The notes beneath the pieces were generated by a model that was given only the letters and a program-made list of their open reading frames with translations, ran no database searches and was not told the origin of the DNA. This document shows, piece after piece, positions 1 to 56,164 of a DNA stretch of 56,164 bases. The first letter of the stretch is position 1, and each line of letters begins with the position of its first letter. Origin of the DNA: a bacterium (GTDB lineage: Bacteria > Hydrothermota > Tepidihabitantia > SM23-42 > JAOAFX01); the NCBI GenBank assembly GCA_036382775.1, contig DASVHD010000048.1, forward strand, positions 1 to 56,164, given 5' to 3'. Position numbers and translations under genes: made by a program.

Positions 1-965
1 CCGTTAATAGAGTTAAGCGGGGTTCTGAGTTCATGCGACATGTTGGCCAAAAATTCGGATTTTACTTGCGCGGCGCGCTTTAACTTGACGGCTAAATCCT
101 TTAACTCTTCATGGGCTTTTTCCAGTCCACTTTCTATCTCCTTACGCGCGGTGATGTCCTCGATAGCCAGGAGGATGATTCTTTCCTTGCCCGACACTCT
201 TTGGATCTGCCGGGCATTCAGAAGCATGATGCGCCTGCCAATGGTGGCAAAATCGTGTTCAACCTCATAGTTATCAAAGGTCGTTTTTTGCGGAAGGATG
301 GTTTCCAGCAGCTCCCGCAGCCTGGGGATATCCCACTGTTTATTGCCCAGGTCATAGATAAGCTGCCCCACGGTCTCTTCAGGCTTTACCTTGAAGACTT
401 CATAGAAGGAACGGCTGACCGTGACCACCCGGAGATCTTGATCCAGCGCGATCAAAGGTTCCCGCACGGTGTTGATGACGCTCTCAGCGAATTCACCGGC
501 TTCATCTGCGGATTTTTTAATAACCTCCAGTTCTTTTCGGGTCTTTTCCAGTCCGGCTTCTATCTCCCTGCGCTCGGTGATGTCCTCAATGGCCAGGAGG
601 ATGATCCGAGCCTTTCCCAACACTCTTTGGATCTGCCGGGCATTCAGAAGCATGATGCGCCTGCCAATGGTGGCAAAATCGTGTTCAACCTCATAGTTAT
701 CAAAGGTCGTTTTTTGCGGAAGGATGGTTTCCAGCAGTTCCCGCAGCCTGGGGATATCCCACTGTTTATTGCCTAGATCATAGATAAGCTGTCCCACGGT
801 CTCTTCAGGCTTTACCTTGAAGACTTCATAGAAGGAACGGCTGACCGTAACCACCCGGAGATCTTGATCCAGCGCGATCAAAGGTTCCCGCACGGTGTTG
901 ATGACGCTCTCGGCGAATTCACCGGCTTCATCCGCGGATTTTTTATAGTTTTTTTCCCAAAACAT
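1..965 (-). CDS. PAS-domain sensor histidine kinase, 3' end outside window
   Basis: Read on the minus strand from an ATG at 965 (AGGAGA just upstream), the frame is open to the window edge. It encodes two consecutive PAS-type sensor domains, each ending in an ILLAIEDIT motif (about residues 5-145 and 147-285). A short coiled linker follows, then the dimerisation/phosphoacceptor box SHELRTPLN near position 1, whose His would be autophosphorylated. The ATPase domain lies beyond the window. The two PAS units are 142 codons each and about 97% identical in DNA, so the duplication is recent. The start is doubtful: upstream in another frame the DNA still encodes a PAS-exit motif ([13 protein letters not shown]), and a run of seven A near the start would restore the frame if one A were removed. 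The gene may therefore be the remainder of a longer, frameshifted kinase. Confidence 0.8.
118..965. repeat. Tandem duplication of a 426-bp PAS-encoding unit
   Basis: Two direct copies, offset by exactly 426 nt (142 codons), run through the histidine kinase gene. Long stretches differ at only a few positions, for example the segments starting near 213 and 639. The reading frame is kept across the junction. Confidence 0.9.
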
Positions 966-1515
966 TTTCTGTCTCCTCGCGTTCGGTGATGCTTTGAGCT
1001 ACCTATTGACCGATTTCATCACTTCAGGACTGTGCTTTCTCCTTTTTTTTCAGCCATACGTCCCCTTTATTAAATTATATATTATTATTGGATATTGGGG
1101 AATATGACAGTCTACCTATTTACGAATAGGTATTATTACGCATATAGAATGGTTTGAACCGGGTTTAACTACTTGGAACGTATTTCCGCGGTAACGACGG
1201 TATCGGAATCAGGTTTACTGATAATACCAAGGATACCGCCGATCAATTTGGCTCTTTCTTGCATGCTCGCAAGACCGTAATGCCCTTTTCCATCGGTCGA
1301 TTATTGCGAATGAAAATCCGACGCCCAGTAGTTATAATATCCAATTTACGCTGAAAGATAACAGTTATACCCAGGTTTATGGTCGGAAACAACCACTCAA
1401 GTCTCCCGACGACTAAATGCATATTGTCCAATGGACGCTGAAACAGAACATATCAAAATACACCACATGTTGGCGAAAACATATAAACTGCTATGAAAGG
1501 TACGCGGCAAAAAGA
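966..1515. other. Gene-poor spacer with kinase relics
   Basis: About 550 nt without an intact gene. It holds the kinase relic listed separately, a short inverted repeat CCTATT-TACG-AATAGG near 1116-1131, and AT-rich sequence. A minus-strand frame just upstream of the kinase start encodes a PAS-exit motif. No RNA gene was recognised. Confidence 0.6.
1169..1330 (-). pseudogene. Decayed C-terminus of a histidine kinase
   Basis: On the minus strand, up to the stop at 1169-1171, one frame encodes HYGLASMQERAKLIGG followed by about twenty residues ending TAEIRSK. This matches the last ATP-binding motif (G2 box) of NarL-type (HisKA_3) kinases, whose usual form is GHYGLRSMRERA. Directly upstream this frame hits a stop. 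The expected preceding residues (IFIRNN..PMEKG) sit in another frame, so a frameshift separates them. No promoter or complete gene surrounds it, and I read it as a relic. Confidence 0.55.
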
Positions 1516-1543
1516 TTGACTTCAGTTGAAAATCTCGTATAAT
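1516..1543 (+). promoter_or_regulatory. Promoter of the FG-GAP surface protein gene
   Basis: TTGACT at 1516-1521, 16-nt spacer, TATAAT at 1538-1543. Transcription would start near 1550, about 16 nt before the start codon, leaving room for the GGAGG ribosome site. Confidence 0.8.
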
Positions 1544-1565
1544 AAAGCAGCGAATGGAGGCACAG

Positions 1566-4500
1566 ATGAATAGATTTATGGTCACGTTCATATTGACAAT
1601 CTTCCTTTTTGTAGGACAGGTTTTTGCGATAATAATACATGTTCCGGGAGATTATCCAACTATACAACAGGGAATAAACGCGGCAAATCCTGGTGACATT
1701 GTAATGGTGGCTCCGGGGATATACTACGAAGAGATATCGTTGAAAGCGGATGTAGCGGTAATAGGAACAGGAGAAAGGCTGTCAATAATCGATGGCGGAG
1801 GAAACCAAGGTGATGTGGTAACAGCGGTTGGTAACGCCATCACCAGCAATACAAAATTCCAAGGATTCACTGTCCGGGGCGCTATTTACGGCGGCATGCC
1901 CGGCGGTGGAGGAATTTTTTGTAATAGCGGTGCCTCGCCGGAAATTTGTAATAATAGAGTTGAAGGTAATAGTACCGGTATTGCTACTTGGAACGGCGCG
2001 GCGCCATTTATTCACAACAATGTAGTCGTGGATAACACCTACACTGGAATAGACATATCTTCAAAACCAGATATAATCAACAATACCGTTGCGAATAACT
2101 CAAACGGCATATATGATAGTGGCGGATACGGTCCGGTAATAATGAATAACATCGTAACCGGAAACTCCAGCAGAGGGATAGGCTGTATCAATAATAGCGT
2201 TCCCACTGATTTTTCATACAACGATGTTTGGGGTAATGGCCAGAACTATTACAATTGTTCTCCGGGTCCTGGCGATATATCCGCCGACCCTTTCTATGTG
2301 GACGAGTCAAATGGTGATTATCATCTCCAGGCAGGTTCACCCTGTATCGATGCCGGTAACCCGGCACCGGTGTATCATGATCCCGATGGCACAAGGAATG
2401 ATATGGGGGCTTATGGCGGGCCGGGAGCCGCGGTCACTATTCCTCAAGTTAGTCTTACGATACCGTCTCAAAATGAACTGAATATCCAGTACACTGCCGA
2501 TGTTTCCGCAGTTTTTACCGTGGATATGGATGCATCCACGCTTACTCCTCTTACCTTCAAACTTAACGGCTCCCTGGCTGGGTCATATAACGGGATTGTA
2601 ACCTATGACAGTTCAGCGAAGATGGTATCTATTAATCCTACTGATGATTTTAGATGCGGCGAAATGGTATCCGCAGTGCTAACCAAGAATATCCAGTCTA
2701 TTTATGGCGATTCACTTGCCGGTTATGTCTGGCAGTTTAACGCAAAAGCAGCGGGCGGCTCGGCTGTCTATGCAACGCCGATTAACTACGGCGCGGCCAG
2801 CAATCCTAATTCAGTGATCGCTGGCGATTTCAACCTTGACGGCAACCTTGACCTGGGCGCGGCTAATGAAAATTCTAATAACATCTCGATACTACCAGGC
2901 GACGGCGACGGCACTTTTGGTTCAGCCACAAACTATTCTGTTGGTACCTCTCCCCGTGCGCTGTATGCCGGCGACTTTGATAGTGATGGCGACCTTGATC
3001 TGGCAGCGGCAAATGGCGGTTCCAATAATGTCTCCATCCTCATGGGTAATGGCGATGGCACTTTTGGTATCGCAAACAACTATTCTGCGGGTGCGGTTCC
3101 AAACGCAATCTGCAGTGGTGATTTCAACTCAGACGGCGATCTTGACCTTGCCGTGGCGAACGCAAGTTCGAATAACATCTCGATACTACCAGGCGATGGC
3201 GACGGCACTTTTGGTTCAGCCACAAACTATCCGGTTGGCGCCTCGCCATACTCGATCTGGGCAGGTGATTTTGATAACGATGGTATCCTTGATCTGTCAA
3301 TCGCGAATGGCGGTTCCAATAATGTCTCCGTTCTCCTGGGTAATGGCGACGGCACTTTTGGTATCGCTGCGAACTATTCCGTTGGCACCTCTCCCCATTC
3401 GCTGTGTGCCGGCGACTTTAATGGTGATGGCGACCTTGATCTGGCAGTAGGAAATAGCGGTTCCAATAATGCCTCTGTCCTTTCGGGCAATGGCGATGGC
3501 ACGTTTGGTCCGCCAACCAACTATCCTGCTGGTAGTGTCCCTTACGCAATATGCACATCCGATTTTGATGGTGATGGTTATCTTGACCTGACAGTATCAA
3601 ATGGAAATTCAGATAACATTTCTGTGCTTCCTGGCAACAGCGACGGCTCATTTGGCGGGGCGAACAACTATCCTTGCGGGGATAACCCCTATTCAATAGC
3701 GGGCGGTGACTTTGACGGCGATGGCGATATTGACCTCTGCACAGCCAATTATAATACCGCCGACCTTACTATACTTTTAAACGAGAATGCGCTCCTGGTT
3801 GTCCTGACCGATCCCTCTCAATACCAGCTCCAGGTGCCAAAATCCACCAATGTTTCCGGTACTTTCAATATGGATTTAAACGCTCCGACGATCAACGCTT
3901 CCACTGTCATCCTGTTTGGCGTGCAAACCGGACCTCATCAAGGCGTAATTGATTATGACAGCGCAACATCAACTGCGACACTCGATCCATTTATCGATTT
4001 TATTGATGGAGAAGTAGTAACTGCCATTTTGACAAAAGAAATCCAGGCATCTAACGGTGTTTATTTGAAAGGGTTTTCCTGGGATTTTTCCGCTGCGATC
4101 ACCACTGCGTCCGATGGAACTTTCAGCAATCGTCATGATTATTCAACCGGGATTGAACCGCGCGGATTATATGCCGGCGATTTCGATGCTGACGCAGACA
4201 TCGACCTGGCAGTTACTGCAAATAACGGCGATATTTACGTATTCTTCAATAACGGCGATGGCACGTTTTCGAGCCCGGCAAGTTATACATGTTCGCTTGA
4301 GCCGATAGCGTTATACGGCGCTGACCTGGATTGGGACGGTGACCTAGACCTTGCCGTTATAAACAACCGACCGGGATCCGCTAATTTGGATATTCTCAAA
4401 AATAACGGCAATGGCGTATTTGCGCTGACAGCGACATACGCTCTTTCGGTTATGGGCAATTCCATCTCCGGAGCGGATTTTGATTGTGACGGCGATGTGG

Positions 4501-5462
4501 ATCTGGTTTTATCAAGTTACTGGGGTTCTGCAGATAATGTTTATATCATGTCAAACAATGGCAATGGAACTTTTTCCGGACCCGATATTTACACGGCCGG
4601 AACCTGGGCGCATGGCGTGATTGCGAAAGATGTTGATAATGACGGCGCCGTGGATATCGCCGTTGTAAATACCGGGAATAATAACATCTCGATATTATCA
4701 AATGATGGTGATGGAAATTTCCCGGACCTGGTAAACTTTCCGGTCGGGAATAGCCCGAATTCGGTTTACGGAAATGACCTTAACGGTGACGGCTATGCCG
4801 ACATCGCAACCGCCAATTATGGCGGCAATAATATCACGGTGATTTTAAACAACGGTAACGGCACGTTTTCCAGCCCGGCGGACTATCCCACCGGTTCCAT
4901 CGCGAGGGAGATCGCGGGAGGCGACTTCGATGGCGATGGTGATATTGACCTGGCAGTCAGTATTGGCAGTGCAGATTCGGTTGCCGTGGTACTCAATAAT
5001 GGCGATGGCACCTTTGCTGGTCCAACAGCGTATCAAGTTGGAAGTTATCCCTGGGGCATTCAGTCCGCCGATTTTGACCTTGATGGTGATCTGGACATCG
5101 CGTGCGCAAATTACAGTTCAAACAGCATCACGATACTGTTCAATACCGGCAATGCTGTGGCAGAAAACAAGGGCAATAGCGTTGCTTCATTTCTGCAACT
5201 CTATCCAAATCCTTTCAGACAGACAACGGTTATCAGGTTCCAGATATCAGACATGGATCAAAAGCCATCGCTTAAAATATATGATATTACGGGTCGTTTA
5301 GTTAAAGATTTTTCTTGCCTTACTTTCTACGCTCCACACCCCACGCTCATTACCTGGGACGGTACGGACAACTTGGATAGAAAAGTCCCTAACGGAGCGT
5401 ATTTCTGTCGACTTGAGACATCTGAGTTTACACTTACAAAACAAATCGTCATGATAAGATAA
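1566..5462 (+). CDS. Giant secreted FG-GAP/VCBS repeat protein with beta-helix and sorting domain
   Basis: The protein has 1298 residues. The ATG at 1566 is chosen because GGAGG ends 5 nt before it; an ATG at 1554 in frame lacks a site. Order of parts: signal peptide (about 1-20); right-handed beta-helix rich in NNxVxxN turns (about 25-230); an SbsA-like Ig domain (about 295-390); FG-GAP/VCBS beta-propeller repeats with DxDGDGxxD calcium loops such as DFDGDGDIDL (about 400-740); a second Ig domain (about 745-850); more FG-GAP repeats (about 860-1200); and a C-terminal sorting domain (PNPF...YDITGRLV...VPNGAYFCRL, last 90 residues). The family is exported and anchored at the cell surface through a type IX-like route; adhesion or polymer binding is likely, but the ligand is unknown. 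Within the sorting domain, LTFYAPHPTL looks like a small low-complexity insertion. No in-frame UGA is present. Confidence 0.85.
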   Translation: MNRFMVTFILTIFLFVGQVFAIIIHVPGDYPTIQQGINAANPGDIVMVAPGIYYEEISLKADVAVIGTGERLSIIDGGGNQGDVVTAVGNAITSNTKFQGFTVRGAIYGGMPGGGGIFCNSGASPEICNNRVEGNSTGIATWNGAAPFIHNNVVVDNTYTGIDISSKPDIINNTVANNSNGIYDSGGYGPVIMNNIVTGNSSRGIGCINNSVPTDFSYNDVWGNGQNYYNCSPGPGDISADPFYVDESNGDYHLQAGSPCIDAGNPAPVYHDPDGTRNDMGAYGGPGAAVTIPQVSLTIPSQNELNIQYTADVSAVFTVDMDASTLTPLTFKLNGSLAGSYNGIVTYDSSAKMVSINPTDDFRCGEMVSAVLTKNIQSIYGDSLAGYVWQFNAKAAGGSAVYATPINYGAASNPNSVIAGDFNLDGNLDLGAANENSNNISILPGDGDGTFGSATNYSVGTSPRALYAGDFDSDGDLDLAAANGGSNNVSILMGNGDGTFGIANNYSAGAVPNAICSGDFNSDGDLDLAVANASSNNISILPGDGDGTFGSATNYPVGASPYSIWAGDFDNDGILDLSIANGGSNNVSVLLGNGDGTFGIAANYSVGTSPHSLCAGDFNGDGDLDLAVGNSGSNNASVLSGNGDGTFGPPTNYPAGSVPYAICTSDFDGDGYLDLTVSNGNSDNISVLPGNSDGSFGGANNYPCGDNPYSIAGGDFDGDGDIDLCTANYNTADLTILLNENALLVVLTDPSQYQLQVPKSTNVSGTFNMDLNAPTINASTVILFGVQTGPHQGVIDYDSATSTATLDPFIDFIDGEVVTAILTKEIQASNGVYLKGFSWDFSAAITTASDGTFSNRHDYSTGIEPRGLYAGDFDADADIDLAVTANNGDIYVFFNNGDGTFSSPASYTCSLEPIALYGADLDWDGDLDLAVINNRPGSANLDILKNNGNGVFALTATYALSVMGNSISGADFDCDGDVDLVLSSYWGSADNVYIMSNNGNGTFSGPDIYTAGTWAHGVIAKDVDNDGAVDIAVVNTGNNNISILSNDGDGNFPDLVNFPVGNSPNSVYGNDLNGDGYADIATANYGGNNITVILNNGNGTFSSPADYPTGSIAREIAGGDFDGDGDIDLAVSIGSADSVAVVLNNGDGTFAGPTAYQVGSYPWGIQSADFDLDGDLDIACANYSSNSITILFNTGNAVAENKGNSVASFLQLYPNPFRQTTVIRFQISDMDQKPSLKIYDITGRLVKDFSCLTFYAPHPTLITWDGTDNLDRKVPNGAYFCRLETSEFTLTKQIVMIR

Positions 5463-5573
5463 TTCAGAAACAGAAACAAAAACCGGACTGTCCAAAAGAG
5501 TGCACGCAAGTAGGGCTGATATGGAATGCAGGGCGGGGCGGAAAAGTCAATATTCACGCATTTCCCCGTCGGA

Positions 5574-7856
5574 TCAGCCGTTCAATTTTAAAAGCGCATC
5601 CCGCAACGCCGCTGAACCGGGAACGATCGATGTGATCCTCACCAGGATCCTGGTCGCCTCTGCCCTGCGGCCTTGTTCCGCGCATTCACGAGCAAAATCC
5701 AATATCCGGTCTTCGGCCGTGTTCAAAATGATCCCCCGCATGGTCTCGGACCAGTTGTCATACATTTTTTTGAACGGTTCACTGCGGAGCAACGCGAAAG
5801 CGCGCAGATATTCGCGCCGGGCAAACTGCCATTCGCCGGACAGGTCCAAGGTCTTTGCCTGAGTCAGCAATGCCTTAAATTCGTTATAATCGGTCGTAAA
5901 ATAAATCCCGTTATTGATGAGCCGCGATTCGCCGCTGCCTTTAGCCGATGACACGACCAGCAGATGGCTGGCCAGACGCAGTTTTTTCTTTAGCCGCACC
6001 AGCAGGTGCGACAACAACGCGGCCGAACCCGGGCTTTTAGGCCAGAAGTTCCTGCACAGCTCGTCGATAATTATCGACTTTCCCGGCGCATCGGCCCGTA
6101 ATGCAAGGTGGATCAAAAAAGCTTTTTCCTGGGGACTAAAGCGGGCTTTCAGATGCGTTTGGTTTCTGGCCAGCGCTATGCGGCCCAGCAACTTTATGTT
6201 ATACACCGGAATATTCTGGTTGAACACGGGAAAGTTCAGGATCGCCCTGGGCAACCCTGTTTTCTTACCCCGGTCCATCAGGTGAACGACCGATGCGGGA
6301 TAAAAAACGATCCAGCGGTGGAACAAACCTTCAAGCCCGTGCCTTGACGCGAACATGACGCTCTTGCGATAATCGCCGGTCTTTCCCGACTGGTCCGCAA
6401 GCTTGAGCATGTCCAAAAGGCAAAATGGCGGTGTCTGCTTCAGTTCTGCTGCAATGACGGCATCGCGGTTTAAAAAACATTTCAGCAACAGTTCTTCGCG
6501 CAGCAAATGGTTTTTTCTCATAAGCGGAAGGTATTTCCGCAGATATATCATTGCTTCAGTTTTGTTGTTCAGCGCCATGGCAACTCCGGCCAGGCCCACC
6601 GACGCGGCATAGATCCGGTTGACGTGTTTTCCCTGGTGCGCGGTTTCCAGCGATTTTACAAATGAATCCGTGGCTTCTGCCAGATACCCCTGGCCATAGC
6701 TTAGATATGCATTTGTAAGGTCATAAGCCGATCCGAGCGACGGCGGCGCCTTCTGATCCCAAGCCTTCCTCACCGCCGCCATCATGCTGCGGCAGGCGGC
6801 ATATTCTCCAGCATAACAATGAGTATAGCGGGCGATCTGAAGGATCAGACCCGCTGTCCGGTCAGGCTGGGCCGATTTTTTCAGCGCCTTCCTGTAGAAA
6901 TGTCCGGCATTCCTGAATTTCCCGACCAGCACCAATAATGCGCCGAACAGCTCCTGATAATGAGGATAGGGCAGGCAGTACACGAGCCGCCGGCATGTTT
7001 CCAAGAACCGCATGGCCCGGTTGATCTGCAGCAGGTATACGGCTGTGTATGCCTGTTCAAAAGCGAAAAGGAATCGGAGCGAATAGCTTTTTACGCCCTG
7101 CATCTTCGCCGCCATCCGGTCCAGAACCTCTGCCTTTTGTTCGGGCCGGCCAATGATATCCAGTGCATCAAGTTCGAGAAAATTGGCAATAATGGAGGAA
7201 TAAAACAACTTGTGCTTTTCCAGGATCTTGCCCGTCTGCCGGGCTCTTTCGGCGAAATTTTCGTATGATCCAGACCTGCGTTCCAGACATAAGAGGTCCA
7301 GCTTCCGGCGCGGCGACAAAAACCTCTCCGGAATCTGGTTCAGGATCTCCGTTCTGGGGACGCGTGGTAAACCATTCAAGATCATTGCCGCCCTCTGGTT
7401 GTCTTTTTTTTCAGCGTGTTGCCGGGCAGTATCCAATATCTGATCCAGGGCTGGCGTAGATTGAATGAACAGCTCCAGCGGATCATTATTTTTTTTACGG
7501 ATGAACCCGTAATCGTGCCAGACCCGCCAGATCACGAAGGTTGATAGGACGCACCCCGCCTGGTCCAGCATCATCGTCCGCGCTTTTCTTATGCTCAAAC
7601 CCGGCCAGCGCTCTTTCAAGCGCATTATCCGTATCTCGACATCTTTTCCGACGCGCCGATTCCGGATGACTGCTGATCCCGGCTGCAATCCCCGGGCGCC
7701 GTGTTTTTCATAGCGCTTGACCCAGTGCCAGAGAGTCGCGTGCGAAACGCCCAGGTGCAGGGCGATCTTCCGCAGGGGCGTGCCGATCCTGAGGTACTCT
7801 CTGACGGCCTTTACCCTTTTTCCCAGCAGTAAGCCAGTCTCTCTGTTTAATGGCAT
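5574..7856 (-). CDS. Chimeric transcription regulator: transposase-type HTH, TPR-like middle, SARP/BTAD-like C-terminus
   Basis: The protein has 760 residues if it starts at 7856 (MPLNRETG); a start at 7883 is in frame but lies upstream of the predicted transcription start. Residues about 5-110 resemble the helix-turn-helix of IS630-type transposases (RKIALHLGVSHATLWHWVKR, then KERWPGLSIRKART). The middle 400 residues are helical and TPR-like. The last ~180 residues resemble the winged helix plus bacterial transcriptional activation domain of SARP regulators (ELCRNFWP..., LSHLLVRLKKKL, then helical repeats). It transcribes away from the selenoprotein gene at 7988 and may control it; that is inference from position only. 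Confidence 0.7.
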   Translation of the reverse strand: MPLNRETGLLLGKRVKAVREYLRIGTPLRKIALHLGVSHATLWHWVKRYEKHGARGLQPGSAVIRNRRVGKDVEIRIMRLKERWPGLSIRKARTMMLDQAGCVLSTFVIWRVWHDYGFIRKKNNDPLELFIQSTPALDQILDTARQHAEKKDNQRAAMILNGLPRVPRTEILNQIPERFLSPRRKLDLLCLERRSGSYENFAERARQTGKILEKHKLFYSSIIANFLELDALDIIGRPEQKAEVLDRMAAKMQGVKSYSLRFLFAFEQAYTAVYLLQINRAMRFLETCRRLVYCLPYPHYQELFGALLVLVGKFRNAGHFYRKALKKSAQPDRTAGLILQIARYTHCYAGEYAACRSMMAAVRKAWDQKAPPSLGSAYDLTNAYLSYGQGYLAEATDSFVKSLETAHQGKHVNRIYAASVGLAGVAMALNNKTEAMIYLRKYLPLMRKNHLLREELLLKCFLNRDAVIAAELKQTPPFCLLDMLKLADQSGKTGDYRKSVMFASRHGLEGLFHRWIVFYPASVVHLMDRGKKTGLPRAILNFPVFNQNIPVYNIKLLGRIALARNQTHLKARFSPQEKAFLIHLALRADAPGKSIIIDELCRNFWPKSPGSAALLSHLLVRLKKKLRLASHLLVVSSAKGSGESRLINNGIYFTTDYNEFKALLTQAKTLDLSGEWQFARREYLRAFALLRSEPFKKMYDNWSETMRGIILNTAEDRILDFARECAEQGRRAEATRILVRITSIVPGSAALRDALLKLNG

Positions 7857-7862
7857 TATAAC

Positions 7863-7891
7863 ATTATAGATAAAAATGAACAAATTGTCAA
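7863..7891 (-). promoter_or_regulatory. Consensus promoter giving a leaderless regulator mRNA
   Basis: On the minus strand, TTGACA (7886-7891), 17-nt spacer, TATAAT (7863-7868). The ATG at 7856 begins 6 nt after the -10 box, so the transcript should start at or next to the start codon. No ribosome site is possible. Confidence 0.8.
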
Positions 7892-7973
7892 TACGCGCCG
7901 TAAACCATCGAAATCTTCCGAAAAATCAAGAGATATCCCGGTTTTTTTCAAGGGAATGACACATCCGCCCGCT

Positions 7974-7979
7974 TATAAT
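7974..7979 (+). promoter_or_regulatory. -10 box of the first BNR selenoprotein gene
   Basis: TATAAT lies 8 nt before the ATG at 7988, again implying a leaderless or nearly leaderless mRNA. No good -35 box is seen at 16-17 nt (GGGAAT), so an activator may be needed. The divergent regulator gene starts 131 nt away. Confidence 0.5.
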
Positions 7980-7987
7980 ATATTATC

Positions 7988-10231
7988 ATGTCTAACCACA
8001 TCGTTAACAAACTGATCTTTTCTTCACTTTTCACGGTTCTGACGGCACTTTCGCCAGCCCGAGCATCATGGGAAACGATTGGTCCGGCCGGCGGCAATCT
8101 GCGGGCAATGGCGAGGGCGCTGTCCAATGAGTCGGTCATCTATGCGGCTTCCTTTACTAATCCATCGCATGTTGTGAAATCCACTGATACCGGCGATTCC
8201 TGGACAAACGTCGGCATGGTGCCGGATCTTATCTATTGCCTGGTGATTGATCCATCAAACGCGGATATCATTTATGCCGGCTGTTCGTCCCGCGTGTACA
8301 AGTCGACTAATGGCGGCGTAGCGTGGAACAGCCATCCGGTTTCCGGGTATAACATTTATGACCTGGTGATCCACCCGTCACAGCCTTTGGTCGTACGGGC
8401 CGCTGGTGCCGTCAAGATCGGCATTTATTATTACCTGGCGTGTTTCAGCAGTACCGACGGCGGCGTTACCTGGATCAGCAGGCAGCTGGTCACGAACAAA
8501 AAAACTTGCGGCTACTGTATCGCCATTGACCCGGCAAATCCCCAGATATTATATGTCGGCGGTTCAGTCATGGATTCGCTTAAAAGCCCTCTGGTCTTTT
8601 GGTCAACCGACGGCGGCACGAGCTTCAATGACGTCTCAAGCGGGTTCACTCCCTGCAGCACGGCATGCGCCATCGCGATCCACCCCACAAATCCCGGTAT
8701 CGTATATTTTACCACGGATACGGGTATATACCGGTCAACCGACAGCGGCAACACCTGGATTAACGTCAGCGCTTACCGGCATGCCTACAGCCTCGCTACC
8801 TCTCCCGATGAACCCAACCTGGTCACCGCCGGTGCGGACACGACGGTTTATATAAGCACGGACGCAGGATTGTCCTGGTCTGGTTCGGGTCCTTATCTTT
8901 ACGGCTCGGAGATCCGCAACGTGGCGATCAGCCAGACTGAGTCAGTCGATATCTGCGCGGGGAATAATACCGGGTTTTTTAAAACGACGGACTGCGGCTT
9001 GTCATGGCTGGGATCAAATAACGGCATGAATGTCACCGTGGCGCATAATTTTGCCGTCTCCCGACAATCCCCGTCGACCATCTACATGGAGGTGAACGAT
9101 GTGGGCGAGTTCAAGACCTCGGATCAGGGCGCATCCTGGACCATGCTGCCCGATTTTTTAAGCTGCGGCATGATCTGCGGGTTCGCCGTCCACAACGCGG
9201 ACCCGGATACGGTCTACGCGCTGGAAGGTGCGGGCTGAGGCAATGCCGAGCTCTTCAAGAGCACAGACGGCGGGTCCGTCTGGGATCAAATAGCCAGCCC
9301 TTTTTCCGACGGCAGCACCATCATCGCCGATCCCAACAACGACAATATCCTGTGGAGCGGCGGATCGTTCCAGTTTGCATTCGCCGTCGCGCGAACGCTG
9401 AACAGCGGCGTGGTCTGGAACCGATACCTGCTTTCCATGCTTGGCAACTGCCTGGCGATCGCGGTCGCGTCATCCAATTCTGATGTCGTCTATGCCGGCG
9501 GTTCGTCGTACAGCGGTTACCCGTGGTTTTTCAAAAGCACGGACCGCGGTGCTTCCTGGGACACGCTCGCGGGATTGAACGGCGACAGCGCGATATACGC
9601 CCTGGCAGTCCACCCGGCCAATCCCGATATCGCCTACGCGTGCAAGGCAGACGGCGTTTTCAAGTCGACCAACGGCGGTAATACCTGGACGAACACGGGA
9701 CTGAACAATGTCAATTCGATCGTGATCGATCCCAATGCTCCGGATACGGTATACGCCGGCACTGCGACCGGCGTTTATGTCAGCGCCTCGGGCGGCGGAG
9801 CGTGGACGCAGATGAATGAAGGCCTCGGTTCCCCGGTCGTAACCGACCTCGGGATCGACTCCGACCGCAACCTATACGCGGGCACATATGGCTCGGGCAT
9901 GTACTGCTGGCTGATCAATACCGGCGCTGAAGAAACACATCCAGCCTACCCGTGCGTGGTATCGCAGCCCTACCCCAATCCCGCGCGAAGTAATGTCCGG
10001 ATCGACTATATCATCACCCGGGAAAGTATGGTTGCGTTTGGTATCTACGATATCCAGGGCCGGCACGTGCGAACCCTGGTTCGCGCTGACCGGCAAGCCC
10101 CCGGTTCGTATTCGGCACAATGGAACGGTTTTGATGACAACAACCAGCGCGTCGCTGCGGGAGTTTATTTTTATAAACTATCAGCATCGAACCAGGCACC
10201 CATTATCAAGAAATTGATCCTGGTAAAATAA
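7988..10231 (+). CDS. Secreted Asp-box (BNR) beta-propeller selenoprotein 1
   Basis: The frame reads 747 residues with one internal UGA at 9236-9238, taken as Sec417. A signal peptide (about 1-24, ending PARA) is followed by a ladder of Asp-box/BNR repeats of the type KSTDxGxxW on both sides of the UGA, as in sortilin/VPS10 or sialidase-like propellers. The last ~85 residues (PYPNPARSNV...YDIQGRHVRTL...AAGVYFYKL) form a type IX-style sorting domain. The local sequence is LEGAG-Sec-GNAELFKSTDGG. Cys393 and Cys397 (CGMIC) precede it and could pair with Sec. A hairpin starts 25 nt after the UGA. The propeller and the homologous paralogue at 10306 are continuous through the UGA, so it is not a true stop. 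Function is unknown; an extracellular redox or metal-binding role is inferred. Confidence 0.85.
9264..9282 (+). promoter_or_regulatory. Candidate SECIS hairpin of BNR selenoprotein 1
   Basis: CAGACGG-CGGGT-CCGTCTG is a perfect 7-bp stem with a 5-nt loop containing GGGU, 25 nt after the UGA. It lies on codons of an Asp-box (ST-DGG-SVW). The 19 nt are identical in the paralogue. Confidence 0.75.
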
Positions 10232-10305
10232 ATATGATCCAACTGAACTACCAAATAAATTAAATAATGAATAGAACAAAATACCGCACATCCAGGAGGT
10301 TTGAT

Positions 10306-12576
10306 ATGCAAAAACAAAAATCATTATTAATGGCGGCGATCGCGGTTACGTTAGCCTGCTGCTTGAGCGCCTTTGCCGATTGGGAAGCGATTGGCCCGTT
10401 TGGCGGGCCCGTTGGCGGCATTGCCATCGCTCCTTCAAACGAAAGTATCGTATATGCGGCGGCAAGCCCTCTTATAAATCCGGCAAGCGCGACAATCTGC
10501 CGGTCTTCCGATACAGCTAAAACCTGGGAAAAAAGAGGCGCCGTCCCCACCGCTTGCCTGTCGCTTGCCGTGTCTCCGCTGGACCCGAATGTACTATTTG
10601 CCGGCACCAATACCGGCGTCTGCAAATCGACCGACGGGGGCAGCACCTGGACCGCGTACGCGGTCGGCGGTTCCGATATATACGGCCTGGCAGTGCACCC
10701 GACAATACCGTCCATCGTGTATGCCGCGGGTAAAATGCCGTACAGCGCCTATACCGTGATGGCTTTTTTCAAAAGCACCGATGCTGGTGTCAACTGGACG
10801 GCAATGCCTTTGCACACGGTTAATAACGGCGCTGTTCAGTCGCTGGCCTCAGATCCCACCAACCCCAATACCATATACCTCGGAGGATATATCCAGGGTA
10901 CACCCAATCAATCAAAAGTATACAAATCCACGAACGGCGGCTCAACGTTCACCGATGTCTCCACTGGACTGTCACCAAGCGGGTACGCGGTCAATGGATT
11001 GAAGGTACACCCGACAAACCCCAGCGTCATTTACGCGACCAACTTTTATGAAGGCATTTACCGTACCACCGACGGCGGAACAAATTGGACTTTAGTTTTC
11101 ACCAGCGCATTTTTTTCATGCCTGGGTGCTTCCCCGGCTTCACCCAATACTGTTTATGCCGGCAAAGACACGCTCATATATAAAAGCACCAATTCCGGAT
11201 TATCATGGTTCGTGCCGGGTACCGGTTATGCCGGTGTTTATAAAGTCGGCCGCGCACTTGCGGTCAGCCAGGCCCTGGGCACGGTTTTATATACGGGCGA
11301 CAACCGCGGCGTATATAAATCAACCAACAGCGGATCGGCGTGGATCAACAGCACCCATGGCATGACCCTTGCCCATATCACGAATTTCGCTAATGCTCCG
11401 TCCGTGCCCTGGATCATGTATACCGAATTCGAAGGCGTCGGCGTGCACAAAACGACGAACAGCGGCGCGAGCTGGTCATTATTGCCCACGCCCCTGGAAT
11501 GCGGACTCGTGTGCCAGTTTGCCATTCATAATACAAACCCTGACCTGGTCATGGGGCTGGAAGGCTCGGGCTGAGGCAAGGCCCAGCTCTACAAGAGCAC
11601 AGACGGCGGGTCCGTCTGGGATTCGGTGGACAGTTATTATGAAGATGGCGGGGAGATAACGGCTGATCCCAACAATAATTCGATTTTCTGGAGCGGCGGC
11701 ACATATAACAACGCCACGGCCTACGTCATGTCGGTTTCCAGGACCACTGATCTGGGCGCCAGCTGGCAGAGATCCAACCTTACCGCCGGATACGGCTATA
11801 CATATTCCGTTGCCGTCTGTCCGGGAAATTCGAATGTCGTCTACGCTGCGGGCTGTGAGGGCACCGCGGCGGCCGTGTACAAAACCACCAGCAGCGGCGG
11901 GACATGGTTTTCTTCTTCGACCGGTTTGACCGGCGATACGATACATGAGATCACCATGCACGGTTCCAACCCCAATATATTATACGCCGCGAACGCCGCC
12001 GGCATATTCAAATCGACCAATGCCGGCGCGACCTGGGTCAACAAAAGCTGCCCGGCCGCGCGCGCGGTTATGATCGACCGCGATGACGCCAATATCGTCT
12101 ACGCCGGCACGGATTACGGAGTGTTTAAAAGCACGAACGGCGGCGACAGCTGGAGCGAAATGAATACCGGCCTGCGCGATATCCGCATCAATACCCTGGG
12201 CGCGTATCCCGGCGCCTATGTTTTCGCAAGCACCCGGGACGACGGTATTTACCGCTGGCCCATGAGCCCGTCCGTGATCGAAGAAACCAGCAACCGTCGG
12301 CACGCGATCCTGAGCGCATCCCCGAATCCCACGGTATCCGGTACCAGGATAAGCTTCCAAACGGCGAGTACCGGGTCCGTCGTATTTTCAATATACGATA
12401 TTCAGGGAAGGCTGGTTAAAAGCCTTGTTGACGGTTATCTACCGGCAGGGTTCCATACCGCAGCCTGGTCTGGAACTGATGAGCATAACCGCCGCGTCGC
12501 TGCCGGGACATATATCCTGAGCCTGCGCGCCGGGATCCTCGTAAACAGCCGGTCGCTGGTCGTCAGCCACGAGTAA
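10306..12576 (+). CDS. Secreted Asp-box (BNR) beta-propeller selenoprotein 2
   Basis: A paralogue of the preceding gene, with 756 residues. The ATG at 10306 is chosen because AGGAGGT ends 5 nt before it and a signal peptide (LLMAAIAVTLACCLSAFA) follows. The internal UGA at 11572-11574 is Sec423 in the context LEGSG-Sec-GKAQLYKSTDGG. Cys399 and Cys403 (CGLVC) keep exactly the same distance to Sec as in paralogue 1. Asp-box repeats (KSTNGGxxW) flank the Sec site. The C-terminal ~85 residues (ASPNPTVSG...YDIQGRLVKSL...AAGTYILSL) are a sorting domain. No own promoter is seen in the 74-nt gap, so it is probably co-transcribed with the upstream gene. Function is unknown beyond a secreted propeller with a conserved Sec site. 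Confidence 0.85.
11600..11618 (+). promoter_or_regulatory. Candidate SECIS hairpin of BNR selenoprotein 2
   Basis: The same 19-nt hairpin as in paralogue 1 (7-bp stem, CGGGT loop), again 25 nt after the UGA. Most other Asp-box codons in both genes differ and do not pair, so conservation looks RNA-driven. Confidence 0.75.
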
Positions 12577-12625
12577 GGGGTGGCCTGAAAGTGTCCGCCT
12601 AAGCGGATAAACATTAGGAGGTCGC

Positions 12626-13939
12626 ATGTTCATGACCGTCGTTCTTTCGGTTTTCCTGGTGCAGGCCGATTTTCCGATCGGCCCGGCCGCCGGCTTCAGC
12701 GGTTACCCGACCGGTTGTTATTACAGCAACCGGTTTTACGTGTTCTGGATCGACCAGCGCACCTCACCGAACATGGCCATATACGGCGCCCGCGTCGCGC
12801 GCGACGGCACGGTCCTTGATCCTTCCGGCATCCAGGTGTACAACGACAGCGCGGGTTATGGCTGCAATGTGGCGTTCGATGGCACGAACTTCCTGGTCGT
12901 GACCCGCAACCACTGCTGAACCAAGGGCGACGTCATCGGCGTGCGGGTCACGCCGGCCATGGCCATACTGGATTTATTCGAGATCTGCAACCCGGCGCAG
13001 GAAGATATCATCCAGAGCTATCCTGATCTGGTGTTCAACGGTGAAAATTATGTGGTTGTTTGGAGTGACGAGAAATACGGAGAGTATTACGTGACCGCAG
13101 GCAGGGTCTCGCCGACTGGCGCAGTGCTGGATACCGGCACATGCATCTCAACCGGGGCGGGAAGTTATGAATACCAGCCCAGGATCGCGTATGACGGAAG
13201 CCGGTGCCTCGCGGTCTGGCCCAAATCCAGTTACTATATCCAGGGCCGGTTTGTGAACAGCGCGGGATTGCCAGAAGATACCGTATTCAATATTGCCCAA
13301 AACGGATCAGGCCCGGCTCTCGCCTGCGACGGCACGAATTATCTCGTGGCCTGGTTCACGGGCACGTATCCGGCTCTTGACATCAAGGCACGAATGATAT
13401 CCTGGTCCGGCGTGCCCCTGGGATCGGAGATCACCGTGACAACGGACAGCGACTGTAACCGGTGGCCCGATGTCATCTTCGACGGGAACCAGTACGTGGT
13501 CGTCTGGACAAAGGGCGCAAACAGCCCGTCATCGCAATATGTCTGGGCACAGGCGATTTCAGCTGCCGGGACCATGATTAACGGCAATTTTCAGGTCTCC
13601 GCCAATACTGCCGGACAGCGGTGGTTCCCGGCGATCGCGTCTTCAGACAGCAATTACCTGATCACCTGGGGTCAAACCGGCACCACATCAGATATCTATG
13701 GCAACGCGGATCAAGAGCTGCTAATGATCCATGAGGAAAATTCCCGCCGCGCGAATAACGCTGAGCCACCCGGTCCCACGATCCGGTGCGGTTCCTTGAA
13801 CGCATTTATTGATTCGGGCTGTTTGGTATTCGATATTTCAGGACGGAAATTAATGACGGGATCGGCAAAGCCGGGTATTTATTTCATCGCCGACCGTACC
13901 GGCAAAAAAATTATCCGGAAAATCATCAAGGTGCGTTAA
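12626..13939 (+). CDS. Secreted beta-propeller selenoprotein with vicinal Cys97-Sec98
   Basis: The protein has 437 residues with an internal UGA at 12917-12919. AGGAGGT lies just before the ATG at 12626. A short signal sequence (about 1-15, ending VQA) precedes repeats of the type YDGxxYLVVW (DGTNFLVV, FNGENYVVVW, CDGTNYLVAW, FDGNQYVVVW), which recur in both parts and so prove continuity across the UGA. The Sec context is RNH-Cys-Sec-TKGD, an adjacent Cys-Sec pair that could form a strained selenenylsulfide ring. The C-terminal segment (FDISGRKLMTG...KPGIYFI) is a shortened sorting domain. It is third in the tandem series with the two BNR genes (49-nt gap, probably one transcript). The molecular function is unknown. 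Confidence 0.83.
12937..12955 (+). promoter_or_regulatory. Candidate SECIS hairpin of the propeller selenoprotein
   Basis: CGGCGTG-CGGGT-CACGCCG is a perfect 7-bp stem, 17 nt after the UGA. The loop is identical to that of the two BNR genes although the surrounding protein is unrelated in sequence there. Confidence 0.75.
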
Positions 13940-13948
13940 TCAGTCGGT

Positions 13949-13979
13949 CCGGTTAGACAAACCGGTATGATATGCCGGT
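13949..13979. terminator. Possible bidirectional terminator between convergent genes
   Basis: CCGGTT-AGACA-AACCGG (13949-13965) followed by a second small palindrome ACCGG...CCGGT (13961-13979). The U-tract is poor, so this is a weak call based on the convergent layout. Confidence 0.35.
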
Positions 13980-13992
13980 AAATACTCGAAAT

Positions 13993-16920
13993 TTACCAGG
14001 TTTTCACGACGTACTGACGTCCGCAGAACGTCTTATAAGCGCAATTTACGCACGGTTTATCGTCCGGCGGCGGCATGAACGGATGCTCCGGGTCCAGGAT
14101 CTCTTCAATGAGCTGGATGACCGCCTTTTTGTAATCCCCGTAAACTTGACCGCGGTCTTTTTCGGTCATTTTCTCTTTGAAAAGCCACTGCTCCTTGATA
14201 CCTTCTTTCAGACCGATCATCATCAACCCCGGATTGATACCGCTTAACTGAACCTTCGTACCCGGTCGCACTAACTTTTTGCTATCCCGGTCCATTTCTT
14301 CCAGGTAAAGATGGATGTATAAAGGCAGCTGCACTGACTTGAGAGTCGCGGACCATTCGTCGCGCAGCGTAAGATCGAACTTGTCGGAACTCGGCATATC
14401 GCTTTTGGTACCTGTCTTATAGTCCACGATCCGGATCGAACCCTGGCGTTCGTCGACCCGGTCGAGCCGGCCGCAGATGGTCACGCTGCGGCCGCCGGAG
14501 ATCTCAAGCAGCGCGTATTTCAGTCTGAACTTATCCGGTATCGATCCCGATTCAGTGATATTCTCGCACTCGAGGATCTTGATGCCGGTCATATTTCTGT
14601 GAAAATCGACCACGTTCCGCAACCGGCGCCTGACCTGCGATCTGATGAGGTAAATAGGACCCCGGTCGATATCCCGGTAGCGTTCCTTGAAAACGGCATC
14701 CACAGCCTGGTCCATCGCCTTCGAATCAGCCGCGGAGAGATCGAGCGGCTCGCCGATCCATGGAACAAAGAACCTCAGCAGGATATCGTGCACGATGTTG
14801 CCAATGCCCATCGGATCTGGCTCATCGCTGATTTCTTCTCTTTCCTTGATGCCCAGGATCTTTTTGTAGTAATATTGCAATTGACATTTGAGATAATCAT
14901 TCAGGCCGGAAGCCGAAAAGATACGGGATTTCTCGCTCGCCAAATACGCGGCGATCCGCGCGCTTTTTGCTGCGGGCATCACCTCGGGCTGGGTAAAGTC
15001 CACCGGAAAGAATATCTCGGAAGCCGGGTATTCAAGGCTTTTTGACGGTTTCTGAATGTCCCAGATCAGCCGTTCCACAAAGCGGCTTTTTTCCAGATCG
15101 GCGGCCTCGACATAGAAAATATCAGCGGTCCGGCAGGATTTTATCAGCGTGTCGAAATAATAGCGAAATATTTTTTCGCGTTCCTCGTGCGTCATCAACC
15201 CCAGGGCTTTGCGCACGGCGTAAGGCAGGGTCGTGTCTTCTTTTGCTGTATTCGGAATGACGCCTTCGTTCGCGTCCAGCAGGAATACCTTGTCGAACTT
15301 GATATTCCGCGTCTCCAGAAACCCCAGGACCTGCAGGCCGCGCACGGGCGTTCCCTTGAAAGGATGGCTGATCAATGCCAGGTATCCCTGGATCAGGTGG
15401 AAATACTGATCAAGCGATGCCAGTTTTTCTTTTCCCAGGTCCGAGACGGCCAGATCGTACAATCCGTCGATCACGGTCTTTATGAACGGCGCGGTGTAAT
15501 CGTGTTCGTTCGCCGGGCTCTGGAGGGATACGAGCGAGATGACATCCAGGATTTTTTCAGTGCAGCCGGCGATGCTCGCAACCCCGGTGAAAGACCGGAT
15601 CAGCGTGTCATGGATCTTTTTAAGGTGATCTTTTATCTTTCCCCGCGCGACCGGTCCATTCCCGTGATCTTTCAGCCGCGCGGCGCACCGGTTGATGATC
15701 TCCTGATCCTGCTCGATGGCCACAAGCGAGATGAACCGCTGGTTCTTGCCGACGAGAATTTCCTCGATCGCGTGAAACATGATCCGGGTGGGATAGCTGG
15801 CGCCTTCAAAGCTCAGGTTCTTGATGTACGGATGAAGAACCAAACGCAGGTAATCCGCTGATTCGTACTCCGGCTCCGCGCCAGCGTCCCTGCCGCGTTC
15901 CTGCTGGTTTGAAAGAAGCCTGCCCAGGGCCGTGATCAGGCTGTTCATGGGCGTCCGGAAAACCGGATAACCCATGGAAATATTGTGTTCTTCAACGAAC
16001 CCGAGCGTGCAGTTGATCACCGGGAACAGGGTCTCAGACCGGGGCAGTACGACCACGTCGCGTTCGCCCAGTTTTTCTTGAGCGCTCACCAGCTGGTTCA
16101 AACCAAAGACCTCGGCATGACTGTCCATGGCTTTGTGAAATTCGATCCGCGGCTCAGCCGCAGGTCCACCGGTTTCCATCGGTGTAATACCAAGATCCTT
16201 GATGATCGCGTCTATGCCCGGTCCTTCCTGGAATATGAAGCTCGCACGCGGATCTCGGGCGAGATGTATATAGATCTTCTTTTCCGCTAAAGTGAGTGCG
16301 AAAAAACCGGCGAGTATGATACGGTCATATCCTGATAGTTTGACGTTCTCCATGTGCCGTGCTGCCAGCCGGTATTTAAGCGAACGGGTCATTAGCCCGT
16401 GCTTTTCCAGCTGTTCGTACAAAGCCTCGTACAGTCCGGACAGGGCGATCAGTCTGGCCCTGATCCCTGCCGGCAGCCCTTCGGAGACAAGCGTCTCCAC
16501 TGTTTTCAAACTATCAGCCGGGACCTCGTTGATCATCAGTTCCTCGAAATCCGAAAAAAGTTTGAAGCCCCAGGGTAGGAATTCATCCAGCACCATGGCG
16601 GATTGGGACTGCCCGATGACCCGGCTCGGTTCGTTCTGGTTCAAACGATGCAGTAATGCCACGCAGTCGATCGCCTCCACCATGCGCCGGGCAATGCGGC
16701 ATTCGTCCAGCAGGTGATCAATAAATTCATCCGCCGACATGACCCCGGGTGGTTTAAAAGCGGTCTTGAGCTGATCAGCGAGGTACTTGTACAGGAAATG
16801 ACCGGGTCGCTTCCCCGGGAACACGATCAGTGTCCGCTCAAAAGGCGGGTTTGCCAGCAATGCCTGGCCGATGAATTCGACCATGTCGACCGCCGGGGAA
16901 AGACGATAGTGCTGGTTCAC
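13993..16920 (-). CDS. addB: AddB-like helicase-nuclease subunit of the recombination repair enzyme
   Basis: The protein has 975 residues with a GTG start, overlapping the stop of addA by GTGA. The inactive-helicase half covers roughly residues 1-640 (ERTLIVFPGKRPGHFLYKYL at the front). The C-terminal PD-(D/E)XK nuclease is recognisable from GNIVHDILLRFF, ERQGSIRIVDYKTGTK and the closing CVNCAYKTFCGR. Those cysteines match the iron-sulfur staple of AddB nucleases. Together with AddA it resects double-strand breaks to a recombination substrate for RecA. Operon order addA-addB on the minus strand supports the call. Sequence similarity to textbook AddB is low in the middle, as is usual for the family. 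Confidence 0.85.
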   Translation of the reverse strand: MNQHYRLSPAVDMVEFIGQALLANPPFERTLIVFPGKRPGHFLYKYLADQLKTAFKPPGVMSADEFIDHLLDECRIARRMVEAIDCVALLHRLNQNEPSRVIGQSQSAMVLDEFLPWGFKLFSDFEELMINEVPADSLKTVETLVSEGLPAGIRARLIALSGLYEALYEQLEKHGLMTRSLKYRLAARHMENVKLSGYDRIILAGFFALTLAEKKIYIHLARDPRASFIFQEGPGIDAIIKDLGITPMETGGPAAEPRIEFHKAMDSHAEVFGLNQLVSAQEKLGERDVVVLPRSETLFPVINCTLGFVEEHNISMGYPVFRTPMNSLITALGRLLSNQQERGRDAGAEPEYESADYLRLVLHPYIKNLSFEGASYPTRIMFHAIEEILVGKNQRFISLVAIEQDQEIINRCAARLKDHGNGPVARGKIKDHLKKIHDTLIRSFTGVASIAGCTEKILDVISLVSLQSPANEHDYTAPFIKTVIDGLYDLAVSDLGKEKLASLDQYFHLIQGYLALISHPFKGTPVRGLQVLGFLETRNIKFDKVFLLDANEGVIPNTAKEDTTLPYAVRKALGLMTHEEREKIFRYYFDTLIKSCRTADIFYVEAADLEKSRFVERLIWDIQKPSKSLEYPASEIFFPVDFTQPEVMPAAKSARIAAYLASEKSRIFSASGLNDYLKCQLQYYYKKILGIKEREEISDEPDPMGIGNIVHDILLRFFVPWIGEPLDLSAADSKAMDQAVDAVFKERYRDIDRGPIYLIRSQVRRRLRNVVDFHRNMTGIKILECENITESGSIPDKFRLKYALLEISGGRSVTICGRLDRVDERQGSIRIVDYKTGTKSDMPSSDKFDLTLRDEWSATLKSVQLPLYIHLYLEEMDRDSKKLVRPGTKVQLSGINPGLMMIGLKEGIKEQWLFKEKMTEKDRGQVYGDYKKAVIQLIEEILDPEHPFMPPPDDKPCVNCAYKTFCGRQYVVKTW

Positions 16921-19900
16921 GCCACTTCCTCTACCCTGCCGGTATCAACGAACGCTAAAAGCAAGCGGATACTTTTGCCGGCATGAACGGCTTTGAGCAA
17001 AGAACCGTAATCCCTGAGCTGTTTTTCGTAATAGCCCAGTTTTTCGCCTCTATCACCCGTTTTGAAATCGATCAAGGTCACGCTATCCCTGTCAATGACG
17101 ACCCTGTCCATCCGGCATAACGATCCATCGGGACCGACGAACTCGGCCTCGCGCTGTACTGCGCGTCCCTCTGCGTTCTCAAACCACGGCTTCACGCCGG
17201 GCATGTTCAAGAAGATGCGGATCGCATTTGAGAACTCGGATTGGTCGTATTTTTCCGGACCGCGGCAAAGGACATCCTTGACCAGATCCGGCAATGACTT
17301 TTCTGTCCTTTCATCAAAGTATTCGATCTCAGCCAGGACCGCATGGATCAGATCGCCTTTGCCCGTGTCCTGCCTGCGGCCCACGGTCCAGCCTTTTTCC
17401 TGATACTGCGTGAATTCAAAACCACCTCTTTTCGGCAAGATCACGCTTACGGGCTGCGCCGGCGGCAATGCTGCTTTGGGGCCGGCAGCGGCAGCCTTCT
17501 TGCCGTATTCACAGGTCTCGAACAGGTCGAGCGGGCCCAGTTCCTCAACTTTCGCTTTTGCCTTTGTTTTTCTCTTTCCCTTTTCTTTCTCTTTTTTGAC
17601 TTCGGACGCGGCGCTGCCGCCGGGCTCATCAACAGATACGTCCTCGATCGCCCTGACCACAATGTTGTACAGTTCGTTCTTTGCCCGCGTGAGCGCGACA
17701 TACTGCACGTTCAATTCCTGGATGCGTTCGTCCAGTGTCGATTCGTAATAGACTTTCGTGAGACGCGGGCTGTGTTCCTGCATCTTTTTATTGATATACC
17801 TGACCAGCAGGTTTTCACCTTCGCGGTCAAAGTACATGCAGTCGCTGAAGCCGCCTTTGTCACTGAACAGATTGACCACCACCGGGAACCCCAGTCCCTT
17901 TGCCTTATGAAAGGTCATGACCTTGACCGCGTCCAGGTAGTCAGGCAGCATGATATTCAATATATTTTCCTGACCCTCTTCGGCCACGAGCTCGGCGAAC
18001 TGCTTGATGTCGTTCATGCCCTGGCCTTCGAGGGTCACGATCGCCTCGAGGAACCGCACCAGAAATCCGGTCTCATCGGGAAAATTCTCCAGCACCCGGA
18101 ACGTCCGGTAGACCTCGATAACGAGATCGTATAAAGGATAGTAACCGACGATCTTGTAGAGCCGCTCAAAATAAAGATCCCACAATCCCCTAAAATCATC
18201 ATGTTCGCGGAGCCAGGTATAGAAATAGGTGTCGTCTCCGCTTAAAGTTTTTTCGACGAGCATGTCACGGATCCGGTCCGTGGCCGTCTTGCCGTGGCTG
18301 CCCTGGACGGCGCGGCTGAAGATATCGCCGGTTATGAATTCGGCGAATTTCAGGTTATCGACCGGCGAATCGAGGAACTGCAGTAAGCCGATGATCTCCA
18401 TGACGATCTTACGTTTCTTGATGCTCAGGGAGCTGTACGAGGCCGCATTGATCCTGGCTTCGGTGAGCCAGGCGACGATCTCTTCCACGCCCCAGTTGGC
18501 GTAGGTCAGGACCGCGATATCTTTCAGAGCATGACGCTGACCGGCGTCTTTCACGATGTCGAGCAGGACCTGTTTCTCCTCTCTTTCCTCGGTCTCCTTG
18601 ATTACCACGGTCCGGACATAACCAAGACCGGCCTTTGCCGGTTCAACGCGCTGCCGGTATCCGGTCAGTCCGGTCCGGTCTTCGGGCAACAGTTCGGTGC
18701 CCACTTGTTTCTTCAGCCGGTCCTTGAATAATAGATCCACGTAGTCAAGGATAACACCGTCGCTGCGGTGATTTTCATCCAGCGACTTAAGCTCCATGCT
18801 GCCGGTCAGGCTCGGTGAAAGGCACTGCTCGTGCTCAGCGCCCGTGATACAGCGGATCACGTGGCGCATGATGCGGTAGTCAGCCTTGCGGAACTGGTAG
18901 ATCGCCTGCTTCAGGTCACCGACCGCGAACAGCGTTCCGCCCTTGGCAAAAGCCTCATCCAGCAGCAGCATCGCGTTCTGCCACTGGACCCGGTCGGTAT
19001 CCTGGAATTCATCAAGCAGGAAGTGGTAGAGCCGGTCGCCGAGCCGGCAGTAGATGTCAGGGATAATACCCTGGTCGATATATCGGACAAGCTTTTTGTT
19101 GATATCGTCAAAGTGAAGCAGTGCTTTCCGGCGCTTAACTTTTTCCAGCAAAGTTTTAAAATGGCGATACAGGCTGCCGTAGGACGCATACTGCTCAAGC
19201 GAAATGATATCGGTTATTTCGCTGACCGCGGTCCGGATCCGGCTGGCAAGTTCCTGCCCTTCGCGCGAGGATAACATCCGCTTGGCCCCGTACTTGATCC
19301 ACGCGTTCTCAGCGCGATAACCCTTGAAAAACCTGTTCAGATCGAACCGGACATGGTCTTTGTGCTCAAACGAGCGCACCGCGTCCACGTAAAGATCGTC
19401 TTCCGTATATCCGAAGCCTTTTACCTGTTCGTACAGCCCGTAAAGTTCTTCGTATTTTCTTTTTTTTGCTTGCCCCTGGTCCGGGAACTGAATCTCTTCG
19501 AGAACCTTGCCCTCCTGTTTTAGGAATAACTCGAACTGTTTCTTGATGTACGAGGAGGGATTCCAGATATAGGTGCTGGAAAACTGGTTTAGGAGCTCGA
19601 GGAAATCATCGATCGCGCGGTACGGAATATCGATGCCGGTCATGGAGAGCATGGTATTGACCGTCTCCTCCACGAGCTTGGTATAGGAATCGGTGATATC
19701 GTGGTCCGGCGGAATGCCGAGCTCGTCAGCGGAGCTGCGCAGGATGCGGTTCATGAAGCTGTCGATCGTCTGAACATGAAAATCCGAATAACGGTCGATT
19801 ATCATCTCCAGGGCCTGTCCCGCCTTTTTCACCAGCTGTTCGCTCTCCATGGTGATCAGGTCGAGGGTCTGCTGCTTTTCGACGCTGTCGGTATCGAAGG

Positions 19901-20129
19901 CGCACTTTTTCAGCCATCCGATGATCCGCTGCTTCATCTCCCGGGCGGTGTTGTTGGTGAAGGTAATGGCCAGGATATTGACCAGGTCGCTGTGATGCCG
20001 CGCGACCGCGCGCGACAAAATGAACTGGACATACCGCTGGGTCAGCGTGTGCGTCTTGCCGGAACCGGCCGACGCGTCGATGACCAGCAAGTGAGGGAAC
20101 TTGAGCGCCGTATCTTTTTTTAGGACCAT
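16917..20129 (-). CDS. addA: AddA/RecB-type UvrD-family helicase-nuclease
   Basis: The protein has 1070 residues. The Walker A motif IDASAGSGKTHTLTQRYVQ is at about residue 16; helicase motif II DEFQDTDRVQW, then GDLKQAIYQFRKAD and LDENHRSD, follow in the order typical of UvrD/RecB helicases. KVMTFHKAKGLGFPVV and VQYVALTRAKNELY are the later motifs. The C-terminus carries the RecB-family nuclease motif (RMDRVVIDRDSVTLIDFKTG). A lysine-rich linker (KKEKEKGKRKTKAKAK, about residue 865) separates helicase and nuclease. It pairs with AddB, whose gene overlaps its end. A strong terminator lies just upstream (20151-20174), so addAB probably has its own promoter, though I could not find a consensus one. 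Confidence 0.9.
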   Translation of the reverse strand: MVLKKDTALKFPHLLVIDASAGSGKTHTLTQRYVQFILSRAVARHHSDLVNILAITFTNNTAREMKQRIIGWLKKCAFDTDSVEKQQTLDLITMESEQLVKKAGQALEMIIDRYSDFHVQTIDSFMNRILRSSADELGIPPDHDITDSYTKLVEETVNTMLSMTGIDIPYRAIDDFLELLNQFSSTYIWNPSSYIKKQFELFLKQEGKVLEEIQFPDQGQAKKRKYEELYGLYEQVKGFGYTEDDLYVDAVRSFEHKDHVRFDLNRFFKGYRAENAWIKYGAKRMLSSREGQELASRIRTAVSEITDIISLEQYASYGSLYRHFKTLLEKVKRRKALLHFDDINKKLVRYIDQGIIPDIYCRLGDRLYHFLLDEFQDTDRVQWQNAMLLLDEAFAKGGTLFAVGDLKQAIYQFRKADYRIMRHVIRCITGAEHEQCLSPSLTGSMELKSLDENHRSDGVILDYVDLLFKDRLKKQVGTELLPEDRTGLTGYRQRVEPAKAGLGYVRTVVIKETEEREEKQVLLDIVKDAGQRHALKDIAVLTYANWGVEEIVAWLTEARINAASYSSLSIKKRKIVMEIIGLLQFLDSPVDNLKFAEFITGDIFSRAVQGSHGKTATDRIRDMLVEKTLSGDDTYFYTWLREHDDFRGLWDLYFERLYKIVGYYPLYDLVIEVYRTFRVLENFPDETGFLVRFLEAIVTLEGQGMNDIKQFAELVAEEGQENILNIMLPDYLDAVKVMTFHKAKGLGFPVVVNLFSDKGGFSDCMYFDREGENLLVRYINKKMQEHSPRLTKVYYESTLDERIQELNVQYVALTRAKNELYNIVVRAIEDVSVDEPGGSAASEVKKEKEKGKRKTKAKAKVEELGPLDLFETCEYGKKAAAAGPKAALPPAQPVSVILPKRGGFEFTQYQEKGWTVGRRQDTGKGDLIHAVLAEIEYFDERTEKSLPDLVKDVLCRGPEKYDQSEFSNAIRIFLNMPGVKPWFENAEGRAVQREAEFVGPDGSLCRMDRVVIDRDSVTLIDFKTGDRGEKLGYYEKQLRDYGSLLKAVHAGKSIRLLLAFVDTGRVEEVA

Positions 20130-20150
20130 ACGGAACGGTCAGACATGAAA

Positions 20151-20174
20151 AACGGGGGTTTTCATGCCCCCGTT
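20151..20174 (-). terminator. Rho-independent terminator after the accA-DUF4388 group
   Basis: On the minus strand, AACGGGGG and CCCCCGTT pair with an 8-nt loop and are followed by five U. It lies between the stop at 20197 and the start of addA at 20129, separating the two transcription units. Confidence 0.8.
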
Positions 20175-20196
20175 ACCATCGTTTCTTCGCGCGCGA

Positions 20197-20601
20197 TCAT
20201 TGCGGGAACAGTTTTTTCGCGCGGTTCTTGAAATCAACGAGCATGGCTTCATTGCGCTGGGTTTCCTGCTTGAGCTGCTCTTCCTGCTCCCTGGTTTTTT
20301 GCAGCAGGTCCGTGTATTTTGTATTGGCTTCCTTGACGATCTGTTCAGCGATCCTTTTCTGTTCTGCCAGGTCGTCATCCATGTTCACGACGATCGTGAA
20401 TAGGTTGTCGGTTATGAACATCCGGCGCTTGTTCTGCTGCTGCACCCGTTCGCACTCTTTGACGCAGATCCCGATCCACAATTCATCCGGTTTCCCGGTC
20501 AATGTGAAAGGAAGTTCTATATACCGGGGGTTGGTCGAATGCTGTTTGATCCGGCTTTCATCGATGCCGACAATCTTTACCAGACCTTTTTCGTTCTCCA
20601 T
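20197..20601 (-). CDS. Small conserved-type protein with C-terminal coiled coil, function unknown
   Basis: The protein has 134 residues starting at MENEKGLVK (ATG at 20601, purine-rich GGGGGAACGG upstream). The N-terminal half is a compact alpha/beta-like region (ITKP..ELWIGICVKE, RRMFITDNLFTIVVNMDD). From about residue 78 it is a charged, heptad-like helix (EQIVKEANTKYTDLLQKT..., EEQLKQETQR). No signal peptide or membrane segment is present. It follows the DUF4388 gene by 16 nt and precedes a terminator, so it is the last gene of that operon. I do not recognise the family. Confidence 0.7.
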   Translation of the reverse strand: MENEKGLVKIVGIDESRIKQHSTNPRYIELPFTLTGKPDELWIGICVKECERVQQQNKRRMFITDNLFTIVVNMDDDLAEQKRIAEQIVKEANTKYTDLLQKTREQEEQLKQETQRNEAMLVDFKNRAKKLFPQ

Positions 20602-20617
20602 GATCCGTTCCCCCTGT

Positions 20618-21268
20618 TTATTTTTTCTTAAAGATCCCGAACAGACCGCCCTTTTTGTCGTCATCTTCCTTGTCTTTCTGAATTACGATCGTGGGCGCGG
20701 CGACCGTTGACTTTTTCTCTTCCGTTGTCTTGGGTACGATCCTGAGCAGCCCGGTTGAGATCAGACCATAAAGGACTTTAGAAGCTTCGAATTCGGAAAT
20801 GTTCACGCGCCTGGCAATATCGCTGATCGTCAATGTACCGTCCACGAACGCCAGGACCTTCCACTCTTCAGGTCTCAAGTTGATCTTCTCCACTCCCGCA
20901 TCCGGAACCTCGACGATCCTGACCACGACGTCGAACGAAGGTATCAATTTTTGCAGTTTGTTCAACTCATCGATCCGCCGGGCGGCTTCCAGTATTACCT
21001 GTTGAATGGGCAGGTCGACCGTGTGTTCAAAACTCTCCTCGCTCTGATTGAACACGAACCTTCCGCGCTTCCAGCTCAGGATCGTGTCGATCGCGGGCTC
21101 CCCCTTGATCGTATTCGTCTTGGCGTGGACGACCATGCCGCCCTTAAAGTAAACGACGCCCACGTCCGCGAACGTCTGGATGCGCAGGCTGCCGTCCTTG
21201 GCTCCCAGTTGGATCAGCTGGAAGACGTCGGTCAGCTCAAAATCTTCTAAATTGCCTTCGAGTGCCAT
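20618..21268 (-). CDS. DUF4388 (PATAN-like) domain protein
   Basis: The protein has 216 residues. The first ~95 match the DUF4388 pattern (MALEGNLEDFELTDVFQLIQL, then GSLRIQ, GVVYFKGGMVVHA, ILSWKRGRFVF), a domain found in gliding/signalling proteins and response regulators of delta-proteobacteria, cyanobacteria and FCB-type bacteria. Residues ~125-185 form a winged-helix-like segment (EEWKVLAFVDGTLTISDIARRVNISEFEASKVLYGLISTG is split here as in family members). The tail is acidic then basic (DDDKKGGLFGIFKKK). The ATG overlaps the accA stop (TAATG), so the two are co-translated. A signalling role is likely from family knowledge; the partner is unknown. Confidence 0.8.
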   Translation of the reverse strand: MALEGNLEDFELTDVFQLIQLGAKDGSLRIQTFADVGVVYFKGGMVVHAKTNTIKGEPAIDTILSWKRGRFVFNQSEESFEHTVDLPIQQVILEAARRIDELNKLQKLIPSFDVVVRIVEVPDAGVEKINLRPEEWKVLAFVDGTLTISDIARRVNISEFEASKVLYGLISTGLLRIVPKTTEEKKSTVAAPTIVIQKDKEDDDKKGGLFGIFKKK

Positions 21269-22209
21269 TAGGTCTTGTAAACTCCCATCTGACGGTATTT
21301 GTCGATCCTTTGCTTGACCAGATCATCCGGCGCCAGTTTTTTCAATTCTTCCAGGTTGCGCGCCAATGCCTTTTTAATGTTGCGCGCGGTGGTCTCGAAA
21401 TCAAAATGGGCACCACCGACCGGTTCCGGAACGATCTCATCGATAACATTGAATCGTTTAAGGTCCTGAGCCGTGGTCTTTAGCACTTCGGCGGCCTCCT
21501 TGTTGCGCGACGAATCGCGCCACAGGATCGAAGCGCACCCTTCAGGCGTAATGACCGAGTAGACCGCGTTCTCCAGCATCAGCACACGGTCGCCAAGAGC
21601 AATGGCCAGAGCACCGCCCGAACCGCCTTCTCCGATGATCGTAACGATCACGGGCACGCGCACCGCGGCGAACTCCAGAAGGTTCTCGGCGATCGCCATT
21701 GCCTGTCCGCGCTCTTCCGCGCCTTTGCCCGGATACGCGCCAGGCGTGTCCACGAATGTAATAACGGGCAGGTTGAATTTACCGGCAAACCTTAAAAGCC
21801 GCAGCGCCTTGCGATACCCCTCGGGGTGCGGGCTGCCAAAATTGCGCCTTATCTTCTCCTTGGTATCCCTGCCCTTCTGCTGGGTGATCAAGATCAGGCT
21901 GTGCGCATCAAGCTTCGCCAAGCCGGCAATAATGGCGGGGTCGTCGCTGAACCTGCGGTCGCCGTGAAGTTCGATAAAATCGTTGAAAATGAGCTTCATC
22001 AGGTCAGCAGCATAGGGCCGTCTTGGATGCCTTGCCAGCTGAACGCGTTGCCAGCGGGTAAGGTTGGAGTAGATCTTTTTGCGCAACCGGTCGGCCTGAG
22101 CCCTGAGCCGCTCGATCTCATCATCGACGCCCGGCAGTTTTTCAAGCTCGGCGATCTTGGTCTCCAGTTCGATTATCGGGCGCTCAAAATCCAGCCACAG
22201 ACCATTCAT
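21268..22209 (-). CDS. accA: Acetyl-CoA carboxylase carboxyltransferase subunit alpha
   Basis: The protein has 313 residues, the usual AccA length. It transfers the carboxyl group from carboxybiotin to acetyl-CoA to make malonyl-CoA, the first step of fatty acid synthesis, with AccD, which is not in this window. Visible landmarks are LDFERPIIELETKIAEL at the start, IGGDRRFSDDPAI-like text around residue 100, and VTFVDTPGAYPGKGAEERGQ, GEGGSGGALAI and MLENAVYSVITPEGCASILW. The start at 22209 is chosen because it matches family N-termini; the frame extends upstream to 22320 only through a dispersed palindromic repeat. Its stop overlaps the DUF4388 start. Confidence 0.95.
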   Translation of the reverse strand: MNGLWLDFERPIIELETKIAELEKLPGVDDEIERLRAQADRLRKKIYSNLTRWQRVQLARHPRRPYAADLMKLIFNDFIELHGDRRFSDDPAIIAGLAKLDAHSLILITQQKGRDTKEKIRRNFGSPHPEGYRKALRLLRFAGKFNLPVITFVDTPGAYPGKGAEERGQAMAIAENLLEFAAVRVPVIVTIIGEGGSGGALAIALGDRVLMLENAVYSVITPEGCASILWRDSSRNKEAAEVLKTTAQDLKRFNVIDEIVPEPVGGAHFDFETTARNIKKALARNLEELKKLAPDDLVKQRIDKYRQMGVYKT

Positions 22210-22229
22210 GACGTTATCTCGCTGTTGCC

Positions 22230-22319
22230 TGTCATTCCCATGAAAATGGGAATCCAGTCTTTTGTTCCTGGACTCCTGTTGGAATTTATCCCGTACTGCG
22301 ATACGGGACAGGAGTGACA
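22230..22319. repeat. REP-like palindromic element upstream of accA
   Basis: A 90-nt element bounded by TGTCATTCC and GGAGTGACA. It contains two hairpins, TTCCCAT-GAAA-ATGGGAA and CCCGTA-CTGCGA-TACGGG. This style of dispersed palindrome is common between genes in many bacteria. Confidence 0.75.
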
Positions 22320-22325
22320 AAATTC

Positions 22326-22372
22326 ATTCGCCGTCATTCGTCTTACTCGTTCACTCATTCGTAGCATTCATT
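22326..22372. repeat. ATTCG/CGAAT short-period repeat, copy 1
   Basis: ATTCG-like pentamers at about 9-nt spacing lie between accA and the PorV-like gene. The same pattern occurs at 25411-25446 and 41101-41242. Confidence 0.6.
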
Positions 22373-22376
22373 CCCT

Positions 22377-23210
22377 TTAAAAGGATAATCCGACGCCCAC
22401 CGTGTTAACCAATCCAAGGTTGTATGGGTACAAAGCAGCGCCGTATTCGACCGTGAACGTGCCCGCCGTGACGACGACACCGAAACCGGGATAAAAACGC
22501 TGTCGGTAATTGATCCCGACCCGGCATTCCATGACCGGCACCACCGGGATACGCCAGGCATGACCGAATTCGAACGACCCGCTGTTGATCAGGTAATGCA
22601 CGTCAAAACAGGCTACCGCCTTCTTGACATTCACGGAACCGCCCGCGCTCAGTTTCGCGGGCAGGTTCACATCTTCGTTGTTGATCGTCAATTTATATCC
22701 GATATTGGTCGCACCAAAACCAAAATTGAACCCCGTTCCCTCGTACGCCAACGCGCCGTCAAATGCCAGGGTCTGATCTCCATAGACGTAGATATTTTCC
22801 GCGATATACCTGACCGTCAAACCGACCCTGCCCTTTGAAGAAACCCTGGTGCTGCCGCTGATGCCGAGCGAAAAATCATTCGCCGAATAGTATGCCATTG
22901 AATCATCGGAAGGATAATAAGGATGCTGTTCGATATCCCCGTAATCGAAATTTGTGATCGAAAGGCCAAAATCGCGGTCATTGAACCGCCGGCACAAAGC
23001 GAGCGATATGCTTTTCATCCCCACGTAAAGATGATTGTAGTAGCAGGTTAAACGGAAATCATCGCCCGCGACGAGGTGCGCGGGGTTGTAAAAAACGGCC
23101 TCACCGCCGCTTGATGCGGAAAATGCGGTGATGACGCCGGCCGGCGACGCTGGCATAAGCAACGACGATACGCCGGCATTGGCAATAAGCAGGCACAACA
23201 GAATACTCAT
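22377..23210 (-). CDS. PorV/PorQ-like outer membrane beta-barrel protein
   Basis: The protein has 277 residues and a signal peptide (about 1-14). The mature start ASPAGVITAFSASSGGEAVFYNPAHL matches the opening of PorV/PorQ and FadL-like barrels, in which the Gly/Ala-rich stretch and FYNPA motif are typical. Alternating hydrophobic strands continue to the final Phe (VGVGLSF), as expected for insertion by the BAM machinery. PorV proteins bring cargo with C-terminal sorting domains to the type IX secretion system, and several such cargos are in this window; assignment to that role is inference. The gene follows the 23218 gene by 7 nt. Confidence 0.7.
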   Translation of the reverse strand: MSILLCLLIANAGVSSLLMPASPAGVITAFSASSGGEAVFYNPAHLVAGDDFRLTCYYNHLYVGMKSISLALCRRFNDRDFGLSITNFDYGDIEQHPYYPSDDSMAYYSANDFSLGISGSTRVSSKGRVGLTVRYIAENIYVYGDQTLAFDGALAYEGTGFNFGFGATNIGYKLTINNEDVNLPAKLSAGGSVNVKKAVACFDVHYLINSGSFEFGHAWRIPVVPVMECRVGINYRQRFYPGFGVVVTAGTFTVEYGAALYPYNLGLVNTVGVGLSF

Positions 23211-23217
23211 GGTTCAA

Positions 23218-24342
23218 TTACTCCTCGATTATCTCGACATTAGCCCGGGGCAGGACCACCCGCTTTTTATCGGGGAGTTCGACTTCCAGGACCCTTACCT
23301 TTGCTTCAGTTTCGATAATTTCCAGGGCAACCGGAAGGTTAACGACTTTTCCAATGGCGCCAAAATACGGTTCCCGGATTATCCGCACTGACATGCCGAT
23401 CTCCATACCGCTGCCCATTGAGATATGCGATGTCTTTCGGTCCGCCCGCTCTTCGAGGGGCACGATCACTTCCGGTCGCATCACGCCGGCGCGGATCTGC
23501 GTCGCGCCGTTGATCGACGCCTTGTTGCCGCAAAGCGACTTAAGGAGGTTGAACGTGCGGTCGGCCATGTTCAATTTTCCGAAACCCTCGGTCGCGATCA
23601 GTGTAAGCCCGACCTTTTCAGAACCCGTGATCGCCACGCCGATATCGTAACCCATGAATTTTTTCAGATCGTTGTCTTCGATACCGCCCACGATCACGCC
23701 CTTGATGCCGACCGTGCGCGCCTTGACCATTGCGTCATAAGTGATCATCGAACCGCCGATGACGATCTTACCCCGAAAGATCTCGCTCAGGTCGTTTTCC
23801 GTCAGCACTTTATCCGGTTTATCCGTCGCCATTGCGAGCTCGCCGATCGTCTCGCCGCCAATACCGAAGATCCCCTGAACAAAACTCCCCTTTGTCCGTA
23901 CGGTTACGCCCTCATTTTTGTAGGTTTCCGAAACCTCGCCGTCGATATACGCGATGACCTCGACCGGGATCGGCGGCTCCCTCAGTATAACCTGACCGGT
24001 GATCTTGGACGCGCTCTCTACTTTTCCAGTTATCGGACTTCTAACGGAAGATTTGAACAGACCAAAAAGCCCTTTATTCTGGGCGATAATTTCATCTTTT
24101 TTTATGTCTTCCCCGACTTTTTTGAGCATGACATCATCGATCTCGTCAGGCAGGCTTCCCAATAAGCCGGCGACATTGAGCGTCTGGACATTGCCGGGCA
24201 GGGAAGTATGCGCCACGATCTTTTCAGCGTTAACTTTCTCCCCCGGTTTAACAAGAATATCTCCTGGTAACGGCAGACGTCTTTGTTTTTCAAGTACCGT
24301 ATATGCCAGGACTTTTAATCCCGGTGTATATGCATGGGCCAA
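23218..24342 (-). CDS. Conserved protein with lipoyl-like N-terminus and KOW-like C-terminus, function unknown
   Basis: The protein has 374 residues from a TTG start at 24342, chosen because AAGGAGG ends 5 nt before it; the frame is open upstream to 24429 without a good site. Residues ~10-130 contain PGDILVKPGEKVNAEKIVA and SPITGKVESAS, reminiscent of a barrel-sandwich (biotinyl/lipoyl) fold. Residues ~180-290 are a globular Gly-rich region (IGGSMITYDAMVKA, GVIVGGIEDNDLKKFMG). The end (IIREPYFGAIGKVVNLP, then RVLEVELPDKKRVVLPRANVEIIE) looks like a KOW/NusG-type barrel. No signal peptide. It is co-transcribed with the PorV-like gene, so a role in envelope assembly is possible but unproven. Confidence 0.65.
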   Translation of the reverse strand: MAHAYTPGLKVLAYTVLEKQRRLPLPGDILVKPGEKVNAEKIVAHTSLPGNVQTLNVAGLLGSLPDEIDDVMLKKVGEDIKKDEIIAQNKGLFGLFKSSVRSPITGKVESASKITGQVILREPPIPVEVIAYIDGEVSETYKNEGVTVRTKGSFVQGIFGIGGETIGELAMATDKPDKVLTENDLSEIFRGKIVIGGSMITYDAMVKARTVGIKGVIVGGIEDNDLKKFMGYDIGVAITGSEKVGLTLIATEGFGKLNMADRTFNLLKSLCGNKASINGATQIRAGVMRPEVIVPLEERADRKTSHISMGSGMEIGMSVRIIREPYFGAIGKVVNLPVALEIIETEAKVRVLEVELPDKKRVVLPRANVEIIEE

Positions 24343-24496
24343 TGAAACCTCCTTCTCGTCATCGCCATAGCTGCCTTGTGGACGTCGACGCTTATTTTCA
24401 TCAATACCCTTCGGCTCACCCGCTGCCAAATCATTGAAAAATCATGAATATGGACGGCTTGGTGAGAATTTGCAGCATAAATTCAAGTCTATCATT

Positions 24497-24524
24497 ATTA
24501 TATCTAAATTTGAACGCCGGTCAA
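24497..24524 (-). promoter_or_regulatory. Promoter of the 23218-24342 operon
   Basis: Minus strand: TTGACC (24519-24524), 16-nt spacer, TATAAT (24497-24502). The transcription start falls near 24490, giving a leader of about 150 nt before the TTG start. Confidence 0.7.
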
Positions 24525-24555
24525 GACCTGTTCTGCTGATACTGATGCGGTCGGT

Positions 24556-25404
24556 TCATGGTTTCGCGCGCCTATTAACAAATTTTCCTGCCGCTGCCAT
24601 GTTCATGAGGTCATCGCTGAGAGTCATGCGCGGAGTTTCCATGATGAACGGTTTGCCGTTCAGGCCCGGGTGGTTCGCGATATAGCCCATGCCTTTTCCG
24701 ATCTCACCCTTGCCGATATGCCAATGCCGGTCATGGCGGGACCCAAGCGCGGTCCGGGAATCGTTAAAATGGACAAGTTCGAGCATTTCAAAACCGATCA
24801 CGCGGTCGAATTCCTTCAATGTGCGATCCACGGCGTTCTTCGAGCGCAGGTCATATCCGGCTTGGAAGGCATGCGCCGTGTCCAGCGTTATGCCGATGCG
24901 CGAACGGTCCTTGATGCCACCGGTGATCTCGGCAAGGTGTTCAAACCGATGCCCGATCTCATTTCCCCTTCCGGCAGTGTTCTCGATCAGTACCGCTACT
25001 TTGTTCCTGACCGTTTCAAGAACCCGGTTTATGCCTGAAATCATCTGCCTGATCCCTGCTTTAAGGTCGACCGACGATCCGGCATGCATGATAACATATC
25101 CGGCTCCAATGATCTCAGCCCGGCGCAGTTCTTCCTGCAGCGAGTCAGCGGCGCGGTCATGAAATTTCGATTCTGGGATCGCCAGATTCGGCAGGTACGG
25201 CATATGAACGAACACCGGCGCTATCGATGCCTGCGCCAGGTCCTTTACAAACACCGCGCAATCTTCGCGGTTCAGGGCATTATATTTCCAACCCCGGGGG
25301 TTGCGTGAAAAGATCTGGACCGTTTGGCACTGGCGCTCCAGTGCGCGTGCCGTGACGCGGGCAAACCCCTGGGCGATCGAAATATGAAAACCAAAACGGA
25401 TCAC
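24556..25404 (-). CDS. nfo: Endonuclease IV (apurinic/apyrimidinic endonuclease)
   Basis: The protein has 282 residues with a GTG start, the normal length for Nfo. It cleaves the backbone 5' to abasic sites in base excision repair. It is a TIM-barrel enzyme with three zinc ions; visible ligand motifs include MHAGSS, LIENTAGRGNE, ITLDTAHAFQAGYD, LVHFNDSRTALGSRHDRHWHIGKG and IMETPR. All are in family order. It lies between topA and the 23218 operon on the same strand, but a separate promoter follows it. Confidence 0.93.
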   Translation of the reverse strand: MIRFGFHISIAQGFARVTARALERQCQTVQIFSRNPRGWKYNALNREDCAVFVKDLAQASIAPVFVHMPYLPNLAIPESKFHDRAADSLQEELRRAEIIGAGYVIMHAGSSVDLKAGIRQMISGINRVLETVRNKVAVLIENTAGRGNEIGHRFEHLAEITGGIKDRSRIGITLDTAHAFQAGYDLRSKNAVDRTLKEFDRVIGFEMLELVHFNDSRTALGSRHDRHWHIGKGEIGKGMGYIANHPGLNGKPFIMETPRMTLSDDLMNMAAAGKFVNRRAKP

Positions 25405-25410
25405 TTTTAT

Positions 25411-25446
25411 CGAATTACACGAATGATACCGAATGGGACGAATTCA
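25411..25446. repeat. CGAAT-N4 short-period repeat, copy 2
   Basis: Four CGAAT pentamers spaced by 4-5 nt occupy the gap between nfo and topA. They match the pattern at 22326-22372 and 41101-41242. Confidence 0.65.
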
Positions 25447-25456
25447 CCACAATGGG

Positions 25457-27634
25457 TCAGGAAGCGTTCGGCGGTTTTTCGCTTGTCTTCTTCACACTGC
25501 AGACCGGACAGACCCGCTTATTTTTTTTCTGGATAAGACCCTTGCCGCAGACCGTGCACTTCTCGTCAACCGGTGGATAGAACGAAGAAAAACCACAGGC
25601 CTTGCAGCGGTACAGCTTGCCCCGCTTGCCGGTTATCACGGAAACATCGCCGCTGCAGATTGGACAGGGGGTGCCGTGGGTCTTATTCTCAGTGTATCGG
25701 CAGTCCGGGTACCCGGAACATGCCAGGAACTCGCCAAACCGGCCGTGCCTGACGATCAGGTCCCGGCCGCATTTCGGGCATTTCCGATCGGTTTTCTCCA
25801 CCGCCAGGTTCTCGGAATATTTGCACTCCGGAAACCCGGAGCAGGCGAGGAATTTTCCGTATTTACCCCAGCGCACAACCAGCGGTTTCTGGCATTTTGG
25901 GCACTGCTTATCAACGACCGGAGTCATGCTGTCCTTGACCTTCTCGGATTCTTTTTTTGCGGTTTCAAGCGACACGACGAACGGGTCGTAAAATTCCCGC
26001 ACCACGTCCTGCCAGATTTTCTTTCCATTCTCCACCTGGTCAAGTTCCTCTTCCATCCGGGCTGTGAACGAAACGTCGAAAATATTCGAGAGTTTGGGTA
26101 TTATGATCTTATAGACCTCAAATCCCAGCTCGCTGGGAACGATCTTGCCGGCCTCCCTGGTCACGTAGCGGCGGTAGAACAAGGTCTGCAGGATGTGCGC
26201 ATAGGTGGACGGGCGGCCGATCCCGTTGTCCTCAAGTTTTTTAATTAAACTCGCGTCGGTGAACCGCGGCAGCGGTTCGGTCTGCTTTTCTTCGTAGGTC
26301 ACTTCGCAGAGACGCACTGAATCACCGACCTTGAGCTCGGGCACGAACCCGCGATCGATCGGGTCTCCGGATAGGAGCTGGTAGCCCAGGAACACCGGCT
26401 TCATCTCTTCCGACTTGAAACCAATACCCATGTGCTCCAGGATCGCCTCCTTCATGGCATACCGCGCGGCGGCCATCTGCGAGCAGACATAGCGGTTGTA
26501 GATAAGCTTGTACACGTCGTACTGATCCGGGGTCAGGTGTTCCTTGATCGTGTCCGGTTCGAGATTCATTTTGGTCGGCCGGATGGCTTCATGACCAGCC
26601 TGCGTATTTTTCCGGTCCTTGTAGGTTCTTATCTCCTTGCACAGGTACTCATTTCCGTATTTGCCGCCGATGTATTCCCGTAATTCTTCCAGTGCCTGGG
26701 CATTGACGCGCACCGAATCGGTCCGCATGTAGGTTATGAGACCGATCATTCCTTGCGGCAGTTTCACGCCTTCGTACAGACCCTGGGCGATGCTCATGGT
26801 CTTCGCCGGCGGGAGATTGCACTCTCGCGAAGCTTCCTGCTGCAGGCTCGAAGTGATGAACGGCGGCGGCGGAACCCGTTCCGGATTCGTTTTTCGGAAG
26901 GTAACGACCGGGAACCGTGTATCCTGTTTTAGAAAACTCTCAAACCTTGCCAGCTCGTCCTTGTTGGCGATCTTGCGGACCGCGCCGTCAATACGCCACA
27001 GCGTCCCTTTGAATTTTTCGTTCTTATCGGTCTCGAACTCGGCGACCGCATTCCAGTAGGGCGTCGGCACGAATGCCCGGATCTCGTTTTCCCGTTCGCA
27101 GATAAGGCGCAGTGCGACGCTCTGCACGCGGCCGGCGGAAAGCCCCCGCTTGAGCACTTTCCACAGGATCGGACTCGTGTAGTAACCGACGATCCGGTCA
27201 AGCACGCGCCGCGCTTTGTGGGCTTCAACCAGGTTCTTGTTGATCGAAGTCGTCGAACGCAGGGCTTTTTTGACGTAATCCGGCGTTATCTCATAGAATA
27301 AAACCCGCTTAATATTGGCGGCCTGTGAATTCAGTTCCTCGGCGAGGTGCTGAGCGATCGCCTCGCCTTCGCGGTCGGGATCGGACGCGATAAAGATCTC
27401 GGTGGATTTTTTGCACGCCTTCTTGATCTCCTGGATGATCTTGGACTTTCCTTTGATCTTGATATAACGCGGCTCGAAGTTGTTATCGACATCGACGCCG
27501 AGCGTCGACTTCGGCAGGTCCTTTACATGACCTTTGGATGAAACAACCGTAAACGCGCGTCCCACGTAGGTTTTAATGGTCTTCGCTTTTGTCGGTGATT
27601 CGACAATGATCACCTTCTTTCCTGTTTCCGCCAC
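25457..27634 (-). CDS. topA: DNA topoisomerase I
   Basis: The protein has 725 residues with a GTG start. It relaxes negative supercoils by a type IA strand-passage mechanism. The TOPRIM domain opens with KKVIIVESPTKAKTIKTYVG and holds the acidic cluster in IASDPDREGEAIAQHLAEEL. The active-site Tyr lies in QGMIGLITYMRTDSVR. Three C-terminal zinc ribbons are visible: CPKCQKPLVVRWGKYGKFLACSGFPEC, CPKCGRDLIVRHGRFGEFLACSGYPDC and CPICSGDVSVITGKRGKLYRC (each given here as family-typical CxxC...C patterns), plus a final CTVCG...CPVC. The promoter (27640-27667) puts the transcription start at the GTG, so translation is probably leaderless. Confidence 0.97.
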   Translation of the reverse strand: MAETGKKVIIVESPTKAKTIKTYVGRAFTVVSSKGHVKDLPKSTLGVDVDNNFEPRYIKIKGKSKIIQEIKKACKKSTEIFIASDPDREGEAIAQHLAEELNSQAANIKRVLFYEITPDYVKKALRSTTSINKNLVEAHKARRVLDRIVGYYTSPILWKVLKRGLSAGRVQSVALRLICERENEIRAFVPTPYWNAVAEFETDKNEKFKGTLWRIDGAVRKIANKDELARFESFLKQDTRFPVVTFRKTNPERVPPPPFITSSLQQEASRECNLPPAKTMSIAQGLYEGVKLPQGMIGLITYMRTDSVRVNAQALEELREYIGGKYGNEYLCKEIRTYKDRKNTQAGHEAIRPTKMNLEPDTIKEHLTPDQYDVYKLIYNRYVCSQMAAARYAMKEAILEHMGIGFKSEEMKPVFLGYQLLSGDPIDRGFVPELKVGDSVRLCEVTYEEKQTEPLPRFTDASLIKKLEDNGIGRPSTYAHILQTLFYRRYVTREAGKIVPSELGFEVYKIIIPKLSNIFDVSFTARMEEELDQVENGKKIWQDVVREFYDPFVVSLETAKKESEKVKDSMTPVVDKQCPKCQKPLVVRWGKYGKFLACSGFPECKYSENLAVEKTDRKCPKCGRDLIVRHGRFGEFLACSGYPDCRYTENKTHGTPCPICSGDVSVITGKRGKLYRCKACGFSSFYPPVDEKCTVCGKGLIQKKNKRVCPVCSVKKTSEKPPNAS

Positions 27635-27639
27635 AGCGC

Positions 27640-27667
27640 ATTATAACCAGAAAGTTTCTTTCGTCAA
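27640..27667 (-). promoter_or_regulatory. topA promoter, leaderless
   Basis: Minus strand: TTGACG (27662-27667), 16-nt spacer, TATAAT (27640-27645). The GTG start codon begins 5 nt after the -10 box. It is divergent from the selD promoter 44 nt away. Confidence 0.8.
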
Positions 27668-27711
27668 GAGCCATGCGGGCAGACGCTCCGCAAAAGGTTT
27701 GTTTCGATTGC

Positions 27712-27739
27712 TTGACTTAACGCGGTATTTTGTTATACT
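27712..27739 (+). promoter_or_regulatory. selD operon promoter
   Basis: TTGACT (27712-27717), 16-nt spacer, TATACT (27734-27739). Transcription would start near 27746, leaving about 33 nt of leader with an AGGAG site. Confidence 0.8.
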
Positions 27740-27778
27740 CTACTCAGAAAGGTTATCAGTAAAACAGGAGACAATCGC

Positions 27779-28804
27779 ATGCCTAAAGGAATATTATCTT
27801 TTATCAAATGCGCCGGCTGAGCGTCCAAAATGTCGGCTGCGCAGTTGGCGCAGGCTCTATCCGCGCTTCCCAAGATCGAAGATCCTGATCTTCTGGTCGG
27901 GTTGAACACGGCCGATGACGCGGGCGTTTACCGGATCAGCGATGAACTGGCCCTTGTGTACACGATCGACATCCTGGCGCCGGTCGTGGAAGATCCGTTC
28001 ATTTTCGGTCAAATCGCGGCGGCCAATTGCATCTCAGATGTTTACGCGATGGGCGGTGATCCGAAGATCGCTCTCAACATCATCGGGTTTCCCATGAATG
28101 GCGATCCCAAGGACCTCGGCGAAATACTGCGGGGCGGGCAGCACAAGGCGCAGGAAGCCGGGGTCACGATCGTGGGCGGTCACACGTTCAACAACGCGGA
28201 TATCAAATATGGAATGTCTGTGGTCGGCTATATCGATCCCAGCCGGATAATTACCAACGCTGCGGCTAAACCCGGCGATGTCATTCTCCTCACCAAACCG
28301 GTCGGCGTGGGCACTATTCTCCATGCTTACATCCTTGACAAATTGCCCCTTGAAGAAATGGCGCCCGTGGTCGCGGCCATGACCACACTGAACCGCGAAG
28401 CATCGCTCGCGGCGCGTCGCGCCGAAGCCGATGCCGGTACGGATATCACTGGCTATGGCCTGGCCGGACACCTGGTCGAAATGGCGCAGGCCAGTAATAC
28501 GGGGATCGAGCTTTATCTTTCGAAGATACCCGTTCATGAACGGGTGTTGGAGATCTATAAAAGCGGCATCTCGGAACCGGGCATAATGATGAATATGAAC
28601 GCGTTCGGCAGTAATGTGCAGAATGCCAGCGGTAACGATGAACTATTCTCCATTATCTTCGGGGCGGAGACATCAGGTGGCATGGCTATTGTCCTGCCGG
28701 AACAAAAGGTCAGCACCTTTCTGGATAGCTGCAAAGACAAAAATGTGGCGATCATCGGCCGCGTGACATCGGAAAAAGCCGGCCATTTGATCGTGAAACC
28801 ATGA
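27779..28804 (+). CDS. selD: Selenophosphate synthetase, itself a selenoprotein (Sec14)
   Basis: SelD makes selenophosphate from selenide and ATP, the Se donor for Sec-tRNA synthesis. The protein has 341 residues from the ATG at 27779 (AGGAG 8 nt upstream). The in-frame UGA at 27818-27820 is codon 14 in KCAG-Sec-ASK; Sec14 and Lys17 keep the spacing of the catalytic Cys/Lys pair of E. coli SelD. Later motifs are typical: PFIFGQIAAANCISDVYAMGG, GGHTFNNADIKYGMSVVG, LLTKPVGVGT, DITGYGLAGHLVEM and FGAETSGGMAI. Many SelD proteins have Sec here, so the annotation is well founded. Without UGA readthrough the active-site residues would be lost. The DUF4242-like selenoprotein follows after 10 nt. Confidence 0.97.
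27837..27853 (+). promoter_or_regulatory. Candidate SECIS hairpin of selD
   Basis: CTGCGC-AGTTG-GCGCAG is a perfect 6-bp stem with a G as second loop base, 16 nt after the UGA. Confidence 0.75.
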
Positions 28805-28814
28805 GGAGGTCAGT

Positions 28815-29063
28815 ATGCCCAAATACTTGATAACCCTCGCACCCTTGCCTAAAGATATGGTAAATAACACGTGAAAAACGGTCTGTGCTGCTTCTGTAGG
28901 AAGCGGTATGACCTTGGAAAGGGCTTATGTTGATGAAGAACACGGCCAGGCGATCTGCTGTTGGAGCGCTCCTGACCGCGCCAGCATTGAAGGCTTGTTT
29001 GCCAAAGCAAAAGTTACGACGGAATCGATCAGGAAAGTCGAGGAGCACCTACCCTCGCGCTGA
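28815..29063 (+). CDS. Small DUF4242-like selenoprotein (Sec20)
   Basis: An 82-residue protein, with AGGAGGT before the ATG at 28815. The UGA at 28872-28874 is codon 20 (VNNT-Sec-KTVCAAS). Without readthrough only a 19-residue peptide would result. With it the whole frame makes sense: MPKYLITLAPLPKDM, then ERAYVDEEHGQAICCWSAPDRASIEGLFAKA resembles DUF4242 (SCO4226-type ferredoxin-like, reported nickel-binding) proteins, in which VxSYVTDDKxYCxYxAP is the family-like core. Sec20 sits in the loop/helix before a Cys (VCAAS). It is 10 nt from selD, in one operon closed by a terminator. The stop is UGA followed directly by in-frame UAA. A redox or metal role is inferred. Confidence 0.85.
28888..28906 (+). 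promoter_or_regulatory. Candidate SECIS hairpin of the DUF4242-like gene
   Basis: CTGCTTC-TGTAG-GAAGCGG forms 7 pairs including one G-U, 13 nt after the UGA, with G as second loop base. Confidence 0.7.
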
Positions 29064-29085
29064 TAAACAGACAGCTCACCTTTAT

Positions 29086-29117
29086 CAAGAGCCGGGAATA
29101 TTTTATCCCGGTTCTTG
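29086..29117 (+). terminator. Terminator of the selD operon
   Basis: CAAGAGCCGGGA and TCCCGGTTCTTG pair over 12 bp (one G-U) around an 8-nt loop, followed by an AT-rich tract (TATTTAAAT). Confidence 0.75.
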
Positions 29118-29359
29118 TATTTAAATATGGTTAGTGGCATTGGGGTCTACCCGGGGTTGGGGAACAAGCATATCCGATATACCCCGGGTAGTACATTTTA
29201 GAGAGCGATGAAATGTAATTATTCAATTTTCGGTAGAGTTGTAGCCGCGGGCTTCAGCCTGCGTAAAGATCTATTGAAATTTAAAGTGACTTCGCAACCT
29301 AAAGGTTGCGGCTACATTTGTTCAACTAAGTTTTGAACAATTGCGATGAAATCTCGCTC
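29118..29359. other. Intergenic spacer with inverted repeats
   Basis: No gene is seen. A 10-bp inverted repeat CTACCCGGGG/CCCCGGGTAG lies at 29147-29156 and 29182-29191. A REP-like element at 29241-29315 is listed separately. Confidence 0.6.
29241..29315. repeat. REP/BIME-like element with GTAGCCGC...GCGGCTAC ends
   Basis: The outer ends are inverted repeats of 8 nt. Inside are two smaller palindromes, CGCGGGCTTCAGCCTGCG and CGCAACCTAAAGGTTGCG. This resembles dispersed palindromic units found in many environmental bacterial genomes. Confidence 0.65.
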
Positions 29360-29387
29360 TTGACATTGCCCGCAAAATAAATATAAT
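29360..29387 (+). promoter_or_regulatory. Consensus promoter before the candidate selenopeptide
   Basis: TTGACA (29360-29365), 16-nt spacer, TATAAT (29382-29387). The ATG at 29395 begins 7 nt after the -10 box, so a leaderless message is predicted. Confidence 0.7.
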
Positions 29388-29394
29388 TTTACTA

Positions 29395-29484
29395 ATGAAT
29401 AGAGTAAAGATGCATATTTTGATTATTTCAGGGGAACTCAAATGACTGGCCGGGAACAAAGACCCGGTCGGGTCTGCACAATAA
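29395..29484 (+). other. Candidate 29-residue selenopeptide (Sec17), speculative
   Basis: The leaderless ATG opens 16 codons to a UGA at 29443-29445. 15 nt later comes the hairpin GACCC-GGTC-GGGTC (29461-29474), the same geometry and loop as the SECIS elements of the genes at 49920 and 51969. If UGA is Sec, 12 more residues follow before TAA. The peptide has no known relative. A second, diverged copy of the UGA-hairpin-TAA block lies at 29568-29609. The block could equally be a palindromic repeat that only resembles a SECIS. Confidence 0.3.
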
Positions 29485-29609
29485 GCACCAAGCACCATAC
29501 ACCAAGCAACAAACACATACAAAAACCAAAAAATATAGACACTAGTTCCCAATGGCGGGGCAACAAATGACTCGCCAATGCTTGGGGCTCGGTCGAGCCC
29601 ACCCAATAA
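29442..29609 (+). other. Second UGA-hairpin block, possible 55-residue frame
   Basis: An ATG at 29442 (AGGGGA 7 nt before) opens a frame to UGA at 29568-29570. After 14 nt the hairpin GGGCTC-GGTC-GAGCCC (29585-29600) follows, and the frame closes at TAA 29607-29609, 12 codons after UGA. The last part aligns with the first block (Lys-Sec-Leu-Ala ... Val ... Gln-stop). The frame is low-complexity (TPSNKHIQKPKN) and unlike a normal protein, so the call is weak. Confidence 0.25.
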
Positions 29610-29688
29610 AGCTTCCATCAGCTAAAAACACAGGGTTGCCGGATAACGCCGGATCATTCCGGCGATCTTGGCATCGCAGGATTACCCC

Positions 29689-30150
29689 GTGAAAAAAAGT
29701 GTGAAGATCATGCTTTATGCCCGTCGTAAAAAGATCCGCTGGAACGACGAAACGGACGATGAAGAACTCAACCAACGCATGGTGCTGGCTGCCTGGCCTG
29801 ATCTTGACACCTGCATCGAGCTGTATTACAGACTCACTCCGACGATGGTCCAGTATCGAAAGAAAAATGAGCCGCCGATGAACATGGATTGCACGGCTCG
29901 ATTCACCAGATCCACAAACAAATACTGCATAACCGATGAATTAAAGATACAGGTCATTGATGCGCTGACTAAATTAGTGTTCAGGATACCGTCCAGCGGG
30001 CTGGGCGATGTCCAGATCAAAGAAAAAGCAGATCTCCGGCACCTCAGGATCTCATATTTTTGGCGCGTTTTCTACCGGAAAAATGAAAATACGATCCAGC
30101 TTCTGGAGTTGTGTCCGCATAAAAAACCAGCTTATTTAAAGCGCTTATAA
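29689..30150 (+). CDS. Uncharacterised small protein with RelE-like C-terminal sequence
   Basis: 153 residues from a GTG start at 29689 (AGGA 7 nt upstream). The protein is basic at both ends. The final segment LRHLRISYFWRVFYRKNENTIQLLELCPHKKPAYLKRL (quoted in part: YFWRVFYRKNENTI, LLELCPHKK) resembles the last strands of RelE/ParE toxins, where a xxYRxxYxxxxxxIxxLxxxxHK pattern is usual. No antitoxin gene is visible next to it, and the N-terminal 100 residues do not fit a compact toxin. I therefore leave it as unknown. Confidence 0.6.
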   Translation: MKKSVKIMLYARRKKIRWNDETDDEELNQRMVLAAWPDLDTCIELYYRLTPTMVQYRKKNEPPMNMDCTARFTRSTNKYCITDELKIQVIDALTKLVFRIPSSGLGDVQIKEKADLRHLRISYFWRVFYRKNENTIQLLELCPHKKPAYLKRL

Positions 30151-30204
30151 GGTAGTGCGAGAGTGGAAAAGTATGATGTTTACTGATTTTATTAAGGAGG
30201 CGGT

Positions 30205-31494
30205 ATGAATAAAGACCCTGCAGTACAAAACCACAAAAAAATGTGGCAGGAGCTGGGACTGGACGTCAAGCTCCATAATGAAGTTCTGGCTTCGATCAAC
30301 GATCAGTTCCGGAAAACGGTTGCCAACCAGAAAAACCGGCCGGCGGGCATGGCGTATTTTGACCTTGTCCTGCATGAATCACACGGCGGCAGGATCGCCG
30401 AGATCATAGCAGAAAAGAAAAAAGGCAATAAAATGATCGGTACCTTCTGCATTTACGTACCCGACGAGATCGCACTGGCGGTCGATATCGTCCCGGTCGC
30501 GCTGTGCGGGGGCACTAATTTTTCTGTACCTTACGCGGAAAAAACGTTTCCCCGCGATATCTGTCCCCTGATCAAGTCAACGCTGGGCCTGGCTTTTTCC
30601 AAAACGTGTCCGTACGCTCCGATAAAAAGCATGGCGGTCGGCGAGACGACCTGTGATGCCAAAAAGAAAACCTGGGACATTCTTGCCCAAAAAGTCAATT
30701 TTCACATCATGGAACTACCGCAGAAAAAGGGTATCATCGACACCCACCTCTGGCTTAACGAGGTCAACGAATTCGCCGGCAAATTGGAACAGCTTGCCGA
30801 AAAAAAACTGACCGCCGAAAAACTCGGCGTGGCCATAAAGATTATAAACAACAAACGCCGCGGCCTGCAGCGTCTGAGCCGTCTCCGCAGCCAGAACCCG
30901 CCGCCGATCAGCGGGCTTGACGCGCTGGTCGTCATGCAGGCGGCCCTGAACGACGAACCGGTGAGGTTCACTCAGCGTCTTGAGGAACTGAACCGCGAGC
31001 TTGAAATGCGGACCGAGCAGGGGATCTCGCCGTTTCCCAAAGGTGTCAAGCGGATCATGATCTCGGGATGTCCCGCGGTCATGGGTAACTGGAAACTTCA
31101 TTCACTAATCGAAAACGCCGGCGCGGCCGTGGTCGCCGACGAAACCTGCACGGGCCTTCGCTACTATGATGATCTCGTGGACGAAAATCCAGCTGACGTG
31201 GAAGGGCAGCTCGCGGCGATCGCTGACCGCTACCTGAAGATCAATTGTTCCTGTTTCACGCCGAACAATGACCGCCTTGATAAGATCATAAAAACCGCGC
31301 GGGATTTCAAGGCTGACGGCGTCGTTCAATATGTTCTCCAATACTGCCACACCTATAACGTTGAGGCCATCAGGGTAGATGGCATGCTAAAGCAGAATAA
31401 CGTACCGAGCCTGAAGATCGAAACCGACTACTCGGAAGAGGATACCGGGCAGTTAAGAACCCGGGTAGAAGCGTTTTTGGAAAAAATCGCCTAA
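30205..31494 (+). CDS. HgdB/BcrC-like double-cubane-cluster-type reductase component
   Basis: 429 residues, AAGGAGGCGGT before the ATG. It belongs to the 2-hydroxyacyl-CoA dehydratase (HgdB/BcrB/BcrC) superfamily. Cysteines expected to bind an iron-sulfur cluster are in GTFCIYVPDEIALAVD, ICPLIKSTLG, GETTCDAKKKTWD, SGCPAVMG, ADETCTG, NCSCFTPNN and QYCHTYNVE. These match double-cubane-cluster proteins (DCCP), which take electrons from an ATP-driven activase to reduce difficult substrates. The activase gene follows directly (31503). The nearby corrinoid genes suggest the electrons may serve cobalamin reactivation; that is inference. The true substrate cannot be read from the sequence. Confidence 0.85.
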   Translation: MNKDPAVQNHKKMWQELGLDVKLHNEVLASINDQFRKTVANQKNRPAGMAYFDLVLHESHGGRIAEIIAEKKKGNKMIGTFCIYVPDEIALAVDIVPVALCGGTNFSVPYAEKTFPRDICPLIKSTLGLAFSKTCPYAPIKSMAVGETTCDAKKKTWDILAQKVNFHIMELPQKKGIIDTHLWLNEVNEFAGKLEQLAEKKLTAEKLGVAIKIINNKRRGLQRLSRLRSQNPPPISGLDALVVMQAALNDEPVRFTQRLEELNRELEMRTEQGISPFPKGVKRIMISGCPAVMGNWKLHSLIENAGAAVVADETCTGLRYYDDLVDENPADVEGQLAAIADRYLKINCSCFTPNNDRLDKIIKTARDFKADGVVQYVLQYCHTYNVEAIRVDGMLKQNNVPSLKIETDYSEEDTGQLRTRVEAFLEKIA

Positions 31495-31502
31495 GAGGAC
31501 CT

Positions 31503-32255
31503 ATCCGCTGCGCTGGCCTTGACATTGGTTCAAGAACCATAAAATTTGCCGTTCTTGACAACCACTCGATAACCGATTACCGGGTTGTGGAAACCGGCAC
31601 TGATCCGCTGGGAAACGCAAAAACTATATTGGATGGAAGCCCCTATGACCGAATAACCGCGACCGGGTATGGCCGGTACCTGGCTCACGAGAATTTTGCA
31701 TATCCGGTGATAACGGAGATCAAAGCCTACGCGCTGGGCGCTTACTTTCTGTTTCCAGGCTGCCGCACGGTTATCGACATCGGCGGGCAGGACAGCAAGA
31801 TCATTAAGATCATCAACGGCAAAGTCGAGGATTTTGAAATGAACGACCGTTGCGCCGCGGGAACCGGGAAGTTCCTTGAGGTAATGGCGCACACTCTGGG
31901 CTATACGATCGAGGACTTCGGAATTGAAGCAATGCGGGCTCAAAAGCCGGTCAGTATTAACGCCATGTGTACGGTTTTTGCCGAATCCGAGGTCGTATCC
32001 CTGCTGGCGCGCGGTGAGAAACCAGGGAATATCGCCCTGGGTATCCATCAATCCATCGTGAGCCGGTTGCAGGCGTTGATCGGGAGGGTAGGTTTCCTTG
32101 ATGAAATCGTCTTTGCCGGAGGGGTGGCAAAGAACCGGTGCATCGTTTCTTTATTGGAAAAGAACCTGGCAAGGAAACTGCTTGTGCCCGACGAACCGCA
32201 GATCGTCGGCGCCATCGGCGCCGCGATCGCTGCGGGTTGCATTAACAAAGAATAA
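31503..32255 (+). CDS. BcrA/HgdC-type ATP-dependent activase, non-canonical start
   Basis: About 250 residues of the ASKHA-fold activator family, which hydrolyse ATP to inject electrons into partners such as the preceding HgdB-like protein. Motifs in order: RCAGLDIGSRTIKFAVL (phosphate loop 1), DIGGQDSKIIKI, NDRCAAGTGKFLEVMA and NAMCTVFAESEV. The two cysteines of the last two motifs would ligate the dimer-bridging [4Fe-4S] cluster. FAGGVAKN closes the fold. Upstream of the coding start no ATG, GTG or TTG is in frame after the stop of the preceding gene. The best candidate is AUC at 31503, with AGAGGA 3-8 nt before it. The start is therefore uncertain; a sequencing error or reinitiation at AUC is possible. 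Confidence 0.8.
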   Translation: MRCAGLDIGSRTIKFAVLDNHSITDYRVVETGTDPLGNAKTILDGSPYDRITATGYGRYLAHENFAYPVITEIKAYALGAYFLFPGCRTVIDIGGQDSKIIKIINGKVEDFEMNDRCAAGTGKFLEVMAHTLGYTIEDFGIEAMRAQKPVSINAMCTVFAESEVVSLLARGEKPGNIALGIHQSIVSRLQALIGRVGFLDEIVFAGGVAKNRCIVSLLEKNLARKLLVPDEPQIVGAIGAAIAAGCINKE

Positions 32256-32286
32256 AATGATAAAACAACAAGGAAAGGAGAGGAAC

Positions 32287-33063
32287 ATGAGAGGCAGGAA
32301 GTATCTGTACGCTATCTTCGCCATGCTGGTCATGGCAGGTATAGGCAGCGCCGCAGTGCTGCCCATGGTCGGTGTCGACATCCCCGTAAGAAGCAAGTAT
32401 GTCTGGCGCGGCGCCGTATTCAACACCGATCCGGTACTCTGGCCTGATGCCTGGATCAACTGGTTCGGATTCACGTTCTGCGCGTGGGGTTCGATGGACC
32501 TGACCGACGTGAAGGAAAAACAGCTGTCACTCACTGATCTGGCACTCTTCCTCGATTACACGCGGCCAGTCGGCCCGGTGACACCCACTGTCGGTTTCGC
32601 GCTGTATAATTATCCGGGCTCTGCTTATGGGGATGCGTTTCCGACAACCGGCGAGGTCTACGCGAAGGTGTCAGGCAGTTTGGGCGTCCTTCAGGCCGCG
32701 TTGAACCTAAACTATGACGTGATGGAAGCCAAAGGTCTATATGTCTCGCCATCGATCACCAAGGTTTTGCCCCTGGGTCCGGTAGCATTAAGCCTTACAT
32801 TATCAGGCGGATTCGCCGATGGCAATCATAATGTTTATTATTACGGTCTTGACAAAACCTGCTTCACCGACTTAACCGCGGTGCTGAAACTCACATTCAC
32901 GCCGTCGGGTCCACTGGCGAAATGGCTGATGATTTCGGCCGATATCGATTACGCCATGCTGATCGATTCAGAACTAGCGGACCTCGTCGAAACATACGGC
33001 GACTCGAAGAACATCTATGGCGGCGGTGGAATCGGCATTTATTACCTGTTCGGGGGTGAGTAA
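32287..33063 (+). CDS. Putative outer membrane beta-barrel protein
   Basis: 258 residues, ATG at 32287 after AAGGAAAGGAGAGG. A signal peptide (about 1-22, ending IGSAAV) is followed by short amphipathic strands rich in Tyr, Trp and Gly (SKYVWRGAVFNTDPV, VYAKVSGSLGVLQAALNLNYDV, LYVSPSITKVLPLGPVALSLTLSGGF) and a final aromatic strand GGGIGIYYLFGGE. This looks like a small outer membrane porin; opening words SKYVWRG resemble the Gcw_chp/TorF-type family. The gene overlaps the symporter start (TAATG), so both are co-translated and may act in uptake of the same compound. Confidence 0.65.
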   Translation: MRGRKYLYAIFAMLVMAGIGSAAVLPMVGVDIPVRSKYVWRGAVFNTDPVLWPDAWINWFGFTFCAWGSMDLTDVKEKQLSLTDLALFLDYTRPVGPVTPTVGFALYNYPGSAYGDAFPTTGEVYAKVSGSLGVLQAALNLNYDVMEAKGLYVSPSITKVLPLGPVALSLTLSGGFADGNHNVYYYGLDKTCFTDLTAVLKLTFTPSGPLAKWLMISADIDYAMLIDSELADLVETYGDSKNIYGGGGIGIYYLFGGE

Positions 33064-34628
33064 TGGGAAACACCATTTATTACTGGATCACGACCATCGC
33101 CTACTCAGCGCTAGTAATCATACTGGGTTTTGTCAGCTGGAACAAAGCCCGTGGCAAGACCGCGACCGGTCAGATCCTTGATTTCTGGATCGCGAGCCGC
33201 GAACTGCCCGGCTGGCGTCTCGCCGTATCCCTGACGTCAGGCTGGCTCATGCTGGGTTGGCTGGGATACGGCATGTCGATGGTGTACCAGATGGGGCTAT
33301 CCGGTGCCTGGATGCTGTTCATTCCCTGGTTCATACTCTGCTTCATCATTATCTGGATGGTCCCATTCGTGCGCCGGCTGCCTGCGATATCCCTGCCCGA
33401 AGCACTGGCAAAACGGTTTGGCACAGACACCCGTTATATTTTTGCGCTCTGTTCGATCTTTGTCTTTACCTCATGGACCGGCGCTGAACTCTACATGATG
33501 GGTCACTTGGGCGCGCCGTTCCTCAACGTTTCACCGGTTGCGGTCATGATTATCATTGTGATTCCAGTAATGCTCTACACTTTTTTTGGCGGCTTCCGGG
33601 CTGACGTGCTCACCGATGTTGCGCAATTCCTTATCATGGCGCCGTTCATAGTTATTCTCGCAATCGTAGGCCTTAGCGCAGCCGGCGGGATTACCCAGGG
33701 AAACATCCTTGGCCGACTGGCAGAAACCGCGACTCCTTATTATGGACAGGGATCAATGTTTCGGTTATTTGCATGCGGCATCGCTATGCCTATTATTCTG
33801 CTATTCGCTTACCTGCCCGGCTGGATGGTCGAGCAGGATCTATTGCAAAGAATCCAGGCTGCCAAAAGCCTGAAGCAAGCATACCGAATGGCATATTTCA
33901 GTTTCGTTCTCATAATTGTCTTTGTCTTGATTTTCCCTTTGCTCACCGCCTTTAGCGCAATTGTCCTTTTCCCGCCTGGTGCGGAAACTAGCGCTGCCGC
34001 GATTGGAAGCGATGCAACCGGTATCATCTCCGCGATAATTCTCAAGTACTTCCCTATATGGGCGCAAATTCTCATGCTCGTGGGAATAATCGCATCGCAG
34101 ATGTCAACGGTTGATACTTTTGCCAATGTCACCGCAATGCCTTTATCGTACGACCTCATACAACCGATTTTCTTCAAGAAAGCACCGCGACCTGTCGCTC
34201 TCCAGTGGACGCGAATTCTTGCTGTCATAGCGATATTACTGGGGTTCGTGTATGCGATCAACGCTACTTCGTTGATGGATGTCTATATCCTCTCATCCGG
34301 CGTGCTGACCGCGTCGATCGCGATCCCGGCATTCGCGATATTCTGGAAAAAAGCCAACAAGCTCGGCGTGACCCTGAGCGCGATAATGGGTTTTGTCGGC
34401 AATGTTGTATTTTATATTTTGGAGTACCATGTCTGGAAGCACAATTTCCAGCCCAAATGGTTTGCTGATACTTACCTCGGTTACATTATCATTGGATTGA
34501 TCGGTTCAGTTCTCGGTCTTGTTATCGGCTCGCTGATAGGAAAGCCATCTTCTCAGGAGCAACTAGCGGTGGTAGCACCTAAACCACTTGAAGGGATGGA
34601 GATTTTTGATTTGGCAAAAGAACCTTAA
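33063..34628 (+). CDS. Sodium:solute symporter (SSS family)
   Basis: 521 residues with about 13 hydrophobic helices. Core SSS features are visible: DFWIASRELPGWRLAVSLTSGWLM near residue 40, YTFFGGFRADVLTDVAQFLIM near 170, and WMVEQDLLQRIQAAKSLKQA near 260. Family members import sugars, amino acids, betaines or carboxylates with Na+. The neighbours suggest a methylated amine or betaine-type substrate for the corrinoid system, but that is inference. The final 25 residues are a short hydrophilic tail. It is followed after 10 nt by a methyltransferase gene. Confidence 0.9.
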   Translation: MGNTIYYWITTIAYSALVIILGFVSWNKARGKTATGQILDFWIASRELPGWRLAVSLTSGWLMLGWLGYGMSMVYQMGLSGAWMLFIPWFILCFIIIWMVPFVRRLPAISLPEALAKRFGTDTRYIFALCSIFVFTSWTGAELYMMGHLGAPFLNVSPVAVMIIIVIPVMLYTFFGGFRADVLTDVAQFLIMAPFIVILAIVGLSAAGGITQGNILGRLAETATPYYGQGSMFRLFACGIAMPIILLFAYLPGWMVEQDLLQRIQAAKSLKQAYRMAYFSFVLIIVFVLIFPLLTAFSAIVLFPPGAETSAAAIGSDATGIISAIILKYFPIWAQILMLVGIIASQMSTVDTFANVTAMPLSYDLIQPIFFKKAPRPVALQWTRILAVIAILLGFVYAINATSLMDVYILSSGVLTASIAIPAFAIFWKKANKLGVTLSAIMGFVGNVVFYILEYHVWKHNFQPKWFADTYLGYIIIGLIGSVLGLVIGSLIGKPSSQEQLAVVAPKPLEGMEIFDLAKEP

Positions 34629-34638
34629 GGAGGTTATT

Positions 34639-35433
34639 ATGGAAAAATACATGAAAGACTACACGATAAAGGACGTACAGGACGTCTATGACGGACCCGG
34701 CGGGCTGCTCTGGGAGGCGGTCATGACCGAGCAGATCCATTCGGGCGGCGCCGAAGCCACCGACGTCCTGGCGAAGAAACTGGGCTTGAAAAAAGGCATG
34801 GTCGTCGCCGACCTGTGCAGCGCGCTGGGCGCGCCGGCGAGACACATCGTCCAGAAATACGGCGTTACGGTCAAAGCCGTGGACGCTACCAAGACCATGA
34901 TGACAAAGGCCATTCAGCGGACTAAAGATGCCGGTCTTGAGAAATTTATCGAGTTTTACGAAGGCAACGTCATGGACCTGCCCTTCAAAGCCGGATCGAT
35001 CGATGTCGTCTGGGGTCAGGAAGCATGGTGCTATGTCACGGACAAAGAACGGTTGCTCCGCGAGGCGTACCGCGTTCTGAAAACAGGCGGCATGATCGGC
35101 TTCACAGACTGGATAATTACCGGTGACATTTCGCCCAAAGAGCTCGAACCCCTCTATGATTCCATGGCTTTCCCCTACATGGAATGTATTAAGGGTTATC
35201 AAGAGCTGCTCAAGAAAGTCGGGTTCAAGAATATCGAAGCGATCGATAACACTCAGTCTTTCGCCAAGTGCTTTGACCAGTATCATGACATGGTGACGGT
35301 TCAGATGAAACCGACCATAATGAAAAATTTCGGCCCTGATCTGTACAGTTTTGCCGAGAATCTGGTTACGATCTGGCGCAAAGCAGCGCAAGAGCATAAA
35401 GTCGGCAGCGGGATGTTCATTGCGAAAAAATAA
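34639..35433 (+). CDS. SAM-dependent methyltransferase, sarcosine/dimethylglycine-type
   Basis: 264 residues from the ATG at 34639 (AAGGAGG upstream). A class I SAM-binding fold shows in VVADLCSALGAPARHIVQKYG (motif I), VKAVDATKTMM, EGNVMDLPFKAGSIDVVWGQEAW (motif II/III) and LREAYRVLKTGGMIGFTDWI. The opening DVYDGPGGLLWEAVMTEQIHSGG resembles glycine-sarcosine/dimethylglycine N-methyltransferases that build glycine betaine. Its presence between the symporter and the corrinoid genes is compatible with betaine metabolism, but substrate specificity cannot be read off. A strong hairpin downstream ends the transcript. Confidence 0.75.
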   Translation: MEKYMKDYTIKDVQDVYDGPGGLLWEAVMTEQIHSGGAEATDVLAKKLGLKKGMVVADLCSALGAPARHIVQKYGVTVKAVDATKTMMTKAIQRTKDAGLEKFIEFYEGNVMDLPFKAGSIDVVWGQEAWCYVTDKERLLREAYRVLKTGGMIGFTDWIITGDISPKELEPLYDSMAFPYMECIKGYQELLKKVGFKNIEAIDNTQSFAKCFDQYHDMVTVQMKPTIMKNFGPDLYSFAENLVTIWRKAAQEHKVGSGMFIAKK

Positions 35434-35457
35434 CACGGGCACAATACCACCTTGTTC

Positions 35458-35487
35458 ATGCGGGGTGCGCGCACGCGCACCCCGCAT
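35458..35487 (+). terminator. Strong stem-loop after the methyltransferase gene
   Basis: ATGCGGGGTGCG and CGCACCCCGCAT pair over 12 bp around a 6-nt loop (35458-35487), followed by ATTTG. The U-tract is short. Confidence 0.6.
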
Positions 35488-35520
35488 ATTTGTCATGGGA
35501 TTGCTTACGTATTGCGCCAC

Positions 35521-35549
35521 TTGACTAAAACGGAAATTCTGACTATGCT
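35521..35549 (+). promoter_or_regulatory. Promoter of the corrinoid gene group
   Basis: TTGACT (35521-35526), 17-nt spacer, TATGCT (35544-35549). It lies between the stem-loop at 35458 and the corrinoid gene at 35574. Confidence 0.55.
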
Positions 35550-35573
35550 CGGTAAACTAAGGAGATGAGAAAA

Positions 35574-36221
35574 ATGACACCAGCGGATATCACGCAGGCA
35601 ATTATCGATCTGGATGTCGATAAAGCCAGGCTCATCGTGGAAAAACTTATCGGCTCGGGCATTGATCCCGAAGAGATCCTTGATCATGGACTGGTCCCAG
35701 GCATGAAGAAGGTCGGCGATCTTTTCAGCGAGAAGGTCTTTTACGTGCCGGAAGTACTGCTTGCTGCGGAGGCCTTTTACGCCGGGTTTAACCTGGTCCA
35801 GCCGTTGATAAAAAAGAATAGGCCCGGCGGTCGCAAAGGCAAGATCGTCATGGGCGTGGTGGAAGGAGATATCCATGACATCGGAAAAAACATCGTCAAG
35901 GTCGTCTGCGAATCATCCGGTTACGAGATCATTGACCTGGGTAAGGATGTGCCGTGCGATAAATTCGTGAGCACGGTGATCCAGGAAAAACCGCGGATCC
36001 TTGCCATGTCGTCGCTCATGACCACCACCATGACGGGCATGAAGAGAGTCATTGACCAGCTGGAAGCAAAAGGGATCAGGGAAACCGTGCATGTCATCGT
36101 CGGCGGCGCGCCGTTGACCGATGATTATGCCCGCGGTATCGGCGCGGATGGCTATGGACATGACGCGATCCAGGCGCTGGCGGTCGTTGACAAGATCATC
36201 CGCAAAACGCATAAGGGATAA
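35574..36221 (+). CDS. Corrinoid-binding methyl carrier protein (MtaC/MttC/MtbC-like)
   Basis: 215 residues; the ATG at 35574 is used because AAGGAG is 9 nt upstream, whereas the one at 35565 touches it. The four-helix N-terminal domain (about 1-85) ends in FYVPEVLLAAEAFYAGFNLVQPLI. The Rossmann-like cobalamin domain starts with KIVMGVVEGDIHDIGKNIV; the His101 of the DxHxxG motif would be the lower axial ligand to cobalt. A later MSSLMTTTM and VGGAPL fit the family. It carries methyl groups between a substrate methyltransferase and the UroD-type methyltransferases encoded around it. Confidence 0.9.
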   Translation: MTPADITQAIIDLDVDKARLIVEKLIGSGIDPEEILDHGLVPGMKKVGDLFSEKVFYVPEVLLAAEAFYAGFNLVQPLIKKNRPGGRKGKIVMGVVEGDIHDIGKNIVKVVCESSGYEIIDLGKDVPCDKFVSTVIQEKPRILAMSSLMTTTMTGMKRVIDQLEAKGIRETVHVIVGGAPLTDDYARGIGADGYGHDAIQALAVVDKIIRKTHKG

Positions 36222-36235
36222 GCCCTGGCAGTACA

Positions 36236-37204
36236 ATGGACAGCGTCACCAAGGTCATAAACAAAGAAAAAAATTACGCCGTCTTTCCCCTGGTCTGCGC
36301 TGATCACTGCGCCTGGCTATGCAAAACACCGTTCAAGGAGGTTGTCCAGGACGGTGAAAAGCTTGCCGGAGTCATTTATCAGGCGTACCAGGAATACGCT
36401 TATGACATGGTCCTCATTTTTTCCGATCCCTATGTTGAAGCCCAAGCCCTGGGTTGCGCCGTGGAATTCAGTCCCCGCCTTAAACTGCTCGGGCCTTCCA
36501 GCCGGATCGTGGAGACGATCGCGCCGATCAAATCGGTCCGCGCCGGCCGCGCCCATGCCAGTTGCGGCATCGACCGCACGCATGTTATCCTTCGCGCCGC
36601 CGAGATCCTTAAGAAAAAGGCACCGGTGCCGGTTTACGTTTCGGTCAAAGGTCCTTTTTCACTGGCCGCTTTCATTGCCACCACCGACCATTTTCTTAAA
36701 CTTTTGATCGTGGCCGAGGAAAAAGCGCGCCGTTTCATCGATGTTGCGCTTGACTTTCAGCATAAGTACATCGCGCGGCTCATCGAGCTGGGCGTCGGTA
36801 TTTTTATCGGCGATCCCATGGCATCGTCCAGCATCATTTCGCCGGAATTGTTCAGGAAGTTCGCTTTTGAACCGCTCCGGATGCTTGTCAAAGAAATAAA
36901 AAATGGGCGCTGCTATGCCGGTATTCATGTCTGCGGCAATTCGCTGCCCATCATGTCCATGCTTGACGATGTGGGCGCGGATATCCTCAGCGTCGAGGAT
37001 ATAAGCCCTGAGACCAGAACCCTGAAAATGGGCGGCGTGTCAACCAGCACGATCTATGAGGGCGATCGTGAAAAGATCAAACACGAGATCTCGCGGGCGG
37101 CGGGTAATACCCGGCTGATCATCAGCACTTCCTGCGACGTGCCGGCAGAGACTGACCCGGTGAACGTGAAAGCGATGATTCAGTTCGCGCGGGAGATTAC
37201 GTGA
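36236..37204 (+). CDS. MtaA/UroD-type methylcobamide methyltransferase 1
   Basis: 322 residues of the uroporphyrinogen decarboxylase superfamily. The zinc-binding trio typical of methylcobamide:coenzyme M-type enzymes is present: His231 and Cys233 in IHVCGNS and Cys300 in ISTSCDVP; true UroD lacks it. The ligand helps activate a thiol or related methyl acceptor. The acceptor in this bacterium is unknown. ASSSIISPELFRKFAFEPL is a shared surface motif. It follows the corrinoid gene by 14 nt and overlaps the RACo-like gene by 4 nt (GTGA), so all three are one unit. Confidence 0.87.
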   Translation: MDSVTKVINKEKNYAVFPLVCADHCAWLCKTPFKEVVQDGEKLAGVIYQAYQEYAYDMVLIFSDPYVEAQALGCAVEFSPRLKLLGPSSRIVETIAPIKSVRAGRAHASCGIDRTHVILRAAEILKKKAPVPVYVSVKGPFSLAAFIATTDHFLKLLIVAEEKARRFIDVALDFQHKYIARLIELGVGIFIGDPMASSSIISPELFRKFAFEPLRMLVKEIKNGRCYAGIHVCGNSLPIMSMLDDVGADILSVEDISPETRTLKMGGVSTSTIYEGDREKIKHEISRAAGNTRLIISTSCDVPAETDPVNVKAMIQFAREIT

Positions 37205-38727
37205 TAAAAGACTCATGCCTTAAATCCATAAAAGGCTCACGCTTGAATTCTCTGGAGTTAACCCGTAAGGGTTTCAACACCCTGCTTGATCTGCTCATTG
37301 AAAAAGGAATCATGGTCCATGCCGCCTGCGGTGGACACGGCCGGTGCGGCAAGTGCCGCGTTAAATTGAAAGGCCGGATAAACGCTCCGACACAACTCGA
37401 AAAAAAATTGATACCACAGCATATGATAAAGCAGGGATACCGCCTGGCATGCCAGTACGTAATAAAAGGCTCACGCCTGGAATTTACCCGTAAGGGTTTT
37501 ATAAAAGGCTTACGCCTGAAATCCTTAAAAGATTCCAGCTTGGAATTTTTCAGTTTGGAGTTAACCCGTAAGGATTTTATACGACGCTGCGGTCTCGCCC
37601 TGGACCTGGGCACGACCGTGATCAAGGGTGCACGCGTCGACCTGGGACGCTGCGAGGTCCTGTCCTTTGCCAAGATCTATAATCCCCAAAATTTTGACGG
37701 CGCCGATGTCATGACCCGCATCAGCGCCGCGCTCAGCGGTCGCTATGACATCCTGCGCCGCCGGCTCCTGAACGGTGTATCGGCGGTCACGAAAGAACTC
37801 GGGTTCGCGGCGGACGCATCCGTGCCCATACCTACGGCCGTGGCCGGCAATCCGGTCATGTCCTCCTTCTATCTTGGTAAACCGGTGGCGGGACTGGCGC
37901 GCTACCCGTATGCCGGTGCCATCACCAAGAACATCCGGCGGAACAAACCTCCGGTTTTCATTTTCGGCAGCATCGGCGGATTCGTGGGCGGCGACACGAT
38001 CGCCGGGATCCTCGCCAGCGGACTGCACAAACGATCCGGTGCTTCGTTCTACATCGACCTGGGCACCAACGGTGAGATCGCCCTGCTCGCAAAACGCCGG
38101 ATACACGCCCTTTCGGCGGCGGCCGGCCCTGCTTTTGAAGGAGCCGGTCTGGAATGCGGCAGCCTGGCAATACCAGGTGCCATTGATGCGATCACGGATG
38201 CAGGGCACAGGTGTTTTCGGGTCCATACTATCGGCAATAAAAAGGCGCATGGTATCTGCGCTTCCGGGCTGATCGACCTGCTCGCCGTCCTGCTGCGACG
38301 CGGATGGCTGACCAGACACGGACGATTGACCAGGACGGTCAAGGTCAGCGGTATAAGCGTTGGACAGGGGGACATTCGTCAGCTTCAGCTGGCGATCGGC
38401 GCCATCCATACGGGCTTGGAGTTCCTCATGGAACACGCCGGGGTCGGCGCGAGTGATATCACCGATGCCGTCATCACCGGTGAATTCGGATCGCACCTCC
38501 GAATTGCCTCGCTCTATCAGATCGGTATAATCCCGACCGGTCTAAGAGCAGTGCGTCTTGAGCGCGACCTGCCGCTAAAGGGCGCGGTCAGCGCGCTCTG
38601 TGATGACCGCGTGCATAAGGATGCGGAGATCATACGCGGACGCAGCCGGCACATTGAACTCGCGATGCAGCCGGATTTTCAGCAGCGCTTTGTCAAGGCG
38701 CTGCAGCTGGCACCATGGAACAGGTAA
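37201..38727 (+). CDS. RACo-like reductive activator of corrinoid proteins, with in-frame repeat insertions
   Basis: 508 residues from a GTG overlapping the upstream stop. The N-terminal [2Fe-2S] ferredoxin domain has CGGHGRCGKC and a later LAC. The ASKHA ATPase domain begins at GLALDLGTTVIKGARV (about residue 130) and shows FIDLGTNGEIALL and GPAFEGAGLECGS. RACo uses ATP to reduce Co(II) corrinoid to the active Co(I) state. Two stretches do not belong: residues about 1-25 and 87-122 (IKGSRLEFTRKGFIKGLRLK...LELTRKDF). They are translated palindromic DNA repeats, one replacing the first ferredoxin strand and one lying between the domains. Function may persist since both sit at domain edges. Confidence 0.87.
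   Translation: MIKDSCLKSIKGSRLNSLELTRKGFNTLLDLLIEKGIMVHAACGGHGRCGKCRVKLKGRINAPTQLEKKLIPQHMIKQGYRLACQYVIKGSRLEFTRKGFIKGLRLKSLKDSSLEFFSLELTRKDFIRRCGLALDLGTTVIKGARVDLGRCEVLSFAKIYNPQNFDGADVMTRISAALSGRYDILRRRLLNGVSAVTKELGFAADASVPIPTAVAGNPVMSSFYLGKPVAGLARYPYAGAITKNIRRNKPPVFIFGSIGGFVGGDTIAGILASGLHKRSGASFYIDLGTNGEIALLAKRRIHALSAAAGPAFEGAGLECGSLAIPGAIDAITDAGHRCFRVHTIGNKKAHGICASGLIDLLAVLLRRGWLTRHGRLTRTVKVSGISVGQGDIRQLQLAIGAIHTGLEFLMEHAGVGASDITDAVITGEFGSHLRIASLYQIGIIPTGLRAVRLERDLPLKGAVSALCDDRVHKDAEIIRGRSRHIELAMQPDFQQRFVKALQLAPWNR
37204..37280. repeat. Palindromic element copy A inside the RACo-like gene
   Basis: Contains ATAAAAGGCTCACGCTTGAA and GGAGTTAACCCGTAAGGG, with the palindrome AACCCGTAAGGGTT at its right side. 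It encodes the residues SIKGSRLNSLELTRKGF in frame. Confidence 0.7.
37460..37580. repeat. Palindromic element copy B inside the RACo-like gene
   Basis: Two consecutive units, ATAAAAGGCTCACGCCTGGA...CCCGTAAGGGTTT and ATAAAAGGCTTACGCCTGAA...GTTAACCCGTAAGGA (quoted in pieces). They contain palindromes AGGCTTACGCCT and ACCCGTAAGGGT. The reading frame stays open throughout. Confidence 0.7.
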
Positions 38728-39725
38728 AGCTCATCGGATATACGTGTTCTTATACGCCGGTCGAGATCCTGAGCGCGACCGGATACCAACCGTACCGTCT
38801 TCTGCACGGGACCATCGACCTGGCGCGCCGCAGCGACGACCGCCTCCGGATCGACGCCTGCCCGCTGGTAAAATCGAACGTTTCATTCATCCTGGAAAAC
38901 CGTGAACGCTTCGCCGCGCTCGTGGGCACGACCGGCTGCGATATGGCGCGCCGCATGTTCGATGTTCTTGACCGCGCAATCGGTGTTCCCACGTTTCTTG
39001 TGAACAACCCGCGTACTGATAATTATCAAATGTATAGCGACGAGATCGACTGGCTGGTTGGGGAATTGCAGCGCCTTTCAGGCAAAGAGATCAATGACCA
39101 GACATTGAGGCCGGAAATAGGACGCTGGGAACAAGCCCGGGACCAGCTTCGCGACATCGATGGGCAGCGCGCCGCGTTGCCGTCCCGCGTTTCGACTTTC
39201 GAATTTCAGCGGTCTGCCGGATATTATTTCACAGGCAGGATCCAGGATATCCCCAAGACCGTTAAGCCTGAACCGACGGACAAACCGCGGGTCTACCTGC
39301 TGGGCAGCCCCCTGGTCTACGAATCGGGCTTTTTGCTCGAGTTGCTCGAATCACACCTGAGAATTGCCGGGGACTTTAATTGCGGCCTGTCCAGGATGTT
39401 GAGCCTGCGCGCGACCGATCCCTGTCTTGAGGGTCTTAAAAAAGCTTATTACCATCAACCACCCTGTATCTTCAAACGCCCCAACCGGGATTTCTATAAT
39501 TGGACAGCCAAGCGCGCGCATGAATTAAAATGCGCGGGCGTGGTGGCACATACGCTTGATTACTGCGACAGCTATGAATTCGAGCTGAAAAAGATCGAGC
39601 GTATGCTGAACCTTCCCCTGCTCAAGGTCCGAAGCGATTTTTCAGCGCAGAATCTCAGCCAGCTGAAAGTACGGATCGAGGCATTCGCCGAAATGATCGG
39701 AGCAAGCCATGGCAGTAAAAAATAA
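38715..39725 (+). CDS. HgdB/DCCP-like protein 2
   Basis: 336 residues of the 2-hydroxyacyl-CoA dehydratase D-component family; it overlaps the RACo-like gene by 13 nt. Cys residues suited to cluster binding occur in IGYTCSYTPVEIL, IDACPLVKSN, GTTGCDMARR, FNCGLSR and LDYCDSYEFE. A typical C-terminal segment LPLLKVRSDFSAQNLSQLKVRIEAFAE ends the protein. It is shorter than HgdB-like 1 (30205) and lacks part of the N-terminal helical domain. It is probably a partner of the next gene (17-nt overlap), forming a two-subunit cluster protein. Confidence 0.8.
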   Translation: MEQVKLIGYTCSYTPVEILSATGYQPYRLLHGTIDLARRSDDRLRIDACPLVKSNVSFILENRERFAALVGTTGCDMARRMFDVLDRAIGVPTFLVNNPRTDNYQMYSDEIDWLVGELQRLSGKEINDQTLRPEIGRWEQARDQLRDIDGQRAALPSRVSTFEFQRSAGYYFTGRIQDIPKTVKPEPTDKPRVYLLGSPLVYESGFLLELLESHLRIAGDFNCGLSRMLSLRATDPCLEGLKKAYYHQPPCIFKRPNRDFYNWTAKRAHELKCAGVVAHTLDYCDSYEFELKKIERMLNLPLLKVRSDFSAQNLSQLKVRIEAFAEMIGASHGSKK

Positions 39726-41100
39726 ACGCTTTATTGACCCGGCCCCCCGGAAAATATCACTGGCGCAGTGGAGCGAGCAATTCCGCCATATCGGCGACGA
39801 CCTGATCCAGAAGTACTGTTACTACGGCAACAAGTCATGGGGCACTTACCTTACCCCGCCGGCGACTTTCATGGTCTACGGCGCTCGCGAACTGAAACGC
39901 CTGCGCCTGGACAATTCGCTGGCATCCTTGAGGATGTGGGGTTTTGTGTTCAACGAATCAGAACGGCTGTTCCGCGCCCGTCAATCAGGTAAAAAGGTCG
40001 TTGCCACAATGGGCGACCTGGGTATTGTTCCTTATATTATCATGGCTTTTCCCGAGTGCATTCCGTTCTATCCGGAATGTATCTGGTGGACGCCGTTCTT
40101 CCGCGAGTCGGCAGACCTGCTGGACGTTGCCACGCAGCTGGGAGCGCCAGAAGCGGCATGTTTTGTCAGGGCCGCGATCTCGGCATTTCACAAGAAAGCG
40201 TATTTTCCCAGGCCCGAACTCCTCATCGCTTCTACCGGCGCTTCTTGCGATGATTATTCTTGCGTGATGCAAATGGTCGAAGATATGGGCCACGAGCTGC
40301 TTTGGCTCGAGATCCCCGCACGTCGTATCCATGAATCGGCGATTGAAACAGCAGCCGATTACCGGGCGCGATTTGAAAATTACTTGATGAACGATTACCA
40401 GAAGGTCTGGGACCGCATGATCCGGCTCACGCGGACGAAAGACATCGATTTTTCAGGACTGCACCAGAGTATACACAAGGCTAACCGGCTCCGGACGCTG
40501 GTGGAAAGCATAAAAGATCTGAATCGCAACGCGCCCTGCCCGCCCCTGCCGGCGCTCGAAATGATGACGGTCGAGTTCGGGAACCTGTACGGGTACGCTG
40601 ACATCGACGAATGGATCAGCATCGTCGAAATGCTTTACGAGACAGTGGCGCATCGGATCGACAAGGGTACCGGCATTGCCGGCGCTGATACCATTCCCAT
40701 CGCCTGGGTCACGCCATCAGCCGATCCCATCCTATTGAATATCGTGGAAGACCTCGGCTGCAGAGTCGTGGAAACTGAATACGTCATCAACCAGGCGCTC
40801 GTACCGATCGATGAGAATATCGAACCTTTCAGAGCGCTAGCGCGGGCGTTCTACCAGGCGTCCCTGATCGGTTCGACACAAGCAAGGGTGGAGCGGATCA
40901 GGCAGGCGGCGCGCGAACGCAAGATCAAAGGGGTACTGATCACCAATATGCTGGGAGCTTCACACTGCGCCATGGAGACGCGGCTCATTGAAAGCATGAT
41001 AACGGAAGTCCCAGTCGTGTCGATCGACATACCCATGCCTTCCGGCGTCACCGAACAGCTCAGGACGCGGCTGGAAGCGTTCGTGGAGATAATGAGATGA
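39709..41100 (+). CDS. HgdB/DCCP-like protein 3
   Basis: 463 residues, beginning inside the preceding gene. It shares the 2-hydroxyacyl-CoA dehydratase fold: TMGDLGIVPYIIMAFPECIPFYPECIWW, LLIASTGASCDDYSC and ITNMLGASHCAMETRLIESMI, with SIDIPMPSGVTEQLRTRLEAFVEIM at the end. Candidate cluster cysteines are in PECIPFYPEC, GASCDDYSC and SHCAME. It has a longer N-terminal helical part than its neighbour. With 38715 it may accept electrons from the activase at 42259. The gene ends in three consecutive UGA codons. Confidence 0.8.
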   Translation: MAVKNKRFIDPAPRKISLAQWSEQFRHIGDDLIQKYCYYGNKSWGTYLTPPATFMVYGARELKRLRLDNSLASLRMWGFVFNESERLFRARQSGKKVVATMGDLGIVPYIIMAFPECIPFYPECIWWTPFFRESADLLDVATQLGAPEAACFVRAAISAFHKKAYFPRPELLIASTGASCDDYSCVMQMVEDMGHELLWLEIPARRIHESAIETAADYRARFENYLMNDYQKVWDRMIRLTRTKDIDFSGLHQSIHKANRLRTLVESIKDLNRNAPCPPLPALEMMTVEFGNLYGYADIDEWISIVEMLYETVAHRIDKGTGIAGADTIPIAWVTPSADPILLNIVEDLGCRVVETEYVINQALVPIDENIEPFRALARAFYQASLIGSTQARVERIRQAARERKIKGVLITNMLGASHCAMETRLIESMITEVPVVSIDIPMPSGVTEQLRTRLEAFVEIMR

Positions 41101-41242
41101 TGATGACGAATATTCCGAATAAAAATATCACGAATGGTACGAATGATCTTTTTAAAAATATTCGAATTATTCGCTATCATTCGCAGGATTCGCTTTCTAT
41201 GATATTCGTGATATTCGCTGTCATTCGTTCAATTCGCATCCA
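41101..41242. repeat. CGAAT-N4/ATTCG repeat tract, copy 3, with inverted halves
   Basis: The left half carries CGAAT pentamers and the right half ATTCG pentamers, spaced mostly by 4-5 nt or 10-11 nt. The two halves are roughly inverted copies. It fills the gap between two genes that otherwise form an operon, and leaves the downstream ATG at 41243 without a ribosome site. Confidence 0.7.
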
Positions 41243-42268
41243 ATGAAAGATGTTCTAACATCGCGTGAACGTTTCGGACTGCTGGTCATCGACGAAAGAC
41301 CAGACCGCGTGAATGTCATGCCCTTGATCACGTCGCACGCGGCAACCGTTGCCGGCATCAAGCTCAAGGAGTACTACACGAACGGAGAGGCAATGGCGCG
41401 CGCCCAGCTTGTCGCCCTTGAAAAATACGGCCACGATGCGATCGCTGTTTTTTCGGAGGTCGGGATCATCGCCGAAGCCATGGGTTCGGCGTTCACTTAT
41501 CCCGAAAACGACCTTCCGGTCTTAAAAAAAGGAGCGCTGGAGATCAAAAAACTTGCCGGCATTAAAGTGCCGGATCCGGAAAAGGACGTGCGACTGCCCG
41601 TCTACCTTCAAGCGATCGAATATGCCTATGCCGCTGTTGCCGACCGCGTGCCGATCCTTGCCTTCGTGCCGGCGCCTTTCACAACCGCCATGTCGCTGGG
41701 CGCGCCTGACCAGTTCCTGATCGATACTATCCGCAACCGATCGCAGGTCAACGCGTTGCTCGACTTGTCCCTGCAAGCCTGCAAGGAATTTTGCTACGCG
41801 ATCATCAACGCCGGAGGGCTGCCCGTGCTTGTCGATCCGCTGGCATCAAGCAGCGTCATCAGCCCGCGTACCTACCGGGAATTTGCCCTGCCCTACGAGG
41901 CCGATTTGATCAGGTTCCTGCACCGCTATGACCTCGACATTGTTCTGCATATTTGCGGCGATACCACGCCTATCCTGGAGCTGCTGCCCGAAACGCATGC
42001 CGATCTCGTGAGCGTTGATCAGGTTGACATGGATAATGTTCTGGATAAAGTATCCAGAGACATGAGGATCATAGGTAATTTCAACACGTCACTATTGGCG
42101 CAGGCAACCCCGGATATCATTGCACGGGAGACTTCGATGATGGTCCGCTCGGCCATGCACAGCCCGCGGGGCTATGTCGCCTCGACCGGTTGTGAAGTCC
42201 CCATTCACACGCCATCCCCCAATGTCCGCGCGTTCGTCATGGCTGCCAAGGAGGCCGGTTGGTATTAG
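41243..42268 (+). CDS. MtaA/UroD-type methylcobamide methyltransferase 2
   Basis: 341 residues of the UroD superfamily with His236 and Cys238 in LHICGD and Cys317 in STGCEVP, the zinc-ligand pattern of methylcobamide:thiol methyltransferases. The similarity to the 36236 protein is moderate, so the two are likely paralogues with different donors or acceptors; one of them could even serve as the substrate-side methyltransferase, since no MttB/MtaB-type gene is visible. The AUG has no recognisable ribosome site because of the repeat upstream. The stop overlaps the next start by 10 nt. Confidence 0.87.
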   Translation: MKDVLTSRERFGLLVIDERPDRVNVMPLITSHAATVAGIKLKEYYTNGEAMARAQLVALEKYGHDAIAVFSEVGIIAEAMGSAFTYPENDLPVLKKGALEIKKLAGIKVPDPEKDVRLPVYLQAIEYAYAAVADRVPILAFVPAPFTTAMSLGAPDQFLIDTIRNRSQVNALLDLSLQACKEFCYAIINAGGLPVLVDPLASSSVISPRTYREFALPYEADLIRFLHRYDLDIVLHICGDTTPILELLPETHADLVSVDQVDMDNVLDKVSRDMRIIGNFNTSLLAQATPDIIARETSMMVRSAMHSPRGYVASTGCEVPIHTPSPNVRAFVMAAKEAGWY

Positions 42269-42981
42269 GCATTGACGTGGGCTCGCTCTATTCAAAGGGC
42301 GTGCTTTTTGACGGTGAGATCCGGAAAAAAGTGGTGGTAAAAACCTCATACCGGCCCAGAGAGGCGATCGCGGAGATCAAAAGGGAATTATGGGGATATA
42401 ACCTCATCGCCGCCACCGGTTATGGCCGCGAGCTGGTGACCGACGCCCACCGCACCATCACCGAGATCAGCGCTTTTGCGCGCGGCGCCGCTTACATCGA
42501 CCGGACGGTCAGGACCATCATTGACATCGGCGGGCAGGACAGCAAGGTCATTAAATTAAAAGATGGCGCGCTTGACCGCTTCGTGATGAATGACCGCTGC
42601 GCCGCGGGTACCGGTAACTTCATCGAAAAAATGGCGCAGGCGCTTGACCTGACGCTCGAAGAGTTCGGGGCCCTGGCGCTGAAATCAGGGCGTCCCGAGC
42701 CGATCGACTCGTTATGCGTGGTGATGGCCGAGACCGAGATCCTGAGCCTGGTCAGCGAAGGCAAAAGGATCGAGGATATTATTTTCGGCATCTGCGATTC
42801 GCTTATCCGCCGGATCATCGGCATAAGCGGCCAGATCGGCATCGAAGATCCGGTGCTTTTCTGCGGCGGCGGCGCCCTGAATCCGGGCCTGGTAAAAGCA
42901 TTGGAACACAATCTGCATTCGGTCATGCAGTCACCTATCCCGCAGTACGTCGGCGCGCTGGGCGCCGCTCTGTCCATCTAG
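42259..42981 (+). CDS. BcrA/HgdC-type activase 2
   Basis: 240 residues with a TTG start (AAGGAGG 4 nt upstream, inside the preceding gene). Motifs: VLGIDVGSLYSKGVLF, DIGGQDSKVIKLKDG, MNDRCAAGTGNFIEKMAQ, LCVVMAETEILSL and FCGGGALNPG, all in the order of the ASKHA activator family with both cluster cysteines. It is a paralogue of the activase at 31503. It probably energises the HgdB-like pair at 38715/39709. Confidence 0.87.
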   Translation: MVLGIDVGSLYSKGVLFDGEIRKKVVVKTSYRPREAIAEIKRELWGYNLIAATGYGRELVTDAHRTITEISAFARGAAYIDRTVRTIIDIGGQDSKVIKLKDGALDRFVMNDRCAAGTGNFIEKMAQALDLTLEEFGALALKSGRPEPIDSLCVVMAETEILSLVSEGKRIEDIIFGICDSLIRRIIGISGQIGIEDPVLFCGGGALNPGLVKALEHNLHSVMQSPIPQYVGALGAALSI

Positions 42982-42994
42982 GCGGCCGCGCCCC

Positions 42995-43022
42995 TTGACA
43001 CCAGGTCATGCGATCGTATAAT
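42995..43022 (+). promoter_or_regulatory. Promoter of the secreted amidotransferase-fold gene
   Basis: TTGACA (42995-43000), 16-nt spacer, TATAAT (43017-43022). A second TATAAT-like box follows 10 nt on. Confidence 0.8.
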
Positions 43023-43065
43023 ATATCGTATAATATTAAGAGGAATGGATAACAGGAGATCCCGC

Positions 43066-44307
43066 ATGCTCTGGAGATACAGGCCCTTCTTGTTAAAGAC
43101 CTGCCTGCTGATAATACCTGTGGTATTCGCGGTCCTGGTCATGATCTCAAGGCACGCGGAGCCAAGCCGGCCGGTGCCGCACAACTGCCGCATGTGGGGG
43201 ATCACCACGTCATCCATGTATTACGGTCTGGAAGTGATCGTGCGAGCGCATCTTGATTCATTGCGCGCCCTGGGCAATTCTAACAAGGACGGATGGGGGA
43301 TCACTTTTTTCACGCGCACCGATCCGGATACGGTCATGCCATTGATCGAGCGCGGCGAACCCAGCGCGCCGTCCGATCCCAGGTACGAACTTGCGGTCAA
43401 CGATCTGATCATGTTCCTGAAGAACACCGGCATTGCCCACGTGCGCAGCCGGAGCAGCGGACCGACCGACATACCTAATCCCCATCCTTTCTTCAGAAAA
43501 TCGCTGCGTCGGAATCTGAATTTGCTTTTTTCACACAACGGTACGGTGGATACCAAAACTCTCCTGGAGCTGATCCGGCGTGAAGATCCCGCTTATCTCA
43601 ACTCCAATCCGCCCGATTATCCGGACCCCAACTATCTTGATTCCGACCTCTATTTCCTGTTCATTGTCGAGATCATAGACACGCATCTGTCAGAAAGCAT
43701 TGAACAGTGCGTCCGCCTTGCCGTCACAAAGATCGATTCGGCTTTAGGCCCGCCCGCAAATACCTCCCAGCTGAACTTTTTGATGACCGACGGCTATACC
43801 CTTTGGGCATTAAGGCACGGCTGGTTAATTCCGGATTATTACACTCTCTATTTTTATCCGATTCCGCAAAATGAACCATCCAATTTTTGGATCGCGGCTT
43901 CGGTCCCCATGGGCATTGATCCTGGACCCTGGTGTGAGATCCCGAATTCGTGCCTGGTGACGCTGCGACCGGGCGAGAAGCCGCTCTTGACTTATATATA
44001 TAACCAACCGCCGTGCTCATTGACGATCCCGGTTTCCGCGGCGCTCGCAGTGCACCAGAACCCGTCGAGCAGAAAGATCAACGCGACGTACGAACTCGCA
44101 GCGCGTACGCAGGTGCGCATTACGGTCCGTAATATCGCGGGGATTCACGTCAAGACCATCGCCGATGAATGGCAGGCTTTGGGCGTCCATACCGTTACCT
44201 GGGAAGGCAAGGATGAACGCGGTAACACGGTCCCGGCGGGTCCCTACTTCATCTCTCTGGAGCACAACGGCAAGGCCATGACCAGAAAGGCCGTTTTACT
44301 TCAATAA
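43066..44307 (+). CDS. Secreted class-II glutamine amidotransferase-fold protein with sorting domain
   Basis: 413 residues from the ATG at 43066, where AGGAG is 7 nt upstream; an ATG at 43045 touches the site. A hydrophobic signal/anchor (LLKTCLLIIPVVFAVLVMI, about 9-27) is followed by CRMWGITT with Cys41. This resembles the N-terminal nucleophile motif of class II amidotransferases; then DGWGITFF, AHVRSRSSG and LLFSHNG follow, all family hallmarks. Cleavage would have to expose Cys41 for activity. The final ~90 residues (INATYELAARTQVRI...PAGPYFISL) are a sorting domain. Normal family members are cytosolic YafJ-like proteins, so export is unusual. The reaction is unknown. Confidence 0.75.
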   Translation: MLWRYRPFLLKTCLLIIPVVFAVLVMISRHAEPSRPVPHNCRMWGITTSSMYYGLEVIVRAHLDSLRALGNSNKDGWGITFFTRTDPDTVMPLIERGEPSAPSDPRYELAVNDLIMFLKNTGIAHVRSRSSGPTDIPNPHPFFRKSLRRNLNLLFSHNGTVDTKTLLELIRREDPAYLNSNPPDYPDPNYLDSDLYFLFIVEIIDTHLSESIEQCVRLAVTKIDSALGPPANTSQLNFLMTDGYTLWALRHGWLIPDYYTLYFYPIPQNEPSNFWIAASVPMGIDPGPWCEIPNSCLVTLRPGEKPLLTYIYNQPPCSLTIPVSAALAVHQNPSSRKINATYELAARTQVRITVRNIAGIHVKTIADEWQALGVHTVTWEGKDERGNTVPAGPYFISLEHNGKAMTRKAVLLQ

Positions 44308-44350
44308 CGACCGATGAAAACATTCACCTTTGATCAGCCGATCTCTTTTG

Positions 44351-44378
44351 TTGACATAAGCAGGGAATTAACTATACT
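44351..44378 (+). promoter_or_regulatory. selA promoter
   Basis: TTGACA (44351-44356), 16-nt spacer, TATACT (44373-44378). The predicted start near 44385 leaves a 42-nt leader without a strong ribosome site. Confidence 0.75.
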
Positions 44379-44426
44379 TTTCCTGATCGTGGCGAAGTTA
44401 AAATTATTTATCTAAATTAGACAATC

Positions 44427-45857
44427 ATGAAAAAAATAAAGGAAAAAAACGCACCTTCTGAAAAAGGCAGCGCGCTCAGGCAGATCCCGGCCGTCGATGC
44501 CGTGCTGGGCTGGGATGAAATAAAACCGTTCTGCGAAACCTTTGAACACGCGCATCTTCTAACGGTCGTCAGGGACTTAATCGACGATTTCCGTAAACGC
44601 CTTGCTGCCGGAGAATCTCTGAAGCTCGACGACTTGAAAAAAAGCATGCGCGATGAACTCGGAGCTTTGACCAGCCACTATTACCGATACGCGATAAATG
44701 CGCTGGGTATCGTCCTCCACACGGGTCTGGGCCGCGCGCCGTACAACAATGATATTCCTGAAACGCTGCGCGCGGTATCAACGGGTTACTCGGTCCTCCA
44801 GATCGACGACGAAGGCAAGCGCGCCGACCGCTATCATAAGCTCAGCCGTCTTTTGCAGATCCTGACCGGAGCCGAGGCGGGCATGATGGTCAACAACAAC
44901 GCGGGCGCGACCCTGCTGATATTAAGCGCCCTGGCAAAGGACCGCGAGGTCATAGTTTCGCGCAGCCAGCTTATCGAGATCGGCGGCGCGTTCAGGATCC
45001 CCGATGTGATGGCGATGAGCGGGGCGGTCATGCGCGAGGTGGGCACGACGAACCGCACCCATCTTAAGGATTACGAAGGCGTGATCAATGATAGAACCGC
45101 GGCATTGCTGCGTGTCCATCAGTCCAATTACCGCATCACCGGTTTCACCAAGGAAGTATCGCTCGACGAACTGGTCGCCCTGGGAAAAAAATACAGCATC
45201 CCCGTGATCGACGACCTTGGCAGCGGCGCCCTGGTCGACCTGGCTGCTTATAAATTGCCCCGGGAACCGCTGGTGCAGGAAAGCGTAAAAGCCGGTGCCG
45301 ACGTAATCTGCTTCAGCGGCGACAAACTCATCGGCGGACCACAATGCGGTATCATTGTTGGCCGGAAAAAATACATCGACCTCATCAAGAAAAACCCCCT
45401 GCACCGGGCGCTGCGCTGCTGCAAGCTGACCAATGCAGCCCTGGAAACGACGCTGCAGCTTTTCCTGCTTAAAGAAGAGCAATTGATGAAGAAACACCGG
45501 GTCCTGTCCATGCTCGTCCGGCCCCTTGACGAGATCAAAACACACGCCGAGAACTGTGCCCGTCAATTAAAGACGCTTTCCGGTCATGTCCGCATCGAGG
45601 TAAGACCTTCAAAATCAGAGGTCGGTGGCGGCTCGCTCAGCACTGAAGAGCTGCCGACATACGTGGTCGCCCTGAAGCCTGAAAAAATATCGGTCGAAAC
45701 GCTGGCCCGGGCATTAAGAACGTACTCCACGCCGATCTTCGGCCGGATCGAAACCGACCAGCTGCTGCTTGATTTCCGGACGATCCTCGAAGGTGAGGAA
45801 GAGATCATAATCAAAGCACTGAATGAGATCCTTGGTGGGGAAAAAGTTGGTAGTTGA
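44427..45857 (+). CDS. selA: L-seryl-tRNA(Sec) selenium transferase
   Basis: 476 residues. SelA uses pyridoxal phosphate to convert Ser-tRNA(Sec) to Sec-tRNA(Sec) with selenophosphate from SelD. Lys300 in VICFSGDKLIGGPQCG is the expected cofactor lysine. The N-terminal ~90 residues bind tRNA in the family (RQIPAVDAVL is the usual opening). YSVLQIDDEGKRADR and LRALRCCKLT-like text (LHRALRCCKLTNAALE) fit. It has its own promoter and is followed by selB after 177 nt of unremarkable spacer. Confidence 0.97.
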   Translation: MKKIKEKNAPSEKGSALRQIPAVDAVLGWDEIKPFCETFEHAHLLTVVRDLIDDFRKRLAAGESLKLDDLKKSMRDELGALTSHYYRYAINALGIVLHTGLGRAPYNNDIPETLRAVSTGYSVLQIDDEGKRADRYHKLSRLLQILTGAEAGMMVNNNAGATLLILSALAKDREVIVSRSQLIEIGGAFRIPDVMAMSGAVMREVGTTNRTHLKDYEGVINDRTAALLRVHQSNYRITGFTKEVSLDELVALGKKYSIPVIDDLGSGALVDLAAYKLPREPLVQESVKAGADVICFSGDKLIGGPQCGIIVGRKKYIDLIKKNPLHRALRCCKLTNAALETTLQLFLLKEEQLMKKHRVLSMLVRPLDEIKTHAENCARQLKTLSGHVRIEVRPSKSEVGGGSLSTEELPTYVVALKPEKISVETLARALRTYSTPIFGRIETDQLLLDFRTILEGEEEIIIKALNEILGGEKVGS

Positions 45858-46034
45858 AAGTTGTACGGCATGGCAGCCAGTATCGTCCTAAGGCATCGTT
45901 ATATGTACTATCAAGGAACGAAAAACAATAAACGTTTAACCATACTAGCGGCGATGCCAACCAACGAATAACCATGCCCGATCCAATCAGGAAACACATC
46001 GTCATCCCACAGGGATACCAGTTATTATAAAATC

Positions 46035-47948
46035 ATGACCAAACACATCGTCATCGGCACGGCAGGGCATATTGACCATGGCAAGAGCGCTCTGATAAAA
46101 GCGCTCACCGGTACTGACCCGGACCGGCTCAAGGAAGAAAAAGAAAGAGGCATGACCACTGACCTCGGGTTCGCGTTCTACGGAGACAATGTCACCATCA
46201 TCGATGTCCCCGGTCATGAAAAATTCGTCAGACACATGCTTGCCGGTGCAAGCACCATCGATTTCGTGTTCCTGGTCATTGCCGCTGACGACGGGATCAT
46301 GCCTCAGACCACGGAACACCTTGATATCCTTAAATTACTGGAATTAAAGCAGGGTATCATCGTTCTTACCAAACGGGACATGGTTGACGCAGAGCATCTG
46401 GAAATGGTCACGGAAGAAATAAGAGATTATGTCGCCGGCACTTTCCTGGAGAACGCTCCGATCGTCCCGGTATCAAATACTACCGGCGAGGGCATTGACA
46501 CTCTTAAAAAGATGATCGACGGTCTGATCCCTAAATTGGAAACCAAGACAGACCGGGGTGTTTTCCGAATGCCGATCGATCGGTGCTTCACGATAAAGGG
46601 ATTCGGCACCGTTGTCGCCGGTACGATCCTGTCCGGAACGGTAAGAGTTGGCGAAACCTACGAGATCCTGCCCTCGGGTAAAAAGGTAAAGATCCGGGGC
46701 ATCGAGGTCCATAATCATGAGGTTACCGAAGCCGGAACCGGGTATCGGGCGGCGATCAACCTCACCGGCGTGGAAAAAGAAGAAGTGGAACGCGGCGACG
46801 TGATAAGCCAGGTCAACTTTTACACGCCATCAAGCTTCATCAACGCTTCGCTGTATATCCTGCAGTCGGCAGAAAAACCGCTGAAGAACCTGGTGCGGTT
46901 GCGCATTCATTTCGGCACAAAAGAGGTGCTGGGCAGGATCGTCATCCTGGAAAAGAAAACCCTGGCGCCGGGCGAAAAGGGCATGGTTCAGTTCCGTCTG
47001 GAAACGCCGGCGGTCTGCGACGTCGGCGACCGGTATGTCATAAGAACTTATTCCCCTCCCATGACGATCGGCGGCGGCGTTATAATTGAACCCAAGGCGG
47101 AAAAGGTCAAAGGATTTGACGAACAGCTGATCGAACATCTGCACAAGATCGAGGACCGCGATCCCGTTATCATGATCAAGGAAAACCTCATGTCAAATTA
47201 CCTGCTACCGCGTAAGATCGACGAGATCGCATATGACCTCAATCTCCAGGCAGCACAGGTGCAGGGTATCGTGCAGGAGCTGTTAAAAGACAGCGAAGTC
47301 GTACGCATCGATGAAAAACGCGGCCTGTATTACGAGGCCGAGAACATGACAAAAATGCGCTCAAGGATCAAGGAGATCCTGACAGAATATCACAGAAGCA
47401 ATCCAACGCTAACCGGCATGCCGAAGATCGACCTCGGCATCGGCATTGGCCGCGGGCTCGATAACACGCTGCTTGGTTATGTGCTGGAACGTATGTCCGG
47501 GGATAAGATCGTTAAAGTTGCGTCGGATAACAAGGTCAGCCTCCACGACTTCGGCGTCGTGCTGGACAAGGGGCTTGATACCATGGTTAAAAAACTGGAT
47601 AAGTTATATTGCACGAGCGAATACAAACCGCCCGATTACAACGAGCTCATCGCGCAACAGCACGGTCCCGAGGATATCGTGAAAAAAGCATACCGTTATC
47701 TGATCGATACGGGGCTGGTGATATTCCTGGGCGAAGGGATCGCCATGCACAGGACAATGGTGGACCAGGCACGGGAAAGACTGGTCAAGTTCCTTAAAAC
47801 CAACAAGGAGATCCGCGTCGCTGAATTCCGCGACCTGCTGGGCGGGACCAGCCGTAAATACGCTTTGCCGCTGCTCATCTATTTTGACACGAAAGGCGTA
47901 ACTATCAGACGCGGCGAGGTCAGGGTTTCAGGACAAACTGGCAGTTAA
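46035..47948 (+). CDS. selB: Sec-specific elongation factor
   Basis: 637 residues. SelB binds GTP, Sec-tRNA(Sec) and the SECIS hairpin to deliver Sec at UGA. The EF-Tu-like GTPase domain has [17 protein letters not shown] (P-loop), [22 protein letters not shown] and LTKRDMVD. Domains II-III follow, then a C-terminal row of winged helices from about residue 390 ([45 protein letters not shown]), which recognise the hairpin in the mRNA. Full length for the family. It lies between selA and the tRNA-Sec gene. Confidence 0.97.
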
Positions 47949-47951
47949 TTT

Positions 47952-48761
47952 TCAAATCTTGCTTTTTGACCTGGCCATTAATGTGAACATCAAAGGTATT
48001 TTATTTCTATAATCCGGCAAGTACCACCAGCCACTTTTGTCGCGTTTCATGTCGGGTAAAGCTTTATAGAATATTTTATCAAACTCATGGATAAATTCAA
48101 TTCGCAAACCCGCCCTTACCAATGAATTTACAACATCACTCAATGACCATTGCCATTCATATGATGGATTTTTTCGGATATACGTATCGTCCGAATAATC
48201 GGGTGATGCATCACGCCATTTCGCCGGTTTTTCACCATGGAAATAAGGATGAATAATCTCCAAATCCCCCCTCTTTAAATCACTAAATATACATATTAAA
48301 GGATGATGCTCCATTATATAAAAAATGCCGTCTGTTTTCAAAAAATGCTCGATCATTTTTGCCCATTTTCCCAGATCCTTTAACCAACAGAGAACTCCTT
48401 GAGATGCATACACAATATCGAATTTCTCATTTAAATGCTTTTTTAAATCATAAACGTTACAACAGATGAATCTGGCTTCGATATTCAATTCCTCTCTCAA
48501 TTGGTTGGCATAAGCAATCGATTTCTCCGAAAAATCCACTCCAGTCACAATAACCCCCTCTCTTGCCCATGACAAAGTATCTAACCCAAAATGGCATTGG
48601 AGATGAAGTAATGATTTCCCTTTAATATCGCCCATTTCTTTTAATTGAATAGCATCAAGAGTGGATTCGCCTTTTTTGAATTCGCTAACCCCATATGACC
48701 TGATATGCACATCCGTAAGTTCATTCCACAACCGTTTGTTGTTTTCTTCATAAACATTCAT
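47952..48761 (-). CDS. Class I SAM-dependent methyltransferase, likely acquired
   Basis: 269 residues with AGGAG before the ATG at 48761. Motif I GVDFSEKSIAYANQLREELN and FICCNVYDLKKHLNEKFDIVYAS fit the class I methyltransferase fold; WYLPDYRNKIPLMFTLMARS is at the end. The first ~40 residues (LWNELTDVHIRSYGVSEFKKG) recall UbiE/Coq5-like proteins of bacteriophage or island type. The DNA is clearly richer in A and T than the neighbouring selB and the M48 fragment, and the codon use differs. Together with the truncated genes beside it, this marks an acquired segment. Substrate is unknown. Confidence 0.8.
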   Translation of the reverse strand: MNVYEENNKRLWNELTDVHIRSYGVSEFKKGESTLDAIQLKEMGDIKGKSLLHLQCHFGLDTLSWAREGVIVTGVDFSEKSIAYANQLREELNIEARFICCNVYDLKKHLNEKFDIVYASQGVLCWLKDLGKWAKMIEHFLKTDGIFYIMEHHPLICIFSDLKRGDLEIIHPYFHGEKPAKWRDASPDYSDDTYIRKNPSYEWQWSLSDVVNSLVRAGLRIEFIHEFDKIFYKALPDMKRDKSGWWYLPDYRNKIPLMFTLMARSKSKI

Positions 48762-48832
48762 TACTGTTTGCTCCTTTAAAAATGGTGTCCCCGATTTCCT
48801 GATTGGTCAATATTACATAATTCCAGATTGGA

Positions 48833-48925
48833 TCAGCCATTATAAACAATTTTATCAATTTCTTCAGGGCTGTCAATAAGTTTCAATCCATTATTATCGA
48901 AGACGATGTAGTGATCAAACCAGTT
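48833..48925 (-). pseudogene. C-terminal remnant of an unknown gene
   Basis: A minus-strand frame reads NWFDHYIVFDNNGLKLIDS...VYNG and stops. It is protein-like but has no start, since it ends at the breakpoint with the plus-strand protease fragment near 48926. It probably came with the methyltransferase segment. Confidence 0.45.
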
Positions 48926-48927
48926 CG

Positions 48928-49395
48928 TTGTTGAAGAACCTGGATAACGATGCTCAGTTCGCTTCGGCGCTGGCTCATGAGGTGGGTCATGTCGTGGCGC
49001 GGCATTCGATCAAGTGCCTGCAGGCGATCTATGGATATTCCATCGTCATGGAGGTGGCGCTGGGTGACAAGATAGGAAAAGTCGCGCGCCAGGCAGTCGA
49101 TGCAGCCACGGGACTGATCCTCCAGGGATACGGCCGGGAAAATGAATATGAAGCCGATGATTATGGAGTACTGTACGCCAAAAAGGCGGGCGATAATCCC
49201 AAGGGCATGGTGCAGCTTTTTGAGAAATTCAAGGCGCTTGAGGGCAAACCGCCCAATGCCTTTGAGAAACTTTTGCTTTCACACCCGCCGGCCAAGGACC
49301 GGATCGACAACGCGAACAAGCAGATAAAAACTGTCGGCGGCATTGATCTGCCGTATTTTGAAACCGAATACTCCGCAGTAAAAGCAAAACTATAA
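48928..49395 (+). CDS. N-terminally truncated M48-family metalloprotease
   Basis: The recognisable part starts at LLKNLDNDAQFASALAHEVGHVVARHS. The zinc motif HEVGH and the third ligand (NEYEADDYGVLYAK) are intact. The C-terminal SHPPAKDRIDNANKQI is typical of BepA/LoiP-like proteases. About 100 residues that normally carry the signal peptide and first helices are missing: the frame runs upstream into foreign sequence and a TAA at 48877. Only a TTG at 48928 could start it, without a ribosome site. The gene was most likely broken by the insertion that contains the methyltransferase. Its product is probably not exported. Confidence 0.75.
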   Translation: MLKNLDNDAQFASALAHEVGHVVARHSIKCLQAIYGYSIVMEVALGDKIGKVARQAVDAATGLILQGYGRENEYEADDYGVLYAKKAGDNPKGMVQLFEKFKALEGKPPNAFEKLLLSHPPAKDRIDNANKQIKTVGGIDLPYFETEYSAVKAKL

Positions 49396-49509
49396 AAACT
49401 ATTGAGTAATTGGGTAATTGGTTAATTATGTGATTGTGTAATTTTGTTATTTAATATTTCAGAATACTTTTCTTAAATTACTAATGACTAATTACTATTT
49501 ACTAAATGA

Positions 49510-49603
49510 TGGCGGAGGCGTGTAGGAATCGAACCTACCATCCCCCTTTCGAGGGATAGCTGGGTTTGAAGCCCAGTAGGCACACCAGCACCTATCCGCC
49601 TCC
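49510..49603 (-). tRNA. selC: tRNA-Sec (anticodon UCA), CCA encoded
   Basis: On the minus strand the gene runs from 49603 to 49510. The 5' GGAGGCG pairs with CGCCTCC before discriminator G and encoded CCA. The anticodon arm CTGGG-CTTCAAA-CCCAG holds UCA (plus coordinates 49567-49569). The long variable arm (TATCCC...GGGGGAT) and T arm GTAGG-TTCGATT-CCTAC fit. The acceptor has a possible G-A mismatch at the eighth pair. Serine is first loaded on it, then SelA converts it to Sec. Confidence 0.95.
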
Positions 49604-49653
49604 GTGCACTTCATGCTGCTAATAGCTTATAGCCGACAACTTCAAAACAATGA

Positions 49654-49681
49654 ATTATAACGACTGGAAACTCAATGTCAA
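49654..49681 (-). promoter_or_regulatory. Promoter of tRNA-Sec
   Basis: Minus strand: TTGACA (49676-49681), 16-nt spacer, TATAAT (49654-49659). The transcript would start near 49647, about 44 nt before the mature 5' end. Confidence 0.8.
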
Positions 49682-49852
49682 GCAGAATTTCCCACCCGTC
49701 TACGATTCTTCATTATCTTAACTTCTCAACCTCGTTATCTCCCATCTTCACGTCTTATCATGAACCCTTATCCACTTTCTTTATCATATCCTCATAACCT
49801 CATAACTTCACATCCTCAATCTTTTTCATATCCCCTTGCCTTCTGTTATCCC
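49682..49852. other. Pyrimidine-rich intergenic spacer
   Basis: No gene is visible. Repeated short words such as TCATAACCTCATAAC, TTATC and TCAC give it a low-complexity look, similar to the A/T-rich tract at 49396-49500. A promoter for the next gene follows. Confidence 0.6.
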
Positions 49853-49880
49853 TTGACGGGTAACGATTATTAATTATAAT
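49853..49880 (+). promoter_or_regulatory. Promoter of the HTCU-motif selenoprotein 1 gene
   Basis: TTGACG (49853-49858), 16-nt spacer, TATAAT (49875-49880). Transcription would start near 49887; AAGGAGG precedes the ATG at 49920. Confidence 0.8.
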
Positions 49881-49919
49881 ATTATCAATGGTACATAAGA
49901 ACCAAAAAGGAGGATTTTT

Positions 49920-51833
49920 ATGAGAAAAAATTTTGTCATCGTCTCAATGCTCATGATCAGTCTGGCGAGCGCGTCCACCCTGCTCTCGAACGGTGATTTC
50001 GAACAGGAATTTTCCGTCGGATGGCAGAACAGCGCTCCGGGTTATTACGATTCATTGCTCAGAGGCCCGGACTACCAACCTGATCCCGATATGGAAGCTT
50101 ATGTGTTCCACGCCTACGGTGGATATTTTAGACTTTCCCAGACCGTGGACATCCCTTCAACCGACCTGCAATTTTCGATCGAAGCCAGCATGTCAGCGTA
50201 CGACAACAATGCGGATACGCTGTGCTGGGCCGCGGCCGCGGTAATTGTTTCCTACCTTAGCGAAGGCAACGCGGTTCTTGGACAAACCCGGATCTGCAGT
50301 TACACGACACCATGCCCCTGGGTGAGTTCGAGCACGGTCCACCTGATCCCGGTAGCTGACGAATCATGGCACACTTATTCCTTCAGCGTAACTTCAGAGC
50401 TCGGCAACCTGCCGGGCGTAGATCCCCTGCTGATCAAGAAGGTCGAGGTCGCCCTCTATGACACGGCAGCGCACACGTGCTGAGGCGCGGCAGAACAGGC
50501 GAAGGTCTTCGCCGATAATGTCGCGCTGAATTACACCGGCTCGCTGCCATTTGTAAACCTGCAAAAGAACACGGTCTATGACGCAGGCGGTAATAATAAC
50601 AATCATATCGATCCCGGTGAAACGGTCAACCTGACCGCAACGATGAAAAACGTGGGCGGCGTGAATTTCACGAATCTCACCGCCACGTTGCAGACATCGG
50701 ACCCGTACATCACGATCACGGATAACTCGGGCAGTTTCGGCGCCCTGCTGGTCGACAGCACGAAGGAGAATATTCCCGATCCGTTCGAGCTGACGGCTAG
50801 CGCGTCGACGCCCATGGGACATGCGGCAGTGTTCACGCTCATCGTCCAGGAAGGCGCTTTTGCCGACACCTTCACGATCAACCATGTCATCGGCACGTAT
50901 GATTATCTCATCTGGAATCCTGATTTGACACCGGGACCAGGTCAAGCCGCGGACGACATTCTCACGGCGCTCGGCTATAACGGCGTTTACGCGACGACCA
51001 TGCCCCTGACCGACTTAGCTCAATACCGTGCCGTCCTGGTGTTCCTGGGGATCTTCCCGAACAACGAGGTCATCGAAGCAGCTAGTCCGGAAGCCGCAGC
51101 CCTTGTAAACCATATCAATTCCGGCGGCAGGATGTACATGGAGGGCGGCGATTGCTGGTATTATGACCCGCTGGTCGGCGGCTACAATTTCTGCCCGATC
51201 TTCGGCATCTATGCCTCTGCCGATGGTTCCACCGACCTGGGACCGATAAGCGGACAGACCGGCACGTTCACGAACCAGATGAACTTCACGTATACCGGGG
51301 AAAATAGTTATATGGACCACATCGATCCGACCGGCACCGGTTATCTGATCTTCATGGATACCGATAACGCGTACAATTGCGGGATCGCCAATGATGCCGG
51401 CACTTACCGGACCGTCGGCACGTCCTTCGAGCTCGGGAACCTTACAGACGGGAGCGGTGTTTCGACACGGGCGGCGCTGCTGGATTCGATCATGCATTTC
51501 TTCGGCGTCCATGTCACGGCGGTCAAAGAAGACGCCGGGACGCAAGCCATAGGCCTTCGGTTCAGCCTGCGCGCACTACCGAATATTAGCCATGGCACCG
51601 TGCAGATCACCTACAGTGTCAAGCATCCCGCCGGCACAGAGCTCAAGGTCTATGACGCCGCTGGCAGGGTAGTCAATGATCTTTCGCGCAATCTGTCGAG
51701 CGCAGCGGTAAGCGGTATGATAACCTGGCCGGGAAAAGACCAGTCGGGCAGACCGGTCTCGGCCGGCATCTATTTCATACGCTTGTCTTCCGGAGGTTTG
51801 CAGCAAACCGCAAAGGTCATCCTTACACAATAG
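49920..51833 (+). CDS. Secreted multidomain selenoprotein 1 with Cys187-Sec188
   Basis: 637 residues with UGA at 50481-50483 as codon 188. Signal peptide (about 1-20), then a jelly-roll-like domain that starts LLSNGDFEQEFSVGWQNS, a style of carbohydrate-binding modules. It ends at DTAAHT-Cys-Sec-GAAE. The following part has an Ig/CARDB-like segment (NHIDPGETVNLTATMKNVGG, about 215-300), then a domain beginning YDYLIWNPDLTPGPGQAADDIL with MYMEGGDCWYYDPLVGG, resembling a flavodoxin or gingipain-like alpha/beta fold. The end is a sorting domain (YDAAGRVVNDL...SAGIYFIRL). Domain 1 strands continue across the UGA (VFADNVALNY), and its paralogue is open at the same place. Function is unknown. Confidence 0.86.
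50498..50513 (+). promoter_or_regulatory. Candidate SECIS hairpin of HTCU selenoprotein 1
   Basis: GGCGAA-GGTC-TTCGCC, perfect 6-bp stem with the GGUC loop, 14 nt after the UGA. The loop matches the GGUC(U) of E. coli fdhF. Confidence 0.8.
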
Positions 51834-51860
51834 ACCTTAACAAACAAGGACAGAATACCA

Positions 51861-51894
51861 AACCGCCCGCTTTCAAAAAGCGGGCGGTTTTTTT
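51861..51894 (+). terminator. Strong rho-independent terminator
   Basis: AACCGCCCGCTTT pairs with AAAGCGGGCGGTT around a 3-nt loop, followed by a run of U. It separates the two HTCU selenoprotein genes. Confidence 0.9.
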
Positions 51895-51907
51895 ACCCTT
51901 TTATCTA

Positions 51908-51935
51908 TTGACAAGCTTTTGAAACGTATTATAAT
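51908..51935 (+). promoter_or_regulatory. Promoter of the HTCU-motif selenoprotein 2 gene
   Basis: TTGACA (51908-51913), 16-nt spacer, TATAAT (51930-51935). Confidence 0.8.
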
Positions 51936-51968
51936 ATACAAAACCTATTTATTTTATAGGAATAAACC

Positions 51969-53891
51969 ATGCCCTTGAAATGTTTCTGCACCCTCACCGC
52001 GGCTCTGCACATCTGTTTCAGCGCGGTGCTTTTGACCAACGGCGATTTTGAACGCAGTTTTGGCACCGGCTGGCAGATCCATGCTCTTTGGGCGGCTGAT
52101 TCGGTCAGCCGCTGCACATGGTATGATCCAGACCCGGATTATGAAGCCCTGGTATATACATCCAATGGCGGTTCGCCGCGGCTGTACCAGCGCGTCAACA
52201 TCCCGGTCACTGCCCTTGACTTTTCCGCCATTTTGAAACTTTCCGCTGACGATAACAATGCCGATACGCTGTGCTGGGCAGCGGCCGCGCTGGTCATCTC
52301 GTACGTCAACCAGTCAGGGAATGTGCTCGGGCAGACGAGGATCGGCCAATGGACCACGCCTTGCCCGTGGCAAAACAGCCCGGTCCTTCATCTCGTGAGC
52401 GTCGCAGACACGCTTTGGAACGCGTATTCATTTTCGATCGACAATGAACTCGCACAACTGCCCGGGGTTGACCCGGCGCAGGTCCGGAGCATTGAGATCG
52501 CGCTTTTTGACACGACGGCGCACACCTGCTGAGGGGCGATTGAAACAGCGAGGGTCTTCGCTGATGACATTGCCCTGAATTACACCGGTGTTCTGCCGTT
52601 CCTGGACCTTGTATCAACGGCTGTTTATGACGCGGCCGGCAACAACAATAATCATCTGGATCCCGGTGAATCGGTCAGCCTGACAGCTACCCTAAAAAAC
52701 ATCGGCGGCCTCGATCTCACGAACCTCTCGTCCACCCTGCAGACATCAGACCCCTTTATTACGATCAGCGATAATTCCACGGTTTACGGCGCCCTGCCGG
52801 TCGACAGCGTGAAAGAGAACCTCAGCGATCCATTCACCCTGACCGCTGACATAAGCACGCCCGAAGCGCATCAAGCATTTTTCAGCCTCATCGCAACGGA
52901 TGACGGCGCCGATTTCGTTGATACGTTCTATTTCATTATCGTCATCGGTGACTACCATTACCTCGTGTGGAACCCGGACCTGACTCCTTCGTCGGGCCGA
53001 CTGATCGACAGCATCCTAACCGCCCTGGGGTATACTGGAATGTACAGCACGACCCTGCCGGCAGATGACATTGATCTGTTCAAGGCGGTCTTCGTTTGTG
53101 CCGGCGTCTACGGCAGTAATTATATTATCAGTGAATACAGCCCCGAAGCAGCAGCCCTTGTCAATTACCTGGGTGGCGAGGGACGCGTCTACCTCGAAGG
53201 GGGCAACGTATGGTATGCAGACCCTCTGGCATACGGGGGTTATAATTTCAACCTGCTTTTCGGCATCAACGCTCTGGACGACGGCGGGGAAATGATGCCG
53301 ATCTTCGGACTTGAAAACACGTTCACCCGGGGTATGTCTTTTTCTTATGGCGGCGAAAACGTGTTCATGGATATTATCGAACCGGATGGTTCTGAACCAT
53401 TCTTGATCTTCAAAGACAGCGCCCAGGTGGGCCGCGCGGTCGCATGGGATGCGATGATCTACCGGACCGTGGGGTCCGCGTTCGAACTGGGCGGACTAAT
53501 CGACGGTCTGGGCGTGAGCACCCGCGCCGCGCTTTTGGATTCTATAATGCATTTCTTCGGCATATCTGGCACAGGAATTTCTGAAGAAACTTCATATCCG
53601 ACCGAACAGGACACGCGATTATCTTTGACGGTCAGCCCTAACGTAACCAGGATCAGGGTCAATATTGTCTTCACCGCAGAGCCGGGGGTTCAGGATCTAG
53701 GATTAAAGATCTTTGACGCATCCGGTAGATTAACAAAGAATCTGCTACCTACTACCTACTCCATACTACCTACTGCTGTCTCATGGGATGGTACTAATTC
53801 AGACGGCAACAAAATCCCTGCCGGCGTATATTTCGTCCGCCTGCAAGCGGACAGCCGGCAACAAACGGCGAAGATCATACTTGTACGTTAG
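51969..53891 (+). CDS. Secreted multidomain selenoprotein 2 with Cys187-Sec188
   Basis: Paralogue of the gene at 49920, 640 residues, UGA at 52530-52532 at the identical codon number 188 (DTTAHT-Cys-Sec-GAIE). The parts are as in paralogue 1: a signal peptide, a domain opening VLLTNGDFERSFGTGW, an Ig/CARDB-like segment (NHLDPGESVSLTATLKNIGG), the YHYLVWNPDLTPSSG domain, and a sorting domain. The sorting domain contains an odd stretch LLPTTYSILPTA (53741-53776) from repeated CTACCTACT-type DNA, inserted without breaking the frame. The start has only a weak AGGAA site. The two paralogues have separate promoters and a terminator between them, so they can be regulated independently. Confidence 0.86.
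52546..52563 (+). promoter_or_regulatory. Candidate SECIS hairpin of HTCU selenoprotein 2
   Basis: CAGCGAG-GGTC-TTCGCTG, 7 pairs with one G-U, GGUC loop, 13 nt after the UGA. Compared with paralogue 1 one G-C pair has become A-U, through a synonymous change in the right arm (GCC to GCT). Confidence 0.8.
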
Positions 53892-53943
53892 GCTTTGCGA
53901 GCATTATATGTGTTTGTTATCCCCCTATGATGTAACAAACCCC

Positions 53944-53971
53944 TTGACAGTCCATGAAAATGAATTATAAT
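53944..53971 (+). promoter_or_regulatory. Promoter of Omp28-like selenoprotein 1
   Basis: TTGACA (53944-53949), 16-nt spacer, TATAAT (53966-53971), followed by AAAGGAGG before the ATG. Confidence 0.8.
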
Positions 53972-54014
53972 ATTATAATATATGATGAAATCAACACAAT
54001 CAAAAGGAGGTTTT

Positions 54015-55091
54015 ATGAAACATAATTTCAGTATAATGTTAAGCATCGTCGCTGGGCTGGCCATTGCTAATATGGCTTTCGCCGCTCAGCGCGTGGTATT
54101 ATGCGAAGAAGCGTATTCTGAGGGCTGAGGCAGCTGCGCAGCCGCCAGCTGTACGCTGGACGTAATTTCTGTGCTGTACCCCACAAGGGTAGCCGCGGTG
54201 GAATGGCACCCGTACACGAGTTATCCGCTGGGTCTGCTGGAGTCATATCAACGATGGTTTTCATACCCGGCGCCGTATTATTACTGGAATGGCGTGGATT
54301 CGGTATGGGCTTATGCGACGCCATGGCTTTGGGTAGACGGAGACAAGGATCCTGCTTACCTGACCGGCACATGGCGCTCGAAAACAATCACCGAGATGAA
54401 CAAACCTTCACCACTAACCTGCACAATGTGGGGGAATTATACTCTGACCGAAGGCACCGGTACGATCTATGCCAAGTTTCGCAATGATTCAACCGCAACC
54501 ATATCCGGCAGGATCAGGTTCGTGCTCACAGAAGACAGTATCTACTATGCGGCTCCAACAGGTGACCTCTGGCATAACCATGTAGCTCGGGACTATATAC
54601 CCGATACGAGCGGTACCGCCTTTACGCTGGCTCCCGGTGACTCAATAACGACCAGCCGCAGTTTCACGGTACAAGCCGGTTGGAACCAAAACCGCTGCAA
54701 ATTAATCGCCTGGGCTCAGAGTACAACCTTACTGGCTGACTCAACCAGGGATGTCTGGCAGAGCGGCATCAAGAACGTCGCAGACCTGATCGTCGACGTT
54801 GATGAGGCCAAGCTGGCAACGCTCAGGCCGCCCGTTGTGCTGGCGCCGAACCCCTGCGTCAACGAGGTGAAACTGTCGTTCTCGCTGTACCAGGGTCTTT
54901 CCTACACGCTGAACATCTATGACATCACGGGCCGCAGGATCAGCACATTCCGGGGCATTGCCGCGGGTGATAAGGAAACTGTAACCTGGAACCTGAGGAA
55001 CGATACCGGCGCGCGCGTGACATCGGGCGTTTATTTTTACCGCTTTGACAGCGCGCGGCTCAAGAATTCGGGCAAGATCGTGGTGAAATAA
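54015..55091 (+). CDS. Omp28/thioredoxin-like secreted selenoprotein 1 (Sec38-x-x-Cys41)
   Basis: 358 residues, with AAAGGAGG before the ATG at 54015. The signal peptide ends AFA at about residue 23. Then AQRVVLCEEAYSEG-Sec-GSC-AAASCTLDVISVLYPTRVAAVEWHPY follows: this is the Omp28-like/thioredoxin active-site region, where family members read VLVEEFTxxxCxxC. UGA at 54126-54128 replaces the first Cys of CxxC. A WxWVDGD and ALAPGDSITTSRSFTV-like region follows. The last 80 residues are a sorting domain (NPCVNEVKLSFSL...YDITGRRISTF). A thiol-selenol redox activity outside the cell is inferred. A strong terminator follows. Confidence 0.88.
54143..54162 (+). promoter_or_regulatory. Candidate SECIS hairpin of Omp28-like selenoprotein 1
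   Basis: CCAGC-TGTAC-GCTGG is a 5-bp core (54145-54159), extended by two pairs across a bulged A; the core starts 16 nt after the UGA, with G as second loop base. Confidence 0.7.
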
Positions 55092-55111
55092 ACGAATAAC
55101 GAACGGCAATT

Positions 55112-55146
55112 ATCCAAACGGGACCCGTGGAGGGTCCCGTTTGGAT
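55112..55146 (+). terminator. Terminator between the two Omp28-like genes
   Basis: ATCCAAACGGGACCC and GGGTCCCGTTTGGAT pair over 15 bp with a 5-nt loop, then TTAT. Very stable, though the U-tract is short. Confidence 0.8.
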
Positions 55147-55155
55147 TTATACCCC

Positions 55156-55183
55156 TTGACATACATTGATATGAGATTATAAT
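55156..55183 (+). promoter_or_regulatory. Promoter of Omp28-like selenoprotein 2
   Basis: TTGACA (55156-55161), 16-nt spacer, TATAAT (55178-55183). Confidence 0.8.
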
Positions 55184-55243
55184 ATCACATAATTGAGTGT
55201 TACTATTAATATGGGTAACAAAAAAACAATAAAAGGAGGCTTT

Positions 55244-56164
55244 ATGAAACATTGTTTTAGTATAGTACTAAGTATCGTGGCTGGTCTGGTTCTTGTAAGC
55301 ATGGCTCACGCGGCCCAAAGGGTGGTGGTCTGTGAAGAGTTGTATTCAGAGACCTGACCGTCTTGCCCTACAGCCAGCAGTACGCTGGCTCAAATAGCTA
55401 TAAATTATCCCGGACGCGTCGCGCTTATGGAATTGCACATAAACAGCGGCTATCCGCTATATAGTGCAGAAGCTTATCAGCGGTACCATTTCTACCGACC
55501 GCCGTACAGTGGGGGATATGCCACTCCCTGGCTTTGGTATGACGGCGATCAGCATGGCAGCTACACATACTCGCAATGGCAGACAAAGATCGTTGCTGAG
55601 ATGAATAAAGCTTCGCCATTCACATTGACCACCTGGGGAACCTACACCGCCTTCAGAGGTTCAGGCACTATATATGCTAAATTCAGGAATGATTCATCGG
55701 CAACCGTAACCGGCAAGATTCGGTTTTGCCTGACTGAAGATAGTGTTTACTATTCTGCTCCGAACGGCGACACCTGGCACAACCATGTCGTCCGAGATTA
55801 TCTTCCCGACACCGGAGGGACGTCTTTTACCCTGGCTTCTGGTGACTCCATAACCGTCTCGCGGGCTTTCACGGTTTCAGCAAGTTGGAACGAGAACAAG
55901 TGCGAGATTATAACCTGGGCTCAGAGCAACGGGTATCTTGCCGACTCGACCAGAGATATATGGCAGGGCGGGATCCAGAAGGTCACGAGCCTGGTCAATG
56001 TCGATGAAGGTAACCTGACCGAACTCAGGCCGCCCGTGCTGCTGGCGCCTAACCCTTGCGTCAACGAGGCGAAACTGTCGTTCTCGCTGTACCAGGGTCT
56101 TTCCTACACGCTGAACATCTATGACAACATGGGCCGCAGGATCAGCACGTTCAATGGTATTGCT
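55244..56164 (+). CDS. Omp28/thioredoxin-like secreted selenoprotein 2 (Sec38-x-x-Cys41), cut by window end
   Basis: Paralogue of the gene at 54015; 307 codons are visible and the frame is open at the end. AAAGGAGG precedes the ATG at 55244. The signal peptide ends AHA (about residue 23). The active-site segment VVVCEELYSET-Sec-PSC-PTASSTLAQIAINYPGRVALMELHI has UGA at 55355-55357, codon 38 exactly as in paralogue 1, giving Sec-Pro-Ser-Cys. The sequence then follows paralogue 1 closely (TPWLWYDGDQ, FTLTTWGTY, RFCLTEDSVYYSAP) into the sorting domain (NPCVNEAKLSFSL, YDNMGRRISTF). Upstream of Sec, the Cys30 is also shared. Confidence 0.87.
55372..55390 (+). promoter_or_regulatory. Candidate SECIS hairpin of Omp28-like selenoprotein 2
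   Basis: AGCCAGC-AGTAC-GCTGGCT, perfect 7-bp stem, 14 nt after the UGA, G as second loop base. The inner five pairs are shared with paralogue 1. Confidence 0.8.

Follow-up and report, generated by a model that had tools for sequence, protein, structure and literature searches.

Most of the selenoproteins known from bacteria are redox enzymes of the cytoplasm or periplasm. Among the described systems closest to the locus treated here is GOS_C, a marine selenoprotein first described in 2008 from 74 Sec sequences as having a thioredoxin-like fold (Zhang & Gladyshev; PMC2398784) and listed in a 2026 review as "hypothetical protein GOS_C" with a UxxC motif, where it is equated with NF045500 (PMC13188914); in NCBIfam this entry bears the name "Omp28-related selenoprotein". 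Another is HBP35 of P. gingivalis, whose thioredoxin activity in vitro requires C48 and C51 (PMC2907840) and for which secretion through the Por/type IX system is reported (PMC3120885).

The window, meaning the whole stretch of DNA that was analysed, comprises positions 1-56,164 of the forward strand of contig DASVHD010000048.1 (GCA_036382775.1), and its host is an uncultured WOR-3 (Stahlbacteria) bacterium. Two genes, A and B, stand there in tandem and encode products with 64% identity over 316 aa (Table 1). The product of gene A is laid out as a signal peptide, a thioredoxin-like domain with U38-G-S-C41, an Omp28 region and a C-terminal sorting domain. Each gene is preceded by a Shine-Dalgarno sequence, with AAAGGAGG in front of the start ATG of gene A, and by a putative promoter; 1.8 such promoter-like sites are expected in the shuffled region. 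The signal peptides, read directly from the sequence, end in AFA-AQ and AHA-AQ, and Sec would follow the first 13 or so residues of the mature chain (mature residue 14). Both genes very probably encode Sec-containing, exported thioredoxin-fold proteins of the HBP35/Omp28 type that would act as oxidoreductases.

Table 1. Features of the window, in order of position, with their strand and particulars.
Feature	Position	Strand	Particulars
selD	27779..28852	+	TIGR00476 319.7 bits; in-frame UGA (KCAGUASK)
selA	44427..45857	+	TIGR00474 537 bits; own UGA stop after 476 codons
selB (Sec-specific elongation factor)	46035..47948	+	TIGR00475 359.9 bits; winged-helix PF09106, PF09107
tRNA-Sec	49514..49603	-	ARAGORN; Rfam RF01852 80.4 bits
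Neighbouring secreted selenoprotein	49920..51833	+	HTCUGA, U188; CBM-like N-terminal domain, FlgD/sorting-type C-terminus
Neighbouring secreted selenoprotein, second copy	51969..53891	+	U188
Promoter-like TTGACA-16-TATAAT, gene A	53944..53971	+	12/12 consensus match, putative
omp28-type selenoprotein gene A	54015..55091	+	358 codons with UGA=Sec
UGA (Sec) codon, gene A	54126..54128	+	codon 38, EGUGSC; sole in-frame TGA
SECIS-like hairpin, gene A	54144..54160	+	GCCAGC-UGUAC-GCUGGA, 16-32 nt 3' of UGA
C-terminal sorting domain, gene A	54843..55088	+	residues 277-358; TIGR04183 32.3 bits, cut-off 23
Promoter-like TTGACA-16-TATAAT, gene B	55156..55183	+	12/12 consensus match, putative
omp28-type selenoprotein gene B	55244..56164	+	contig end cuts 3' end; U38-P-S-C41
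UGA (Sec) codon, gene B	55355..55357	+	codon 38, ETUPSC; sole in-frame TGA
SECIS-like hairpin, gene B	55373..55389	+	GCCAGC-AGUAC-GCUGGC

A preliminary description of the region had named two tandem paralogues with UGA in Sec-GSC and Sec-PSC, and both reading frames are present as it claimed. Its picture of secreted, Omp28-like proteins with a thioredoxin fold and a sorting domain is likewise borne out by domain and structure comparisons, and so is its placement of UGA at the first Cys of a CxxC-like motif. The Omp28 family PF11551 matches both products above its gathering threshold of 34.9 bits (39.4 bits over residues 102-233 in A, 47.8 bits over residues 95-225 in B). As this match begins on the C-terminal side of the Sec motif, Pfam alone leaves the nature of the UGA column undecided, and alignments of homologues and of profiles with PDB chains were used instead. 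Among 66 aligned homologues, the UGA column is occupied by Sec 43 times and by Cys 23 times, with no other residue, and the column at +3 is Cys in every one. This implies that UGA stands where a thioredoxin-type CxxC has its N-terminal catalytic residue; the Cys rows read TWCTYCPGAAR or alike, which is a classical site of this type. A single-sequence phmmer search of the PDB gave no match at the thioredoxin domain, and a profile built from 15 sequences matched Atu2684 (2axo, E 5.5e-5), thioredoxins and HBP35 (5y1a). The UGA column falls on the first active-site Cys of all three in these profile alignments, so that the outcome which the preliminary description had named as refuting, a UGA column apart from the catalytic Cys, did not occur.

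The structural comparison leads to the same fold. An AlphaFold model computed from a 56-row alignment (pLDDT 92.7) places Sec (U14 of the mature chain) between a predicted strand 1 at residues 4-9 and a predicted helix 1 at residues 17-30, with the invariant Pro79 preceding a modelled strand at 80-83. The best Foldseek match in the PDB is HBP35 (5y1a, E 7e-13, 366 columns), followed by transglutaminases with low TM-scores only. With regard to export, the sorting domain at the C-terminus of gene A passes the TIGR04183 cut-off and falls just below the Pfam threshold of Por_Secre_tail PF18962 (24 against 27); these scores refer to gene A, as the corresponding tail of gene B is cut by the contig end. 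SprA, the single type IX component searched for, is represented in the source genome (G000:C36) by an 1846-aa frame with a SprA_N match of 73.5 bits. The sorting domain suggests that the outer membrane is probably crossed by the type IX system, and together with the SprA homologue the domains make export to the cell surface likely.

The preliminary description had also doubted that a secreted Omp28-like selenoprotein with a sorting domain belongs to a standard family; the novelty which this implies is overstated, given the curated NF045500 entry and the 2008 report of GOS_C. It must then be considered whether the WOR-3 proteins are plain GOS_C/NF045500 members with nothing new about them. The Omp28 domain and the UxxC type of motif are held in common, and the match to NF045500 is significant, but the two proteins score only 46.8 and 45.9 bits against a curated cutoff of 200, which none of 61 relatives reaches. 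With scores so far below the cutoff, the WOR-3 proteins belong to a known kind of selenoprotein but form a group of their own within it. Moreover, the closest WOR-3 matches to NF045500, at up to 82 bits, are mainly Cys forms or long (~600 aa) paralogues and do not come from the Sec-rich short clade. In the tree, the 39 short Sec rows form one clade with a support of 100/100, and the long paralogues mix Sec and Cys, with four changes needed to explain the Sec/Cys label. Neither the WOR-3 relatives nor 296 genomes from the phylum to which a Kapaibacterium match belongs yielded an NF045500 member over the cutoff, and in those 296 genomes the NF045500 matches listed have no interior TGA. The Sec column of GOS_C appears to correspond to U38, judging from match coordinates. 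Plain membership is unlikely on these data. The WOR-3 group is, as far as sequence comparison can tell, a separate clade composed entirely of predicted Sec proteins, and is not the first Omp28-type selenoprotein. The literature searched contained no earlier description of such a group, large, spread across a phylum and provided with an export tail: searches on Sec Omp28, WOR-3 and Stahlbacteria gave no match, and those on type IX-secreted selenoproteins returned unrelated work only.

In the proposed mechanism, UGA-38 would be read as Sec by the SelA, SelB, SelD and tRNA-Sec encoded in the window, guided by a downstream bacterial SECIS hairpin. The signal peptide would take the protein out of the cytoplasm, and the type IX system would then carry it across the outer membrane. 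Once outside, the selenolate of Sec, which follows strand 1 and stands at the N-terminal end of helix 1, would attack a substrate disulfide or an oxidised sulfur or selenium group, and Cys-41 would resolve the reaction via a Sec-Cys selenenylsulfide, by analogy with the Cys homologue HBP35. Surface thiol/selenol-disulfide exchange is a function that we infer with moderate confidence from this analogy. The active site could also serve the handling of peroxide, selenium, metal or heme at the surface, as the structural homologue HBP35 binds hemin; this binding, however, is independent of its CxxC (PMC2907840). The Sec copies do depart from the classical site, with Trp before the catalytic residue in 0/43 Sec rows compared with 17/23 Cys rows and Pro at +4, after the CxxC, in 9/43 compared with 22/23, which fits such a role, but the invariant resolving Cys and the thioredoxin geometry suit disulfide exchange. 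We regard such handling in place of disulfide exchange as improbable.

The signal for decoding UGA-38 as Sec can be examined at the RNA level. The hairpin has the consensus (G)CCAGY-NNNNN-RCTGG(C), located 16 to 32 nt past the UGA, and the second base of its loop is G in all but one of 38 Sec rows. Folding of the single sequences, compared with shuffles, gives z 0.8 for gene A, whose hairpin is not unusually stable, and about -1.5 for gene B, a weak signal, and a null model of synonymous codons was used for this reason. The 38 Sec rows keep a mean of 5.53 of the 6 stem pairs, compared with 3.11 in synonymous-codon shuffles (sd 0.20, maximum 3.87, n=2000), and the Cys rows keep 3.2 pairs at the hairpin position. 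The loop is closed by bases 21 and 27, counted from the UGA; this pair links the wobble position of a Ser codon to that of the codon two downstream, and occurs as T-A (22), C-G (13), T-G (2) and C-A (1). Over 34 distinct rows, 92% of the stem cells are paired, with 16 double-change cells observed as opposed to 6.9 in shuffles (0/500 shuffles as high), and pairing drops to 15-45% in slid registers. This comparative evidence, including compensatory wobble changes, indicates that the hairpin is under selection for RNA structure beyond the protein.

The genes selA, selB and selD and the tRNA-Sec all lie in the same window as genes A and B, and tRNA-Sec is also found near omp28-type genes in two further genomes (G047 and G055). 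In one family (f4), eight genomes have only UGA-free copies among the matches listed, and these genomes have no selA and no tRNA-Sec above the cut-off. Three genomes are less regular. G026 (79% completeness) has UGA copies but no selA or tRNA-Sec that is complete or above the cut-off; the incomplete genome G018 has UGA copies and selA only as a fragment; and the single match with a TGA in G027 (255 aa) is weaker and comes with no selA over the cut-off and a sole RF01852 match of 48.4 bits, barely above the threshold.

Conservation across genomes bears on whether UGA could have another meaning. Homologues are present in 58 of 61 relatives, and across the phylum 45 of 147 genomes contain strong matches, 79 in all. 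An interior TGA is found once in 78 of these 79 copies, one of which also has a TAG; in the remaining copy (G022:C161) a stretch of N makes the TGA site unreadable. A real stop at UGA, in pseudogenes or genes for short peptides, would agree with the standard table 11 reading, which ends at codon 37, but it is hardly credible given a protein conserved at full length beyond the UGA, the single interior UGA in so many copies, seven of them in the source genome with exactly one TGA each, the SECIS covariation and the Cys homologues; pseudogenes and chance read-through were rejected on these comparative data. Genome-wide reassignment of UGA, for example to Trp or Gly, has several window ORFs that continue through a TGA in its favour, but is just as remote, as the homologous residue is Cys and never Trp or Gly, the Sec machinery is complete and UGA terminates topA as well as selA; since selA stops at UGA, the codon still works as a normal stop and is not globally reassigned, and a recoded UGA was rejected. 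Comparison thus gives very high confidence to the prediction that Sec is decoded at the catalytic column.

Directly upstream of gene A lies a tandem pair of genes for the HTCUGA proteins of about 640 aa each. All 24 aligned rows have U at the Sec column, no Cys form was seen among them, and a hairpin follows the UGA on its 3' side. The N-terminal domain is predicted to resemble a carbohydrate-binding module (pLDDT 87.9; Foldseek E 3e-6 to 3e-4, with modest TM-scores). These proteins look like an undescribed selenoprotein family. An HTCUGA-type gene is found within 2 kb of an omp28-type Sec gene in at least 23 of 69 places, in 18 genomes, the 69 including the copy with the unreadable site. A functional link between the two types is likely. 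From their gene neighbourhood, the HTCUGA CBM-like proteins may plausibly be partners or substrates of the Omp28-type proteins, and the partner hypothesis as a whole is held with low to moderate confidence; a redox-pair mechanism for the two would be a guess. A broader proposal is a WOR-3 surface selenium redox system, made up of type IX-exported UxxC proteins and exported Cys-Sec CBM-like proteins encoded near tRNA-Sec and sel genes, in which the Omp28 protein would be the oxidoreductase of its neighbour's Cys-Sec bond; this is tentative, and we consider it possible rather than probable.

Further reading frames with an in-frame UGA were noted in passing. Two secreted proteins with sortilin/BNR repeats (7988-10231 and 10267-12576) have one each at matching places, in LEGAGUGNAEL (U417) and LEGSGUGKAQL (U436), with a near-identical predicted hairpin after the UGA. 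The secreted protein at 12626-13939 has UGA in RNHCUTKG (U98) and a predicted hairpin, and gave no Pfam or NCBIfam match. At 30205-42981, ORF translations read by eye suggest a cluster of corrinoid/methyltransferase, benzoyl-CoA-reductase-activator-like and uroporphyrinogen-decarboxylase-like genes, within which the frame at 36236-37207 reads through a UGA shortly before its end. Outside the window, near the Omp28-type gene of G013, a divergent Omp28-like ORF on the minus strand of locus L028 (from base 2575 of the reverse complement) likewise contains a UGA in frame, and its column is that of genes A and B (DNUGFC).

A candidate phylum that retains several exported, probably surface-located selenoprotein copies per genome is surprising, because selenium is costly and no cytoplasmic reductant is available outside the cell. 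The short all-Sec clade and the mixed long-type paralogues form a Sec/Cys comparison set for the question of why selenium is used there. As standard gene calling ends at codon 37 and leaves the remainder of the protein detached from its signal peptide and catalytic motif, such WOR-3 surface proteins are probably mis-annotated.

Compared with known systems, the likeness to DUF1223 (PF06764; Atu2684, PDB 2axo) lies in the surroundings of the active site, with 14 of 56 homologues matching at E <= 0.01, but the match is confined to this part and DUF1223 has the Cys form. PF11551 is matched at the same level by 52 of the 56 aligned homologues, although outside WOR-3 the family, where examined, has no interior TGA. 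HBP35 (5y1a) resembles the whole mature chain, with an N-terminal thioredoxin-like domain, beta domains, a sorting domain and an aligned catalytic column; it differs in its CxxC instead of UxxC and in its identity of 12%, and hemin binding has been shown for HBP35 only. NF045500/GOS_C is likewise Omp28-related, with a thioredoxin-like fold and Sec as the first residue of UxxC (here UGSC and UPSC), but the WOR-3 proteins stand in a clade of their own, with several copies per genome and a sorting domain on gene A.
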